Assembly: GCF_037126465.1 (NCBI RefSeq)
Contig: NC_088209.1
Coordinates: 9,432,052 to 9,496,051 of the forward strand
Length of the DNA: 64,000 nt
Direction of reading: 5' to 3'
Source of the DNA: Ornithodoros turicata
Lineage: Eukaryota; Arthropoda; Arachnida; Ixodida; Argasidae
The translations under genes were made by a program, and so were the position numbers. Positions 1 through 64,000 of the stretch are shown one piece after another (positions within the stretch are counted from its first letter, which is position 1; every line of letters starts with the position of its first letter). The notes beneath the pieces are model-generated. The model had not been told where the DNA came from. It worked only from the letters and a program-made list of their open reading frames with translations, and ran no database searches.

Positions 1-57
1 TATTCCCCCTCAAATTGATTAAGAAATTAAAGATGAAAGATGGAAGTCACAGAAAAC

Positions 58-134
58 GTTAGCCAGCTGTAGAACTCGAACCCACATCTTTTTAATTTCC
101 TGTGCAAGGCTCTACCAATTGAGCTCTACCAAGG
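58..134 (-). repeat. tRNA-like module at a LINE boundary (copy 1, degenerate)
   Basis: On the - strand there is a B-box-like GGTTCGAGTTC and an A-box-like TGGTAGAGCTC, about the right distance apart for a tRNA-derived Pol III promoter. The anticodon arm has decayed. The module lies just 3' of a LINE body (331-1310, - strand). The bases that follow it at 1-57 match the bases that follow the module at 13766-13835, where LINE ORF1 begins. It is therefore a recurring unit, not a host tRNA gene. Confidence 0.6.
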
Positions 135-330
135 AAACACTTTTTTTAAGAACGTTTAATTTCACACTGTTACAGTTCAAGATATAGATGTTTGACAGTG
201 ACGACACAAAAATACACGTTGAGGTGAAGTATGTACAAAAGCATGCGTGTGATTTGAGGACCAGGATCAGACCAGTAGAGAAGACCGGGATCAGACAACC
301 AGACTGTTGACCATGAGGACGACGATTCCA

Positions 331-1310
331 TTAATACCCCGTGGGGCTTGACAAAACAAGCTCAAGTACTTTGAGGCAGATAGGGAGCTCCGCACTACCT
401 GTTTGGCAGAGGAGAAACCTACACAGTGACGTCAGGTACTTCCTGAAGAAAGGCCAGGAGCAGACTGGAGGATAATTGCGGTCTCTTATATGACAACATA
501 TCCGCAACGAGTACAAATCTAACCAAATAAGTACGTCCCACGGGAGGTCCCCACCTGGACGGGTCGAGAGGGGCTGAATGGCCCCGCGCACTCAGGTAGA
601 TATTCTTCTTGAAGGCACGATGAAATGCGTCCCAGAAGTAGAAAGCATCCCAGCATGATAGGAAAGCATGCTCGTTGGTCTCCTCCTCCGGGCAGAGCCT
701 ACAGTTGTCGTTATTGAAAGCCACGAATCCTCGTTCTCGCAGCCAAGCGCGCACAGGTAGAGTGCCTTTCTGTAGGAGGGAAAAAAATATTTCACCGTAG
801 CTCCTACAGGAGTCTTCCTCACTGGCACGAGCACATACTCCCCAGGAGCCGAGCCGAAAAGCTGCCTGTAGAAGTGAGGGTGGAAAAGATTGTCAACAAC
901 ACCTGAATACAGGGACCGACGCGAGGCCTGCGAAGATGAACTCATACGGAAACTGCCTGGCGAGGAAGTGTATAGTGTCAGCAACTTCCTTGTAGAATCC
1001 CCATGTGCAGAGTGGTGTGTCGTACTATGTGGATACAACTATCCCAGGTAGCTCATCCTTTAAAAAGGTAGAAACACAGCGTCTCAGGAACGGATGAGTC
1101 TTATCGCGGAGAAAACACAAGACTCGCCACACAAGCTGACGGACAAAAAGTACTTCGAGGGTCGTTCACTTCCAAGGAACGTTTCCGAACGAGACCTCAT
1201 CGCAGCACCGGCGTACTTGGAGTACGAAGTCAATCTCGAGGCGCACCTCCTGATTGTCTTCAAGAAAACTCCCAGGCTGACGAATACCAGGTACCACATG
1301 GTGCGCTAGT
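331..1310 (-). pseudogene. LINE ORF2 C-terminus (L1/Tx1-type), decayed
   Basis: This is the 3' end of an endonuclease/reverse-transcriptase polyprotein on the - strand, spread over several frames. The clearest piece (419-754) carries a zinc-binding reverse-transcriptase tail: Cys-Arg-Leu-Cys, then NEHAFLSC, followed by a Trp/Phe-rich stretch (WDAFYFWDAF). That is the usual zf-RVT arrangement of L1/Tx1 elements. The preceding segment (roughly 760-1299) is the region between the RT and the zinc finger and has frame breaks. The matching 5' half (ORF1 and endonuclease) lies at 12016-13765 on the same strand, so the two may be halves of one LINE separated by later insertions. Not functional. Confidence 0.7.
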
Positions 1311-1411
1311 ATACGTCTAAAAAAGGTCTAACTTGAGACTTTATGTATACCGATAAATTTAGACGTCTCCAAGCTGTTCATAACGATATACATTATTTCG
1401 ACGTCCGAGAA

Positions 1412-2500
1412 AGTAGTAATGACTCGACACAGACTGTCGGCAACTCACAACTTCGTCTAAACACGATTTAATTAGGAATTAGAGCGAATTGGGACACCCC
1501 ACATTAATCAGCACACTCCAGGGTGTCACCAGACTAATTGGGGAGCGTCCATCTCGTGTCCAGACCAAGCTGTGAGTGGGCGTCAACATGTGTCCATAAA
1601 AAAGAAAAAGTAGATAGAAATAGAGTGGAGAAAAACAATTTATTCGAAACTCAACGACGCCGTGGTGAGGAAACCGCTCCGAAATGTCCAAGTGACCAGC
1701 GCCGCCATGTTGATAGTTGGCGACGGGCAGTTGCAGAGATCGACGACAGGTGGCCACTTAGTTGCGAGGCATCACACCAGATGGCGCCACCATCACTGTT
1801 CTATGCGAGAAAGACAGGGAACAACAGGATACTTGCGGCGGGTAAAAATGGCAACACTGCTAAACAAGTCTAAGGATGCGAGAGAAAAGGTCCAACCGCT
1901 ACTGCTAAACAGCACGGAGAAAACAGTACGCATCGGGGAAAAGGCTTAGGGGGGGCGATCGGTTAGGCCTAACCACAGCGTCATAACACTATGCAGCGAA
2001 CACAAGGCGGGAACCACTGGGCACACATCGCTAAACATGTGTCAACGCGAACAAAAGGCTTGCACACCGCTAAATAAGTCGAATCATGCGAGAGAAGGGT
2101 TAACACGAGCGCGGTCAAACATCGGCAAATCACTCGTTGGTCACCGCTAAACAAGTCAAAACACGGGGGCATGGCAAACATGCGAGAAAAGGAGCACGGT
2201 AAAACAACGCGGCAAATCACTCATCTTTTCCCTCTCGGTGACAGGTGCGACTGCTCCACCCGAGAGGCAGGCCGAAACTAAGCGGGCGCGAGGAGTGAGG
2301 AGCAACGGAGCGCACGTCTGCTCTCCGCGACAGCCAGCGAGAAACTGACTGGGGTCGACGTGCCGCGCCCTCTGCGCCGACCGACCGCGGGCTGTTTCGG
2401 TTTTGGCTCTCTAATCCTTCCGCTGCGCGCGTGCGTGCGCTCCTATCGGCTTCTCCTATTGGTGGCTTCTCCAGTTTCGGTTTCGCTCTCCTTTCCTTGC
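1412..2500 (+). repeat. Polinton terminal repeat, copy A, with iterated subterminal motifs
   Basis: Matches in inverted orientation to 29060-30116 and in part (about 1590-2230) to both ends of the palindromic element at 35461-42889. It holds several diverged copies of a unit of the form gctaaacaagtc...gcgagaaaagg, seen near 1858, 2071 and 2147. Spaced subterminal iterations could be transposase or replication-protein binding sites; that role is inference. The GC-rich inner part (2230-2500) precedes the promoter of the first ORF. Confidence 0.75.
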
Positions 2501-2513
2501 GCGCGTTTATCTG

Positions 2514-2520
2514 TATAAAG
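2514..2520 (+). promoter_or_regulatory. TATA box of Polinton copy A
   Basis: TATAAAG lies about 50 bases upstream of the first in-frame ATG region of the small ORF. The same motif and spacing are kept in copy B (29090-29096, - strand), in otherwise diverging sequence. Conservation in both copies supports a real RNA polymerase II promoter at the inner edge of the terminal repeat. Confidence 0.65.
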
Positions 2521-2574
2521 GCAGCGCACACCGCGCTTGCGTCATCGTTCTGACCGATACGTGGAACACGCCAT

Positions 2575-2838
2575 GTGCGGTTTATACTCCTGCATTTCTC
2601 GTCAGCGAGGAAAGACCAAAACGAAGAACTTCGCGAATTTATTCGCGGCATCGTGGAGGAAACCTTTCAAGTCCACTGCCTGGAATGGTTGCAAGCACGT
2701 CAAGAAATGTGTCAGGACAAGATGAAGACGCTCGACCGCATTTTAGCGGCGGACAGGCTGACGAAAAAGAAGTCCAACTTTAGCCTGGATAATCTGTATT
2801 GGGAACGCTGTTCCGATCTAGAGGACGACAACATGTAA
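2575..2838 (+). pseudogene. Small conserved Polinton ORF upstream of the ATPase (copy A)
   Basis: An acidic/basic, probably helical product of about 85 residues with the conserved stretch KMKTLDRILAADR and ending near LDNLYWE. The homologous ORF in copy B (28795-29049) starts with a different N-terminus; in copy A that N-terminus is in another frame (from about 2570), so an indel has broken this copy. Its position between the TATA box and an AATAAA (2838-2843) suggests a short dedicated transcript. I do not recognise the family. Confidence 0.55.
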
Positions 2839-2843
2839 ATAAA
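2838..2843 (+). terminator. Polyadenylation signal after the small Polinton ORF
   Basis: AATAAA overlaps the stop codon of the small ORF. Copy B has the same signal on its - strand at 28765-28770, just beyond the homologous ORF, so the signal is conserved. Confidence 0.5.
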
Positions 2844-2893
2844 AGCAATGCATTCCTCTTCGAGTCTCAGTCTCTACTTTTTCTTCGCCCAAC

Positions 2894-3547
2894 GTGTACG
2901 CACGCGACATGTCTCCCCCTCCCCAGACATTTTCGTTTCCGTCATCCTTTTCACTGTATCTTAAGCGGCCCCTCCATGTGCGGCAAATCTGCTTTCGTTG
3001 CGAACGTGCTGAGGAACCTGAACGACGTGGAGGACAAGCCTCCGTCACAAATATTCTACGTACAGAAATATACTTCGCCGAGCATGCAGGACGAATTTGG
3101 GGACTCCGTAGAATTTACCAAGGAGCTACCACTAGAGTGGGACATGTGGCGCACTACGCTGATCGTCGTCGACGATCACATGACCGACGCGGTTCCTTGA
3201 AGGATGTAACCGATCTTTTCATTCGGGGTTCTCACAACGCCAACGCGTCGATCTTCTTACTCGTTCAAACCATCTTTTTTGACAGTAGCCATTTTAGAAC
3301 TATATCCTACAACGCCAGTTACGTCGTTCTGTGGCGCACCGTGCGCAGCGTGCACCTGATCGAACATTTCGGCCAACAGCTATTTGGCAGAAAAAGATTG
3401 GAGTATCTTCTGGACGAATATAAACAAGCGATGTCGTCGCCCCACGCCTATTTACTCGTGGATCTTCACAACTATACGCACGAGGACCACAGGTTGCGTA
3501 GCAATATCTTTCCGAGAGAACGTCAATATATCTTCGCTCCGAAATGA
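2894..3547 (+). pseudogene. FtsK/A32-like genome-packaging ATPase, frameshifted (copy A)
   Basis: The Walker A motif GPSMCGKS lies near 2975-3000, with the Walker B-like run TLIVVDDH near 3155-3180. Both sit in one frame (2799-3200), which ends at a frameshift close to 3195. The C-terminal half, ending RQYIFAPK at 3547, is in another frame. The protein is the A32-type DNA-packaging ATPase of Polintons and adintoviruses, which would pump DNA into a capsid. Homologous to 28069-28714. Broken by at least one indel. Confidence 0.85.
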
Positions 3548-3634
3548 ACCTCCGCGCTCACTTTACTCAAAGTACTTTCCACTCTACCCCCTCTGCACCG
3601 TCGTGACGTCTTCAGACGTTCTTCATCGTCCGAC

Positions 3635-3883
3635 ATGAAACACCTCTCCGAAATTTGCCTCAATCTATTGAACGGAAAGGTGGCTCTAGCTCCAGACAGG
3701 TTCGCGCGTTTGAAGAAGCACAAACGCTTCTTACGACGGCTCGCCTACAACAAAATTCACAAGAATCCGCAACGTTTGAAGCGCTATCTGTCTCACCAGC
3801 GAGGACAGGGCGTTCTTTCGTTGGTGGTTCCTCTCCTACTTTCTGCCGTGTTGAACCTTTTTGCAAATGGCCAAAAGAATTGA
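3635..3883 (+). CDS. Small basic pX/core-like protein of Polinton (copy A)
   Basis: An intact 82-residue ORF. The N-terminal half is strongly basic (RLKKHKRFLRR). The C-terminal third is a hydrophobic segment (LSLVVPLLLSAVLNLF), probably membrane-interacting. A short basic protein with a hydrophobic tail, placed next to the ATPase, is common in Polintons and adenovirus-like elements, where such products are compared with adenovirus core or pX proteins; that role is inference. Its stop overlaps the start of the next ORF (ATG at 3867), a compact viral-style arrangement. The copy B counterpart is frameshifted. Confidence 0.6.
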   Translation: MKHLSEICLNLLNGKVALAPDRFARLKKHKRFLRRLAYNKIHKNPQRLKRYLSHQRGQGVLSLVVPLLLSAVLNLFANGQKN

Positions 3884-4160
3884 AGTGACCACCTCCTCCA
3901 TCGGAAACATTCTTTCCCTGAAGGAGAGTGACGACGTCAAAGTGAAACTCATACTGCAAGCACTGTATTGCATGCTCAAGCAGCACGGATTTGACCCCTA
4001 GGACAATAAAAACAAAGCGTCTGGTGCTACAAATGATTTTGACTATTCGCTCCTCTCTCCAGAGGTGGACAAAGAGGAAGCGGAAAGGGTCGTCTCGGAA
4101 TTAAAGAAGGTTCTTTCCTGGGATCGCGAGGGTTGTGTCAGGCAAGCCCATAAGGCACTC
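3867..4160 (+). pseudogene. Unrecognised conserved Polinton protein, truncated (copy A)
   Basis: Starts at the ATG overlapping the end of the pX-like gene. It is homologous to the ORF at 27291-27764 (- strand), with motifs KESDDVKVKL and EEAERVVSELKKVLSW. An in-frame TAG at 3999-4001 interrupts it, and homology ends near 4160 after a short deletion. Two helical regions are suggested by the heptad-like Leu/Val spacing. I cannot assign a function. Confidence 0.6.
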
Positions 4161-4165
4161 AAAGC

Positions 4166-6108
4166 GGTACCGGCACAGTTGCTTTGGTTGCCCCCCCCCC
4201 CCCCCTGTCCCTGCTGCACCCAACACATTTCGAAACTTTGCTGCGAATTGCACCGGCACCGCCGACACGGTGTCGCCGGCTTGAGCACGCCAAGGAAAGT
4301 TCATAATTTCAAACCAACCAATGAGCGCTCGCATACCGGGGGAGCGGCCTCAGGAGCCAATGGGCTCGTGACGGTTGAGAACTCGCGCTTCGACATGAAA
4401 ATTCTGTCGTTTCATGATGTTTGATGACGTGAAAAGCTCGCAGCGCCTCACTTTAGTCTGCAAGTGAACTCGCGAGTTTCATCCCCTTGGTACAAATCTA
4501 GTGTAGTTGAAAACTCACGTGACCTCCGGAGCTGGACCAATGACTGAGGACTAGCCACCGTTTTTTAATTATGTCGCGAATGACGTAAATGACGTGTCAT
4601 CCGATTCTCTCTCACATACTTTCCTCCTCTCTGCTCTGCTTTCCGTCCTCGTTTTTTGTTCCTTTTTTTTTCTTCCATTCACTGTTTTCTTTTTCTTTTT
4701 TTCCGCGTTTGTCGGAATGCAGTGAGAGCTACAGGAATATGGCGGAGGCTTGGTTGTTTTTGTCGCATGAACTATTTTATTGTGCGACGTACGGTTAGCA
4801 AGCAAGCATGACTGCAATAACGAAAACAATATGACTTTAATATTGCTCCGAAATTTGCTTGAAGAAGCCTGGTAATGTCGGACTGCCTCTGGCAAGGACT
4901 GCTACTGGGGGCTGGAGGTCAGTGGCTGCACGATGAAAATTAATATCAGATATACAGCTATGCATGTGAAAGTTGCAATGTAAGTAGGAAGAATAAAGGC
5001 GCTATTGAACGCGAAAAATAAGAACGGTGGTAGGGTTGTGAGAAGCTCGCAGCCATAGGGTATGATGAGCGACCTTAGTACGAAAAATATCTTTTATTGC
5101 GCTACTTCACAATGATATATTCAGGCCGAATAGCCTGGCAAACTTGGCTTTGGCGCTACGTATAGAACAGCTACTTGTCGGACGAAACTTGTCGAGTGAA
5201 ATCACCGAGAATCAGACTTACAGCAGCGTCATACCTTGTACGGTACGACATGAGCGGGTGTTTAATCATAACATTTAGATGATATTGTTTCACGAACAGA
5301 AATATAGTCTACCATCGCATCTGCGAAGCTACGCTGTCTGTCTCGGTCACAGAGTATTCCGGTCCCGATTTTCGGGAACTGTTAAGCAACTTGTTCACAA
5401 TACACGAAGTGAATGCCGTGTTGTAAGGCAATAAGCAATGACAAATGACTTACCTGTCGGTAGTCGTTGACCGGGTATCGGGTACGAGGTGTTTGGACTC
5501 TCGAATCGTTTCTACACCAAGAAGCAGAGCATAAATGTTGCGCAGGCATCTTCCCTGGCAGCTGTGACTGTTCAAGGACACTCACATGATACAGCTTGCG
5601 TTTTTTAACAGGAAAAATCAGAACTCGTACTCCAACCCAACCGCTATACAACACAAGCCATCCGAAACGGACGCCGGCGATTCCGTGGACGCCGGTTCCA
5701 AACGGCACAGCCGCCGCGCTGTCGCCTGTTTGAGAGCTCGCGAACAAATTTAAAAACCGCCAATCATCGCTCAGAAAACGAATTCGGCCCCATGGGTACC
5801 AATCAGTAATCACTAGCCACCGGATGTCTCCATGACGTTCAATTTATGACGTTTTCTCACGTCCGATGACGTGAAACGTATGAAGTGCCTCACTTTATCC
5901 CGCAAAGGAACTGTCGAGTTTCGGGCCCTTGGCAATGGTCAGTGTTCAAACTTGTTGGCTCAGTTGCTGGAGCTGACGCTCGCTACTGCAGTGTTTCGAG
6001 GTTTAGTAAGTTTATTTCTTGACCAGCATCGCTCGCATTTTTTCTTGCAATCTGTCGGTCAACTGGACAGTTCCGGCATCCTGTCCAATGCAATGAAAGA
6101 TATCGTTA
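4166..6108. other. Gene-poor stretch with a diverged direct duplication
   Basis: Contains a 15-base C run (4191-4205), a pyrimidine-rich tract (about 4600-4705) and two diverged direct copies of a block. The first is about 4343-4560 and the second about 5755-5940; both carry gatgacgtgaaa, cctcacttta and a nearby ctagccaccg. The ORFs here are short and look like chance frames. No gene recognised. Confidence 0.45.
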
Positions 6109-6116
6109 AGCGTAAC

Positions 6117-6903
6117 CAGGGATCGGAACCGGTATGTTTTTTTGTCCGGTTCGGGTTCGGGTTCAGGCAGATTGGTTCGGTTCGGGTGTAGCTCCGCTGA
6201 ACCGAAATTATCAGCTTGAACCGGTTCAGGTATATCGGTTCTGTTCGGGTTCGGCTCAGGAAGGACACCCCCCACCCCCCACCCGCACACACACAGACAA
6301 AAAATCAGTCAGCGGTCGGCAAATGTACAGGGATCGGAACCGTTACTTTTTTCGGTCTCGGTTTAACCGGTTCATGGACAGTATAATTATGCTACATGAA
6401 AGCCATCTTATGCTCACCGTACACGGTTGAAAGAGAAAGGTGTCAGACAACCGTTTCAGGTGAAAAACACTTTCGGGAATGCAGGTGAAAACACAAGAGA
6501 CGTACTAAACACATTTATTATTTACCTGATATTTTACTGTATTGTAATCTCGTGGGTGTCTGCTGAAAACGAAAAGCCATGTGCTGGAATCTTTTTGGCT
6601 GAACCCGGTCAGCGCCCTATTTTGCTGCGGTAAAAAACTGGCACTACGGTCAGAAACTTTTACTCGCATCTGGAAAATAAATAATCAAAGAATAAAAGAT
6701 CGGTCAGTAGTACAATTATTTCACCTCTGAACCGTATCCTGAACCGGTAACCGTATGATTTTCTTTTTTTTGGGGGGGGGAGGTTCAGTTTCGGTTCGGC
6801 TCAGCAGAAGCAGAAAAATTGTTCGGGTTCAGTCCGGTTTCGGTTTCGTCAGAAAATAGCGTTTTTTTGTGTGTGTTCGGTTCGGGTACAGTTCCGATCC
6901 CTG
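6117..6903. mobile_element. Non-autonomous hAT element (MITE) with perfect 8-bp target duplication
   Basis: The left end is CAGGGATCGGAACCGG; the right end, read on the other strand, is CAGGGATCGGAACTG. Flanking bases agcgtaac (6109-6116) and agcgtaac (6904-6911) are an exact 8-bp target-site duplication, the hallmark of hAT transposition together with CAGGG ends. The interior is rich in ggttcgggttcgg-type iterations. A second left-end-like copy (cagggatcggaaccg) begins at 6328, so there may be a nested or duplicated end. No transposase is encoded. Confidence 0.9.
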
Positions 6904-7080
6904 AGCGTAACAACGAGCGCTGCTGTAGCGGGGAGGCAAGGTCCCTTTGTTCCCTGGACTTCAGGTTTCAGGGGTGAGTTTTCTTTCTATCTTGTCCTTT
7001 GCTTCCACATTTGTGCCTGAGCTTGTGTTCACAATCGCATGCGATAGAGCTCTGGAGCACATCGTTTTTTTTTCCTGCAG

Positions 7081-7175
7081 AATGATGTTGCGAATCAGTG
7101 ACGAGCACAGTGGAGATGTAGGACTGACCTATGTGTGTGTTAAGATTCAATCGTTTGGATACGTTGATGGCTGGG
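7081..7175 (+). CDS. Candidate upstream exon of a duplicated-exon gene
   Basis: Follows a strong acceptor (polypyrimidine run and CTGCAG at 7051-7080) and stays open through ISDEHSGDVGLTYVC and YVDGWG. The GT after 7175 would be the donor, but it is a weak match to the consensus. It lies just upstream of the duplicated exons at 7222 and 7617. I do not recognise the family; membership in the same gene is inference. Confidence 0.3.
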
Positions 7176-7221
7176 GTACCTCATGGATTTACGCCTTTAT
7201 TATTTTTATATGTTCTTCCAG

Positions 7222-7311
7222 AGTCATGGAATGAAGGTCAAGAGTACTACGCCTGGCCTGTGAGCCATTTGTCGGCACTTCAGCTCAGCTGAAGCTGCGA
7301 TCAGATTTTAG
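7222..7311 (+). pseudogene. Duplicated exon, decayed copy
   Basis: Bordered by ttcttccag and gtaaac. The reading frame matching the exon at 7617-7714 shares the core VSHLxALQLS and an EYxAxxVSHL lead-in, but it has an in-frame TGA right after ALQLS. The homology extends into the upstream flank (gggtacctcatgg versus aggtacctcatgg) and downstream to gtaaac, so this is a tandem genomic duplication with an offset of about 400 bases. The stop marks this as the non-functional copy or an unused alternative exon. Confidence 0.55.
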
Positions 7312-7616
7312 GTAAACGAAAACAGTTACCTTTTCAGATCTGTTGTCCCCTTGTGTTCTAGTGCACCCTAATCTGAAACTGTCTGCCCTCAGTACTCTGT
7401 GCTGTTGTCACTAATCTGTGCTCACCGTGTTGCAGTGAAATATGGGTGCAGTTTTGTGGTATGGTACCATTTTCCCAGGGGCAACATAGTTAAGATTGTT
7501 GCACTTGTTTTTAAAACAGTGCGTACGTTGAGCAGTTCTTTCATTTGATATCTAGCTGTCAAAAACCGCACACATTATGTTGGCGCAGGTACCTCATGGT
7601 TTCATGTATTTTATAG

Positions 7617-7714
7617 GTGCTTCCACGTATGGATTGGAGGTGATGAATACAACGCCTGTGCTGTGAGTCATTTGTTGGCACTTCAGCTTAGCTGCAGCTA
7701 CGATCCCATTTCAG
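7617..7714 (+). CDS. Internal exon of an unrecognised cysteine-containing protein
   Basis: Acceptor ttttatag and donor gtaaac flank an open 98-base exon encoding GGDEYNACAVSHLL and ALQLSCSYDP. It begins with one base and ends with one base of a split codon. The next candidate exon (8225) begins with the two bases needed to complete that codon, so the frame is preserved across the splice. Frame conservation and canonical borders favour a real exon over chance. I do not recognise the family; with several Cys it could be a secreted arthropod protein. Confidence 0.5.
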
Positions 7715-8224
7715 GTAAACAAAAACCGGTACTTTCTCTAATCTGGCTGTGCTGTTGTTCAATAACGCTGGATTTCTATGTGCTCGCTAATCTGATGCTC
7801 GTGTGAGTCTCTTGTAAATACTTTGTGCCAAAGAGCTTCAGTTACAGTTGGAGTGTCTGAACTGCATCGGATTCATGTAATTGATGCCATATAAGTGCAG
7901 GCTGTCAGAATGATTATTTTTCAGATTCAGTCACACAATTTCCTTCTTAGCGCATCCGCATTTTGATTTGCAGAGTAGGATAGGTCATTTCACGGTAGAG
8001 TTAGAAATCTCGTCTTTCGTCTTCGAATTGTCAGTCTGCAGTCAAATGTGTTCTGCACAAGCAACTATTACCCGACATGTATGGATGGGGAAATACTTGA
8101 CACTTGCATAGTGCCTGAATAAAAACTATGCATAAATTTCAGTTCTGCAGTAAACAAGCTGCATCCAACATTTTTGCATACAGGCATTTATAATGATATC
8201 ACACATTGCCTTTTCTATTTTCAG

Positions 8225-8355
8225 TGTACCTCGGAAACGTTCCTTCCTGCTACCCACAGCCGTCTACCACCCCAAACGTGTGTAAAGTATTGGTTGCCTT
8301 TGGAGCATTCAAGCATGAACCCAAAGACAGAGGCAAGGCTTGCAGCTACCAGTGA
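8225..8355 (+). CDS. Terminal exon of the same unrecognised cysteine-containing gene
   Basis: Follows a strong acceptor (ttttctattttcag). In the frame set by the exon at 7617-7714 it reads YLGNVPSCYPQPSTTPNVC, continues through KVLVAFGAFKHEP, and ends at TGA 8353-8355. Beyond that stop the same frame stays open for a further Cys-rich stretch (YKCCDMC... EGKCSRC) to about 8493. The TGA could therefore be the true end or a disabling mutation. An AATAAA at 8497-8502 closes the unit. Several Cys pairs suggest an extracellular protein; function unknown. Confidence 0.45.
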
Positions 8356-8496
8356 TATAAGTGCTGCGACATGTGCATTACTATCTACTTTGGAAGATTT
8401 ATTGATGTGTGGTTGTGCAATGAGGGGAAGTGCTCACGATGTCTGCTAACTTCTCCACATGTTTGGAAGTCAATGTTTGACCAGTACGTTCATTGA

Positions 8497-8502
8497 AATA
8501 AA
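8497..8502 (+). terminator. Polyadenylation signal of the spliced gene fragment
   Basis: AATAAA, placed shortly after the extended reading frame and about 145 bases after the first in-frame stop. It supports 8225-8500 as a 3' terminal exon. Confidence 0.45.
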
Positions 8503-8510
8503 CCTTGTAC

Positions 8511-11277
8511 CAACATCCATGCTTTCTTTGTAAGACATACTCAGAGCTCGGCATTTCGGCCCGAAAGAACTCACGATTACGATCATCTGATACGGCGAGT
8601 GCGAAGCTGAAGCCGACACACGCTCGCGCTCGTGATCGTTGTGCACTATGAGTGCGTTACTGGATCGTAGTCATCGATGCGACTCTGTTTATCGAAGTCA
8701 CAACGTCGAACGAATGAGTTGATCGCGCATGCTGCGATCACCATGAGGGTATCTGCACGAATGCGATAACGGTATCAAGCAAAGGCCGTTCGCATTATCG
8801 CACCCGCGCGATCACCACGTAGTTGCGCTGTTGGCACATGGCACCTTGCACACAGCAAAGACAGGGAGGGCGGGAAATTCCTTTTGTAATTGTGCTTACG
8901 GGCCTAAAATAGGCAAATCAAAGGTCGCAATGGCAATTCTTCGAGCTCAGTGTGGGGTCTGCTGGGCAGTGGTTGTGCAGACAACAGGTGTTGCGCCACT
9001 GCTGAAGCAACGAAGAATCATGTCTGATCGCGTTGATGAGCCGCACAGAAATATTTATGTTGTGTCTTGAGTGTAACACGCGAATGGTTGGAAAGGGAAG
9101 AAGTGGGAAATTTTGAGCACGGTCAGAGCACGCTGTGGCTCTTTCCGGCCACGGTGCATCCACGGTGTTCAAGGTGCAAAAAGTTCGGCAGACGTCTGAA
9201 CGGGACGAGTTTCTTGCGGAGGACTCTTAGAAGCAACATGTGTGCATGTGTTTGGAAACATAACACCAGTCGCTGTTCTAAGCTGGGTCGTCTAGCGCAG
9301 AGCCATTTATTAGGAGAGTTGGATCATCCTGTGATCTTTTGATGCCCGGAGATAGGGAGCAGCCGTGACGTCAGAGCCTTCATCGCTCAGCACACCAGAC
9401 CTATTCCAAAGGCGAGCCGCGACGACACGGTGGGATCTGAAAGCAGAGCCTCTTCTCCAAAATGGTGCTACTCGCCTTGGCGCCGCCCATCCTGCGAGTC
9501 AAATGGCGCGCTTTGAGACAGGCTGCTCGCAATGGCCAAACTGTCCTAATAAACGGCTTTGGTCTAGCGGAGGTCTGCTTTGGCGTACCGGCCGCTTCCG
9601 GTGACGTCGAACACCGTATTTTCGGTGGCCGGTGCAATACAAAGGGCGCGACGGTCTTAACTTCTCCCGACTACAGTGGAAAAACTCATCCTCGTGGCTC
9701 AAAAGCGTGAAGGGGTCAAAATGGGCAGGAAGCCGGAGAAATTCCACGTCGTAGCCATTGAAAGCTCACTTAGCAACACGTATTTCTCAATGCCAATGTT
9801 AGGATGTTTGTTCCTTCATGCATTTCTGGGCGCTGAATAAATAATGTCAGCTCTCAATTGTAAATTGTAATTGTAGAGATTTCCTAAATGACGACGCCAT
9901 TGGCCTTCTTGTCGCCAGTACGTCTACATGCCGGTGCCGCGAAGTGAACTGCGGCAAGCAGAAAACGACACACACCATCACCACATGCCGACATTGCAAA
10001 ATTCTAGCATCGTGACGAGTAACGAAAAATTACAGACGTCGGAGGGTGATAACAACATGTGAGAAAGCATCCAAAGGCAAGCGTTATGCAAATATCGCCT
10101 CTTTTATGTGAATTTTATGCTAAGGGTAGACAGCCGTGAAGCAAGAGCATCGACCATAATATAAAAGTAGCCAGAAGGGGGTGGAACACACGGCGTTGTG
10201 AACGCTCCCAGAAAGTGCGCGCTTCCATATACTTGGCGTCTTTTGCAGAACGATATGATCGCCGTGATGAGCGCGATCACGCAATAATCGCGCTCAGGGA
10301 AAACAGCCTGATCACAATGATATTGTAATTCCCACGAATGCCTGCAAAGGCGTGGCATCGGGATCGCAATTCAGGAATCACGAAATACAGATTACTGCAC
10401 TGAGCCCGACCGCGATCACCGCAGGTTTTCCAGATGTTATCTCAACGTGCCGGAATCACCGCAAGGGCACATCAATGACGATAGCAATCAGAGCCACACT
10501 CATCCCTTTGGTGATCGTGATGGCGGTTATTGTGGGTTATCGCGATCATGCGTGATTTCGCCAAGGTCTGGACATACTGTGCATGAAACGCACATACGTG
10601 AATGTGCATGTGAGGGACATATACGGTATATACACAGGTATATGATATACCTGGACGAACCAATACATGGGCCACTAGTGCCAAAATTTAGGTATAAAAT
10701 ATGTATAATTTAGACATCATGGTTAATGCATGTCTATATGACGGCTCATTGGATTGATAAGTACTGCCCCATTTGAGACGTTTGGTCTAAAAAGGTCTAA
10801 ATCGATGTTACAATTATCCGTCTATTAGCCGTATTTGAGCGTAACATTAGCGGGGCTATGGGAAGGCCAGGGGACGGATACGGAGCAATAGAGCTACTTT
10901 GTTAGACGTCTAACAGACATTCCCAAAGTGCACATTTAAACGTCTTTTAGACGCACCATGCGTTGCCTGGGATCATGCTTTCATGTGAACCTCTTTGGAA
11001 TGGGGTAGGGTCCTGCACTCAACGCAGGGAAACGTCCCGCATCATCATCATCATTCATTCATCTATGTAGTTGTTGTTGTTGTTGGGATGCTAAGGGCAG
11101 TGACAGCACACAACTGCCGCTGTGCAATGGTCCGAGAACTGGAGCGCTTCAACAGTGTAATTCGTCCTGTCAGCTACTTGAAAGTTGACTCAAATCCTAT
11201 CTAGCCGAGCCCGCGAAGAAGCTCGAGCGCGCATATAAGCTATAGGGCAGAAGTGAGATATCTCCCCAACATCTGTA
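8511..11277. other. Gene-poor repeats: GATC-rich blocks, a GC-rich patch and a GTT-tailed repeat
   Basis: At 8560-8825 and 10240-10560 the sequence is dense in gcgatcac and tgatcgc words on both strands, suggesting diverged inverted copies of one repeat. 9360-9740 is GC-rich with a TGACGTCA word near 9366 and could be an old promoter, but no gene follows. 10690-10980 shares ggtctaaaaaggtctaa with 1313-1332. 10995-11085 ends in (ATC)n then (GTT)n, like a retroposon tail. No coding region is convincing. Confidence 0.35.
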
Positions 11278-12003
11278 TACGGTAGAAGTGGTTTTTTTCG
11301 CGCGGAATTATTTTTCGCGTTTTTCGCGAACACCTCCAAAATCGCGAATTTAAGTTCCCGCGAATGACTCTGGCCATATGAGGGCGAAAATCGTTCGGCG
11401 TTCGACGATATACCGCGATTACCTGACCCTTTCTACTCCATGTAGCATAGGCAGTTTAAGCAAGCGCAGAAGATTGTTTTATCCCATCAGGCAAGTTGAA
11501 AAGAAATGAAAATTCATCATGCTTTTGTTACTCCTATAAACGCTTTGCACTATACATGCAATACACCACTATACCACGAAGCCAGAACGTGCCTTTCTCC
11601 GCATTCTCAAAACCAGCTTGAATGATAGTACCACATCTCAACCGAACTGGTCAGTGCCCCGAGTGATAATTAATAAGAACTGCTAAAATAAACTGGCTAA
11701 CTAGCACACGGCCAGTACTATGGTCTCCTACAGGGTCCCTAAAAGCCATTTGACAGGACCTTTCCTCCTATCTCTGTGAGGAGAAGAAAAGAACAGACCT
11801 AGAATGCCGCAATCCACGTGAACAACGGATGTCTTAGTACGTGCCGAAATATGCCCGAGTATTGACGGCGGCACGATATGCAAGAGCAAAGCACTCCCGG
11901 AAACCTGTGTCGCGAATTTATGTTCTCGCGAATCAATACTCAAAGCAGCTCTGCTCGAAAACGCGAAAATATTTTCCACGCGGAAAAAACCACTTCTACA
12001 GTA
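11278..12003. mobile_element. Foldback/MITE element inserted in a LINE endonuclease
   Basis: Inverted ends ggtagaagtggtttttt (from 11281) and, on the other strand, tgtagaagtggttttttcc (from about 12001). The following CGCG-rich bases also match inward (cgcg...tttttcgcg, then cgcgaattta). It lies next to the truncated endonuclease frame of the LINE at 12016-13765, which loses its frame here. No transposase is present and I could not define a target duplication. Confidence 0.6.
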
Positions 12004-12015
12004 GTTTTCCCTATG

Positions 12016-12821
12016 GAGGATTTCCCTAAGTACTTCAACACGACTATCAGGCCTCAAAGCCCTTCCAAGCCTGTCGCCAAGGCTCAGAACGCAGTTAAAT
12101 TATCCCAGAAAGACAGTGTCAGACGATTGGCAGGGCTTGCGAGGAACGGCGAAAGCTCCAGGAACAGAGACCTCCTGCCTTGTGTCGTACAGGGCGCATA
12201 TACGTTAGCTGCTCTGCAATACTTCAGGTTTAAGCAAAATTCCACGACTAAAAACTCCCCAGCTCCTCCTTCAATAACGGAGCCAAAAGTGACGCCCTCT
12301 AAGCCGTTACGGAACAACAGTAGGCAACCACCCGACCTCCCACTCGAGAATACACGGAATAAAGTGTAGAATTCCGAAAAGACCTGACGAGCATTGCTCA
12401 ACCACTCAACCCAAGATATTTTGGTTTCCTGAAGGGCTATAATGTCTAAGGTACGAGACCGCACATATTGTAATACATAACACTTTTCACGGCTGCAGAG
12501 CCCTCTGACATTGAGGGTGGCAAACCTAAGACCCTCTATGACGAGCTGTGACGGTTTCAGCGTGCACGGGGGGTGTCGCCACCGTCCATTGTGCTGCTTT
12601 CCCACTCCCAGTGTCGTGCCAAGCAGGTGACGGTGCCAAGCAGCCAGACGGTGACGACACCTGAGTATCTGACGCCGGCGTGACCGCAATAAGGGTGTCA
12701 CTGGAATCCTTCTGGATGTCACATGAAGAGCAAACGTAAGGACTTGACGGCAGCACGAGGAGGCGACGAGGAGAGCCTTCTCTTGGTCGCACTGTCGTGA
12801 TAGTCCATGTCTTCCGCCCAC
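12016..12821 (-). pseudogene. LINE ORF2 N-terminus: AP-like endonuclease, truncated
   Basis: The - strand frame carries LRFATLNVRGLCSREK, then IIALQETKIS, then NVYAPC. These are the opening motifs of the endonuclease/exonuclease/phosphatase domain of non-LTR retrotransposons: the N-x-R region, the catalytic Glu in QETK, and the Tyr-Ala-Pro strand. The GDFN block and everything downstream are missing because the foldback element at 11278-12003 lies there. It follows ORF1 (13012-13758) on the same strand. An L1/Tx1-type assignment is likely. Confidence 0.8.
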
Positions 12822-13011
12822 GGGGATGTGCTCATACAGTTTTCAGTGCTCGTGTCAGGAAGTGGAGCAACGGCTGCGACTCTGCCGTCAGACGGGGCAG
12901 TTCCTGCATCAACTACTTCACCATTGATTTCCGTGCACACATGCTCAGCCGCATATTAACGAGGAGGCGGCTCCTTCTCCAAAAGCAACTCTTCAACGTC
13001 ACAATGGTCCA

Positions 13012-13758
13012 TTAGGTTCTCTTCACGTGGCGGTATGGACACGATGGCTGCGTACGACCTTGGGCAGAAGGCAGTTTCATGACCAAAGCGCTTACAGCTG
13101 CTGCACTGAGCGACCTAACACTCCCGGCGTATATGACCTTGCTGCTTGCACCGAAGGCACAGTTGCGGCATGTCCTTACACAAGACCAGCACGTGAGTGC
13201 CACAAATAGTGATAAGGTGCGGGAGGTCCGTAGCAGTAATGTCCCTTTTTTGCGCAGTTTCACAGAGCACGACAGGGAACCGACGTTTACAATGTCGGGG
13301 TCTGACAAACTAATTCTTCTGGCTTCTTTCACATTGCCGTAGTTCACAAAAGCTGCCCCTATGTCACGCTCTGTAACGGAGGGAACCCAATTCAGCCGCA
13401 ATTGAAGAACCGGAATAGTGGCTTCTAGGATGATGCACTTGTCTCCCTTGACCGTGAGCTTCCGATGCGTCACGAAGTGGTCTTTGGCAGTGGCAGTCTT
13501 AAATTGCATGAGCCAGATGTGGCTATACTGATATCGTCCAAGGTCTTCAATGCCGGAAAATTGCAAAAGGGATAGAAGGGCCACCTTAAAATCCGCCACG
13601 GTGTAAGGTCTACCTGTGACATCGCCTTGAAGAACGACGCAAGCGGCAACTGATGAACATGAGAAAACAGATGTTCTGAGGCTGGAGCAACACAGAAGAA
13701 CAAACACATACAAAGCCTCAAATCGCCAAAGAAATTTACGATGAAAGATGGAGATCAC
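13012..13758 (-). pseudogene. LINE ORF1: nucleic-acid-binding protein with CCHC knuckles
   Basis: The first part forms a continuous frame that includes YSHIWLMQFKTATAKDHF, resembling the RRM-like fold of L1/Tx1 ORF1 proteins. After a frameshift, two zinc knuckles appear in another frame near 13050-13165 (CLRCKQQGHIRREC and CSSCKRFGHETAFC), separated by a TAG codon. Such proteins bind the LINE RNA as chaperones. The start lies only a few bases inside the tRNA-like module at 13766-13835. Decayed. Confidence 0.75.
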
Positions 13759-13765
13759 AGAAAAG

Positions 13766-13835
13766 GTGAGCCAGCTGTAGGACTCGAACCCACATCTTCT
13801 GATTTTCGGTCCAGGGCTCTACCAGCCAAGCAAAC
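13766..13835 (-). repeat. tRNA-like module between two tandem LINEs (copy 2)
   Basis: The - strand has tggtagagccctgg, an anticodon-arm-like ctggaccgaaaatcag and the B-box gggttcgagtcc. It sits between the 3' end of one LINE (13836-14205 and beyond) and the ORF1 start of the next (13758), all on the same strand. Equivalent modules with the same following bases occur at 58-134, 23031-23103 and 23352-23427. Confidence 0.65.
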
Positions 13836-14205
13836 TTTTTCTTAATCTTTTACTAACAAATGCACACAAGTACAGGTACGTCACACGCTTGCAACGCCGA
13901 GGGCCATTACAAAACGTTTAAAGAGAAAGTCGAATACCTTTTGAATTTGGACTTAATAACTTTACCAGCACGTAAGGGCGTCAGACAATGTTTCTAATCG
14001 ATCTGGCAGCTCTACACGTCGCATAAGGCACAGCTTAAGTTGGGATATTTCCATCATAGTGGTTCTTCATTCCTGTCAGTCATACGGAGTTTCCACAGGC
14101 AGTTCAAGGCTATAAGCATGACAATATCGTACCTGACTGTTCCCCCGGGCGTAATGGGAGAAACCATATGGTGTGTGGGTTAAGCCGAAGTCGTGTTTTG
14201 TAAAA
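13836..14205 (-). pseudogene. 3' end of second LINE, cut off by a Gypsy insertion
   Basis: The - strand continues the LINE C-terminal region interrupted at 19513. Motifs FSHYARGNSQVRYCHAYSLE and LSDALTCW match the inverted piece at 22690-23000. The last ~100 bases (about 13836-13935) match 22575-22690. The Gypsy element at 14210-19512 separates this from the rest of ORF2. Confidence 0.65.
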
Positions 14206-14209
14206 CTTT

Positions 14210-14434
14210 TGTAGACAATTTCACTCACGATTGTATAGATCGAAACCGCACATTTGCTCGGGAGCATCTTTATTGTCCGACTGCTTCTCCTCTTTCGAGG
14301 ATGTACATGGTATTGGCTTACATAAACATCAGTCAGGGGTTGGGGGCCTCTGGCCTCGTCTGACTCACGTGGCGGATTGGCGCCGTGCTTTTGTTTTGTC
14401 TTGGGTCGAAGTGCTCGAGTTTCGCACGTTTACA
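14210..14434 (-). repeat. 3' LTR of the Gypsy element
   Basis: A 225-base direct repeat of 19288-19512 with scattered substitutions. Ends are TGTAAACG and GTCTACA on the - strand. It holds a tttattgtc stretch and a block (gtacatggtattggct) found identically in both LTRs. Confidence 0.9.
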
Positions 14435-14817
14435 CTCGGCCATCCTGCCATGCTCTCGTCCCGAGAGCACAATACGGAACACAACACAAAACTCAACTAC
14501 ATTAGAGTTCATGAGTATCTGAAAGACGCAAAATCAATGCAATATAACAGAATCATCGCAAAATATGAAACAAAATCAAATCAATCAAACACAAAATAAG
14601 ATATATGAAACTAAACTTCACTGTCGCTGAGGACGTCGCCGCAGTCTTCCTTAGTGAGCTTAGAGAATTTCATTTGACTTGCATGGGCAGTCGTGGTGTA
14701 AGTCGGACGTGTCGACTTTTCCGGAACACGAAGATTGGTTACACGGTAGGAGTCCGCTGAGAGGACCTCTATAACAATGAAAGGTCCGCGGTATTTTGGT
14801 TGTGGCTTTGTCGGTAG

Positions 14818-15699
14818 TCACGTGTGTGTTGGGAGTGGCATGATGAATACGACGTCACCGATCTCATAGCTCGGTGCAGTGGTGCGATATTTGTCGTACC
14901 CCTCCTTTCTTTTTTCCTTCTGCGCCTTCATGGCTTCGATGGCCTCTGCTCTTAGTTCAGCTGGCGGCACGTACTGCGGGTCGTGCAGAACATTGTTCAG
15001 GCTTCCGCCATGAAATACAGGGGAGTATCCGTACAACAGTTCAGATGGTGATTTTCCCGTTGATCGGCTTTGCGTAGCATTGATGTTTCGTTCGACTTTG
15101 TCAAGGTGCGCATCCCAGTCTCGATGAGTGACATTCTCCATTGATGTCGCGATAGCTGGAATTAGAACGCGGTGAATTCTCTCAACCTGTCCGTTTTCTT
15201 GTGGGTGTTGCATGGACGTAAGACAATGCTTGATGCCGCGAGATTCACAATAGGTCTCAAAGCTTCGGGACGTGAAGCAAGTGCCCCTGTTCGTTATCAC
15301 CGTCTTAGGTTGCCCGTGGCGGTTGATGAACTCGTCCATAAACCGCAAAACAAACTTGACTTCGGTGCTCGGGTACGCACGTATGTGGACGAACTTGGTG
15401 TGGTTGTCAACCAACACGAGGAGCACTGTGTCTCGGCGATTACTCCTTACAAATGGTCCCAGGTGGTCTATGTGCACAACCTCGAATGGGCGCGTTCCTG
15501 GAGGTATAGGGTGCAACTTCCCCTGCTGTCTCCCTCCTGGCTGCTTGTGGAAAAGACATTCAATGCAGTCTTTGATGTAACGCGTTGTGTAACTTTGCAT
15601 CTGAAGGAACCAGTAAGCACGGCGAATGTGGTCCACAGTTTTGTCTACGACGAAGTGAACCGCGAGGTCATGGTGCTGAATCAGAATTAACTTTCTCAT
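14818..15699 (-). CDS. Gypsy integrase with an altered catalytic Asp
   Basis: About 290 residues. The zinc-binding HHCC motif is near the N-terminus (HH at residues 9-10, CIEC near 46-49). The catalytic core follows: first Asp in VVHIDHLGPF, last Glu in PQENGQVERIH, and a C-terminal tail with PSYEIGDVVFIMP. The second catalytic position, normally Asp in T-D-R-G-T, is Asn (TNRGTCF; codon AAC at 15289-15291). That should abolish strand transfer. The frame is otherwise open, but the linker to RNase H upstream is frameshifted. Confidence 0.9.
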   Translation of the reverse strand: MRKLILIQHHDLAVHFVVDKTVDHIRRAYWFLQMQSYTTRYIKDCIECLFHKQPGGRQQGKLHPIPPGTRPFEVVHIDHLGPFVRSNRRDTVLLVLVDNHTKFVHIRAYPSTEVKFVLRFMDEFINRHGQPKTVITNRGTCFTSRSFETYCESRGIKHCLTSMQHPQENGQVERIHRVLIPAIATSMENVTHRDWDAHLDKVERNINATQSRSTGKSPSELLYGYSPVFHGGSLNNVLHDPQYVPPAELRAEAIEAMKAQKEKRKEGYDKYRTTAPSYEIGDVVFIMPLPTHT

Positions 15700-16474
15700 C
15701 GACCTAGAGACGACGAACAGGTCCCTTTTACGGTTTCCGTCCTCGTGTACTTTGACAGCTTATATCCCTGTATCTTGGAGTTCTCCAACGGCCTTCTCTC
15801 CTGTTTTGGCTTGCTCAAAGCTTCCATTATCATTCCAAGTTCCTCATCTTGCGCCTGTATCATGGCTATCTTGTCTTCGACGGGGACCGTGTAGTACACG
15901 TTTACTGTGCATAGCTCTGGCAATCGCTCAGAGTCACATTCGCGGTTTGGCACTTCATCACGTTCATCTAGAGGTGCACGACTCAAGGCGTCTACGTGTG
16001 CCATCCGCTTCCAGGTCTTGCTGAAATGTGTAGGTGTACTCGCTCACTGGTCTATCCATCGTGCTACTTGAGGTCTGATGGATGTTGTTTCCCTCATGTG
16101 GGCCACAGCGGTACAGTCTGTCACGATTGTGAAATCACTGCCAAGGAGGAACGGGCGCAGTCTCCCTACGGACCACACAACGGCCAAGAGTTCCAGAGGA
16201 GTAGAGTGGTATTTCTGCTCTGCCACGTTGGTGCGCCGGCTGACGCAGTACACGAGATGCCATTTGCCTTCCGTATCCCTTTGTAGGAGGAGGCCCGCGA
16301 GGCCTTGTTGGCTGGCGTGTGTGTGCAATTCTCTGCTGTTGGGTCATACAGCCGTAAGACCGGCTTTTGCACCAGGAGTTCTCGGAGCTTCCCGAAGGCC
16401 TCGTGCTGTCGCTGTCCACTCAAAGTCGCTACTAGAGTTCTGAAGTCTATGTAGCGGAGCTGCAATGCTTGCAT
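15696..16474 (-). pseudogene. Gypsy RNase H and linker, frameshifted
   Basis: Piece 16044-16328 carries QKYHSTPLELLAVVWSVGRL and FTIVTDCTAV, the RNase H region of Ty3/Gypsy Pol. Piece 15696-16004 begins HVDALSRAPL, the conserved tether before integrase. These lie in frames different from RT (16344-17417), with at least two indels between them. Confidence 0.85.
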
Positions 16475-17417
16475 AACACGGTATGAACTTTCTGAAGAAT
16501 CCCGTCAGTCCAAGGAATCGCCTCACCCCCAAGGCTGTCTCTGGCGTCTTGAACTTTGAAATCGCAGATAACTTGTTTGTACCAGGACGTATCCCTTCTG
16601 GTGTCCGCACAAATCCCAGGTACTCCACGCGGCCAGCTGCAAAAACGCACTTTTGCAGGCGCAACGTCAGGTTTGCTTTTGTTATGGCTTCGAGAACCTT
16701 CTCTAGCTTTTGGAGCATCTCAGCCCAGTCGCGCGCGGCCACAATAATATCATCCAAGTAGCAAGACGCAGTGGTCCAGATCAATGGTCCAAGTGCTTGC
16801 GTGATCATTCTCTGATACACTGGTGGTCCGTTGGCCAGACCGAAAACTATACGCGTTGGTTCGAAATGGCCATCTGGTGTGGTGAATGCTGCCTTTCCCC
16901 GCGATTCCTCGGCCAAAGGAATCTGGAAATACCCGTTTGCCATGTCGAGCACAGTGAACATGGTGTGTCCGGAAAGGCGGTCCAATATGTCATCTATAAC
17001 TGGGAGTGGAAATCGATCTTTCACTGTCTGCTTATTCAAACGGTGATAGTCAATGACCATTCGGTAGTCTCCATTATTTTTCTTAAAGAGCAGTACATGG
17101 CTACTGTATTCGGACTTACTATCACGCACAAGGCCACATGCCTTCAATTCGTCAACGATATCGCGTATAATTGCTCGCTCATGATGGGAGGCGCTGTAGG
17201 GAGGACGGGAAACAGGCTTACTTCCAGGTATCTCCGTTATGGTCATCTCCGTGTCAGTGGTACACCCGAGCTCTTGCATGCTCAAAGCAAAGCAGTCTCG
17301 ATAGCGATTGAGAAGGCTGCAGAGTTCTTCCTTCTCGCCGGGATTAATGTTTGGTCCCACGTTAACGTCTTTTGCGTAGATGGGTTCTTTGTGCGCACCT
17401 TCGTTGACGATGCACAC
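16344..17417 (-). CDS. Gypsy reverse transcriptase
   Basis: The open frame of 357 codons contains PPYSASHHERAIIRDIV, the LLFKKNNGDYRMVIDYHRLN strand, FTVLDMANGYFQIPL and the catalytic box YLDDIIV, followed by the thumb region VRRFLGLTGFFRKFIP. All core RT blocks are present in order. Upstream it is out of frame with the protease ORF (17506-18237), and downstream with RNase H. It would copy the element RNA in a cytoplasmic particle; here it cannot be made as part of a full Pol. Confidence 0.93.
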   Translation of the reverse strand: MCIVNEGAHKEPIYAKDVNVGPNINPGEKEELCSLLNRYRDCFALSMQELGCTTDTEMTITEIPGSKPVSRPPYSASHHERAIIRDIVDELKACGLVRDSKSEYSSHVLLFKKNNGDYRMVIDYHRLNKQTVKDRFPLPVIDDILDRLSGHTMFTVLDMANGYFQIPLAEESRGKAAFTTPDGHFEPTRIVFGLANGPPVYQRMITQALGPLIWTTASCYLDDIIVAARDWAEMLQKLEKVLEAITKANLTLRLQKCVFAAGRVEYLGFVRTPEGIRPGTNKLSAISKFKTPETALGVRRFLGLTGFFRKFIPCYASIAAPLHRLQNSSSDFEWTATARGLREAPRTPGAKAGLTAV

Positions 17418-17505
17418 ATCAGCATGGGGGACACTTCATCCACTTCCGGTTTACGCAAACGTACCTGTCCCGCCTTTACGGCTAGCGTTGACTGCCCGTG
17501 GTTTG

Positions 17506-18237
17506 TCACTCTATCAGCTGTTCTTCCGTACGCCCAGTCGATACAGCTGACAAGAACTGCACCGTCAGTGGCGGTATCTCGACTGATTCTTGAGCACATA
17601 TGTTGCCTCGACGTATGGTCAAGTCTTCCAAACCTTTCTCACATTCTGGGGACTGTGTCTTGTTGATTAGGAGCGAGTCTCCTCCGTCTCGGATTAGCAC
17701 TAGATTTGGGGAGTCGACAACGTCTGTGCCCACGATCACATCAGGGCCAGGCAAGCAGCTGTCTTCCGCGATGAAGAAGCGAACTTCAGGAATGTCTATG
17801 TTGTCTACGCAAAGATTCGTAATGATCTCACCGAGGGAAGCCTGGCTTCCACCCACACCACGTATGGGGGCGCCTGGTTGAGCAATGAGGTGTTTGTTCA
17901 ACTTCGCAGCAAAACTAAGCTTCATGAGACTGATGTCAGCCCCGGTATCCAAGAGTGCGATGACTTCTCGGCCGCACACTATGGCGTTCTTGTATATCAT
18001 TTTGCACCTCTCGTTCTCTGTTGCCCGTATAACTGTCTTGGGGGCTGTCTGGGAAGTGCAGTTCCTCGATCCGTGACCCTCTTGGTTACATCTCGAGCAG
18101 CGTTGTGGTCTCTTAGGTTCAGGACAAGCGCTCGCATAATGACCATATCCTTGACAGTTGTAACACTTCGTCTTGGGCTGATCCTTGCCCTTTTTGCTTG
18201 CAGTGGCTGCAGCGTCGTTCGACGACGTTTTCACCAT
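17506..18237 (-). CDS. Gypsy nucleocapsid and aspartic protease
   Basis: The 243-codon frame begins within the Gag tail and has two CCHC zinc knuckles (CYNCQGYGHYASAC and CSRCNQEGHGSRNC, residues about 25-60). The retroviral-type protease active site LLDTGADISLM follows near residue 95-105. Zinc knuckles bind the genomic RNA; the protease would cut Gag-Pol. The frame is intact to 17506 but does not run into RT. Confidence 0.92.
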   Translation of the reverse strand: MVKTSSNDAAATASKKGKDQPKTKCYNCQGYGHYASACPEPKRPQRCSRCNQEGHGSRNCTSQTAPKTVIRATENERCKMIYKNAIVCGREVIALLDTGADISLMKLSFAAKLNKHLIAQPGAPIRGVGGSQASLGEIITNLCVDNIDIPEVRFFIAEDSCLPGPDVIVGTDVVDSPNLVLIRDGGDSLLINKTQSPECEKGLEDLTIRRGNICAQESVEIPPLTVQFLSAVSTGRTEEQLIE

Positions 18238-18243
18238 AGTCCC

Positions 18244-19209
18244 AGCAGTTCCGGTCGTTTTCGCTGGCGTACTTGTACGGCGAGTTGTGCTCGCTGGAAA
18301 CTGACTTTCTCGTGCCTTTCGGAAAGCATCATACCCTCTGATGGCGCGAAGCAGATCATCGCGGTTCGATATTCCTTGTCTCGCAAGGAGTGCTAATTTT
18401 TGTCGCTTGGAGAGTTCGAATTATCTCATTAATTGTGTCACTGACGCTCAGCTTCAACTTGACGCCCACGACGTCCTGTTGCACTCGTTGCGACATTCGG
18501 CGCCAAAGATCCGATTGACTCTCGGTGTGCACAAACGCAGATTCAAACGCAGTCTCAAACGCATCCCACGTTGTGCATCTATTGAGCCTAACCAGGTTCT
18601 CACAGTGCCTTTCATTTTCAGTCGAGCCACATTCAGCTTCTGCTTTTCGCTCCATCCCGCAAATCCCGTCGTATGTTGGAATTCGGTTAACCATTCCCTT
18701 GCTCCAATAACATCGTCCGTACCGCAAAAATCTTGAATGGCACTAGATGGATCGGGGTTAACATACATCGCTCGAGATACCCCGTCCGACGGTGTCTGTG
18801 CAGGAAAGCGTTGTAGCAATTGCGCGAAGGTGTCCATCATATGCAGCAGAGTAACTTCAGTGACATTTGAAGTAGAAAAGGTCCCACCTGTGTTGGCAAA
18901 TCCTTCTTGAGTCTCAGTTGAACGCGATGCAGGAGGCACTGGAGCAGCACCCTCAGTGATGCCTGATTGTCCACTCAGTTGGTCAATCCCTCGTTGCAGT
19001 TGTTGCCGTTGGTCCAACCTTTCGCTCAACTGGTCGGGTGACTGGTCCTTGTGACCACCCATGTCCTGACTCTCGTCGATCGAGTCATCCGCGGTGATGA
19101 ACGGGGTGATGTCAGAATCGGTGCTGAGCGCTGGCACGGCAATCTTCTTGTTCTCGACGGATGTGCTTGACGCTACTGACGTCTTCGGTGCGACCCGCTT
19201 TAGAAGCAT
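18244..19209 (-). pseudogene. Gypsy Gag, frameshifted
   Basis: The N-terminal frame (18454-19209) is Ser/Thr/Gln-rich, then has REWLTEFQHTTGFAGWSEKQ, the capsid-like region of Ty3/Gypsy Gag. The C-terminal part TWDAFETAFESAF and DLWRRMSQRVQQ is in another frame (18356-18727), so there is an indel near 18600. The remaining link to the zinc knuckles (18244-18360) is in a third frame. Would form the particle shell. Confidence 0.8.
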
Positions 19210-19287
19210 TGTACAGCGTTGTCAAGTCCCGCCACCGGCTCAGAATAAAACACAAAGTGCAAGAATCCGTCGTATTCCACTTCTGAG

Positions 19288-19512
19288 CGTAGATAATTTC
19301 ACTCGCGATTGTCTATATCGAAACCGCACATCTGGTCGGGAGCATCTTTATTGTCCTACTGCTTCTCCTCTTTCGAGGATGTACATGGTATTGGCTTACA
19401 TAAACATCAGTCAGGGGTTGGGGGCCTCTGGCCTCGTCTGTCTCACGTGGCGGATTGGCGCCGTGCTTTTGTTTTGTCTTGGGTCGAAGTGCTCGTGATT
19501 CGCACGTTTACA
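19288..19512 (-). repeat. 5' LTR of the Gypsy element
   Basis: A 225-base partner of 14210-14434. Its inner end reads cgtaga where the other LTR has tgtaga, showing independent decay. A tggaatacgacgg stretch lies about 9 bases inside on the - strand and could be the primer-binding site, but I could not match it to a tRNA. Confidence 0.9.
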
Positions 19513-22500
19513 CTTTGTACTGGAGATCGTCTCAGAAAAGCTGGAGTTCTGTGCAGCCTCAAAAGAGGCGGTCATGCGTTTCAGGAACTTATCTGCAGTC
19601 TACCGACCAGGGCACGTATATACCCTCTACGCGAGCCATATGCCTGGACAGGTAGTGCTCACGAGTGAAGTTTGTAAAAGAATGTCTTCATGCTTGGTTT
19701 GATTGGCATCCTTTGTACTCGAACCAAAACATCCTTGCCGGGCCAACTGGGTGGAATATCTCGATAGACAGGCACAGCAAACAATGTGTCGATCAAATGG
19801 GCCGCTAGCGTTTTCTTGTTGACAGAGAAGAGGTATTCAAGGGTAAATCTGGCTTTCAAAAAGATCATGCCCTACACGACTTCCCTGAACGAGCCTGTCT
19901 GCAACATAGTTCCCTCTGTGAACGTGACGTGTAATTCCAGGATGTAATTACATGAAAGGACGCGTTTTACACCCTCGAGAATGGGATGCAGCTCCACACG
20001 AAAAAAAACAACAAAAAAAAACAGAGTCTCATGACCAGTTGTTGTACAAAGAGTTGCTGTAGTCCGAGACCTCCATTACGAAGTTTTCGAAAAAGATAGT
20101 CATGACGCATCCTATCAAATGTAGAGTACCAGATTGTGGTGGCAAAAATCATGTGACAGGCGTGCACTACTTTGCGTGGGCATTGCAACACTTGCATAAG
20201 GTAAACCAGTTTAGCGGCTAGAAACACGTTGCATACCGTCGCTTACTGAAAAATTGAAAGATCTTTCTGCCTCCAGATGAAAGCGTGCTTCCTTATGTTG
20301 TCGTGCCTCTGAGCGACATTCGACTCGGGTTCCTGGTTTCTTGCAACGGGACGCGAAGATAACGAGAGTTTTGTTCCTGCCACGGAATTCCGCAGAAAGC
20401 TTCAGGTGTTGTCGCCCAGAGGCCGCACCAAACGTCAAAGGTCTTCTCCTTGTTCACACGCGTTCCGGACGCTTGGCCAAACAGATCAACTTGTTGCATG
20501 ACATTCACTAGGCTAGGTTTGTCTTTGGCAAGGAACGCAAGATCATCAGCATATGCGGCCACCTTGATCACAGTACCGGCCAGTCCGAACCCTTGGGTGT
20601 TATTCAGACGGATGACTCGCCGACACAGCGGCTCCATGTACAAGTCAAACAGCAGTAGTGACCGGGGGCAGACCTGTCGAACCGAGGATCGGAGCATGAT
20701 CGGTGCAGCAAGGGTGCTGTTAATGAAGAGGCTTGCTCGTAACAAAGCTTGATGCGAGCGCCTGCGTTAACGTATTCGAGCAATGCAGACAAATATGTGT
20801 GACATACGCGGTCAAAAGCTTTAGAAATGTCCTGCTGTAACATGGCTACATGGTCCCCCTCCTACCGACACCATTACAGAATGGTACGCAGCACACGATT
20901 ATTCGTCAGTATTGTCCTGCCCCTTATTCCGCAGGTTTGGTCATCACCTATCAATTGAGGTAACACAAGTTGTAGTCGGGCAGCCATAACTTTGTCATAT
21001 ATCTTGTAATCCAGATTGTAATCGACATTGCATATGGTTATTGGCAGTACCTTTGCAGTCGAACCTTCTGCAACTTTTTTAGAAACCAGAACGGTTTGCG
21101 ATCGGCGCTAACTGCCGGAAAAAAATCCCATTTTCTTGAGCATCAGCGTCTACATCCAACAAAATAGGCAGGAGATAAGCGGTAAACTTTTTGTAAAACT
21201 CGCCACCTAGACCGTCAGGGCCAAGGGAACGATTTAAGTTCAGTGATGCAATTGCGTTGCTGATTTCTTGTTCTGTGAACGGCGACGCTAACATTTCTGT
21301 TTCCTGTTCCCGAACTTACGCGTTTCAGAGAGGAAAGCTGGAATACAACCTTGATTGACAGTGGTTGCTGCCGTCCCAAAAAAACTACTGCAATACTGCA
21401 CAAAAAGGGTCTCTATGTCCACGAGGTCAGTCACCACTTTCCCCTCACTCTCCAAGCACGTGATGAGCCGACCACCCGTGTGCTTACGCTCCTCCGCGAT
21501 ACTGCTTTTTGTGGGAACTTCACCAGCAAGGAACCGTTTGGATCTCGACCTAACTCTTGCGCCTTCGTACCGATTATGGCCGAGGAGTTCTACACGATGT
21601 TTAATGTCGCTTATCTCCTGTAAATACGACCCAGGGTTTCCTGCTTCCCACTGCAGTAGAGCTTGGTACGACTCTTTCAGCTTGCTCTCTTCATATGTGC
21701 GTTGATAGGACAATATGTTACTTCGCTCAATTGCAAATGATCTGACCTCATGCTTAAGTACTGTCGTTGCGCCGCCCCACACCTCGTGTCAGAGCTGATA
21801 TCGGCGAGCCTATCCACAACATATTCCACAAACGGCACGTCATCAAGGAGCTGTGCATTCATCTTCCGCTACTCGACCTCGAATCGCCTATGCCGCAGGC
21901 TCGATTTCCGAAGGTGACGATTACGAGGCAGTGATGAGTAAAGTACACTGGATAAACGTCATACTGAGACACATCTTTGAGCTGATTTTGGCCTCGGGAA
22001 AAATATATCCGATCCAACCTTGCATGTGAGCTGCCTTGAAAGTGTGTGGACTTGACAGTTGCGTGTGTACTGAGCTCGGCTGCGTCCGTAAAACCGTATG
22101 CCTCGACTATGCATTTAAGGCACTCAGCACTAGGGTCTTCTATCCCCCGGGGCGTGCTACGGTCATTGGCTGACAGAACACAATTAAAGTCCCCTATGAA
22201 CACCATGTTACAGTTTGTGTTGACGTCATTACGCGCATAAACAACTGAAATTCTCCTAAGCTCTCCACCAATGAGGGCATCGAGCATAGCTGCCCTACCC
22301 TCTACGCTGCTGCCCTCTAACTATAGGAAAGGCTCTTTCGTACGAAAAGCATAACTCCAGCCGAGTGACCAACAGCGTGGCTTACAACAACGCCATACTA
22401 ATCCATGAAATATTGGGACAGCATCTGCTCGATGCCCTGTTCAGCCCCCATCTTGCTCTCTTGGGCAGAGAAAACGTTGATTGGCGGGTAGCTGTCAAGG

Positions 22501-22690
22501 AGACGTTTCAACTGATATTGCTTCTTTTTCGCGTTTAGCCCTCGCACGTTAAGGGTAGCAAAACTAAGGTAACACTTTTTTCTTTCCCACCTGTTATTAA
22601 CAAATACGCACAGGTACACGCAAGTACAAGTACGTCACACTCTTGCAACGCCGAGGGCCATTACAAAACCTCTAAAGAGAAAACTGCATA
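19513..22690 (-). pseudogene. Second L1/Tx1-type LINE, ORF2 from endonuclease to post-RT region
   Basis: Reading on the - strand: LSFATLNVRGLNAKKKQYQL (22398-22619), MVFIGDFNCVLSANDR with LDRIYFS and a late His (21859-22287), a linker, SLGPDGLGGEFYK (21079-21294), QQDISKAFDRVCH (20604-20843) and the catalytic AYADDLAF (20293-20745). The post-RT block YSTFDRMRHDYLFRKLRNGG (19967-20227) follows. The domain order is endonuclease then RT, as in L1/Tx1. Multiple frameshifts and stops make it inactive. The 3' end continues at 14205-13836 beyond the Gypsy insertion. ORF1 is missing, so the copy is 5' truncated. Confidence 0.88.
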
Positions 22691-23000
22691 CTTTTAAGTT
22701 TTGAAAACTCGACTTCGACTTAGCCCACACACCATACGGTTTCTCCCATTACACCCGAGGGAAACAGTCAGGTACGATATTGTCATGCTTATAGCCTTGT
22801 ACTGTCTGTGAAAACTTCGTATGGCTGACAGGAATGAAGAACCATTAATGCCTTCTATGAAATACTTTCAGATGGAAATAACCCAACTTAAGCTGTGCCT
22901 TATGCGACGTTTAGAGCTGCTAGATTGGCTAGAAATGCTGTCTGATGCCCTTATGTGCTTGCAGAATTGTTATGTCCAAATTCAAAAGCTAAGCTAACAC
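22690..23000 (+). repeat. Inverted LINE 3' fragment
   Basis: The + strand reads as the same C-terminal/3' region found on the - strand at 13940-14205 (cacaccatacggtttctccc, then cttatagcctt). It abuts the - strand segment 22575-22690 in opposite orientation. This resembles the 5' inversion made by twin priming during LINE insertion, or a later inversion. Confidence 0.6.
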
Positions 23001-23030
23001 ACCTCCTCAGCGACTTCCAAGGACGTGTCA

Positions 23031-23103
23031 TCTGGTAGAGCCTGGTAGAGCCCTGGACCGGAAATCTAGAAGATGTAGGTACGAATCCTACAGCTGGCAA
23101 ACC
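23031..23103 (+). repeat. tRNA-like module (copy 3)
   Basis: The + strand carries tggtagagccctgg, ctggaccggaaatctag and a slightly altered B-box (aggtacgaatcc). It is followed at 23104-23270 by a fragment matching the 5' start of LINE ORF1 (compare 13620-13760), just as copy 2 is. Confidence 0.6.
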
Positions 23104-23270
23104 TTTCCTGTGCCTTTCATATTTCATCGTTAATTTCTTAGGCAATTTGGGGCTTTGCATGTATTTGGCCTTTCTATGTTGTTCCAGCCTCAGAACATCA
23201 GTCCTCTCATGTTGAACAGTTGCTGCTTGCGTCGATCCCGTCGTATGATTGCGTGTATGAGTGGGAAGAA
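23104..23270 (+). repeat. LINE ORF1 5' fragment following a tRNA-like module
   Basis: The + strand encodes a piece (LCCSSLRTSVLSC) nearly identical to the beginning of the ORF1 at 13758 (LCCSSLRTSVFSC). It shows the same junction between module and ORF1 on the other strand. Short and without the rest of the gene. Confidence 0.6.
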
Positions 23271-23351
23271 TGTAAGAGTGTGAAACAGTGAGAGACAGTG
23301 GTTGAATTGTCCCTTCAGATGACGCGCCCGTGGAAGTCGCTGGGGAGGTGT

Positions 23352-23427
23352 GTTAGCTTAGCTCAATTGGTAGGGGCCTGGGCCGGAAATCCAGGAGATG
23401 TGGGTTCGAGTCCTACAGCTGGCTAAC
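23352..23427 (+). repeat. Best-preserved tRNA-like module (76 bases, cloverleaf-foldable)
   Basis: The acceptor stem GTTAGCT/AGCTGGC, D stem GCTC/GGGC, anticodon stem CTGGG/TCCAG and T stem GTGGG/CCTAC with loop TTCGAGT all pair. The anticodon loop is CCGGAAA, so the nominal anticodon is GGA (Ser), but position 33 is C instead of the near-invariant U. The variable arm is short, unlike a true tRNA-Ser. A tRNA-derived repeat is more likely than a functional tRNA gene. Following bases again match the LINE/SINE unit seen at the other copies. Confidence 0.65.
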
Positions 23428-23821
23428 CTTTTCTGTGACTTCCATCTTTAACCGTTAATCCCTTACGTGCTCAGGTGGGACGCAATGATAAGTAATGCCT
23501 CGCGATGGGAAAAAATCAATTCACACGTGTCATCGTGTACAGACCTTTCAGCCGAGAAGACATTATTCCTTAGTTTCGTAGAACTGATGAGGCAGAAACT
23601 GGATGCTACGATATTTACTGAAGTCGGTTCTCATCAGTCTATGAATGGGTTGTGATGTGGTCTACGTTAGTCAAAGAAGTGCACGTCTTATGCCAAAGCA
23701 AGAGGCGAAAGACGAGGCTTTAGAAAAAACAGGAACCAACTCCTTGGCAGAATGTTGCGGTTTATAGTTCGCAGGAACATCATGCTCAGCATTGAATTAT
23801 CATTTTGAAGTTGGTCCCCGG

Positions 23822-23893
23822 TCAAGTTTTGCGCTGGAAGCCAATTTTGCAGCCACCCCAGTTGCATCCGCCTTGGATTGCAGTGTCCGGTCT
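23822..23893 (-). CDS. Terminal exon of a tick Salp14/basic-tail-like secreted protein (candidate)
   Basis: On the - strand a good acceptor (cgtggttgtgtttcag) precedes 24 codons ending in TGA. The product contains GGCNWGGCKIGFQRKT: the G-x-C-x-x-G-x-C pattern followed by basic residues that closes the Salp14/basic-tail family of tick salivary proteins. The frame is phase 0, matching the phase-0 donor of the exon at 43055-43141 on the same strand, which carries the preceding part of the same cysteine pattern. The family call rests on motif spacing only. No AATAAA was found nearby. Confidence 0.5.
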   Translation of the reverse strand, partial: RPDTAIQGGCNWGGCKIGFQRKT

Positions 23894-24336
23894 CTGAAAC
23901 ACAACCACGAGAAAGGAAACGTTAAGTATGGTTGGAGGAATTTCGTACAGCTCTGCTGCTTTTAATATGTGATACCAACGTCTAGTATCCAATATGGAAT
24001 ACCAGAATAGCCACCAAAAACATTCATTACACAACCACATGAAATCTTCCCGTGAATACCTGCGCCCCTCCGAGAGGGCAATTCGTGTCGAGTAGTTGCG
24101 GAAATACTGATCCGCAAAAAGCAGTGACCAGGTGTCCACCTGACTCTGATGGCGAATTCGGGTGGCCATCTCGTGGCAACACGGCCTAGCACTCGGAAAT
24201 TGCTAGGTGGATGCCGAGCTGGATCACGTGACCGTTGCCACACGAACATGAGTGATAGGAATCTAGCGGTTTTAGTTACTTGGATCGCGCTAGGTGCATC
24301 GCGGTTGCCCGTCTTCGAGTTCCATCGTCTACTAAA

Positions 24337-24807
24337 TCATGTGATTTCAATGTGCGGGGCAATGAGGGCACTCGCCACCGTTCCACCCTTCGTCGCTCCG
24401 CAACGTTGTTTCGGACCGCGAGACGAGACGTCGTAATCGTTCTTTAAATGTTCGTCGTCCTCGACAAAGAGTCCAGCCGCGTGCACTGTTTCTTGAGCCA
24501 GAGGCGTGGAATGAAGCACGACGTCCAAAATACTCCTGTAGGCATACAACTCGTTGGAACTGACGACCTTGTTGTTCGCATAAACGGTGACCATCTTAAA
24601 CATGCCGCTCAACAGGTGGTTTATTGGGAAAACGACATCTTTCTCGTCCATTTCTTCCCCGTCGTCGCGAACAATGCGCACGGTCAAAGACACGAAGCTA
24701 CCGTAGAGATCCAAGTGTCCCCGTTGCAAATTTTGAATAGAAAATTCGATAACGGAATTATTTACTCCGTTGACCGGATAAAAAAGTTGGTACAAAGTAT
24801 CTTCCAC
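24337..24807 (-). pseudogene. Polinton major capsid protein (double jelly-roll), N-terminal fragment
   Basis: About 130 residues of recognisable similarity: IEFSIQNLQRGHLDLYGSF, then VVFPINHLLSGMFKMVTVYA, ELYAYRSILDVVL and AGLFVEDDE. This is the N-terminal jelly-roll region of the Polinton/adintovirus capsid (related to transposon-derived proteins annotated as F54H12.2-like in invertebrates). Full capsid proteins are roughly four times longer, so the gene is cut off at about 24340-24430. Beyond that the frame turns to unrelated sequence. Confidence 0.85.
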
Positions 24808-24827
24808 GCCATATTGAACAGAAGGGG

Positions 24828-25220
24828 TTAGAATATCATCACGTCACTCGTAAGACAGATCGGCGTCTGTATTTTTCCTTTCGTTGACGTCATGATGGAC
24901 GGAGCGCGCTGCGGATGTGTGACCTTCACGGCGTACCAAAGATATCTGCAGGTGCTTAGTGTGTCGGCGCCTTTCGTTGTCTTTTGGGGCGTTTCTTCCC
25001 ATTGTTGTTTCCAGAGCCCTCCATGGAATCCAGCACGTCTCTCCCCGTTGCTATGGCCGTCTTTTTTACTGCGCGCGATATTCCTTCGCCATCGGTTCCG
25101 CGCCAAGCGCTTCAACGTTCTCTTGGCGATCGGTTTTATTTGCTGCCAGATGGGAACGATAAACTTGGATATGTTGCTCAACACACCGCCCCCTCGTTGG
25201 AAAGGGGGTTCCGTGTACAC
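24828..25220 (-). CDS. pVI-like minor core/capsid protein of Polinton
   Basis: An ORF of 130 codons between the penton-like and capsid genes. It begins with a Gly-rich, then amphipathic N-terminus (GGGVLSNISKFIVPIWQQ) followed by basic residues (KRTLKRLARNRWRR). Position and composition fit the adenovirus pVI-like protein of Polintons, thought to act in capsid assembly or membrane disruption. The C-terminal half is low in similarity features and may run past the true end through a frameshift. Medium confidence. Confidence 0.55.
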   Translation of the reverse strand: MYTEPPFQRGGGVLSNISKFIVPIWQQIKPIAKRTLKRLARNRWRRNIARSKKDGHSNGERRAGFHGGLWKQQWEETPQKTTKGADTLSTCRYLWYAVKVTHPQRAPSIMTSTKGKIQTPICLTSDVMIF

Positions 25221-25225
25221 GGGAA

Positions 25226-26540
25226 TTATTTTAGTACAGATTTGAAATACAACGTTAGATTGGTTCTGCCTTTGGACCGCAACGGCAGACGTCTTCCCGT
25301 TTCGTCCGCGAGAACGATCGTCACTGAGGGAATTTTGGATTGAGAGAGGTTAAAATACTGAATGTTATCTAACGTGTAGGTGACGACGTGCTTGTCTTTC
25401 TCGTAATAAAAGGGTAGTACTTTTAATATCGGTTTTTTCCCACTCCCCACGTACGAGGGTTCCACGATATCCGTGTAGACGATTATGTTGTGAAACGGGG
25501 GTTCTAGGAGTACCTCGACGGCGCTCGAGGCATCCTCCTCCTCCCCCGTGAACGCGGTACGCGATTCGAAGCCCAAAAGCACGACCAGGTACTTGGAAAG
25601 TCTTAAGGTGGAGGTGCCCTCAGAAAGCCGAATTTTACATTTCTCTTCGGTTTCATCGAAGCTGAAGCGCGCGCGTTCGCCTACGCGCTGGTTAATTGCA
25701 TCCAGAAGTGCTTGTGGCACCTCATAATAGCCGGGAGGCAGACGTACTTGCAAAGATCGAGGAACTTTCGTCTTGATCGTGATAGAAAATTGACGCGCTA
25801 CGGGGAGAGAGACGCGTAACGTTTCTCTGTGTCTCTCGACGGGTGTGAGATGTAGCAGCTTGACAAAGGGTTCCGGTATGTGCAACCCTTTCGGCGTTTT
25901 CATAGTGTAGATATTATCCGCGAATTCTAGCGAGGCGTCCAGCTTGTGCGTTTGGAAATACTTGTTGAGTGTTACGTAGGGACGTGGTTTCCGAATTCAA
26001 AGTGACGTCGTCGAAAGCGACGGGCGCGGCGTGCTCTAATAACATGGAGGTGGCTTCACGCTCGCTCAATTTGGGAGGCTTCACCGCACGACCTGCTTCG
26101 CGGGACGCTAGCGAGGCGTCGAGCGCCGGTGCGAGACGAGGGTCCAATTTCACGGGTTTCACGTCCACGGGTAAGACGAAGTCGTATCGCGATTTATTGT
26201 ACGCGAAAGAAACGTTAAATTCCGAAAGGGCTTTTCCCAAATCCCCCTCGAGATCCGAGGTGACACGAAAAGTTATCCAGGCTTCGACCGTGTCCTCGAC
26301 AGAAACCTCGATTTTCGCATCTTGCCTTTCGTACCCGATATTTAAAAAATTGTTGCTTATGCTGAGATCCATCAGACCGACTTTATAGCGATTCGAGAGC
26401 TGAAGCGGACTATCGAAAGCTACCGTGAAGGCGTTGAGTTTATTCAAGGGAAACTTATCCATGCTGGCGTTCGAGAGCAGGTGGACGTAGATGTCTGACG
26501 TCAGTTCCCAATCTTGACCACGTCGCTGCTCGGAACCCAA
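25226..26540 (-). pseudogene. Penton-like minor capsid protein, one frameshift
   Basis: Two frames in sequence: 25914-26540 (IYVHLLSNASMDKF, then LSNRYKVGLMDLSISNNFLN) and 25226-25903 (RLPPGYYEVPQALLDAINQ, IVYTDIVEPSYVG, YFNLSQSKIPSVTIVLADE). The switch falls near 25975. The combined region matches the widespread Polinton minor capsid (single jelly-roll penton) protein often annotated as an uncharacterised invertebrate protein. The N-terminus overlaps the end of the integrase reading frame. It would form the capsid vertices. Confidence 0.85.
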
Positions 26541-26974
26541 CTGTCGTGTTCCTTGTCATAGCCGAACCAGCGAACCAAGTAGAAGCTCTGACCGTTCACT
26601 TGCTTCTTTCTCAGCACTTTTGTTACTGGCCAAGGCTGATTGGCGTCTCGGGTTACGACGAGTACCTCCTCCGGGTAGAAAGATCCGTCCACTTCCTTAC
26701 TCCGGTTATCTTCCAGGTGCACGACGGGAGAGGAGGTGTCTCTCAGGCGGGAGATGGTGAAAATCTGAGGCGACCAACTCCGTTCCGAGCTCTTATGAAA
26801 ACCTTTTCTGTGTAGTACGACCTTCACTTTATCTCCCACATTGAGCTTCTTTTCCACGGAGGGTACGACAAGCTTCCCATTTATCTTATTGAACAGCTCC
26901 AATTCGTTTTCGGGTGTGACTTCGGACGGACTGATGCCCAAAGTCCTGTGTTTGGTGGTGTTGTAGTCGCGCAC
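26501..26974 (-). pseudogene. Polinton integrase C-terminus with chromodomain
   Basis: Begins with the end of the retroviral-type core (RDYNTTKHRTLGISPSEVT), continues through an SH3-like part (LNVGDKVKVVLHRKGFHKSS) and ends in a chromodomain (YLVRWFGYDKEHDSWVP). Chromodomains target integration to marked chromatin. The catalytic DDE core that should precede it is missing: the N-terminal piece at 27110-27290 joins almost directly to this part. Frame open but enzyme dead. Confidence 0.88.
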
Positions 26975-27109
26975 GATCTTGGAAAGTGCGGAAACGAAGT
27001 GGTATTTTCCGGTTACTCTTTACTCCGGTACTTTACCAGTCGCGTAAAGTACGTATCACCCATTGTGCCTGCGATGCTTTGATTACTGGAGAGAAGGTGG
27101 AATACATGT

Positions 27110-27290
27110 GGACATTTGCCACACATCGTTGATCTTGAGCGCGATGATGTGTCTCCTATTAAACTTTCTTCTGACCGGATGGTGTAGCGTGTAGACGTCC
27201 AGCTTTCTGAGAATGGCGAGAGCCTACTTTTTGCTCAAGAGATGCGCTTTTCTATAGCGGTCCACACACCCCAAACCACCCGCTGGTTTC
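27110..27290 (-). pseudogene. Polinton integrase N-terminal piece; catalytic core deleted
   Basis: In a frame with stops, the - strand reads RYRKAHLLSKK, then ALAILRKLDVYTLHHPVRR and IALKINDVWQM, the N-terminal region of Polinton integrases that leads into the first catalytic Asp. Shortly after NDVWQM the similarity breaks and resumes only near the end of the core (27010). The DDE residues are therefore lost through an internal deletion. Confidence 0.7.
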
Positions 27291-27764
27291 TCATATCCCT
27301 CCATAAGTCGTCCACGCAATGGAGGCTTCCTGCTGCTGTTGAGGCACGCGAGATTTGGGCAGAGAAATCAGGCGCAATAGTTTCGAGACTTTGGGGAACC
27401 AGGAAGGTTTCTTTTCCGTTCTACGTTGCAACAAATAATTGACGAGTTCATAAACGGAGGGGTGCCTGATGGGCTTGCCCGACACGGAGACACAGCCCTC
27501 GCAATCCCAGGAAAGAACCTTCTTTAATTCCGAGACGACCCTTTCTGCTTCCTCTTCGTCCACCTCTGGAGAGAGGACCGAACAGTCAATGTCATTTGTA
27601 GCGTCGGACGCCTTGTTTTTATTGTCGTAGGGGTCAAATCCGTACTGCATGAGTATGCGATACAGTGCTTGTAGTAAGAGTTTCACTTTGACGTCGTCAC
27701 TCTCCTTCGAGGAAAGAATGTTTCCGATGAAGGAGGAGGTGGTCACTTCAATTATCTTGGCCAT
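27291..27764 (-). CDS. Conserved Polinton protein of unknown role (copy B, intact)
   Basis: A 157-codon ORF, homologous to the broken one at 3867-4160. Its ATG overlaps the pX-like gene, and its 3' end runs next to the integrase start. Notable features are KESDDVKVKLLLQALYRILM, an acidic stretch (EVDEEEAERVVSELK) and a basic C-terminus (LLRLISLPKSRVPQQQQ). Probably helical. The two copies keep the same start and acidic segment, arguing for a real gene. I do not recognise the family. Confidence 0.6.
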   Translation of the reverse strand: MAKIIEVTTSSFIGNILSSKESDDVKVKLLLQALYRILMQYGFDPYDNKNKASDATNDIDCSVLSPEVDEEEAERVVSELKKVLSWDCEGCVSVSGKPIRHPSVYELVNYLLQRRTEKKPSWFPKVSKLLRLISLPKSRVPQQQQEASIAWTTYGGI

Positions 27765-27770
27765 TGGCGA

Positions 27771-27987
27771 AACACGGTGGAAAGTAGGAGAGGAACGACC
27801 GAAGAAAGAACACCCTGTCCTCGCTGCTAAGACAGATAGCGCTTCAAACGTTGCGGATTCTTGTGAATCTTTTTGTAGGCACGCGTCGTAAAAAGCGTTT
27901 GTGCTTCTTCAAACGCGCGAACGTGTCTGGAGCTAGAGTCACCTTTCCGTTCAATACATTGAGGCAAATTTCGGAGAGGTGTTTCAT
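27771..27987 (-). pseudogene. pX-like small basic protein, frameshifted (copy B)
   Basis: Counterpart of 3635-3883. The start MKHLSEICLNVLNGK and the basic run RLKKHKRFLRR are in frame, then an indel moves the remainder, including the hydrophobic tail, out of frame. The next ORF starts at 27764, so the overlapping arrangement is the same as in copy A. Confidence 0.6.
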
Positions 27988-28068
27988 GTTGGACGAAGAA
28001 GAACGTCTCAAGACGCGGAGGGGGTAGAGTGGAGAGTAGTTTGAGTAAAGTGAGGTGAGGGCGGAGAT

Positions 28069-28714
28069 TCATTTCGGAGCGTAGATATATTGACGTTCTC
28101 CCGGAAAGATATTGCTACGCAACCTGTGGTCATCGTGCATATAGTTGTGAAGATCCACGAGTAAATAAGCGTGGGGCGACGACATCGCTTGTTTATATGC
28201 GTCCAGAAAATACTCAAATCTTTTTCTGGCAAATAGCTGTTGCCCGAAATGTTCCATCTGGTGCACGGTGCGCACGGTGTGCCACAGGACGACGTAACTG
28301 GCGTTGTAGGGTATAGTTCTAAAATGGCTACTGTCGAAAAAGATGTTTGGAACTAGTAAGAAGATCAACGCGCTTGGCATGGTGAGAACCCCGAATGAAA
28401 AAATCGGTCACCTCCTTCAAGGAACCAGCATCGGTCATGTGATCGTCGACGACGATCAGCGTAGCGCGCGACGTGTCCCACTCACGCTCCTTCGTAAATT
28501 TTACGGAGTCCCCAAATTCGTCCTGTATGCTCGGCGAAGCATATTTCTGCACGTAGAATATTTGTGACGGAGGCCTGTCCACCACGTCGTTCAGGTTCCT
28601 CAGCACGTTCGCAACGAACGTAGATTTGCCACACACAGAGGGGCCGCTTAAGATACAGTGAAAAGGATGATGGAAACGAAAAGGTTCGGGGGAAGACATG
28701 TTGGGTGCGTACAC
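28069..28714 (-). pseudogene. FtsK/A32-like genome-packaging ATPase, frameshifted (copy B)
   Basis: The N-terminal frame (28328-28714) has Walker A GPSVCGKST and Walker B-like TLIVVDDHMTD. The C-terminal frame (28069-28380) has YNASYVVLWHTVRTVHQ and ends RQYIYAPK. The frameshift is near 28350, about 30-60 residues further along the protein than the one in copy A. The two copies therefore decayed independently after being functional. Confidence 0.88.
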
Positions 28715-28764
28715 TCTACACGAAGAAAAAGAAGAGACTGAGACTCGTAGAGAAATGCAATGCT

Positions 28765-28770
28765 TTTATT
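28765..28770 (-). terminator. Polyadenylation signal after the small Polinton ORF (copy B)
   Basis: AATAAA on the - strand, just beyond the small ORF's stop (28795). Conserved with 2838-2843 in copy A. Confidence 0.5.
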
Positions 28771-28794
28771 TACGCGTCGTCGTCGTCCTCTATA

Positions 28795-29049
28795 TCAGAA
28801 CTGGGTTTCCCAATAGAGATTATCCAGGCTAAAGTTGGACTTCTTTTGCGTCGGTCTGTCGGCCGCTAAGATGCGGTCGAGCGTCTTCATCTTGTCCTGA
28901 CACATTTCTTGATGTGCAGGCAACCATTCCAAGTGGTGGACTTGAAAGGCTTCCTCCACGATGCCACGAACAAATTCGCGAAGTTCTTCGTTTTTTGTCT
29001 TTCCTCGCCGACGAAAAATGCAGAATAAACTACACATGGCGTTTTCCAC
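28795..29049 (-). CDS. Small conserved Polinton ORF (copy B, intact)
   Basis: Encodes 84 residues: a Cys/Phe-rich start (MCSLFCIFRRRGK), then NEELREFVRGIVEEAF and KMKTLDRILAADR. Only about 40 bases separate its ATG from the TATA box at 29090-29096. The same gene in copy A is broken by an indel. The conserved ILAADR and LDNLYWE segments suggest a real product; family unknown. Confidence 0.6.
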   Translation of the reverse strand: MENAMCSLFCIFRRRGKTKNEELREFVRGIVEEAFQVHHLEWLPAHQEMCQDKMKTLDRILAADRPTQKKSNFSLDNLYWETQF

Positions 29050-29059
29050 GTATTGGTCA

Positions 29060-30116
29060 GAATGATGACGCGAGCGCGGTGCGCGCTGCCTTTATACAGA
29101 GAAACGCGCAGGCAAAGAAAGAAGAGCGAAACCGAAACTGAGAAGCCACCCGTCGCCGCTAGGAGCGCTAGGGCGACGCAGAGGGCGCTAGGAGCGCGCG
29201 CGTGCATAGCTGCCGTGGAGTGGCGTCCCGGTCAGTTGCCGGCTGGCTGTCGCGGAGAGCAGACATGTGCTCGGTTGCTTCGCAGTCCCCGCGGCCGCTC
29301 AGATGCTGGCTGGCTGTTGCGGAGAGCAGACGTGTGCTCCGTTGCTTCGCACTCGCGGATGGAGCAGTCGCCGCGGCGGAAAAGGTGAGTGATTTGGCGC
29401 GCTCCTTTCCTCGCATGTTTGCCGTGCCCCCCCCGTGTTTAGTGGTGACCAACGAGTGATTTGACGATGTTTGACCGTGCTCGTGTTAAGCCTTTTGTTC
29501 GTGCTGACGCACGTTTAGCGGTGTTGTCACGCTGTGGTTAGGGCTGAGCGATCGCTCCCTCTAAGCCTTTTCCCCAGATGTGTACTGTTTTCTCTGTGCT
29601 GTTTAGCAGTAGCGGATAGACCTTTTCTCTCGCATGCCTAGACTTGTTTAGCACTGCTGCCATTTTTACCTGCCGCTAGTATCTTGTTGTTCTCTTTCTT
29701 GCATAGAGATATGATGGTGGTGCCATCTGGTGTGATGCCTTGCAACTAAGTGGCCACCTGTCATTGATCTCTGCAACTGTCCATCGCCAACTACCAACAT
29801 GGCGGCCGCTGGTCACTCGGACGTTTCGGAGCGGTTTCTTCGTCACGGCGTCATTGATTTTCGAATAAATTGTTTCTCTCCACTCTATTTCTATCTTTTT
29901 ATTTTATTTTCTACCTATGTGTTTATTTTCTATGGACACAGGTTGTCGCCAACGCACAGGGTGGTCTGGACACGAGTTAGATGCTCCCCAATTAGTGTGA
30001 TGACTAATTGGATGATGCTGATGAATGTGGGAGGTCCCAATTAGCTCTAATTGCTAATTAAACGTGTCCAGAAGCCTTGTAGCGTTGCCGACAGTCTGTG
30101 TCCAGTCATTACTACT
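29060..30116 (-). repeat. Polinton terminal repeat, copy B
   Basis: Inverted relative to 1412-2500 and alignable along most of its length (for example gatggtggtgccatctggtg and aacatggcgg). It ends with attactact at 30116. It includes the TATA box (29090-29096, TATAAAG on the - strand) and taagcctttt-type iterations near 29490-29650. Confidence 0.8.
29090..29096 (-). promoter_or_regulatory. TATA box of Polinton copy B
   Basis: TATAAAG on the - strand, upstream of the intact small ORF (start 29049). Same position relative to the ORF as 2514-2520 in copy A. Confidence 0.65.
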
Positions 30117-31050
30117 GGTTGAGCAACATATGGTAGAACGTCCACCAGCCCAGAGATGATAGAAGTGAAAACGGCATGTCTATAACCCTTATAGGTTGTT
30201 TAATGAAAAATCTGTATCTCCTAAAAAAGACACCCTGTATAGTATTTGTTTTTTTAAAGGAAATGCTACTTCCTTTCGAAGCTTTTTGGACTTGGAGCTT
30301 TTCCATTGGTCTGTTTGCTTTATTTAAAGCACTGCGCTCTGAGTCCATTATGGGAAATACCAGAAACAGGCACAGAGGGGAACAGGGAACGAAATAGTTA
30401 TGTGGTGTTCACCCTATAGTTACAGGTCCGGTAACGGTGCCGGCACCAGCCCCCTGTCCCCAACAACTCTCGCAAAATGTTTCAAAATGTGTGTTTCTCT
30501 GCACTGGTCGGAAGGTGGTGCCAATATTCTCTGAATGCCCGAATGCCCATCAAATGAGCTAGTGGGACTTCCCGTGGATGTGGAAAAAATGGGACAAACG
30601 GCCATTCACTGGACGTACAAAATATGTCCGTGCTCCGTGCAACGCTCCCTGGGATATCGACATGTCACGCTCAGGATGTTACATGGATGTCGCTGGGATG
30701 TAGATGGTTTACTGGTCTCCTTGGAAGCTCTCTTCATACCCAGCACACAGGCAAAAATGTGGAGTGGGAGCAGTTCAAAGTGAATTATCAGACAGGAACC
30801 ACTTGGAATGTAGAATCATTCAGTGGCTAGGACCAATTAAAAGTGGAACCAGTGGAATTGATCCAGTAGTTCCTACTGTTAAGTGGCCCCGGACCTCGCC
30901 ACCTAGCAGCTGGGAACACTGAATGCATGACCGAAAATAATGCGTAGAAATGCACATGCTGTTCGAGTAAATATTGATTATTGAACTACAAGCGTACACT
31001 GAGCAGTAAGAAATAATCACTACCTCACTATGTACGTACTCCGTAGCTAG
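30117..31050. other. Gene-poor flank of Polinton copy B
   Basis: About 30180-30260 includes acaccctgtatagt, a word common at ends of arthropod DNA transposons, but I found no partner end. 30540-30905 is made of loosely iterated ggaaccactt and gtggaac words, similar in style to 34750-35060. No gene recognised. Confidence 0.35.
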
Positions 31051-31051
31051 C

Positions 31052-32090
31052 AGTGTTGGGGGTAACTCGTTACTGAAACTAAGCTACCTTTTCCGGCAAC
31101 TTTTGACTTAACTCGTCGCTTTAGAGCTTCCTTGGCTTCTTGAGGAACTCGTTCGTGTTCAGGTAAGTTTGTCAAAGTAACTCACAAAAAGTTCCAAGTT
31201 CATTTTCTCCGATAAGTGCACGGCGCGTCTTACACACTTGTTGTTACACGGTGAATGTCGCAAATTCTGTTTTGGCCGTACATTTGGAAGCTCAGGTGTC
31301 TCTCACCTTAAGACGAGCATTGTATTTACAATAACAGAGCGTATTGTGTAGTAGTGTCAGAGCTTGGCAACAGCTCCTGTGGCATAGTGGTTACGATGAT
31401 CGCTTTCCACGCCGAGACTGAAGGTGAGACGGGTTCGAATTCTGTCACCGGCTGCACTCTCTGAGGCTTTCCTTGGGTTTTCCGCTGACTTTCCAGACTA
31501 ATGTCGGCACAGCTCCCCAAGTCGGCCTAGGACGCATACTAATCCCCCTGTCTCCCACTCCTTCCTGCAGTCCTCTCTCCATCTGTCCACGTCTGTACGC
31601 CGCTGATAGCCACAGTTGCTTCGCGGCGCTAACACGAAATTAAAAATAGAAACTTGGCACGGTTCAACGATATGTGCGTAGATCTGACAACTCAGAGAAC
31701 ATAAACTTGCTTTGTGCTCCGGCCGTAGAACATGTTACGAGATCAAAATCATCGAATCCCTCACTAAACAAGCCCATAAATGTGTGTTTCTCTCGCTCTC
31801 TTTTTTATTTAATTATCAGACATTTGTATAGTTATTGTATCAAAACTATTTTGAAACGTCTTGCGTCAGCCATTGTGAGTTCAAGATTTGAATTGACTAC
31901 AGAGAGGTCAACAATTAAAAAGTATGTATTGGTCAGCAAGCGGCGCTGTACCTGCTACCAAAACTAAGTAACAAACTACTGGTACCCACTACTCCACAGA
32001 AAAGTAACGCAATAGTAGCGTCGCTACAAATTTGAAGAAGTAACGAGATACCATTAGCGCTACCAAATAAAAAGTAACGCGAATGCTATG
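31052..32090. repeat. GTAACG-rich repeat pair interrupted by a SINE
   Basis: Left part: cagtgttgggggtaactcgttac (31050-31075), then aacttttgacttaactcgtcgc. Right part (about 31965-32085) has several aagtaacg words. This resembles a common animal hAT-type or foldback repeat beginning CAGTGTTG with GTAAC iterations. The SINE at 31372 lies between the two parts. The exact right end was not found. Confidence 0.4.
31372..31652 (+). mobile_element. tRNA-derived SINE
   Basis: A tRNA-like head with A-box (tggcatagtggtta) and B-box (gggttcgaattc), then a conserved body (ctttccttgggttttccgct, aatgtcggcacagctcccc) and an end cggcgctaacacgaaattaaa. The total of about 280 bases and this layout fit tick tRNA-SINEs of the kind reported in ixodids; the link to a named family (Ruka-like) is from memory and unverified. 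Confidence 0.75.
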
Positions 32091-33867
32091 CTGCCACTTA
32101 ACCGCAACCGTACCCTTTTCTATGCAGCACCTTACAGTAGGCATCTCGTTGTCGTATGTATATCTAAAGACGGTGCAATATTTAAGTTCCCTCACATAGA
32201 CGCCATGCAGTATAACGCATACCACTACCTAATGACAATATATATTACTTCATATTGATCTTGACCTTGACATGATACGCATTTAAGACATAGTTTAACG
32301 CACATAGCGCATGTGTGCACATAGTAATTTTCCCGTCAGAATGTTCGAAGCACATCACGATTTTTCTGCAGTGATATAGGAAGGGAGTTGCCTCAGGACG
32401 GAAGCCGCCGATATTTCGAACAGAGATCGTTCTTCTTCTGGGCACTGTCCTCATCATTGGCACGGTATTTAAAGGGTTAAGCGTGACGTGTTTAAAGGTT
32501 CATGCGAATTGTGGGTCAACAGCGCGGAGGGAAGAAAGGGTCCGTACGGGCTTCTACGACCGGAGTGAATGGCCGCTTTGTTAGAGTGTGGAGGGGATTA
32601 TGTGAACGAAGTGATCTAGGCTCCAGACTGGTTACAGAAAAATGGTAGGTTCATGAACACGTGGACGAAACGGGACAACAGGCAAGAATTGGCAAATATA
32701 GAAAAAGATAAGGAGGTTAGTGGTTACGTGAGGAAAATTCCAGAACGACAGAACGAGCAAAGTTTCTTTTTTTAAATATTTGTAATACAAAGTTGTGGCA
32801 TGAAATAAAGAAAGCAGAAAGCAGTGGCCAGGCAGTTAATAGCAATCAAAGCATAACGGTCAGCACCCGTACGTGCTAACATCAGCACAAGCACTATGTG
32901 CAGTCCATTTGCATTCCATCGTACCGTTTCTTCCCCGAATGCCGTCTAAGTCTTCTTAGTGTAAAAACTCTTAAGGGATATCAACGATGCGTTTCCAGGA
33001 ATCATTGTCATCGCATTGTCTTAGAAAATGCACTAAAACTATGGTAACCTAGAATAGCTCCTTCTAGCTCGCCATACTAAAACACACGCGAATGCTGCAC
33101 AGGAGATGCATGATCCCTGCCAGAGCAAACAAAGACAAAACCAACTTGCTGCAGCATGCAACAAGCCGCGACGCTGCTTCCAAGTTCCAACTGACGCTCT
33201 CGCCCTCTGGCCGTTTGAATTTGAACAGGGCTACCAAATGCGAAAGTCAGAAGAAAAAGTAGTCCGAAAATAGCCATCTACAAAGAAGAAAAGCAGCCAA
33301 AATAGCCGAATAGTATTTTGTGCCAAAAAAGGAGTCTCTTTCCTCATCTGTAATTTTGCGTTTAGTGCTTTACTCCTGCATAGTGTCACTTTTAAACTTT
33401 TCGAGAGATATATCTAAGGGCACGAAAATATGTGAAACACCTGCACTACATCTGTTCAACCCTGCGTATCACAAATTTAAATGCAGCGTGTTGTTGAATG
33501 TGTCATGGGACATCCTGTTTCTGTCGTGCCGTGGCTGATTAATAAGGCGCCCCATTGATCCACGAGATAGTCTACGGTACGAGAGGCGGCAACGATGCGA
33601 ATGGCAATACACGTAAAATAATGTAAAACTAATGAAGTCGGAGTTGGAAATTTGGAGATAATGTAAAACCCACGGCAACAACATCGTGCAGAGTTTATTG
33701 TGATATTTCTGTATCGTTAAATCCCAAGGTTAGAAGAGACTCTTCGATAACATTCTTCCCCTTTATGAAAATGTGTCATTTCTGGTCTTAGGCTGCGCTC
33801 TTCGCATTGAAGCATGTTGCAGAAATCGGAAAACTGAGTAAAATATCACTAGCTCGTGACCTGGACC
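32091..33867. other. Gene-poor stretch, nothing recognised
   Basis: Contains short chance ORFs, an AT-rich patch near 32765-32790 and agccaaaatagcc words at 33290-33310 that recur at 34275-34300 on the other side of the MITE at 33868-34252. That MITE was therefore inserted into an older repeat. Confidence 0.35.
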
Positions 33868-34252
33868 CAGGGCCGGCGATAGGGGTAGGCGAGTAAGGCG
33901 ACCGCCTTAGGCCGCGCGCTTGCATAGGCCCCGCGAACGAAGCCCTCCACCATGGATTACTCTTTTTTTTTAAATATCAAGTAATAACTTAATCGCGCGC
34001 AAATGAGAGAAGAATGTGTTATGTGCCATTCCGTCATGTGATGAGAAAAAGTCCGACTTTTAAGAAAAATCCTCCAACCCTGCAAGGTACACGGAGGATT
34101 TCGCACCCTTCACTCCTGCTGCCATTTCTCGTACTACTAAGATCTACCCAGTCCGAAAATCTTATCTCTTATTTTTTCACTACTGATGGTGTGAAACAGG
34201 CCCCGCGATGTGCCTTTGCCTGAGGCCCCGCACACCCCTAGCACCGGCCCTG
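33868..34252. mobile_element. hAT-type MITE with 8-bp target duplication
   Basis: Ends are CAGGGCCGGCGATAGGGG and, on the other strand, CAGGGCCGGTGCTAGGGG. The flanking 8-mers cctggacc (33860-33867) and cctgaacc (34253-34260) match at 7 of 8 bases. 385 bases long, no coding capacity. The terminal CAGGG plus 8-bp duplication place it in hAT. Confidence 0.88.
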
Positions 34253-35454
34253 CCTGAACCTTCAAAAATTGAAGTTGCCCAAAACTAGCCAAAATAGCCA
34301 AGCTTATATAGCCAATCGCTTTAGCTTTATAATAGCTTTATAATAGCCAATCGTACCAGAAGCTAGCCCAATTTGGCGGTTTATAGCCCAATCTGGTAAC
34401 CCTGAATTAGAATTCAAAGCCGCCCACCGTACCGTGGCGCCCTCACAGTCATTGCATCGGCCAACGGCCTCTGTAGTTACCTTTTCCTTTTTTCCCTTCT
34501 CTTTTTCGAATTAGTTAGCTTAGCCATATTTGGGATGTCAGCATTGTCATATTTGGGATGTTTGTCAATTGACATTTGGTGGCGCTTATGATATCCATCT
34601 GGAATACAAGACAAGTACGAACTGAAATTACAGCACACATTTTATCGCAGATGCAGCTGGATAAAAAGCAACAAAGAGAGATTATATATATGATAAAATA
34701 GATCAAGGTAATCGATGAATCAGAACCAGCAGAGCATATGACAACAGTGGACTCTTCCCCTATGACTTCAAAAAGGGGGAAGTCGCCCAGCTTGGGATCT
34801 CAAGTGGGTTAATTGACCATTTGGGGAAGAAATCGGTACTCGTGAGGCTCAAGTTGGGACTTCTTGAGCCATCCGAGACCAGAGTGATGCCCCTGATTTC
34901 ACCAAAGTGGAACCAGCCACCGCACTTGGGATCCACCTGGGACCATCCACATTCACCTGGAACCGTTCTTGGACCATCCAGATTCAAGTGGAAACAGCAA
35001 AGATTGAACTGAAACCATACTGGGAACAGTCCAGATTTTTGCCTGGCCGGGGCCGAATTTCTTGGGAAATAACTGTCTTGGGGAATGTAGAGAATGGAGA
35101 ATTGGGAGAAACCGTTGTGTCGCAGACTTGTCTCTTTTTTTTTCAGTTTGTACCTGTCATGGAAGGCAGGATAATTGCAACTATTGGTTGCCGCTTCTTT
35201 AATTTCAGTTAGCACTATAAGAGAGGTTCAGCTCAGACATGTCCACCGGTACTCGTCATGGATGAACCGCGGTTGCATGCACAACGCTCCATGCCACCTG
35301 TAAATGTTAGCTTCATACCCTCTAGCCGACATGCCAAATGTGGTACGAAGTCCTCCATCTCCCACTTTTCTTTTTATCCTCAACCGTTTTCAGCGCCACC
35401 TTCTCAATGGCGACAAAAAGCACCCAGTCGAAGCCGTGTACCTTGCAATGTCAC
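34253..35454. other. Gene-poor stretch with an iterated ggaacc/ccatcc region
   Basis: 34830-35040 consists of irregular iterations of words such as gggaccatcc, ggaacc and aagtggaa. The ORF that covers it on the - strand (34760-35215) is rich in Pro/Ser/Trp and looks like an artefact of this composition. No gene recognised. Confidence 0.35.
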
Positions 35455-35472
35455 ACCAATAGTAGTAATCAT

Positions 35473-35656
35473 TCAACCCAAGTTTTGAACAGAAAATCCA
35501 CGGCAAGTATTGCACTTTTTACTTTAAATTATTTTAAAATTACTTTCAAATTTTTAAAAATTTAAATTTTAAAATTTTTAAAAATTTTAAATTGTGGAAA
35601 ACCTGACTCAGTGCAATACTTGTCGTGGATTTTCAATGTAAAACTCGGGTTGTAGG
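35473..35656. repeat. Terminal hairpin of the palindromic element (left)
   Basis: Inner palindrome: aacccaagttttgaacag...atccacggcaag at one side and cttgtcgtggat...aaactcgggtt at the other, around an AT-rich loop (about 35520-35595). The same hairpin occurs in mirror at 42694-42877. Each end of the element therefore contains its own hairpin, reminiscent in form only of parvoviral terminal hairpins. Confidence 0.6.
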
Positions 35657-36354
35657 AAATAAAAAACTAGATAGAAAGGAAGCAGACAGTGGGAAATAAT
35701 TTATTTGAAAATCAATGACGCCATCTTGAAGAAATCACGCCGGTGCGGGCGACTGGAGCACGACAGTTGCAGAGGCAGGTGGCACGTTAGTTCCAAGGCA
35801 TCACACCAGATGGCACCAGCATCGTAGCTCTATACGAGAAAGACAGAGAACATGAAAGTACTAGCGACACATGAAAATGGCAACACTGCTCGACAAGTCT
35901 AAGCATGCCAGAGCGCGGGGAAAAGGCCTAACCGCTACTGCTAAACAGCACGGAGAAAACCCTACACATCGGGAGAAAAGGCTTAAGGCAATCGACTAGG
36001 CCTAACCACAGCGTCACAACACTTCGCGGCTAACACAAGGCGGGAACCACTAACCACACGATGGTAAACGTGCGTCAACAGGCTTGGACACCGCTAAACA
36101 AGTCTAAACATTCACGTACGGCGAGAAAAGGCTTAACACGAGCACGGTAAAACAACGCGCAAACATAGGTAAATCACTCATCTTTTTCCCTGCTGCGATG
36201 GAGCGTCCGCTCTCGTCGACAGCCAGGGATCAAGTGACGACGGAGCGATCGACCGCACGTCTTCTGCCTACGAGAGCCAGAGCTGGACTGACGTAAGCGC
36301 CACTCTGCGGGTGCTACGCATGCGCTCCTAGCGCCCTCTGCGCGCTCCTACCGC

Positions 36355-38130
36355 CACCTGCGAGAGGCTATGAGAGAAGAGCATTACTGCGCCCCCTGCT
36401 GGCCGTTCTCATTGGTCGTGAGGCTAAGAGAGAAGAGCATTCCTGCGCCCCCTGCTGGCCGTTCTCATTGGTCGTGACGTCATCCTATTGTTTCAAGGCT
36501 ACCCTGTTTTTTTCCACTAATGCTCCCCTAGACAAGGTCAATCTGCAATGAAGCCACGGTATGACGTCATCATGTATCTGCGTGGTTCAAGGACGCATGT
36601 GCTCTAGACAGGGGACCTACTATTTATTGAATCACTATCCCAAGATTATTTCCGTTATTCTTCTATAACGATTGAATAGGAAACTATTGCAGAAGAGCGC
36701 CACACATGAAAGCTGATCGTAGGAATTCCAAAGTCTTACTAAATGAGACTTGCAAAAGAACAAAATATCCTAACACGTAACTCCATCAACGACAAATAAG
36801 AGGACTAGGCACTCAACAAATCAACACAGAGCATGGCTAACCAGGAACGCAGAAGTCAGGGCAGCACTATCGTTAAGACAACGATGTTCCTTGTCAAAAA
36901 AGAAAAAAATACAAAGCGTCAACAAAGGAAAGCATGCATATCAGGGCATGTCAGAACACGTCAGGACAAATCGCACGATTGATGGGCAACAGAGGAAAAC
37001 AAACACTTGAACAGAGTGAAAAAGACACTCACCATCATTTTTCACGTTCACAGCATTCCCTCATTGTAAATCCGCTCGTCACAAAATCCACCTGCATGGT
37101 CGAACACCACTCACCAGTGACGAACCACACATCCGCACCCCATCAGGGCCAGACAGAACCCCAGCGAAGCTACGCTCTTCCACTGACGGCCAACGCAATT
37201 AGCAGGAGCAGGATTTGCGTGTCCAGACCCGTCAGTGTTCAAGAGAGAAGTGAATCCTTGCGCCCCCTGGAGGCCGTTCTCATTGGTCGTGACGTCATCC
37301 TATTGTCTCAGGGCTACACTGTTTTTTTCCACTAATGCTCCTCTAGACAAGGTCAACCTGAAACAATAGTCTCGCTGTATGACGTCATCATGCAGGTGCG
37401 TGGCTCAAGGACGCGTACGCTCTAGACAGGGGACCTGTTATTTATTGAATCACTATCCCTAGGTTATTTCCTTTATTCTACTATAATGATTGCATAGGGA
37501 ACTATTGCAGAAAAACACCATAGATAAGAGGAGATTGTAGCATTTCATTCCCAAAGTCTTACTGTACAGGGAAAAAATAATGGTTCAGCAAGAAGTGTCC
37601 ATCCCAGCCAAGAGCCTTGCACCTAACTGAATAATGACGCTTTGTTCCTCCTGAATAAAGTCACACACCTGTCCCCCTGGCGGTTACTCTCTGAACTAAA
37701 TGAATCGCATAATTATTAAGAATAGCACTATTCCCATTCAAGGCAGCACTATCGTCATCGTCAAGAATATTCCTTGTACAAAAAGAAAAAAAACTACATG
37801 TAGAAGGAAAGCATGTCAGCGCATGTTTGTCAGACAACAAGGAGGAAAACCAGTATCAAACTATTTCTAAGCACACACACTCCTCTTATTCAAAAACAGT
37901 GCTCATCATAAATCCGTCCAGGACAATACACACCATTTTTGTATTGCTACACTTTTTTCCAGTAACGGTCAATGCATTGCTACAGACTGCGTGACGTCAT
38001 CACATCCTGTCTGAAGAAGAAGACAGCGGCAAAGACTCCTATTATTTATTGAATCGCAAGGTTATTTCCTTTGTCCTACTCTTAATGACATTCATTCTCT
38101 CATTAAAATTCAACACAAAAGCACCCTGCA
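36355..38130. repeat. Iterated ~800-base modules in the left arm
   Basis: Blocks starting near 36470, 37285 and (shorter) 37990 share gtgacgtcatc, then tctagacaggggacct and tatttattgaatc. Between the first two, ccactaatgctcc and ttattctactata also repeat. Each module carries TGACGTCA words (36475, 36562, 37290, 37380, 37992) and the first two carry GCGCCCCCTG-type words (36389, 36445, 37260). The right arm mirrors them. Confidence 0.65.
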
Positions 38131-38639
38131 TATTAACGATTTTCACCCCAAAGGCTCATCATGGTCATTAGAATTACAGTAAACTACCACTGCTCTTTAA
38201 AATGATAAGTGAGTCCACTCCACATCACCTCCAGGCTTATGTAATACATGACCCTTTCTATGCTCATACATTCGTTGTCTGAGGCTACACCTGCGAGCAA
38301 AAAGCCGGGGGGCAAAGTTCCGTTCGCGCATTGCGAGCAAAAGGGCGGGAAAGCCTGGGAGCAAAGTTCCATTCGCGCACGCCAAAGCACAAGACAGAAC
38401 GCCTTTACGGGAACATGACGGCATTCCAACCATATTAATGATGTTCTACCTTGCATTGCAGTTTAGAAAAACTACTACAAAACTATAATTTTAGGAGCCC
38501 ATTAAAATTCTACTTTCTATGGAAACTATAATTGTCCTATTACTTGGATCGCTATTAATGAAGCGCTCCAATATTTTCTCTCCTCCCATTTCAGCCTTGT
38601 CATGCAGTGAAGCAGACTCACATCCAAAATAATAATAAA

Positions 38640-39840
38640 TAATAAATAAATAATAAAAAGATTTATCGCCAGGGTACAACAATGTCAGCTCTGCTTCCGA
38701 AATGGGTGTCTTTGTCATAGTTCATTAGCGTGTGCGTCGTTATTTTATTTATTTTTTCTCTTATAGCTATGCGAGCAAAAGTGCGTGTAATTTTCGCTGC
38801 TCTTTTCTTATTTTCTCTACTTTTATGTAGAAGAAAGCCTCCTGCGTAAAAGCTGAATAGTGTTCTACCAGTGGAAGTGGGGTTGTTTGTTTGATTTTGT
38901 TGGGTGTTCGATATCTTGACGAAGTAAGCAGTGCTTAATTTTGCAGGTTTTTGAGCAGAAATGCTGGTATCTGAGCACTGAGTAGGAATTTCTATATTTC
39001 TCTGCTCCTTAAGAAAATTTGTACGTCGTTTTCCAAGCAGACCGCGTATAGTTTACGCGAAATAGAAAAATGAAGTTGTGTATGCTCTATGATGATCCGC
39101 CGCGGGCTTAGGCCTTTTCCCCGATGAGCAGTGTTTTGTATGCGATGTCGCATGTCTGGACTTGTTCAGTAGTGTTGCAATTTTTACCCTTCGCTAATAT
39201 TTTGTTGCTGTCGTCTTGTGTTAGACGAAGAGCTTCGTAGCGATGTGCGGTAACGCTACGATTATTCCTGAGCGCTCCGTGTGTTTAATGCATTGCCCTC
39301 TGTGCGTGCATGCGTGTGCTTTTTTTTCCTGATTTGTGACATCATCGTGGCATGTCTGGACTTGTTTTGCAGTGTTGCAGTTCTTCCCACTGCTAGTATC
39401 TTGTTGGTGTCATGTTGTGCTAGCCGCGTGGCGATGTGTGGTGACCTGAGGTATTAAGCCTTTTCCCTGCTCACCTAAGGAAATTTGTGTATCCCTGTCC
39501 TGTGCTTTCTTTACGCAAGGGCAATGCGTCTGTGTATGTGGCACTATCACATACCAGACATGAGTGTCTTTTTCTTAGTTTATTAGCATATGCTTCAGGT
39601 TTTTTAAGTCAAGCACAAGTGCGCGCAATTTTTCGCTGCTCTCTTCCTCAAATCACCGATTTTACGCAGAAGAAAGTCGCATGATGCAGCTGAGAAGAGG
39701 GTTTCTCTGATTGTTTGTTAGATGTTGTTAGGAGCTCGGTATGTTGAGGAAGTCAGCTGTTAAAGGTATCCGTGAAGAAATGCTTGCATCTGAGCGCAGG
39801 ATAGGAATTCCTGAAGCCCGGCACCCTCAGTGTAAATTAA
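38640..39840. repeat. Spacer between the palindrome arms
   Basis: Contains a diverged direct repeat (about 38700-38960 and 39560-39780; both with gtgtctttgtcat or gtgtctttttctt, then ttttcgctgctct). Pieces resembling the Polinton terminal repeat occur near 39110-39210 and 39350-39410 (gccttttccccgatg; gtctggacttgtt). There is no coding region above background. Confidence 0.5.
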
Positions 39841-42693
39841 TTATTTTGGATGTGAGTCTGCTTCACTGCATGACAAGGCTGAAATGGGAAGAGAGAGAAA
39901 ATTGGAGCGCTTCATTAATAGCGATCCAAGTAATAGGGCAATTATAGTTTCCATAGAAAGTAGAATTTTAATGGGCTCCTAAAATTATAGTTTTGTAGTA
40001 GTTTTCTAAACTGCAATGCAAGGTAGAAAATCGTTAATATGGTTGGAATGCCGTCATGTTCCCGTAAAGGCGTTCTGTCTTGTGCTTTGGCGTGCGCGAA
40101 TGGAACTTTGCCTCCCGGCTTCCGCGCCTTTTTGCTCGCAGGTGTAGCCTCAGACAACGAATGTATGAGCATAGAAAGGGTCATGTATTACATAAGCCTG
40201 GAGGTGATGTGGAGTGGACTCACTTATCATTTTAAAGAGCAGTGGTAGTTTACTGTAATTCTAATGACCATGATGAGCCTTTGGGGTGAAAATCGTTAAT
40301 ATGCAGGGTGCTTTTTTGTTGAATTTTAATGAGAGAATGAATGTCATTAAAAGTAGGACAAAGGAAATAATCTTGCGATTCAATAAATAATAGGAGTCTT
40401 TGCCGCTGTCTTCTTCTTCAGACAGGATGTGGTGACGTCACGCAGTCTGTAGCAATGTATTGGCCGTTACTGGAAAAAAAGTGTAGCAATACAAAAATGG
40501 TGTGTATTGTCCTGGACGGATTTATGATGAGCACTGTTTTTGAATAAGAGGAGTGCGTGTGCTTAGAAATAGTTTGATACTGGTTTTCCCCCTTGTTGTC
40601 TGACAAACATGCGCTGACATGCCTGGGCCTGTTCTGACATGCTTTCCTTCTACATGTAGTTTTTTTCTTTTTGTACAAGGAATATTCTTGACGATGACGA
40701 TAGTGCTGCCTTGAATGGGAATAGTGCTATTCTTAATAATTATGTGATTCATTTAGTTCAGAGAGTAACTGCGAGGGGGACAGGTGTGTGACTTTATTCA
40801 GGAGGAACAAAGCGTCATTATTCAGTTAGGTGCAAGGCTCTTGGATGGGATGGACATGTGTTGCTGAACCATTATTTTTTCCCTTTACAGTAAGACCTGG
40901 GGAATGAAATGCTACAATCTCCTCTTATCAATAGTGTTTTTCTGCAATAGTTCCCTATGCAATCATTATAGTAGATTAAAGGAGATAATCTGGGGATTGT
41001 GATTCAATAAATAACAGGTCCCCTGTCTACAGCGTACGCGTCCTTGAGCCACGCACCTGCATGGTGACGTCATACCGCGAGACTATTGTTTCAGGTTGAC
41101 CTTGTCTAGAGGAGCATTAGTGGAAAAAAACAGTGTAGCCCTGAGACAATAGGATGACGTCACGACCAATGAGAACGGCCTGCAGGGGGCGCAAGGATTC
41201 ACTTCTCTCTTGAACACTGACGGGTCTGGACACGCAAATTCTGCTCCTGGTAATTGCGTTGGCCGTCAGTGGAAGAGCGTAGCTTCGCTGGGGTTCTGTC
41301 TGCCCCTGATGGGGTGCGAATGTGTGGTTCGTCACTGGTGAATGGTGTTCGACCATGCAGGTGGATTTTGTGACGAGCGGATTTACAATGAGGGAATGCT
41401 GTGAACGTGAAAAATGATGGTGAGTGTCTTTTTCACTCTGTTCAAGTGTTTGTTTTCCTCTGTTGCTCAGCAGTCGTGCGATTTGTCCTGACGTGTTCTG
41501 ACAGGCCCCGATATGCATGCTTTCCTTTGTTGACGCTTAGTATTTTTTTCTTTTTTGACAAGGAACATTGTCGTCTTAACGATAGTGCTGCCCTGAGTCT
41601 GCGTTCCTGGTTACCCATACTCTGTGTTGATTTGGTAGTGCCTAGTCCTCTTATTTGCCGTTGATGGAGTTACGTGTTAGGATATTTTGTTCTTTTGCAA
41701 GTCTCATTTAGTAAGACTTTGGAATTCCTACGATCAGCTTTCATGCGTGGTGCTCTTCTGCAATAGTTTCCTATTCAATCGTTATAGAAGAATAACGGAA
41801 ATAATCTTGGGATAGTGATTCAATAAATAGTAGCACACGCGTCCTTGATGACGTCATACCGTGGCTTCATTGCATATTGACCTTGTCTAGAGGAGCATTA
41901 GTGGAAAAAAACAGGGTAGCCTTGAAACAATAGGATGACGTCACGACCAATGAGAACGGCCAGCAGGGGGCGCAGGAATGCTCTTCTCTCTTAACCTCAC
42001 GACCAATGAGAACGGCCAGCAGGAGGCGCAGGAATGCTCTTCTCTCTTAGCCTCTCGCAGGTGGCGGTAGGAGCGCGCAGAGGGCGCTAGGAGCGCATGC
42101 GTAGCACCCGTAGAGTGGCGCTTACGTCAGTCCAGCTCTGGCTCTCGTAGGCAGAAGACGTGCGGTCGGTCGCTCCGTCGTCACTTGATCCCTGGCTGTC
42201 GACGAGAGCGGACGCTCCATCACAGCAGGGAAAAAGGTGAGTGATTTACCGATGTTTGCGCGTTGTTTTACCGTGCTCGTGTTAAGCCTTTTCTCGCCGT
42301 ACGTGAATGTTTAGCCCCGCCTTGTGTTAGCCGCAAAGTGTTGTGACGCTGTGGTTAGGCGTAGTCGATTGCTTTAAGCCTTTTCCCCCAATGTGTAGTG
42401 TTTTCTCCATGCTGTTTAGCAGTAGCGGTTAGGCCTTTAGCCCGCGCTCTGGCATGCTTAGACTTGTCGAGCAGTGTTGCCATTTTTATGTGTCGCTAGT
42501 ACTTTCATGTTCTCTGTCTTTCTCGTATAGAGCTACGATGCTGGTGCCATCTGGTGTGATGCCTTGGAACTACCGTGCCACCTGCCTCTGCATCCGTCGT
42601 GCTCCAGTCGCCCGCACCGGCGTGATTTCTTCAAGATGGCGTCATTGATTTTCAAATAAATTATTTCCCACTGTCTGCTTCCTTTCTATCTAG

Positions 42694-42877
42694 TTTTTTA
42701 TTTCCTACAACCCGAGTTTTACATTGAAAATCCACGACAAGTATTGCACTGAGTCAGGTTTTCCACAATTTAAAATTTTAAAAAATTTTAATTCTTTAAA
42801 AAATTTTAAAGTAATTGAAAAATAATAGTAAAAAGTGCAATACTTGCCGTGGATTTTCTGTGCAAAACTTGGGTTGA
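42694..42877. repeat. Terminal hairpin of the palindromic element (right)
   Basis: Mirror of 35473-35656 with an AT-rich loop at about 42770-42835. It ends a few bases before the terminal attactact (42881-42889). Confidence 0.6.
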
Positions 42878-43054
42878 ATGATTACTACTACTAATATGGG
42901 ATTTGTACTACGGTCCTCATGCTTTAGGACTTCGTTTCGCCCCAAATACTACAGTAGGCTTTCCTGTAGCATTTTAGATGTTGTCATGCTGCACTGCGAA
43001 TGGACTCGGCGAGTGTGAAAATAGTTGAAAAGTGTGGCCGTTAACTCTACTTAC

Positions 43055-43141
43055 CAAGCAATTGTAGCCGTCAGGACGATTCGCGATGCTGTAAGGTCGC
43101 ATATAGCAGTAATACTTGCAGCCAAAAGCTCCACGGCCGTT
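43055..43141 (-). CDS. Internal exon of a tick Salp14/basic-tail-like secreted protein (candidate)
   Basis: On the - strand a tgcatgcag acceptor and a consensus gtaagt donor enclose exactly 29 codons with no stop. The product contains GAFGCKYYCYMRP and NRPDGYNCL. The G-C-x-Y-Y-C motif followed by D-G-x-x-C about 15 residues later is the central pattern of the Salp14/basic-tail family, tick salivary proteins some of which act as anticoagulants. The next part of the pattern (G-x-C-x-x-G-x-C) is found on the same strand and in the same phase at 23822-23893. The signal-peptide exon was not found. Family and linkage are inferences. Confidence 0.5.
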
Positions 43142-44491
43142 CTGCATGCAAGTGAATGATGGTTAGCTGTGATATATCGAGCTTCTGCGATCTGCACAAG
43201 GAAACGCAAAGGAGATAGTGGTCCCTTTGCACTGCAATGTGACATCTCCTAATTTGATTTTCAGAAGAAAACAAACTACCTAATCTAAATGTATGATATC
43301 AATTTCTTACACATTATTGACACTGTACTTGTAGTGTTTGGTAACCCAGTGTGAAAATGCTTGAGAAAAAAATTAAAATTGTATGCAATGGGGTAGGCAA
43401 GACGAAGTTACAACAGAGCAAGAGAGGTATCAACAACATGGCCTTCGAAGGAGATTGTTCTCGTAGTCAGGTATATACACTTCGGTTTTGCTCCGTTCGC
43501 TGTCTTGCCAACGAATCGCAGTGTGTGCTCCCACTGAAGTAAAAAAAGGTAATAATGGACCGAAAATATTTTCTTGAACTAACAAATTTCTTTTATTTTT
43601 TCAGAATTACTCGAAGAAGAATGGGAAACATGTTATTCGACATCGACGTGCTGTACTCAGTCCACTGTAAGAGACGCTGTGTTGAATGAGGACTCACGAG
43701 TTTTGCACGCGAGCCCAAGTGCCGTCTCTCTCTTTTTTGCCCTACTTCACGAGCTACATCAATGGTTTACGGCCTCAAAGTTTGCTAAATTTATTGTGAT
43801 TACGTTCGGTCTTCTTTTTCGCATTAGGTGTATCAATGAGGCCCACAGCCGTCCCCAGGCTAGCTTCCCCCTGCGGCACGATTACGCGAAGCGCCCCCAC
43901 CCCTCCCGCGACAAGACGCCCTGTAGTCAAAACCGAAAGAGCTCATATGTAATTGCGAGCTCAAAGTTCTCTTAAATCTCATTTTATTGTCCAAACCTAG
44001 CTGCGGAACCTACTGTTTAGCGCCCCCTGTGGCGAAGGCGCTGAGGGCGGCCACCCCTCTCACCCCCCCCCCCAATCGGAACGTCTCTGAAGAGGCAAGT
44101 CTAGAAAATTAGCAGTTTACGTATGAATACTTACATACAAGTAATCGTGTCCATTCAAGCATGGCAACAAGAAGTTGGGCGCTGCAAAATAAATGAATAT
44201 TTGTAAAGGTGCCCTTGTTAGGCAGTGTTTCGAGGCGCACTGTGGCCAATTGGCGGGTGCTGGTCTGTGTTACGACAAAACGCGTCTTGCGGGTCGGGTG
44301 CGGGTAGCGCGCCTGTACGTGCGGGGTTGAAATTCCCACCCGCACAACACTCAACTTATAAACAACTATATTACGTGCAGCCAAGGTTGCGCTAATACAT
44401 TTTATCGTTCAGGGATCACAAGCGGGTCAAATTTTCATAGATATTTCGCAGGCATTCTTCGTGGAACCTCGTCTGCTTCTGCTGTTAAACC
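43142..44491. other. Possible introns and gene-poor DNA
   Basis: A short + strand ORF at 43438-43542 has a good start context (aacaacATGG) and four Cys (RFCSVRC, ESQCV), and a strong acceptor (tttttcag) lies at 43596-43604. The evidence is too thin to call exons. 44040-44075 has a C-rich run. Nothing else recognised. Confidence 0.3.
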
Positions 44492-44805
44492 TAGAGTCAC
44501 TAAATAAGCTGCGCCTCAAGGTATCGACACTGAGGAAATAGGAAGAGTTGGAGACTGCATGTAATTTCCGTTTGACCTCCAGCCCCACCTCTACCTCGAT
44601 AGCAGAAATAGACGAAGCTGAAGTTCGGCAGTGGAAGAAGGCCACACTTCGAAGAGCGCTCCGTGGATGGCGCTGGAGGTCAAACGGAAACAACATGGCT
44701 CCTCCAACTCGCCCTCTTGCCTCAAACGGAAACCACATGTCTCCTCCAACTCGCCCTTTTGCCTCAGTGTCGGTACTCTGAAACGTAGCTTATTTAGTGA
44801 CTCTA
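44492..44805. mobile_element. TA-flanked MITE (Tc1/mariner-like)
   Basis: Inverted ends GAGTCACTAAATAAGCT on both sides, extended by cgacactgagg, bounded by TA at 44492-44493 and 44804-44805. About 314 bases. The TA duplication fits Tc1/mariner-type insertion. Internal words (cctccaactcgccct) are repeated. The short ORFs inside are not meaningful. Confidence 0.75.
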
Positions 44806-44929
44806 GCTAAACCTAAGTAATTGCAGCAATGGCCACCATATGCCGACTTGGTGGGAATACTTCTTAGCCGATCGGTCGCAGCACCAACGACTCTATGGTC
44901 ACGACTCAAATGACATACCAATGTGCTGC

Positions 44930-45485
44930 TCTTCTCAGTCCTGATTAATGACCTCACTCTGTTTCCTCAACTGCGCGTTCCTTTGCTTATGACTGTGCTA
45001 TTTCCCGGAGAATTAAGGACAGTTCTCACATGACATTAATACATTCCCACCTCCAGTACGCCGTAGAGGTGTATGGGCTAACGTACAACACTGTCTTACA
45101 TCCACTCCACACTATACAAAAGAGGGCCTTGCGACTAATACTCAGAGTCCCGCCAAGAAACTATATCCTACAAGCTTTTCACGACCTCTCCGTAATGAAT
45201 ATCTTCACCCTTATAAAATACAAAGTGAGCATACTCATACACAAATTAGTTCACTGCGACAGCAACATCCAAACAATTTCCTTGTGCAAACTCTCCACAG
45301 GGTACAACTTAAGAAGAGACGAGTGGATGTTAAGTTTGCCACCGACTCGTAGAAACTCTGGGAAATTTAAATTAGACTACTTCGGGTGTAAAATCTGGAA
45401 CACCTTACCGCTATCGATTAGGGCAAATGGCAATCATAACTCGACGAAACTCACCCTGAAAAAATATTTTCTTCAAAACATGTAA
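44930..45485 (+). pseudogene. CR1/L2-like LINE reverse-transcriptase tail, decayed
   Basis: Near 44982 the frame reads FAYDCAISRRIKDSSH, a degraded form of the RT catalytic FADD box. After a deletion, 45030-45485 carries HSHLQYAVEVYGLTYNTVL, then LHTIQKRALRLILR and FGCKIWNTLPLSIR, the conserved C-terminus of CR1/L2/Jockey-type RTs. The ORF ends at a stop at about 45483. A short-repeat 3' tail follows at 45866-45900. A 5'-truncated, dead copy. Confidence 0.8.
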
Positions 45486-45865
45486 GTGCACTACTTACAG
45501 GATAGATTCTTTCTCTTCTTTCTTGTCTCAATATTAGCTAACATGGTACTCCGATTGAAAGTAATTGAATGTGTTGTATATTATAATGTATTGCACTCTG
45601 ATGCATTGTGTTCTTGAATATTGACTGAATAGTGTGTATAAAGTTTTCATTTTGTGGTTCTGTGTTGTGTACTATAATGTATTGCACAGTGCTCTGCTGC
45701 GTTATGCCTTTGAACGTGCTTTTGAATATTGATTGCAATGTGCGTATAAACTTAACATGCTTTGTATATAATCACGCTGGCTAAGGATTGCACTCACAGG
45801 CTAGTCCTCGCAATCCAGCTAAGAACCTATGTACATGTATAGGAGCAGAAAAGAAAAAAATAAAT

Positions 45866-45900
45866 TCAATTCAATTCAGAATTCAATTCAATTCAGACTA
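45866..45900 (+). repeat. (ATTCA)n 3' tail of the LINE
   Basis: Attcaattcaattcag iterations directly after aaaagaaaaaaataaattc. Short tandem repeats at the 3' end, instead of poly(A), are typical of CR1/L2-type LINEs. Confidence 0.65.
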
Positions 45901-48289
45901 ATCTCCAGTCATAGCCTCTTCTCTAGAGAAGGAATTAGGGTTATCGGCCCCAATTCGTTATTGCCTATCGATTAGGGTTATCATCCTATCTATAGGATGC
46001 TCTATAGCGTCCTCTATAGAGAAGACTATAGAGAAGGATGCACTCCAGCGTGCTTATAACAAGCTAATATGTGTGCGAACAGTGGGACATGAAACTGGAC
46101 CTAAGCAAATGTATAGGCGCATGTATATATCCCGGCGTCATAGCGGATAGCGCTAACTCAGTGCTGTTTCATCAGTAACATTCAACTTTAAACTTCAACT
46201 GTGTTCAAGTGTTTTGATGCATTACTAACTTCTGACCTTTCCTAGAAAGGAGCTATCATGGGTAAGCCACAATGTCCCAGCGTGCAAACTCCCACGTTTC
46301 AAAATCCAGAATAGCAACATCAAAAATTGCAAAATCAAAGCTTCTGTGTGCGAGGTCTGCGAATGACAGTGTTTAAAAGCAGGATATCTGTGACCAAATT
46401 CTGCACTCCCCGCTGTGAAGTAAGATCAAGGACACGCAATTCATCGGTGGATAAGGGAGCGTAAGAGCGTCCTTTTGGGCTTCACCACGACCGGCCGTCC
46501 AAGAACATGTAAACCAAAACCAATTAATTACTGCAACTAATGATCGCTTCGGTGGGAGATTTTTCTCTAAAAAGTGTCCACCGCCATAGGTCCCAAAACT
46601 GGTAGTACCCATTTTAAAGCCAACGGTGCCCTACTTTAGAAGTTATGTTTTTCAGGAAACTCATTTGCATTTTTATTTAAATAATGACTGCGTCTCACTC
46701 ATTCGCACAGTGCGCAATTTGTAGGTGGTGTCGGACAGATATTTCTAAAAGAGAACTTCTTTGGTTGGTGCAACCGTTCGCGAATTACTTAGCCCGGGGA
46801 TTTAACTGAAACACCCATTATAGTGCTCTAGTGGGCACAGTGTTATTTAAAGTTTGTTGATAGTTGTCATTGATTATTTGCCTTTTTGTTACCCGATTCC
46901 GTTCTTATAGCGCCGAAAGGACAAAGAAATGCACAATACAAGGTTACTATATCTTGGCTATGGAAGATGGCATTATATGTCATAGAAATAGTTCATCACG
47001 ACTCAGTAGTTGTGAAAAGGGTAAAAATGTTTGGAGCTATAATTGGCTTTGCAGCCGGCACAGAAACGGCAAAATTTACACAATGCACATTTTGAGCTAA
47101 ATGTTGTCGAAAATAGTGCAGCGTACGTGGAAGTCCTTCCGGAAAACGAGCATCCACAGTTTGTCCATTGTTTAGATATGGCAGAAGCCTTACGCAGCCT
47201 AGGATGTGCAATTACCTTTTTGCGCGGCCAGTACGTGATACGTATTTGAGGCATGACATACTCCACCGTAGCACTTTCCGAAGACAGCTCTATCAAAATT
47301 CTGAAAAGAAGTAGTTCGATAACAATGTTATATTGATCAATACAGTTACACAAGTACGTTACTCATTTGACAATATGAAATACAAAATGCGAAGGTCACA
47401 CACTTGACGCTATGACAGAAAAAAAAAAGCTTTTTTAAAAGAATGTAGTGACGATTTAACGGTAAATGCGGGAGAAATGCGTTAGCATTAAGCGACTTTT
47501 CCGGTCCACACTAAACTTCCGGGATCAACTTGCGATCTAAACCCGATTTCCGGGTGTCCACTTCCCAGTTACACTTGACTTCCGGTATGCATTTCCGGTT
47601 CAACCCGACTTCTGGTTCTCCACTCCTGGTCTAACCTGACTTTCTGTTGTCCACCCGCGGTCTAGCTGACACTTTTTAATTACTATATTTTACTGAACTA
47701 CTGAACTTTTAATTACCCTCAATTACTTTCATTTAACCTGTAATTATTCTTTAGTTACCGAAAGTAACAGCAGCTCACCCGAGGTAATCTTTAATTTCAC
47801 TGAATTCCTTTCAAATACATTTACTTGATTCAATTACCCTTAAGTCCACTGTAATAGGCGTTAATTACCTGTAATTATACTATTTAGCTTCAATTACCCT
47901 TATATCGTACTCTTAATAACCTTCGACTACTTCAATTTCAAATCATTTACCGCCGTTTACATTCACCCTCTGATATTCTCTTTACATCTCCCACTTATAC
48001 CTCAGCCTCAATGACGCTACGCCATGACACTCCTAATGGTAACGCGTTAAAAGTTTGTCATGACGGCTGTGAGTTACCGAAATGAAAACTTGATTTTGTT
48101 AGCAAGAGTTAGCCCAAAGTAAGGTTTGAACAAAGCACAGCAGCGCCGAGTATGACGATATGTCAGTCACCCGGAACACCTATGCTTTTGATACGCACCC
48201 GAACCCGCTTTCTTTGTCAATACATGTGATACACTCCGGTATGCCTCTGAGAACATCGGTCGACAATGATGATCAGCAGTGATGTACAT
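45901..48289. other. Gene-poor stretch with hairpins and two low-complexity arrays
   Basis: 45960-46045 has overlapping inverted ctatagag words that could fold. 47487-47670 has four or five diverged ~40-base units with acttccggt and tccac. 47690-47960 is built from ttcaattacccttaa-like words. The short + strand ORFs at 46886-47249 show no recognisable domain. 48090-48250 shows nothing. Confidence 0.4.
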
Positions 48290-48770
48290 CATTGGACGTA
48301 TCATTTGAGCAAAGGTGCGATTCAGACATTGTCAGGCCGTTAGTCTGGGGATGATAAGCGGTTGTAGTTCGGTGAACCGTAATACTGAGGAACAGGAGAT
48401 TCATGACAGCATGGGAAAGGAACTGTGCACCGCGGACACTGAGAAGAGTACGTGGCGTTCCGTGACGTAAGATAACGGAGTAGAGCAGGAACGAGGCTAT
48501 TTCAGAGGCGGCGACAGTGGAACTGCTTTAGTTTCGGCGTACCGGGAAAAATGATCTATTAGGCCGATAACCCATCGGTTTCCCGAAGCTGATGCAGGGA
48601 AGGGCCCCAGTAACTCAATGCCGACCCCTTCGAATGGGGCTTCTGTGGGTGCCAGTGGTTAAAGGAAAACTGGCAGGGGCAGCAGCCGGGGTTTTCCTCA
48701 CCTGACAGGGCTTGCTGGACCGTATATATTTCTCGCCTGCCTTATATATGCTGGACTAATAGAATCGTTC
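48290..48770 (-). pseudogene. Relic of a Gypsy integrase
   Basis: On the - strand, across frames: GVGIELLGPF, then GKRWVIGLIDHFSRYAET, SVILRHGTPRTLLSVRGAQF and TTAYHPQTNG. These are the successive blocks of a Ty3/Gypsy integrase core. The middle Asp position is degraded (V-R-G in place of D-R-G) and the last Glu is not visible. No LTR was found. It is unrelated in detail to the Gypsy at 14210-19512. Confidence 0.7.
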
Positions 48771-48850
48771 CCGCAGCCGGCCATAGATTTTGTATATGCC
48801 CAAATGAGGGCATGCAGAAATGACATCGTGTCCCTGTCGTGCGGGTGCGA

Positions 48851-50634
48851 CTAGTAACAGCGGAGAACCGTAGTTGCGAAAATCATGCTTCTAGAGGACG
48901 CCATCAACAACGACGAACTACCTTGTAGTGGAAGATGTGCAAGTGGGTCTTCAGCCAACGTTCGAAAGAGCGATGTAAGGGTAGGATCAGAACTCTGAGG
49001 CAAGAGGCATTTCTCCAAGTTATCCGCGATCATTCCTTTGTACTGTTCCAACTGCGACGTCAAGCGCTTCTTTTCTTCCGCACACATTGTTTGGATCATT
49101 ATCCCACAATCGCGAATAGCCTGGACCACTTCATTCACGTTTTCAGAAATGCTGTCTACACCAATGCTGCGGACACTAGCTATAGTCGCTTGAATAGCAG
49201 GGCAGAGGTTTACAGCAGTAGTAGCTGTAGCTTGGATTGCATTGTTCAATGTGCAGAGAGGTTCCAGGAGGCGGCTAACCAGTGCAAGGATCGTTTTCTC
49301 GGACCGGAGCTCCAACAACAAGCCGCCCGCTTCGCTACTCATGTCTTCGCCTTGCTGATAAATATGCTATAAATCCAGTAGCAAAGGCTTCAGTAGCTTC
49401 AAAATTACTGACAATGATCTTTCATGAGAAAGCCACCGTGTCCTACCTGGCTGAACGAGTTTCGGCTTCAAATCCAAGGCATTCTCAATGCTCTCCAAGA
49501 CATCAAGTCGCTTTGGGCTTCTGCTAAAGAAGGAATACAGCGACGAAACCAGGCTGATCGTCCTCTTGACATCTTTGGATGAATCAGAAGCTCTTACTAA
49601 TGCAAGCTGCAGTAAATGAGCCCTGCAATGTGTCTCACAGAGGTCAGGGTTCACTTTCCCCTTAGGGAGGGCCTGCACACCTTTATGCCGTCCAGAACAA
49701 TTTGATGCGCCATCAAATGCGCAAGCGGTCATCATTTTCGCGTCAATGTTGCAAGTATTTAACTCATTCAGAATGTTATCCGTGACAGCCACGACACTGG
49801 TGTCGGATATCACATCGACGTCCAGGAACGCATCCCTAGGCTCCCCTAGAGAGTCAAGATAACGCACGCAATGACTTATCATTTGGTGTCCAGTCACGTC
49901 TGTGCATTCATCTGCCATGTAGCTAAATTTCTTAAACCTGTCTGTTGAGGCTGCTATCTGAAGAATGATATCTTCTTTCACGGTGGCTGTGCAAGCTACA
50001 AGCCAGTCGGTTGCATTTCTAGCAGACAGATAATGACTGTTCGCTGGTCTGTTTCTGTACCACTTTGCCACGCTTGTGTTAGTGAGAGAAAGCATATTCA
50101 GAAATTGTCACCAATTTGTAGTGTGTGGCACCTCTTGCTTGAAAAGAAAGTAGGCTGAACGTGCCATATTCATTCGCATGGTCTGTGTGGAATCTTCAGC
50201 GTCTCGTGCCATCTTGCTTAGCATTTCTCCGATGTGCATTCTGGTCGAAAGTGACTCAGCGTACCTGTGTTGCGTGGACTCTTGGTGTTTTCTGCTTTTT
50301 GTGCAAGCCTATCGGCATTTGTTTTATCAACAGGTCTCATGACCCATGCCCCACCCGTTTGCGGAGCAATGGCCAGTGCCCCCTCATCATGGGCCTTTTT
50401 GCAGATGCCACACCAGTACCCTTCTCTCGTAATTTCTATAAAGGGAAAGCGCTTCATAGAAGAACACCGGGAGCTTCTTTTCGAGTCACTGTCATTATCC
50501 GTCCCTGTGGTGTCAACGACGCTGCTGTGCTCTTCTGCAGGAAAAGTACTTGCGCTGACGGCATTTCCCAAGGTTGCAGCGCCGCGCGAAACTTCCGGGC
50601 CAAAAAAACTGTCACTTTGTTGCTGCCTCTTCAT
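48851..50634 (-). pseudogene. hAT-type transposase relic (ZMYM/DUF4371-like)
   Basis: The - strand frames give an N-terminal TTF-type zinc-finger region (YWCGICKKAHDEGALAI and GGAWVMRPV; 50218-50634). The RNase H-like core follows: FSYMADECTDVTGHQMISHC, then FDGASNCSGRHKGVQA and THCRAHLLQLALV (49367-50095). A helical part continues to 48851. The Asp-Glu-Cys-Thr-Asp block and the CRAHLLQ block are family hallmarks. The C-terminal dimerisation region is missing and frames shift near 49350 and 50100. I found no terminal inverted repeats. Confidence 0.8.
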
Positions 50635-50699
50635 CCTGTTACAGGACAGGTGATAAAACTGAGCAATGGCTCACACCAGCTGAGAATTCTTTTGGTATT

Positions 50700-52620
50700 G
50701 TGAACTGAAGGAATCGCTCCTACGTAATAGCAGAAGCAAATTTTGTACCAAAATAGACGTACCCTTAGGAGAGTATAATACCAACACAATGCCAACAATA
50801 GTGTTTGTATTGCCCTTTCAGGCCAACTGAGAGCCCAGACGACATATAGATTTGTCTTATATCAGTGGAAAGAAAAGTTATTCGCATCGCATGCGCTAAA
50901 GCCATATAGAGTGACCCTCGTGCACGCTATACCAGGAGCCGGCAAAGCCGACTTTCATCAAAGCGATGACAGTTATATTACTGTCACGGATGTTGCAACT
51001 CAGAAAAAAACCACATTACATGATTTAGTGAACTGAAGGTACCACTCCATGTGCCAGCACGAGTAATGACATTACTGTCATTCTGTACTGTTGACTTTTG
51101 TTTTGTTGACTTGAGAGATGAGCCACCGAAAGGTTGAAGCCCCCACATGTAGTTTAACTTTTCGGCAAAATTTACGAAAAAGGGAGAGTGATGTATTGGC
51201 ATAGACCTACCAGAAGGAAAAGATAGAGATAGAAGGAGAGAGAGAGAAAGAGAGATGTATTGGCATCAGCGCGAAAGACCAAACAGACGGCTGGTTCCCT
51301 AAAAACAACTCAAAACGGATTTAGCACAGTCGAAATGCCAACCCTCCAGCAGAACCACTGTCTGGATAGAGATTAATGTACGTGACCAAAGACTTCTTGG
51401 AAGTGCTTCTCATTACCGCCTCATCATTATCGCTCTTCATGTTTTAACAAAAAACACAAATAGTATAGCAATGCATAGCAGAGTAGATGGTGTTACGGTG
51501 GCGATAACGGAGTTTCGGTCTAGCGTCAAAAGGATACCGTTCTCCTAAATTTCACCAATGTCTAACACCACTCTCATTTCTTTTCGTTTTTCTTTTCTCA
51601 ACGAAATGGACAAGTACGTTCACACTTACTTCTTCGGGGTCACGTATCGATCAGGCCTTTATTGCACGTGTACACTTTGCAGCAGGAACGCGATGTCCAC
51701 AAAAGCGTCTCGAGCACAAGACGCTGCGAAGAACAATCCAGACGCTTTTCTTTTTTCTTTTTTTTGCTTCGTTTAGGCAGCCTTCGCTCTCCTTGCACCC
51801 GAAACGCATGCGCTCACGTGCGAGCACTGGCCACTTGCCGAAGAGGGGAAAGCATTTGATACCATTCGCCGACGAACGGGGAAAACCTTAGACGAAAAAG
51901 CAGAATACCTCGCATGATTGAGTTGGGCGCAAATGGTTCTTGATGATCCACATTGATTTTGCGTGCCCGCACGCATTTTTGCTCGTATATGCGCGCAATG
52001 TATGCATTGAACAGTCATATTCAAATGATTTTGGACAAATGCATGGTGCGATCAACAGCATGACTGTGGTCCTACAGCCCAAGTTTGACAGTGCAGGAAC
52101 AGGATGCAATTCGCTGCGCCGGACTCTCTACCAGAACGTATTGGAGGCCGAGCTGGCTGGGGTCACCTGAGAAGTTTCAGGGGGGGGGGGGTTGTAAAAA
52201 TGCAGGGGGTGTACACCCCACCTGGGAGGGTGTAGGGAAATCCCTGGGTACAACGCGTGTGCAACCATGTTACTGTGCACATAGTGGGACTTTCAGGGCT
52301 TGTTCTTGTCAAAAAGAGATCGAAGTAGATATGTTGTTTGTGATAAATTTGTTACGGTTAGTCCGTCACAGGTAGTTACGTTAGTTTGTTCTTTTTTGTC
52401 AAATAAGAAGTGGACCCCTTTTAGAATGTGGCTTCTACTATAGTCAAGACAGTATACACCTCGCAGGCCACCAGCGCTTGCGTATGCTTGTGGACGGCTA
52501 ACGCGTTTACGCCCTGGCGCCACAAACGCCGGAGGCGAAACCAGCTCTACGCCGCCGCCGGTAAAAGTGGCATCGGCGCACTGGTCTACTTGCCGCAAAC
52601 AGCCGTCATCTTGCTCCACG
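50700..52620. other. Gene-poor stretch
   Basis: Includes purine-rich agagagaaagagag near 51220-51255, a G run (52171-52190) and gggtgtacaccccacc (about 52206-52222), a short palindrome. ORFs are short and unsupported. Nothing else recognised. Confidence 0.35.
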
Positions 52621-52628
52621 GTGCCAAT

Positions 52629-55345
52629 CAGTGTTGCCAAGTTGGAGGATTTCCCTCCAAATCTGGAGGGTTTGTGCCGGAGCCTGGCTGGAAGAATTTC
52701 GAATGGGAGGGCGGAGGGAAATCTGGAGGTTTCGGTTTCACTTCGGAGGGATTTCAGAGGAACTTCAACTTTCGTCATGTGCCCATAAAATCTGTGCTAA
52801 TACGACCCTAAAACAGGCTCAGCAGATGTCAGATGACAAACTACAGAAGTTTCAGAACGTTTGATGCTTTAGAAAGTAGCGTGTTGCACACCTTATGCGG
52901 CTTACTCGAGGGTTTCTTCGTGCTTGGTGTGCTGGCGTCAGCTCCGGCCAAGCGTCCGCTCCTCTCCGTGACGGCGGACGCGTGTTGGTTTTTACATGCT
53001 CTATGAAGCTCATTGGATATTTTTGCGAGTCGGTTTGCTTCTGGGGCACAATATCCCTCCAGAGAAGAAGTCACCATACCGACAGAAGTTCTCGAAGGAG
53101 TGGCTGAAGCTTGATGAATTCAAGGACTGGCTTGAAGAGGTGTCCCAAAGCCCGCATAAAGCAAGGTGTAAGTTCTGCTGTTGCACTCTTACTGCGAAGC
53201 GCAAGGACTTGCATGATCATGCCCTAACAGCAAAGCACAGAGAGGCTTCATCACTTTTCTCAAGCGCTAGGCAACCCAGACTACCTTTCATGCGCAGCTC
53301 GAGAGCAGATGGAACGAGCACACTAGAAGGTGCCCTGGCACTATTTGTCGCCTCTCATTGTTCACTTTTGTCCGTGGACAACCTTGGAGAACTGTGCAAG
53401 CATAAAATCTCCGACAGTCTTGCTGCAGCAGGAGTAAGGCTTCATGGAACGAAATGCACTGCCATGTTGCAGAATATCATCTCTCCACACTTTGCCAAAG
53501 AACTGAGAGATGATATCGGTGAGGGGAAGTACAGTCTTCTTCTCGATGAGTCCACGGACATAACTGTGACGAAGTTGCTAGGTATTGTAGTAATATACTT
53601 CAGCCAAAACAGAAGCAGCCTCGTGTCCACATTTCTGGCTCTGGAAAGGCTCGAAAAATGCAACGCACAAGGCATTGTGGATGCCGTGAAAAATGTTCTA
53701 TGCAAGTTTTCGCTTGACTTAAAGAATGTGGAAGGAATTGGCACTGATAATGCAAGCGTGATGACGGGCATCAACAACGGTGTCTACACAAAGATGAAGG
53801 AAGAGGTGCCGAACTTGGTCCTGATCAGGTGCGTCTGTCATTCTCTACAGCTGGCTGTCTCTTGTGCGACGAGAGAAAGTCTGCCGAGAAGTCTAGAGTA
53901 CCTCATGGGCGAAACCTATAACTGGTTTGCAAGGTCAAGTGCACGTCAGGCAACATACGAGAGGATTTATAAATGCCTTAATGAATGACAGGAACCACTA
54001 AAGCTTGTGCAAGCAAGTGACACGAGGTGGCTCTCCATTGAGACTGCTATATCGCGAATTCTCGACCAGTGGAATGAGCTTCAGTTGCACTTTGAGGTGA
54101 CTCGTCTCAACGAAAAATGTTACGCGGGTGAGGTTCTTTACGCTATGTACAAGGACGAGACGAACAGGGCGTACTTGTTGTTCCTCAGGCCTATACTGGC
54201 CGACGTCCAGAGAGTTAACAAGTCTTTCCAGGCAGACACGGCTGACCCTTTGAGGCTGTTAACTGACCTCGTGACGTTGCTCAGATCGCTCGCTCAGAAG
54301 GTACTTCTTCCAACATGCCGCGTCGATGTTCTGACTACAAACATCGACAGCTATCTGGATCCCAAGCCGTACCTTGGCTACAGCTTCGAGAAGAAAATGG
54401 GTGAGCTTCGAGAAAAGGGTCTACGTATTGACGAGGATGGCATTCGCGAAAGATGTGTTGAGTTCGTCAGATGCCTCATCAAGCAGCTGCAACAAAGGCT
54501 TCCGGAAAACGCTAGCATCCTTGAGACGGTCAGCCTGTTGTCGCCTTCAAAAAGCCTCCGAGCAGTCAAAGATTCTCTTGTCCCGATCATGGAGCAGAGG
54601 GGCTTGAACGACAGCACTATAACCCGAATAGACTTCCAGTGGAAGGACCTGACACTTGTACAGTGGACGAACACCACCGACACTGTGAAATTTTGGAGCG
54701 AAGTGGACAAATACATGGACGCCACGGGAGAAAATCCGTACAAGGAGCTAGCGGACTTTGCAATTCGCCTTCTAGTTCTGCCGTGGTCGAACGCCGAGGT
54801 TGAGAGGTTGTTTAGTGCAGTGAACATCGTGAAAAACAAAATGAGAAACCGAATGGGACTCGGAGTATTAAACGCCATACTGAGCGTCCGTGCTGGACTT
54901 CGAAGAAACAGGAAGTGCTGTCGTGACTATGAACTGCCCGAAAACGTGCTGCGCTCCATTGGCACCATGGCCGCATACACCCCCGCTGGCAGTGCGTCGG
55001 AGCCAGGTACGTCTGCAAGCACTTCGCAAGCTCACAAAGATCTTCCCGACGACATCATGCAATGCATTCTGCCAGACTTCTAGACTCCCCAATGCTCTCT
55101 ATTTTTATTTTCTCACTATACTCTCACTTGAACTCGAGTCGGGGCGTTGCTGGGCAAAGGACATACCCGTGTATACAAAATCTGTGATATCTTGTTCCGC
55201 GCAAGTGAATATATCAGTATACCGTCAATCTGTAATTGTTTCACTGAAAATACACGATATTTTGAGACACGGAGGTTTTTGTTCAGATTCTAGAGGGTTT
55301 TGGGGTTGACTTGGAGGAAGCGCCGAAAAAAAGTTGGCAACACTG
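52629..55345 (+). mobile_element. Nearly intact autonomous hAT transposon
   Basis: Inverted ends CAGTGTTGCCAAGTTGG and, on the other strand, CAGTGTTGCCAACTTTT. The flanking 8-mers gtgccaat (52621-52628 and 55346-55353) are identical. At 2717 bases with a transposase frame of about 690 codons interrupted by one stop, it is the best-preserved element in the window and probably the youngest. Positions 52650-52760 contain ggagg-type iterations mirrored near the right end (aggaagcgcc). Confidence 0.95.
52996..55083 (+). CDS. hAT transposase with one in-frame stop
   Basis: The reading frame runs from 52996 to 55083, broken only by TGA at 53986-53988. Order: BED-like zinc finger (CKFCCCTLTAK then HALTAKH, residues about 56-80), first catalytic Asp in LLLDESTDITV, second in GIGTDNASVM, the CVCHSLQLA block, a long helical insertion and the C-terminal hAT motif (LPWSNAEVERLF, then NRMG). 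All key residues are present. The ATG is the first in the frame; the true start could be in an upstream spliced exon. The stop may be a recent mutation or a polymorphism. Confidence 0.93.
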
Positions 55346-55353
55346 GTGCCAAT

Positions 55354-57780
55354 CGGTCGAACCGACTGAGAGCGTGGTCGTTTGAGCGAAGTCACGCGTC
55401 CTACAAATAATGCGTACGCGCGGCACTCGTATCGGACGTTTCTTTCGGGCAAAAATGTCGCCGGTTCTCTAATGACAACGGAAGCGGCAAGTCAAATATA
55501 AAAAAAATGTTTGATAGGAGAGGATGTCTCTTCTGTAATGTTAGGTGCTTTCAAGTTCCTGCAGGCAGTGTGAGTTCCCGCGGCGTAAGTCGATAACCGC
55601 TTAGCTCTGTTCTACTCCATGAGTAGGTTGGAAGTTGCTGAGTCATATATAGTAGTGCAATCCCCAAGAAGGTTTGTGAGGGATGTTGATGACAATACAA
55701 GGGATGTGTTCGGTCAAGCTTGCGCTTGTCCCATCCTACAGTTGGCAATACGATGTTTTTGGGACTGCCCGAATCCTTAGAAGACAGGCACGGCACCTGA
55801 CCCTTGTTTTTAGGAGCGGCAGTGTTTTTTTTTAACTTGATGCAACGTGGACCATTTATAATGTCGACGGAAAAATAAAAAAGGACGACGTAAGTATTAT
55901 TACCGTTAATAGTAGATATTATACCGTATAATACTTTATTATTACCCAGATTCATCGTTGGCGTTATCAGAAAAAAATGGCAACAGTGGGCAACAGTTTG
56001 TCACCAGCAACCAATGCAAGGTAGGCTGTATAAGCGCAGAGCCCAATTGAAGCGCCACTACAGTCTAGGATGAATACTTTTTTGTTTAGTTAGCTATTCA
56101 TTTATTTTTTGTTCGGGGACCACGCGGGCCGCATGGCAATCTCATGCGGGTCGCATGCGGCCCACTGACCGCCGCTACGGCGTCCCTTATCTAGATGAAG
56201 TGCGTTGTGTAGGACGTTAGTCTGCAGAGTTGAAAATGTAAGGATTTCTTTCCTTCGCAACAAAAAAGAAGAAAAAAGGGAGAAAAGAGAGACACTATTT
56301 TTATCTGAATGCTCGTTACCTACGTAAATCAGACACACTGTGAATGCTGGGCTCACACGCCCCGACCAACATAACATCGCAGAGAATGTATACTTACGAG
56401 GCAAGGCTCAGTTTCCCACTCGCTTAGGTAGCACGAATCCGGATTGGAGGGTACGCACTTGCGGGAGCACGCAAGCAGTGATCCGTTCCACTGTAAAACA
56501 CAAAACATGTGTCACGAACAATCGGGCATTGTATCATGCTTGCTCTCCGTACACGATAGCACGCCGTCGGAATCCCAACCAATTTATGCCGTTGTAGCGT
56601 CCCATACCGAACATTTCATCCCCACTATATGTTATTCCTGCATGTGATGTAGGAGCGACGAAAAACTTATTTTACAGCGGCATCTGTTACATGCTCACTC
56701 CTCGGCTAAGCGACCTATCTCACCAGCCGCCGTGTCCAAAAGCCACTGTGTAAACATCCTGGATGTGTAGACCCCGAGTATGAACGCCTGCTCAATCTCG
56801 TTCTGCGCTATTTCATACCCGGCCGAAAAACGCCTCGTAACAGTCTGAACTATGCCGAGCGACGCCCAACAGAAATAGGAACACATGTACAAGAAATATT
56901 GAGCCTGCAGTTGCGCAAGTAAAGAATAAGATATGCGACATGGATCGTGCATAGATTTAGTGTTTGCAAACGAGAAACTCAAACGTGCACGCCCTATGAG
57001 CAACGAACCATTTCAGTGACCGTAAAGCCCACTCCATTATATTTTAATGCCGGAACCATCAATAAGGATACTCTACGGACTGTAAAATGTGTACCAGTGC
57101 TTCCTAAAAATATTAACCAAGCGGTCACACACGGGAATGTATCCAAAGACAAAAGAAATTTTAAGGTAATGTAGTCGCAACTGTGGTGTGCGGGGAAAAT
57201 GAAAACTGTACCCTCTCTTCATGCATGCTTGCATACGTACGGCAGCAGCCACTGCATTCCTAGGGTGCCTGAATATTAGCTCCCTCTGCACATGGAGCTA
57301 GTATCCAGGCATTCATTCGAACCTCTGTAGTTTGCGGAGCACCTCTATATTCCCGGTTGGGAGTTCCCCGATCTCGAAATTCATGGGGTATAAGAAAAAA
57401 TGAGGGGTCCAGAGGTGAGGTCCGGTGATGCCACGATGGTACGCACGAATAACATAGAGGAGCGCATCGGTGAAACCCTGTTCTTGTCACCCGTCCCACA
57501 CTCATACACACTTTGCATTCGCTGTTGGACCGAAACACGCTGCCCTTCCTCCCCCCTCCCGGCAAAAGGAAAGCTTCGCGTCTATGCTTGGACGAGCCGT
57601 TTCTAGTAAACGCATCGATCGCTGCCATTTTTTGTATTTACCACTCTTCTCAGCTCAGAACCATGATGGAAAGTAACTGGTCTGACGTTGGGCAGACAGA
57701 CGTAAAAAAATTCCGCCGCTGTCTGGCAGTAGTAGAGAGACGTATAGAAACAAGCCCCATGCGAAACTACGACCCCCCTG
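55354..57780. other. Gene-poor stretch; one unexplained ORF
   Basis: The - strand ORF at 56695-57003 (102 codons) has FLYMCSYFCWASLGIVQ and a clean end (LDTAAGEIGRLAEE); its helical, regular composition is unlike the chance frames nearby. No start or splice evidence makes it a gene. 55860-55940 is AT-rich with a short palindrome. The rest shows nothing recognisable. Confidence 0.35.
56695..57003 (-). CDS. Unrecognised ORF, possible exon
   Basis: 102 codons. The first third is mixed. The middle has a hydrophobic aromatic stretch (YFLYMCSYFCWASLG) that could be a membrane helix or buried core. The last third looks like a regular amphipathic helix (NEIEQAFILGVYTSRMFTQW) ending in an acidic tail. 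I do not recognise it. It may be an exon of a host gene or a relic of a transposon protein. Confidence 0.25.
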   Translation of the reverse strand: MLIGRARLSFSFANTKSMHDPCRISYSLLAQLQAQYFLYMCSYFCWASLGIVQTVTRRFSAGYEIAQNEIEQAFILGVYTSRMFTQWLLDTAAGEIGRLAEE

Positions 57781-58127
57781 CCCTGAGCCCTGCGCGTATT
57801 TTTCCCTGCGCGGCGCGTGTGGGGAGGGTTGTCCGCGCGCTTATCGGCGGGGGAGGGCTGCGCGTGCGCTCATCGTAGCGTATTTTTCAGCCTGGGCAGA
57901 CTTCTTTGGCCGACTTCACATATTTTTGCGATACAGCAGGTGAGCGGTTTACATGCAGAGACATGCAAAGAAGGGTCATACACAAAAAGTACAAGTGAAA
58001 ATATATTTATTAGTGCCATTCAAGTTTAGATATATTTATTAAAGCCAATATAGTGCTGGGAATTGTGATGCCAATTAGGTGAAGGAGAAAAACCCAGCCG
58101 AAAAAAACCTTCACCACCTGTAACAGG

Positions 58128-58470
58128 GCGGTGCTCGGGTGGAGGGTTGCTGTGGTGGGCGGAGCGTGACCGGAGGGCTGCGTGCGCGCTTACCATTCAT
58201 CCTGGGCTGACTTCTTTCACCATTTTCCTACTTGGGCCGACATCCTTCCCGCGACAGGTGGGCGGTGCTCGGGTGGAGGGCTGCTGTGGTGGGCGGAGCG
58301 TGACCGGAGGGCTGCGTGCGTGCTTACCCTTCACCCTGGGCTGACTTCTTTCACAATTTTCCTACTTGGGCGTCGCGTGGCCGGAGGGCTGCGTGTGCGT
58401 TTACCATGCAACCTGGGCCGCCGACTTTCGTAATTTTTCAGCCTGAGTCGACTTGAATCGTAATTTTTCC
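58128..58470. repeat. GC-rich tandem repeat, unit ~133 bases
   Basis: Two full units (from about 58129 and 58262) share ggcggtgctcgggtggaggg, ggagcgtgaccggagggctg and gacttctttcac. A third partial unit starts near 58377. Related diverged words begin at 57790. ORFs spanning it are translations of the repeat. Confidence 0.75.
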
Positions 58471-58799
58471 AGCTACAACAGGTGTGCAGTTTACATGCAA
58501 AGGATAGCCATACACAAAAGTACAAGTGAAAATATATTTATTAAAGTCATTAGGAATTATGTTATGACTCCGTGTGAATGGGAAAAACTTAGCCAAAAAT
58601 CTGAAATAGAAGGAACACAATACACGTAACAATACTTATTACAGGTATGATACATTAGCATTGAATAGGTATCACAAATCAAACACAATATTTTTATTAG
58701 TGTAAGTTTTCAATGAATCAGAATTGATAGCGCATTTAATCGAAGAAGATATTCTTGATCAATACGATTACAATCAAAATTACAAATTGTATTATAAAA

Positions 58800-59450
58800 C
58801 GTCTAATATTCCTATACGTGAGAACCATCAGTGCAATAGCGGGAAGTTCTGATAGTTGTATGCAGTTAAATGTGAACAGCAGAGACTCTGGAGGACTATG
58901 GGACACGAACACAAGACGAAATAAAATCTATACCATTACAAAGAAGATATTCCACTTCACCGCGTAGCACACTCCTAACCAACAAACAGAACAAAGAACG
59001 ACACGAACACAAGAGGAAATAAAATCTATACCACTACATTGTCAAACTCATCAGAAAATAGACATGTTAAAAATAAACTTCACCACATAACACGCTCCTA
59101 GCCAACAAATAGAATACGAACGACACGAACACAAGAAGAAATAAAATATATACCACTACGAAGAAGATATTCCTAATCAAAACAACAGAGTAATCTATCA
59201 TTCAGAAAATCAGAAGAAAAAATCAAACTCATCAGAAAATAGCTTTGTTAAAAACGAACTTCACCACATAGCACGCTCCTAGCCAACAAACAGAACAAAG
59301 AACGACACGAACACAAGAGGAAATCAAATCTATACCACTACGAAGAAGATATTCCTAATCAAAACAACACAGTAATCTATCCTTCAGAAAATCAAACCCA
59401 TCAGAAAATTAATATTCCTATACGTGAGAACCATCAATGCAATAGCGTGA
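58800..59450. repeat. AT-rich tandem repeat array
   Basis: Four copies of a block with cgacacgaacacaaga, ggaaataaaatctatacc and ccaacaaacagaac (near 58900, 59000, 59120, 59300). Longer internal repeats include gaagatattcctaatcaaaa and tcagaaaatag. The outer piece attcctatacgtgagaacc occurs at both edges (about 58808 and 59410), so the whole array may sit inside a larger duplication. Confidence 0.7.
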
Positions 59451-60431
59451 ATATTTGTCGTAACATTTCGAGCGCAATAGGGAATCTCAGTTTCATATTC
59501 CAACATTACTCAACTTTTAATTTCTTACTAAGTGAATAGCATAGACGTAAGGAAATAACGAGAAACAACACAATCAACAGCTACAATTAATAGAGAGCCA
59601 AAACCTGCGCACCATCCAGCACATAGAGATATAATAGCTAATCAATCTATCAAAGGCGAAATAGCACAGGCTTAACAATATAGCACAGACTTAACGCTGA
59701 AGAACAGCTAGAGGAACACGCGGCGACATGTAAACATCAACAGAGGAAAATAATCTATGATTGAACCATCATAAAATCGGACAATATACAATTTTCATTC
59801 TAACAAACACTACGAACCTTGATGGAGGTATCCAAGACATAGGAAATATGCACGGTTTTCACTCTTTTCCTCTAAGCCGGGAGACTTTATGTCTCTATCT
59901 ATGTGACCATAGCACAGCGCATGCTTTATCACTCAAAGGGTTAGGGGCTATATTACTTCGTCCAGCAAACGGGGCGCTCTAGAAGTCAGATAAGAGAGTT
60001 CAAAGGCGATATATTTTATTGTGCAGCGCAAATAGATGTCGATATCACTCGCTGGGGTCACTATCTTTTCGCATCCTTTCCCTGAAATGGAAACCTTTCG
60101 TCAAAGTGGTTCTCAAGTCGGCTAAGTTTGTAGAGATGCGATATTGTTATTGAAGATGTAGAGAAAGTCCAAATTATTAATTGGTAGCAACGATACTCAA
60201 TCAAAAACGAGAAACAAATTTAATTACATCAATTTTTGTAATATCTTGCAACAGAAATTTCTAATGAACCACACAGAAATATCAAATGTGAAATGCAACT
60301 CAGAGTTATGAGGCATTCCCATCTTCGAGGTACTTACTTATGTCAATCGAGTGAACAATTGAAACAAATACAAGACAATAATTATCTCGAACGGTAAGTT
60401 CACAACTCATAGAATATCAGTCGAGTGAATA
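59450..60431. other. AT-rich DNA between the array and the inverted repeat
   Basis: Strongly AT-rich with a short ORF at 59761-59982 that shows no domain. cgagtgaa...acttgaaacaaa and caaaacaataatt occur twice near 60340-60450. Nothing recognised as a gene. Confidence 0.35.
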
Positions 60432-61419
60432 CTTGAAACAAAATCAAAACAATAATTCTCACGACAGGTGGAGATTATAGCATTCTAAATCAGATGATAA
60501 AATTTTAATCAATAAAATAAACATAGATATGCTTTTAATTAAGTGTAGACATGCACTTGAAAACAGAACAGACAATTGCTCTACTTTGAAAAGATAGACA
60601 GATTTTGTACTCGATACCATAAGTTATGGGAAGATGTGATAAAAAACTGCTTCGAAAAGGAGGAGCCGCGAAACGATTTCATTATCGCTGCATTTCAATT
60701 CGTCCTAGACATGGTCGTATTCGGAGATATGGTACAAACTACAGAACTGAAGGTGCAAGAATTTATATGCCGAATCTACAATACTTATAAAAATATCTGC
60801 ACATCAACGTCGGAAGGGCCATTGGGATTGATGGCGGAGTTTTTGAGGTTTGCCAACGAAGAATTGAAATGCACTAGACCAGATGTAATTGTAATCATTG
60901 CAATGGGCATTGCATACATCAAGAAAGCAGTCGGATCAAATTATCATATACAAGCGGTCTATATCGCACGATTCATTATGGATTTGTTGAAATTACACAT
61001 ATCTGAGATGGAAAGTACATAAAATCTTATCACGTGATATATGCCATTATCACGGCAACGCAATTATTTTCTTCTACCAGTCTCTACAACGATGTCGAAT
61101 CAACAGAAGTTCAATATTGTCGTGCAAGGTCTGATGTATTATCACCTGTTGAAACTCAACAAACATATCAATTCCGGTGGACCACCGGGCGATTTTCATC
61201 TAATACTCTCTTGTACGCCATTCAAGAACCTTCATACAAAGAAAGGAAGCATCAATAAGAGACTGTGCAAGTTCATCGCGACAAAGTGCAAGTTGTTGAA
61301 GCAATACAAACACGGCGTCAACATAGCGCCTGCGTTAATCAACGCTGGATTCAAGCGCCCAATAATCAGAATAAACTATTTAATGTCTTCGGAATTCATC
61401 AATGAAGACAACAAACGAA
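60432..61419 (+). repeat. Left arm of a ~1-kb inverted repeat carrying two ORFs
   Basis: Near-identical in inverted orientation to 62973-64000. The outer edge begins near aaaacaataattctcacgac; the inner edge ends at aacaaacgaa. The right arm reaches the window end, so it may be longer. Arms differ by a few substitutions, a 6-base gap, a 1-base deletion and a 45-base insertion. Confidence 0.88.
60576..61022 (+). CDS. Orphan ORF 1 (148 aa), unknown family
   Basis: An intact, intron-free 148-codon ORF. Composition suggests an all-helical soluble protein: FCTRYHKLWEDVIKNCFEKE, then FVLDMVVFGDMVQTTELK, EGPLGLMAEFLRFANEELK and IARFIMDLLKLHISEME. No catalytic motif or signal peptide was seen. It ends 19 bases before the next ORF. 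A TAAG word lies about 33 bases upstream, which in some large DNA viruses marks late promoters; this is weak evidence. The copy at 63390-63866 is also open. Differences between the copies that I could see are nearly all amino-acid changing, so selection on both looks relaxed. Confidence 0.6.
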   Translation: MLYFEKIDRFCTRYHKLWEDVIKNCFEKEEPRNDFIIAAFQFVLDMVVFGDMVQTTELKVQEFICRIYNTYKNICTSTSEGPLGLMAEFLRFANEELKCTRPDVIVIIAMGIAYIKKAVGSNYHIQAVYIARFIMDLLKLHISEMEST

Positions 61420-61439
61420 AACTTCAGAGTTTGAAATAG
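61041..61439 (+). CDS. Orphan ORF 2 (132 aa), unknown family, basic
   Basis: Intact and only 19 bases downstream of ORF 1. A second ATG at about 61095 (MSNQQKFNIVVQG) may be the real start, since the residues before it are poorly structured. The C-terminal half is strongly basic (KRLCKFIATKCKLLKQYKHG, then NKRKLQSLK), suggesting nucleic-acid binding. AATAAA at 61456-61461 follows the stop. Two tightly spaced ORFs without introns are unusual for a host gene. The copy in the right arm is frameshifted. I do not recognise the family. Confidence 0.55.
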   Translation: MPLSRQRNYFLLPVSTTMSNQQKFNIVVQGLMYYHLLKLNKHINSGGPPGDFHLILSCTPFKNLHTKKGSINKRLCKFIATKCKLLKQYKHGVNIAPALINAGFKRPIIRINYLMSSEFINEDNKRKLQSLK

Positions 61440-61455
61440 AACTGTAATTTATCGA

Positions 61456-61461
61456 AATAAA
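61456..61461 (+). terminator. Polyadenylation signal after orphan ORF 2
   Basis: AATAAA, about 17 bases after the stop codon of ORF 2 and outside the inverted repeat, so the right arm lacks it. Confidence 0.4.
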
Positions 61462-62972
61462 CAAGTGTATAAGTGAAACAATAATTGTAATCTTTGTCAT
61501 CATTATAATGAATTCTTCGCATCACAATGAAAAACACTTTACATTTAGCATGGCTAGACTGAGAACAATGATCGCTAAGGAAACGAATATTCCACAATTT
61601 GTGTAAGAATTCTCATATGGAATGAGACCTGACCACCAAATAGGTTTTACTCGACTACACTCTATACAAATTCAACACCCGATGGATAGAATTGCCGGAG
61701 AAGGATCGATCATTGAAATTTAGAGACATGGTACATCGGTCTATGATTACAAAAAGGATCACTAATCTCATGTGAAAACTTATCATATTTCATGAATTAA
61801 ATTCCACAGTGCATGTATATTTCTCAATCAGTTGCACTATCCCAGACTTAGTAAAAGAAGAAAAGGCCTCTTTGACAAGCAACCCGATTGGAGTGCGGAA
61901 CAAATAAATAAATATTTTTGTCAACACAGTTGTCCATTGTTTGAGTAGGAAAAAGGAGCCGTCCAAAGGCTTGCAGTGGCGGGCCAAGATATGGCAAAAC
62001 GGGAAATAAGGCAAGATAACTGATTGCGGCGGGTCGTTCGCGACAACTTTTACAATCGCATTGGGGTTCACTGCCTGGGAGATAATACGAAGCCTTCGCG
62101 AAAAGCGAATCTACTATCCGATGCCACAATGCAAACGAAAGATTTTACGAGCATGACGTACAGGCCAAGTCTACGTTTCTAGTCACGTAGTCTTCGTAAC
62201 ACACGGCACACAAACGTTTATGAAATAATTTCCAGTTGGCAATCAGATTTTGTAAGAAGCGGATCACACAACAGCCATCAGAAGTGTTTAACCAATGTAC
62301 AATGAAGATGAGCGTTATGCATAAACACAATGGAAGATATGTTATATTAATTATAATAACCAGATCAGCGCAGGTCACACATAAACGTAGATCAAATTCA
62401 CAAAATATACTCGAGATTTCCCGTAACCATACAGAAAACCTATCACATTATTTTAGTGTCATGGCATCTGGGCACTACAAATGGAAAGGCCATACTTTAA
62501 TTTTATAAGTCTTTAGCTCATAACGTTGTAACACGCAAATTCCACACTAAAGATAATTTTCTTCTTTAAATTTTCAAAATCAAAACTGCACGCTATTTCT
62601 TGCATTTTTCTAAAGATATAGATTAAAAAGTTGTGCATATACTCACACATACTATACAAGATATTTGATTGTGGATTAATTGCTAAAATTTATCGATCCA
62701 CATTAAGGAGAAGTGTTGACTACCACACAGCGGTAAGAGTTTCATCACAATTTAAACAAGTGTTGCAATTTATGATCAGTGTTGTAGAATGTGTAATTTC
62801 ACAATACGCAAGCTTTAGGTCGCTTACTTTGACGAGCACTCTTTCATGATGTCAGGGAATTTAATCGAATGGATTGATTTTTTCTGTATACACTATAACA
62901 TAATGCCAATTCTTTATGTCGCGGATATTAAAAGTTACGAATATTTTTCGAACGAAAATTTACTTATTTTAC
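61462..62972. other. Spacer of the inverted repeat
   Basis: About 1.5 kb of AT-rich DNA. Short open stretches (for example MARLRTMIAKETNIPQFV at about 61549) stop quickly. No gene recognised; it could hold remnants of further genes of the same element. Confidence 0.4.
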
Positions 62973-63387
62973 TTCGTTTGTTGTCTTCATTGATGAATTC
63001 CGAAGACATTAAATAGTTTATTCTGATTATTGGGCGCTTGAATCCAGCGTTGATTAACGCAGGCGCTATGTTGACGCAGTGTTTGTATTGCTTCAACAAC
63101 TTGCACTTTGTCGCGATGAACTTGCACAGTCTCTTATTGATGCTTCCTTTCTTTGTATGAAGGTTCTTGAATGGCGTACAAGAGGGTATTAGATGAAAAT
63201 CGCCCGGTGGTCACCGCAATTGATATGTTTGTTGAGTTTCAACAGGTGATAATACATCAGACCTTGCACGACAATATTGAACTTCTGTTGATTCGACATC
63301 GTTGTAGAGACTGGTAGAAGAAAATAATTGCGTTGCCGTGATAGTGGAATATATCACGTGATAAGATTTTATGTACTTTCCATCTCA

Positions 63388-63432
63388 ATTTAATAATTAA
63401 TAATTGGGTGTTTACGTCGCGAGACAACTGAG
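63388..63432 (-). mobile_element. 45-base LINE 3' scrap with 12-bp target duplication
   Basis: The left arm lacks these bases. They are bounded by identical ctttccatctca at 63376-63387 and 63433-63444. On the - strand the insert reads cagttgtctcgcgacgtaaa and then an (att)n-like tail, like the extreme 3' end of a non-LTR retrotransposon. The insertion changes the C-terminus of the right-arm ORF 1 copy. Confidence 0.75.
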
Positions 63433-63866
63433 CTTTCCATCTCAGATATGTGTAATTTCAACAAATGCATAATGAATCGTGCGATATAGACCGCTTGTAT
63501 ATGATAATTTGATCCGACTGCTTTCTTGATGTATGCAATGCCCATTGCAATGATTACAATTACATCTGGTCTAGTGTATTTCAATTCTTCGTTGCACAAA
63601 AACTCCGCCATCAATCCCAATGGCCCTTCCGACGTTGATGTGCAGATATTTTTATAAGTATTGTAGATTCGGCATATAAATTCTTGCACCTTCAGTTCTG
63701 TAGTTTGTACCATATCTCCGAATACGACCATGTCTAGGACGTATTGAAATGCAGCGATAATGAAATCGTTTCGCGGCTCCTCCTTTTCGAAGCAGTTTTT
63801 TATCATATCTTCCCATGACTTATGGTATCGAGTACAAAATCTGTCCATCTTTTCAAAGTAGAGCAA
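63390..63866 (-). CDS. Second copy of orphan ORF 1, altered C-terminus
   Basis: Open for 158 codons. Relative to the left copy there are a few substitutions (for example DRFCTRYHKS in place of DRFCTRYHKL), a two-residue loss in the LRFANEEL region, and a new C-terminus (VSRRKHPIINY) created by the 45-base LINE scrap. Because the frame is still open, it could be expressed, but the replaced tail argues against strict functional constraint. Confidence 0.5.
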   Translation of the reverse strand: MLYFEKMDRFCTRYHKSWEDMIKNCFEKEEPRNDFIIAAFQYVLDMVVFGDMVQTTELKVQEFICRIYNTYKNICTSTSEGPLGLMAEFLCNEELKYTRPDVIVIIAMGIAYIKKAVGSNYHIQAVYIARFIMHLLKLHISEMESSVVSRRKHPIINY

Positions 63867-64000
63867 TTGTCTCTTCTGTTTTGAAGTGCATGTCTACACT
63901 TAATTAAAAGCATATCTATGTTTATTTTATTGATTAATATTTTATCATCTGATTTAGAATGCTATAATCTCCACCTGTCGTGAGAATTATTGTTTTCATT

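Follow-up and report, generated by a model that had tools for sequence, protein, structure and literature searches.

The element at 35461-42889 of the window (the whole stretch of 64,000 nucleotides of Ornithodoros turicata DNA that was analysed) is best regarded, at a probability which we put at roughly 80%, as a worn member of a family of giant palindromic Polinton satellites that lack genes, are mobilised by a helper and are renewed by fold-back copying. For the family as a whole the best reading of the sequences is that of non-autonomous Polinton satellites.

Structure of the element

The element begins with AGTAGTAAT at 35461 and closes with ATTACTACT ending at 42889, and the exact end 9-mers recur in the window only at the two ends of a large Polinton, at 1412 and 30116 (Table 1). 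A sequence-only reading had claimed Polinton-type ends on both sides, a flanking 6-bp near-duplication and mirror arms of ~3.1 kb, and all of these proved to be real: the duplication agrees in five of its six bases, and the inverted arms (3176 and 3054 bp) are 96.9% identical over 3032 aligned positions, with 13 indels and a K2P distance of 0.032 (94.9-97.7% in the separate blastn pieces of arm against arm). The 1.2-kb "spacer" of that reading is not unique DNA: 38699-39835 is the inner right arm, the left counterpart of which has been lost. Comparison with the arm of the copy at C2:0.65M indicates that the remnant at 38658-38693 was brought there by deletion, and the window copy, judged from its sequence, is a deletion derivative of a longer palindrome. 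The suggestion of a giant foldback rather than a simple deletion product is supported, the arm interior not having the look of a remnant left by deletion from the local Polintons; it erred only in taking this copy, which has itself suffered deletion, for the full form. Aligned with the C4 Polinton, the left outer segment is 92.3% identical to one end over 744 positions and 85.7% identical to the other over 932. Further in, there are CTCF-like matches at the 56-bp units.

Table 1. Features of the window element and its surroundings (window coordinates)
Feature	Position	Strand	Basis or remark
Decayed 28.7-kb Polinton, related, outside the element	1412..30116		AGTAGTAAT ends
Left target-site copy ACCAAT	35455..35460		5/6 bases as in right copy
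Terminal motif AGTAGTAAT, left end	35461..35469	+	Exact 9-mer; Maverick end motif (AGT)2//(ACT)2 in PMC8097293
Left outer segment, first 730-880 bp shared with same-ended Polintons	35461..36343	+	C4 Polinton alignment and relatives
Left arm	35461..38633	+	Arm alignment
Left subterminal hairpin, main stem ~40 bp, A+T-rich loop	35474..35652	+	z -10.6
Tandem 56-bp units	36364..36477	+	
Larger diverged direct repeats with TGACGTCA sites, in each arm	36426-36740 / 37241-37563 (left-arm pair)		
Remnant of the shared palindrome centre's flank	38658..38693	+	36 bp, 91.7% to C2:0.65M arm 5975-6010
Right-arm interior without left partner	38699..39835	-	95.4-95.9% identical to ~3.1-4.3 kb along the arms of C5:40.66M and C2:0.65M
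Right arm, paired part	39836..42889	-	Arm alignment
Right outer segment common with Polintons, inner limit approximate	42025..42889	-	Polinton alignments
Right subterminal hairpin	42708..42876	-	z -8.7
Terminal motif, right end (ATTACTACT on + strand)	42881..42889	-	Exact 9-mer
Right target-site copy ACTAAT	42890..42895		5/6 bases as in left copy

The large Polinton of the window is broken up by nested retroelements. Its terminal repeats, 2.7 kb long, both carry ATPase-like pieces (so labelled by eye from a P-loop and weak Pfam hits); it also holds an integrase C-terminus with a chromodomain and penton-like pieces, and its flanks show no duplication (two of six bases match). The likeness claimed between the outer arms of the element and these terminal repeats is genuine, extending over ~900 bp of alignment in which the longer pieces are 71-79% identical; the outermost ~180 bp have a different sequence in each of the two, yet form a hairpin in both. 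Ten further ORFs of this Polinton and its nested insertions gave nothing above the Pfam cut-off, six Polinton pieces yielded just two weak hits in PHROGs, both for the integrase piece, the MCP-like piece found no match by sequence in PDB, and a search of IMG/VR with the penton found nothing. An 18-base word from the terminal inverted repeat did occur in four IMG/VR contigs, but blastn aligned nothing of three of them to the window and only 22 bases of the fourth, and these were taken as chance.

Relatives across the genome

The end type was matched 390 times in the O. turicata assembly (up to 2 mismatches, satellites and Polintons together), and not once with the reversed control. Further copies with the same ends and a consistent 6-bp duplication were asked for as a check in the sequence-only reading and were found: of 22 two-ended elements of the window element's end type, 19 are flanked by an exact duplication, each with its own locus-specific six bases. 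The duplication is inexact in the window copy and the C4 outer pair (5/6 bases) and in C36 (4/6), and the match stops at six bases in all of the first nine relatives. AGTAGT is present in 41 of the 43 ends tested, with one change each in the right ends of C6 and C36, and a subterminal hairpin stem was seen in all 43, in standard geometry in 42, with at least four stem sequences among them.

Nine palindrome-type relatives were retrieved, of 7.5-14.9 kb as against 7.4 kb for the window copy. The palindromic fraction is 0.92-0.99 in five of them; the remaining four stand at 0.86, 0.78, 0.73 and 0.38, and the lowest of these values belongs to a copy with a nested THAP9-like transposase. The family includes several nearly perfect palindromes of ~12-14 kb. 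The full-length layout consists of the AGTAGTAAT end and hairpin, ~870 bp in common with Polintons, several kilobases of partly repetitive non-coding DNA and then the same arm inverted. Four copies have in common an asymmetric, GC-rich centre of 131-138 bp, of which a fifth has a 109-bp version, and from the sequences read by eye this centre occurs in both orientations. The copy at C1:197.3M has a new centre with a 55-bp stem and a 13-nt loop, and the 184-bp element at C1:181117641-181117824 is one hairpin with two ends, flanked by an exact duplication of ATTGTC. The locus at C4:32.4M is a complex inverted rearrangement in which the inverted host flank measures 425 bp; its inner end pair was considered as a 10-kb element and rejected, as this flank, together with a third end at 32422074, marks a rearranged 15.8-kb structure.

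Coding content and coding Polintons with the same ends

The claim that the window element lacks capsid and integrase genes holds, as tblastn with seven protein pieces from the Polinton of the window (integrase, ATPase, penton and MCP-like pieces being those tried) and the penton P0001 gave no match within it at E<=0.1, the three weak ones lying at 0.7-0.9. No polymerase hit was obtained in the whole window, and none of the Polinton protein pieces tried matched any of 19 palindrome-type loci (18 element halves from the nine relatives, and L033) at E<=1e-3. With no polymerase or integrase gene matched, the palindromes were therefore classed as non-autonomous derivatives and not as Polintons. The possibility of coding arms was considered and dropped: the longest ORFs outside nested DNA are 150-196 aa, close to the shuffled expectation (30 mononucleotide shuffles of a single arm gave up to 192 aa). 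In the window element, the longest ORFs of the two arms (152 and 139 aa) had no Pfam hit at E<=0.1; a 138-aa arm ORF drew 11 candidates, all of them above E=0.01, and an ORF of 71 aa drew no candidate. An outward splice donor that seemed conserved turned out, on inspection by eye, to be altered at the left end of each of the two elements compared, and therefore no transcript is claimed.

Coding Polintons with the ends of the palindromes are present in the O. turicata genome. Those at C1:69.97M, C2:59.67M and C1:219.47M have the same ends and exact duplications, and their outer ~850-873 bp are 90.0-97.2% identical to six palindromes; at the first two of these a penton locus lies 3.9 kb inside the end. 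The Polintons at C5:34.96M, C1:173.6M and C1:88.5M likewise have the same ends and exact duplications, with polymerase B pieces 88.6-90.6% identical to those of C4, and the first two also carry integrase and ATPase pieces. Penton loci are free of inner stops in 93 of 98 cases, and three young Polintons sampled by penton have another end type. The palindromes are mostly 11-15 kb, as compared with 15.05 kb for the presumed helper Polintons. The earlier proposal of a non-autonomous Polinton derivative is supported by the shared ends, the 6-bp duplications and these coding relatives.

Kinship of the arms and a proposed mode of renewal

A tree over 2.7 kb pairs the arms as sisters in eight of nine elements (bootstrap 100 for seven pairs and 89 for C5), and mutual nearest arms belong to the same element in the same proportion, where random pairings reach at most three in 2000 trials. 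Within elements the arms differ at 342 positions, at 267 of which one allele is found in no other element and at 73 of which both alleles are shared; for differences between elements the shared figure is 2375 of 4800. A tree on 900 bp recovered sister pairs for just seven of 11 elements. The arms of C1:197.3M are not sisters, and therefore at least one copy mixes two lineages.

To our knowledge Polinton replication has not yet been followed directly. The ends and duplications suggest that Polinton enzymes mobilise the palindromes in trans, and the satellites are probably renewed by fold-back copying. The protein-primed polymerase of a Polinton would copy the satellite starting at its ends and the Polinton integrase would insert the copy; the displaced strand would fold back, and synthesis around the centre would renew one arm from the other, leaving the arms near-identical at insertion and divergent only later. 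Folding back at other points may give shorter forms such as the new centre of C1:197.3M and the 184-bp hairpin element, though the latter could equally well be a deletion between similar hairpin arms, and the chromosomal palindromes would then lose central DNA, like the window copy. Gene conversion between arms in the chromosome could be another source of sister-arm identity. A bolder version, tentative and in our estimate distinctly less probable than not, is that the palindromes are self-complementary satellite replicons of a virus of Polinton/adintovirus type: linear DNAs in which a single arm is present twice, in inverted orientation. The protein-primed polymerase of the helper would replicate them starting at the hairpin-bearing ends, one arm would be renewed from the other around a fixed GC-rich turning point, and they may be packaged in helper capsids at roughly the helper's genome size. 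They would then be an animal counterpart of natural self-complementary AAV genomes, yet inherited as transposons.

Alternative explanations

The most serious alternative, itself unlikely, is that these are ordinary internal-deletion derivatives of a Polinton with very long terminal repeats, the symmetry being inherited and kept by gene conversion. Long terminal repeats do exist here (2.7 kb in the window Polinton and 1.67 kb in the C4 inner pair) and deletion has itself shaped the window copy, but a full arm, compared beyond its outer 900 bp with 17 Polinton pieces from outside the middle parts of the 15.05-kb Polintons, shows no nucleotide match of more than 63 bp. The failure of the Polinton protein pieces tried to match the 19 loci at E<=1e-3 also weighs against it, and the 131-138-bp centre common to four copies does not resemble random deletion joints.

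Palindromes are a known class of assembly artefact, and the inverted flanks at C4:32.4M could be cited for single arms mirrored by chimeric reads. We give this very little credence: mirroring of that kind would leave arms close to 100% identical, which disfavours it for the window arms, and across the retrieved copies the arms differ by ~0.5-5.5%, indels included, in different flanks and with exact duplications. The same rearrangement, with its inverted host flank, could also be cited for passive palindromes, which would have arisen on one or a few occasions and spread through segmental duplication or recombination and not by transposition. This is highly improbable, only a shade less so than the artefact, given that each of 19 two-ended elements has its own exact duplication, that the match ends at six bases in the first nine relatives and that the 2-kb flanks of the window copy have no blastn match in common. 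Least credible of all, and close to negligible, is a foldback from the Mutator or P superfamily whose ends are like those of Polintons in appearance alone; foldbacks such as Tetris and Galileo typically have long inverted arms with internal repeats (PMC4079207, PMC3573991), but the duplications here are of 6 bp and not the 8-10 bp of Tetris, identity to Polintons is 90-97% over the outer ~870 bp, and polymerase B and integrase pieces occur in same-ended elements.

Significance and comparison with known systems

With the end, hairpin, centre, length variants and duplications all readable, the satellites would make a protein-primed and fold-back mode of Polinton replication testable. That palindromes of ~12-14 kb persist in an animal chromosome bears on palindrome instability, and on the possible production of double-stranded RNA in ticks. 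In the literature searched (subscription papers and Repbase being outside its scope) no nonautonomous Polinton or Maverick, miniature Polinton or Polinton MITE was found by name, and none of the matches listed described by title or abstract start an element of the palindromic Polinton-satellite kind.

MITEs are short (under ~1 kb) and non-coding and have the ends of an autonomous relative. The palindromes are like them in the last two respects, and the 184-bp copy would fit by size as well, whereas the copies retrieved are 7.4-14.9 kb and largely palindromic. With Polintons/Mavericks they share (AGT)2//(ACT)2 ends, a 6-bp duplication and terminal inverted repeats, as given for Mavericks in PMC8097293; they depart from them in inverted arms of ~3-7 kb, against the 46-1,447 bp of intact vertebrate Mavericks in that same text, in having no polymerase, integrase or capsid gene that was found and in being 92-99% palindromic in five copies. 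The foldbacks Tetris and Galileo, as described in PMC4079207 and PMC3573991, resemble the palindromes in their long, internally repetitive non-coding arms and rearranged forms. Tetris however has 8-10-bp duplications and arms of 1,735 bp (PMC4079207), whereas the palindromes have a 6-bp duplication, Polinton ends and arms of up to ~7 kb, and unlike these foldbacks the palindromes have a same-ended protein-coding relative. Snapback AAV defective genomes, as described in PMC8235507, have one end duplicated in inverted orientation, exist in symmetric and asymmetric forms and need a helper, and the structure of the palindromes would fit such a self-complementary genome formed by a fold-back process. 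AAV, however, is a parvovirus with rolling-hairpin replication, whereas the palindromes are chromosomal insertions with 6-bp duplications and, presumably, a protein-primed helper.

Structure of the window element and its relatives

The gene-less near-palindrome of the window (the window element) carries AGTAGTAAT and ATTACTACT at its ends; elsewhere in the window these exact 9-mers occur only at 1412 and 30116, where the separate window Polinton begins and ends. The sequence-only reading had described Polinton-type ends on both sides, mirror arms of about 3.1 kb, a 6-bp flanking near-duplication and outer arms resembling Polinton terminal repeats, and all of these were borne out: the arms aligned as 3176 and 3054 bp at 96.9% identity (3032 aligned positions, 13 indels), the flanks are ACCAAT/ACTAAT with 5/6 bases equal, and the outer ~900 bp aligns with the terminal repeat of the window Polinton, the longer pieces at 71-79%. 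Its view of a non-autonomous giant foldback with Polinton ends, rather than a simple deletion product, is supported too, although the window copy is itself a shortened form of a longer palindrome: its centre is lost, and the left arm (to 38633) is followed by an A+T-rich joint, 38658-38693 (centre flank) and right-arm interior from 38699.

Ten of the window's 15 sites of the palindromic TGACGTCA, which we take to be CRE-like, lie inside the element (36402-41960; shuffle mean 1.9 counting both strands, ~0.9 sites), and such sites are also found in the nine palindrome-type relatives, 1 to 7 per half. All three matches in the window to another motif, presumably CTCF-like, lie in the arms (shuffle mean 0.04).

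The window Polinton has ends of another type, and its flanking 6-mers, CGAGAA/GGTTGA, are no duplication. Its penton-like ORF is 88% identical to an O. turicata protein, the sole match at E<=0.001.

Features of the window and related loci; palindromic fraction is the share of an element in chained inverted arms, given for the nine fetched relatives (named by contig, in some cases with Mb position)
Feature	Position	Observation
Window Polinton	1412-30116	28.7 kb, decayed; ATPase-like pieces within both terminal repeats
LINE-like stretch interrupting its interior	12084-12842 (endonuclease match)	
LTR retroelement interrupting its interior	14211-14436, 19289-19514 (direct repeats)	RT, integrase and protease matches
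Window element	35461-42889	
hAT-like transposase pieces	49367-55083	Dimer_Tnp_hAT 2.8e-05, + strand, above cut-off; DUF4371 on both strands, below cut-off
Second inverted duplication, unrelated	58000-61419 vs 62973 to ~66305 (past window end; locus L039)	Left limit 58000 set by query; main blocks 97.8-98.6% identical, A+T-rich; ORFs 114-167 aa, none above cut-off in Pfam search
C4:32.4M Polinton	C4:32406281-32422074 (loci L031, L032, L035, L036, L052)	Left 5.4 kb repeated inverted, ~99%; in the middle a third end, then 425 bp matching the left host flank in inverted orientation (99.8%)
C1:183.3		Palindromic fraction 0.97
C6		Palindromic fraction 0.38
C272		Palindromic fraction 0.78
C2:0.65		Palindromic fraction 0.99
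C1:117.9		Palindromic fraction 0.99
C5:40.66		Palindromic fraction 0.95
C1:197.3		Palindromic fraction 0.73
C8		Palindromic fraction 0.86
C154		Palindromic fraction 0.92

Whole-element structure was read in ten palindrome-type copies, the window's and its nine relatives. Four of these (C1:183.3, C2:0.65, C1:117.9 and C154) have in common an asymmetric centre of 131, 138, 137 and 133 bp respectively, with a GC content of 0.73-0.76, 30-34 CpG and bordering AAGTGATAAAACAG words, and the sequences show this centre in both orientations. In C6, which contains a nested THAP9/P-like transposase, the same AAGTGATAAAACAG words enclose 109 bp, and the centre of C1:197.3M differs, being a perfect 55-bp stem with a 13-nt loop within the arm. 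In C1:117.9M, 44% of the interior of the arm lies in internal repeats. By ORF length the palindrome arms look non-coding and they are without Polinton protein matches.

Family size and target duplications

Genome searches covered one species, in an assembly of 1,071,346,672 bases where the window corresponds to C9:9432052-9496051. A 580-bp arm query gave 2297 candidates, of which the 40 scored were all 93-100% identical, and the C4 Polinton end gave 2577, of which 40 were scored. The end pattern AGTAGTAATNNNNCAACCCAAGNTTT, allowing up to 2 mismatches, had 194 forward and 196 reverse matches, Polintons being included in these 390 ends, and its reversed control had 0 in the same search. When mismatch-free ends among the matches listed on contigs C1-C3 were paired by eye, 25 of 28 facing pairs were 6.8-19.4 kb apart and the remaining three were separated by 184 bp, 33.5 kb and 55.3 kb, the widest each not necessarily being one element. 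Duplications of 6 bp, which the sequence-only reading had proposed to look for in genomic copies, were exact in 19 of the 22 elements examined that have two ends of this type (9/10 first-fetched, C44, 5/6 of a later set, three 15.05-kb elements and a 184-bp element). Of the three exceptions, the window element agrees at 5/6 bases and C36 at 4/6; C4:32.4M has an inner end pair with inverted flanks and an outer pair with ACGGAC/GCGGAC (5/6).

Polintons with the same ends

Over their outer 730-740 bp, the ends of C4:32.4M match those of the window element at 92% identity. The gene pieces of this Polinton include a DNA_pol_B_2 domain (E 9.8e-15), an integrase C-terminal part (89% aa) and penton (78-89% aa). 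Polymerase pieces related to that of C4 were found in C5:34.96M (25.8 kb; 88.6% aa, with integrase and ATPase pieces), C1:173.6M (15.0 kb; 90.1% aa, with integrase, ATPase and penton pieces) and C1:88.5M (90.6%, from 3 kb of left interior fetched). Exact duplications flank three ~15.05-kb elements whose outer ~850-873 bp match six palindromes at 90.0-97.2% identity; in two of them, C1:69.97M and C2:59.67M, coordinates place a penton locus ~3.9 kb inside the left end. Beyond 900 bp, the C1:117.9M arm had no match longer than 63 bp to 17 Polinton pieces, the short matches (43-63 bp) recurring around one TIR motif.

A penton query gave 3027 candidates, of which 98 were scored, at 97-100% identity, 93 of them without inner stop; at least 98 near-identical loci represent a large, apparently recent Polinton population in O. 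turicata. Three of the penton loci were sampled by their ends, which are closer to those of the window Polinton, and thus at least two Polinton end types coexist.

Hairpin ends and arm kinship

The outer 200 bp of the window element folds strongly (z -10.6, -8.7; 0/200 shuffles as good), and so does that of the window Polinton on the right (z -9.4), the fold on the left being weaker (z -2.9; 4/200), although the two elements differ in stem sequence. Stem scores are 32 or higher in all 43 ends tested, from palindromes and Polintons, compared with control stretches of which 2/1247 in the window and 21/1808 at the loci reach 30 (6/1808 reach 50); the 43 ends, being related, do not count as independent trials. 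Standard geometry, with arm 1 starting at position 11-15 and arm 2 ending at 178-201, was found in 42, the exception being the C4 outer right end (arm 2 ending at 166). Among 13 ends inspected the main stems lay mostly at ~13-53 and 144-187, with at least four stem sequences. At the ends of L058, L059 and L060, the outer stem sequence changes between Polinton end types on both hairpin sides together, which would fit copying of one stem arm from its partner.

A tree was built from the outer 2.7 kb of nine elements, C6 being omitted on account of its insertion; the paired arms of an element came out as sisters in 8/9, the exception being C1:197.3M. A 0.9-kb tree of 11 elements recovered sister pairs for 7. 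Among 342 arm differences within elements, one allele is private in 267, both alleles recur in other elements in 73 and neither applies in 2; of between-element differences, 2375/4800 are shared. Most arm differences therefore arose after insertion. Such kinship could be produced by fold-back copying, in which the arms of one element would renew each other. Gene conversion between chromosomal arms of an element would leave much the same pattern, and fold-back copying is preferred because it would also explain the new centre of C1:197.3M and the 184-bp element. The latter combines a single hairpin with two ends and is flanked by the duplication ATTGTC/ATTGTC; read by eye, the second arm of its stem starts like a normal inner arm and finishes like an outer-arm copy, although the product of a deletion between similar stem arms would be indistinguishable.

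Comparison with known systems

Neither polymerase nor integrase was found in the palindromes, so the tick family is filed under putative non-autonomous Polinton derivatives rather than under Polintons proper. Its ends and 6-bp duplications match those of Polinton/Maverick elements; according to PMC8097293, intact vertebrate Mavericks are 12.7-24.6 kb long and have (AGT)2//(ACT)2 ends, terminal repeats of 46-1,447 bp and perfect 6-bp duplications. Its arms are foldback-like, as in Tetris, with arms of up to 1,735 bp and duplications of 8-10 bp in PMC4079207, and Galileo, with internally repetitive arms in PMC3573991, where expansion of Polinton inverted repeats is also mentioned. Its plan is snapback-like, resembling the snapback AAV genomes of which symmetric and asymmetric forms are described in PMC8235507.
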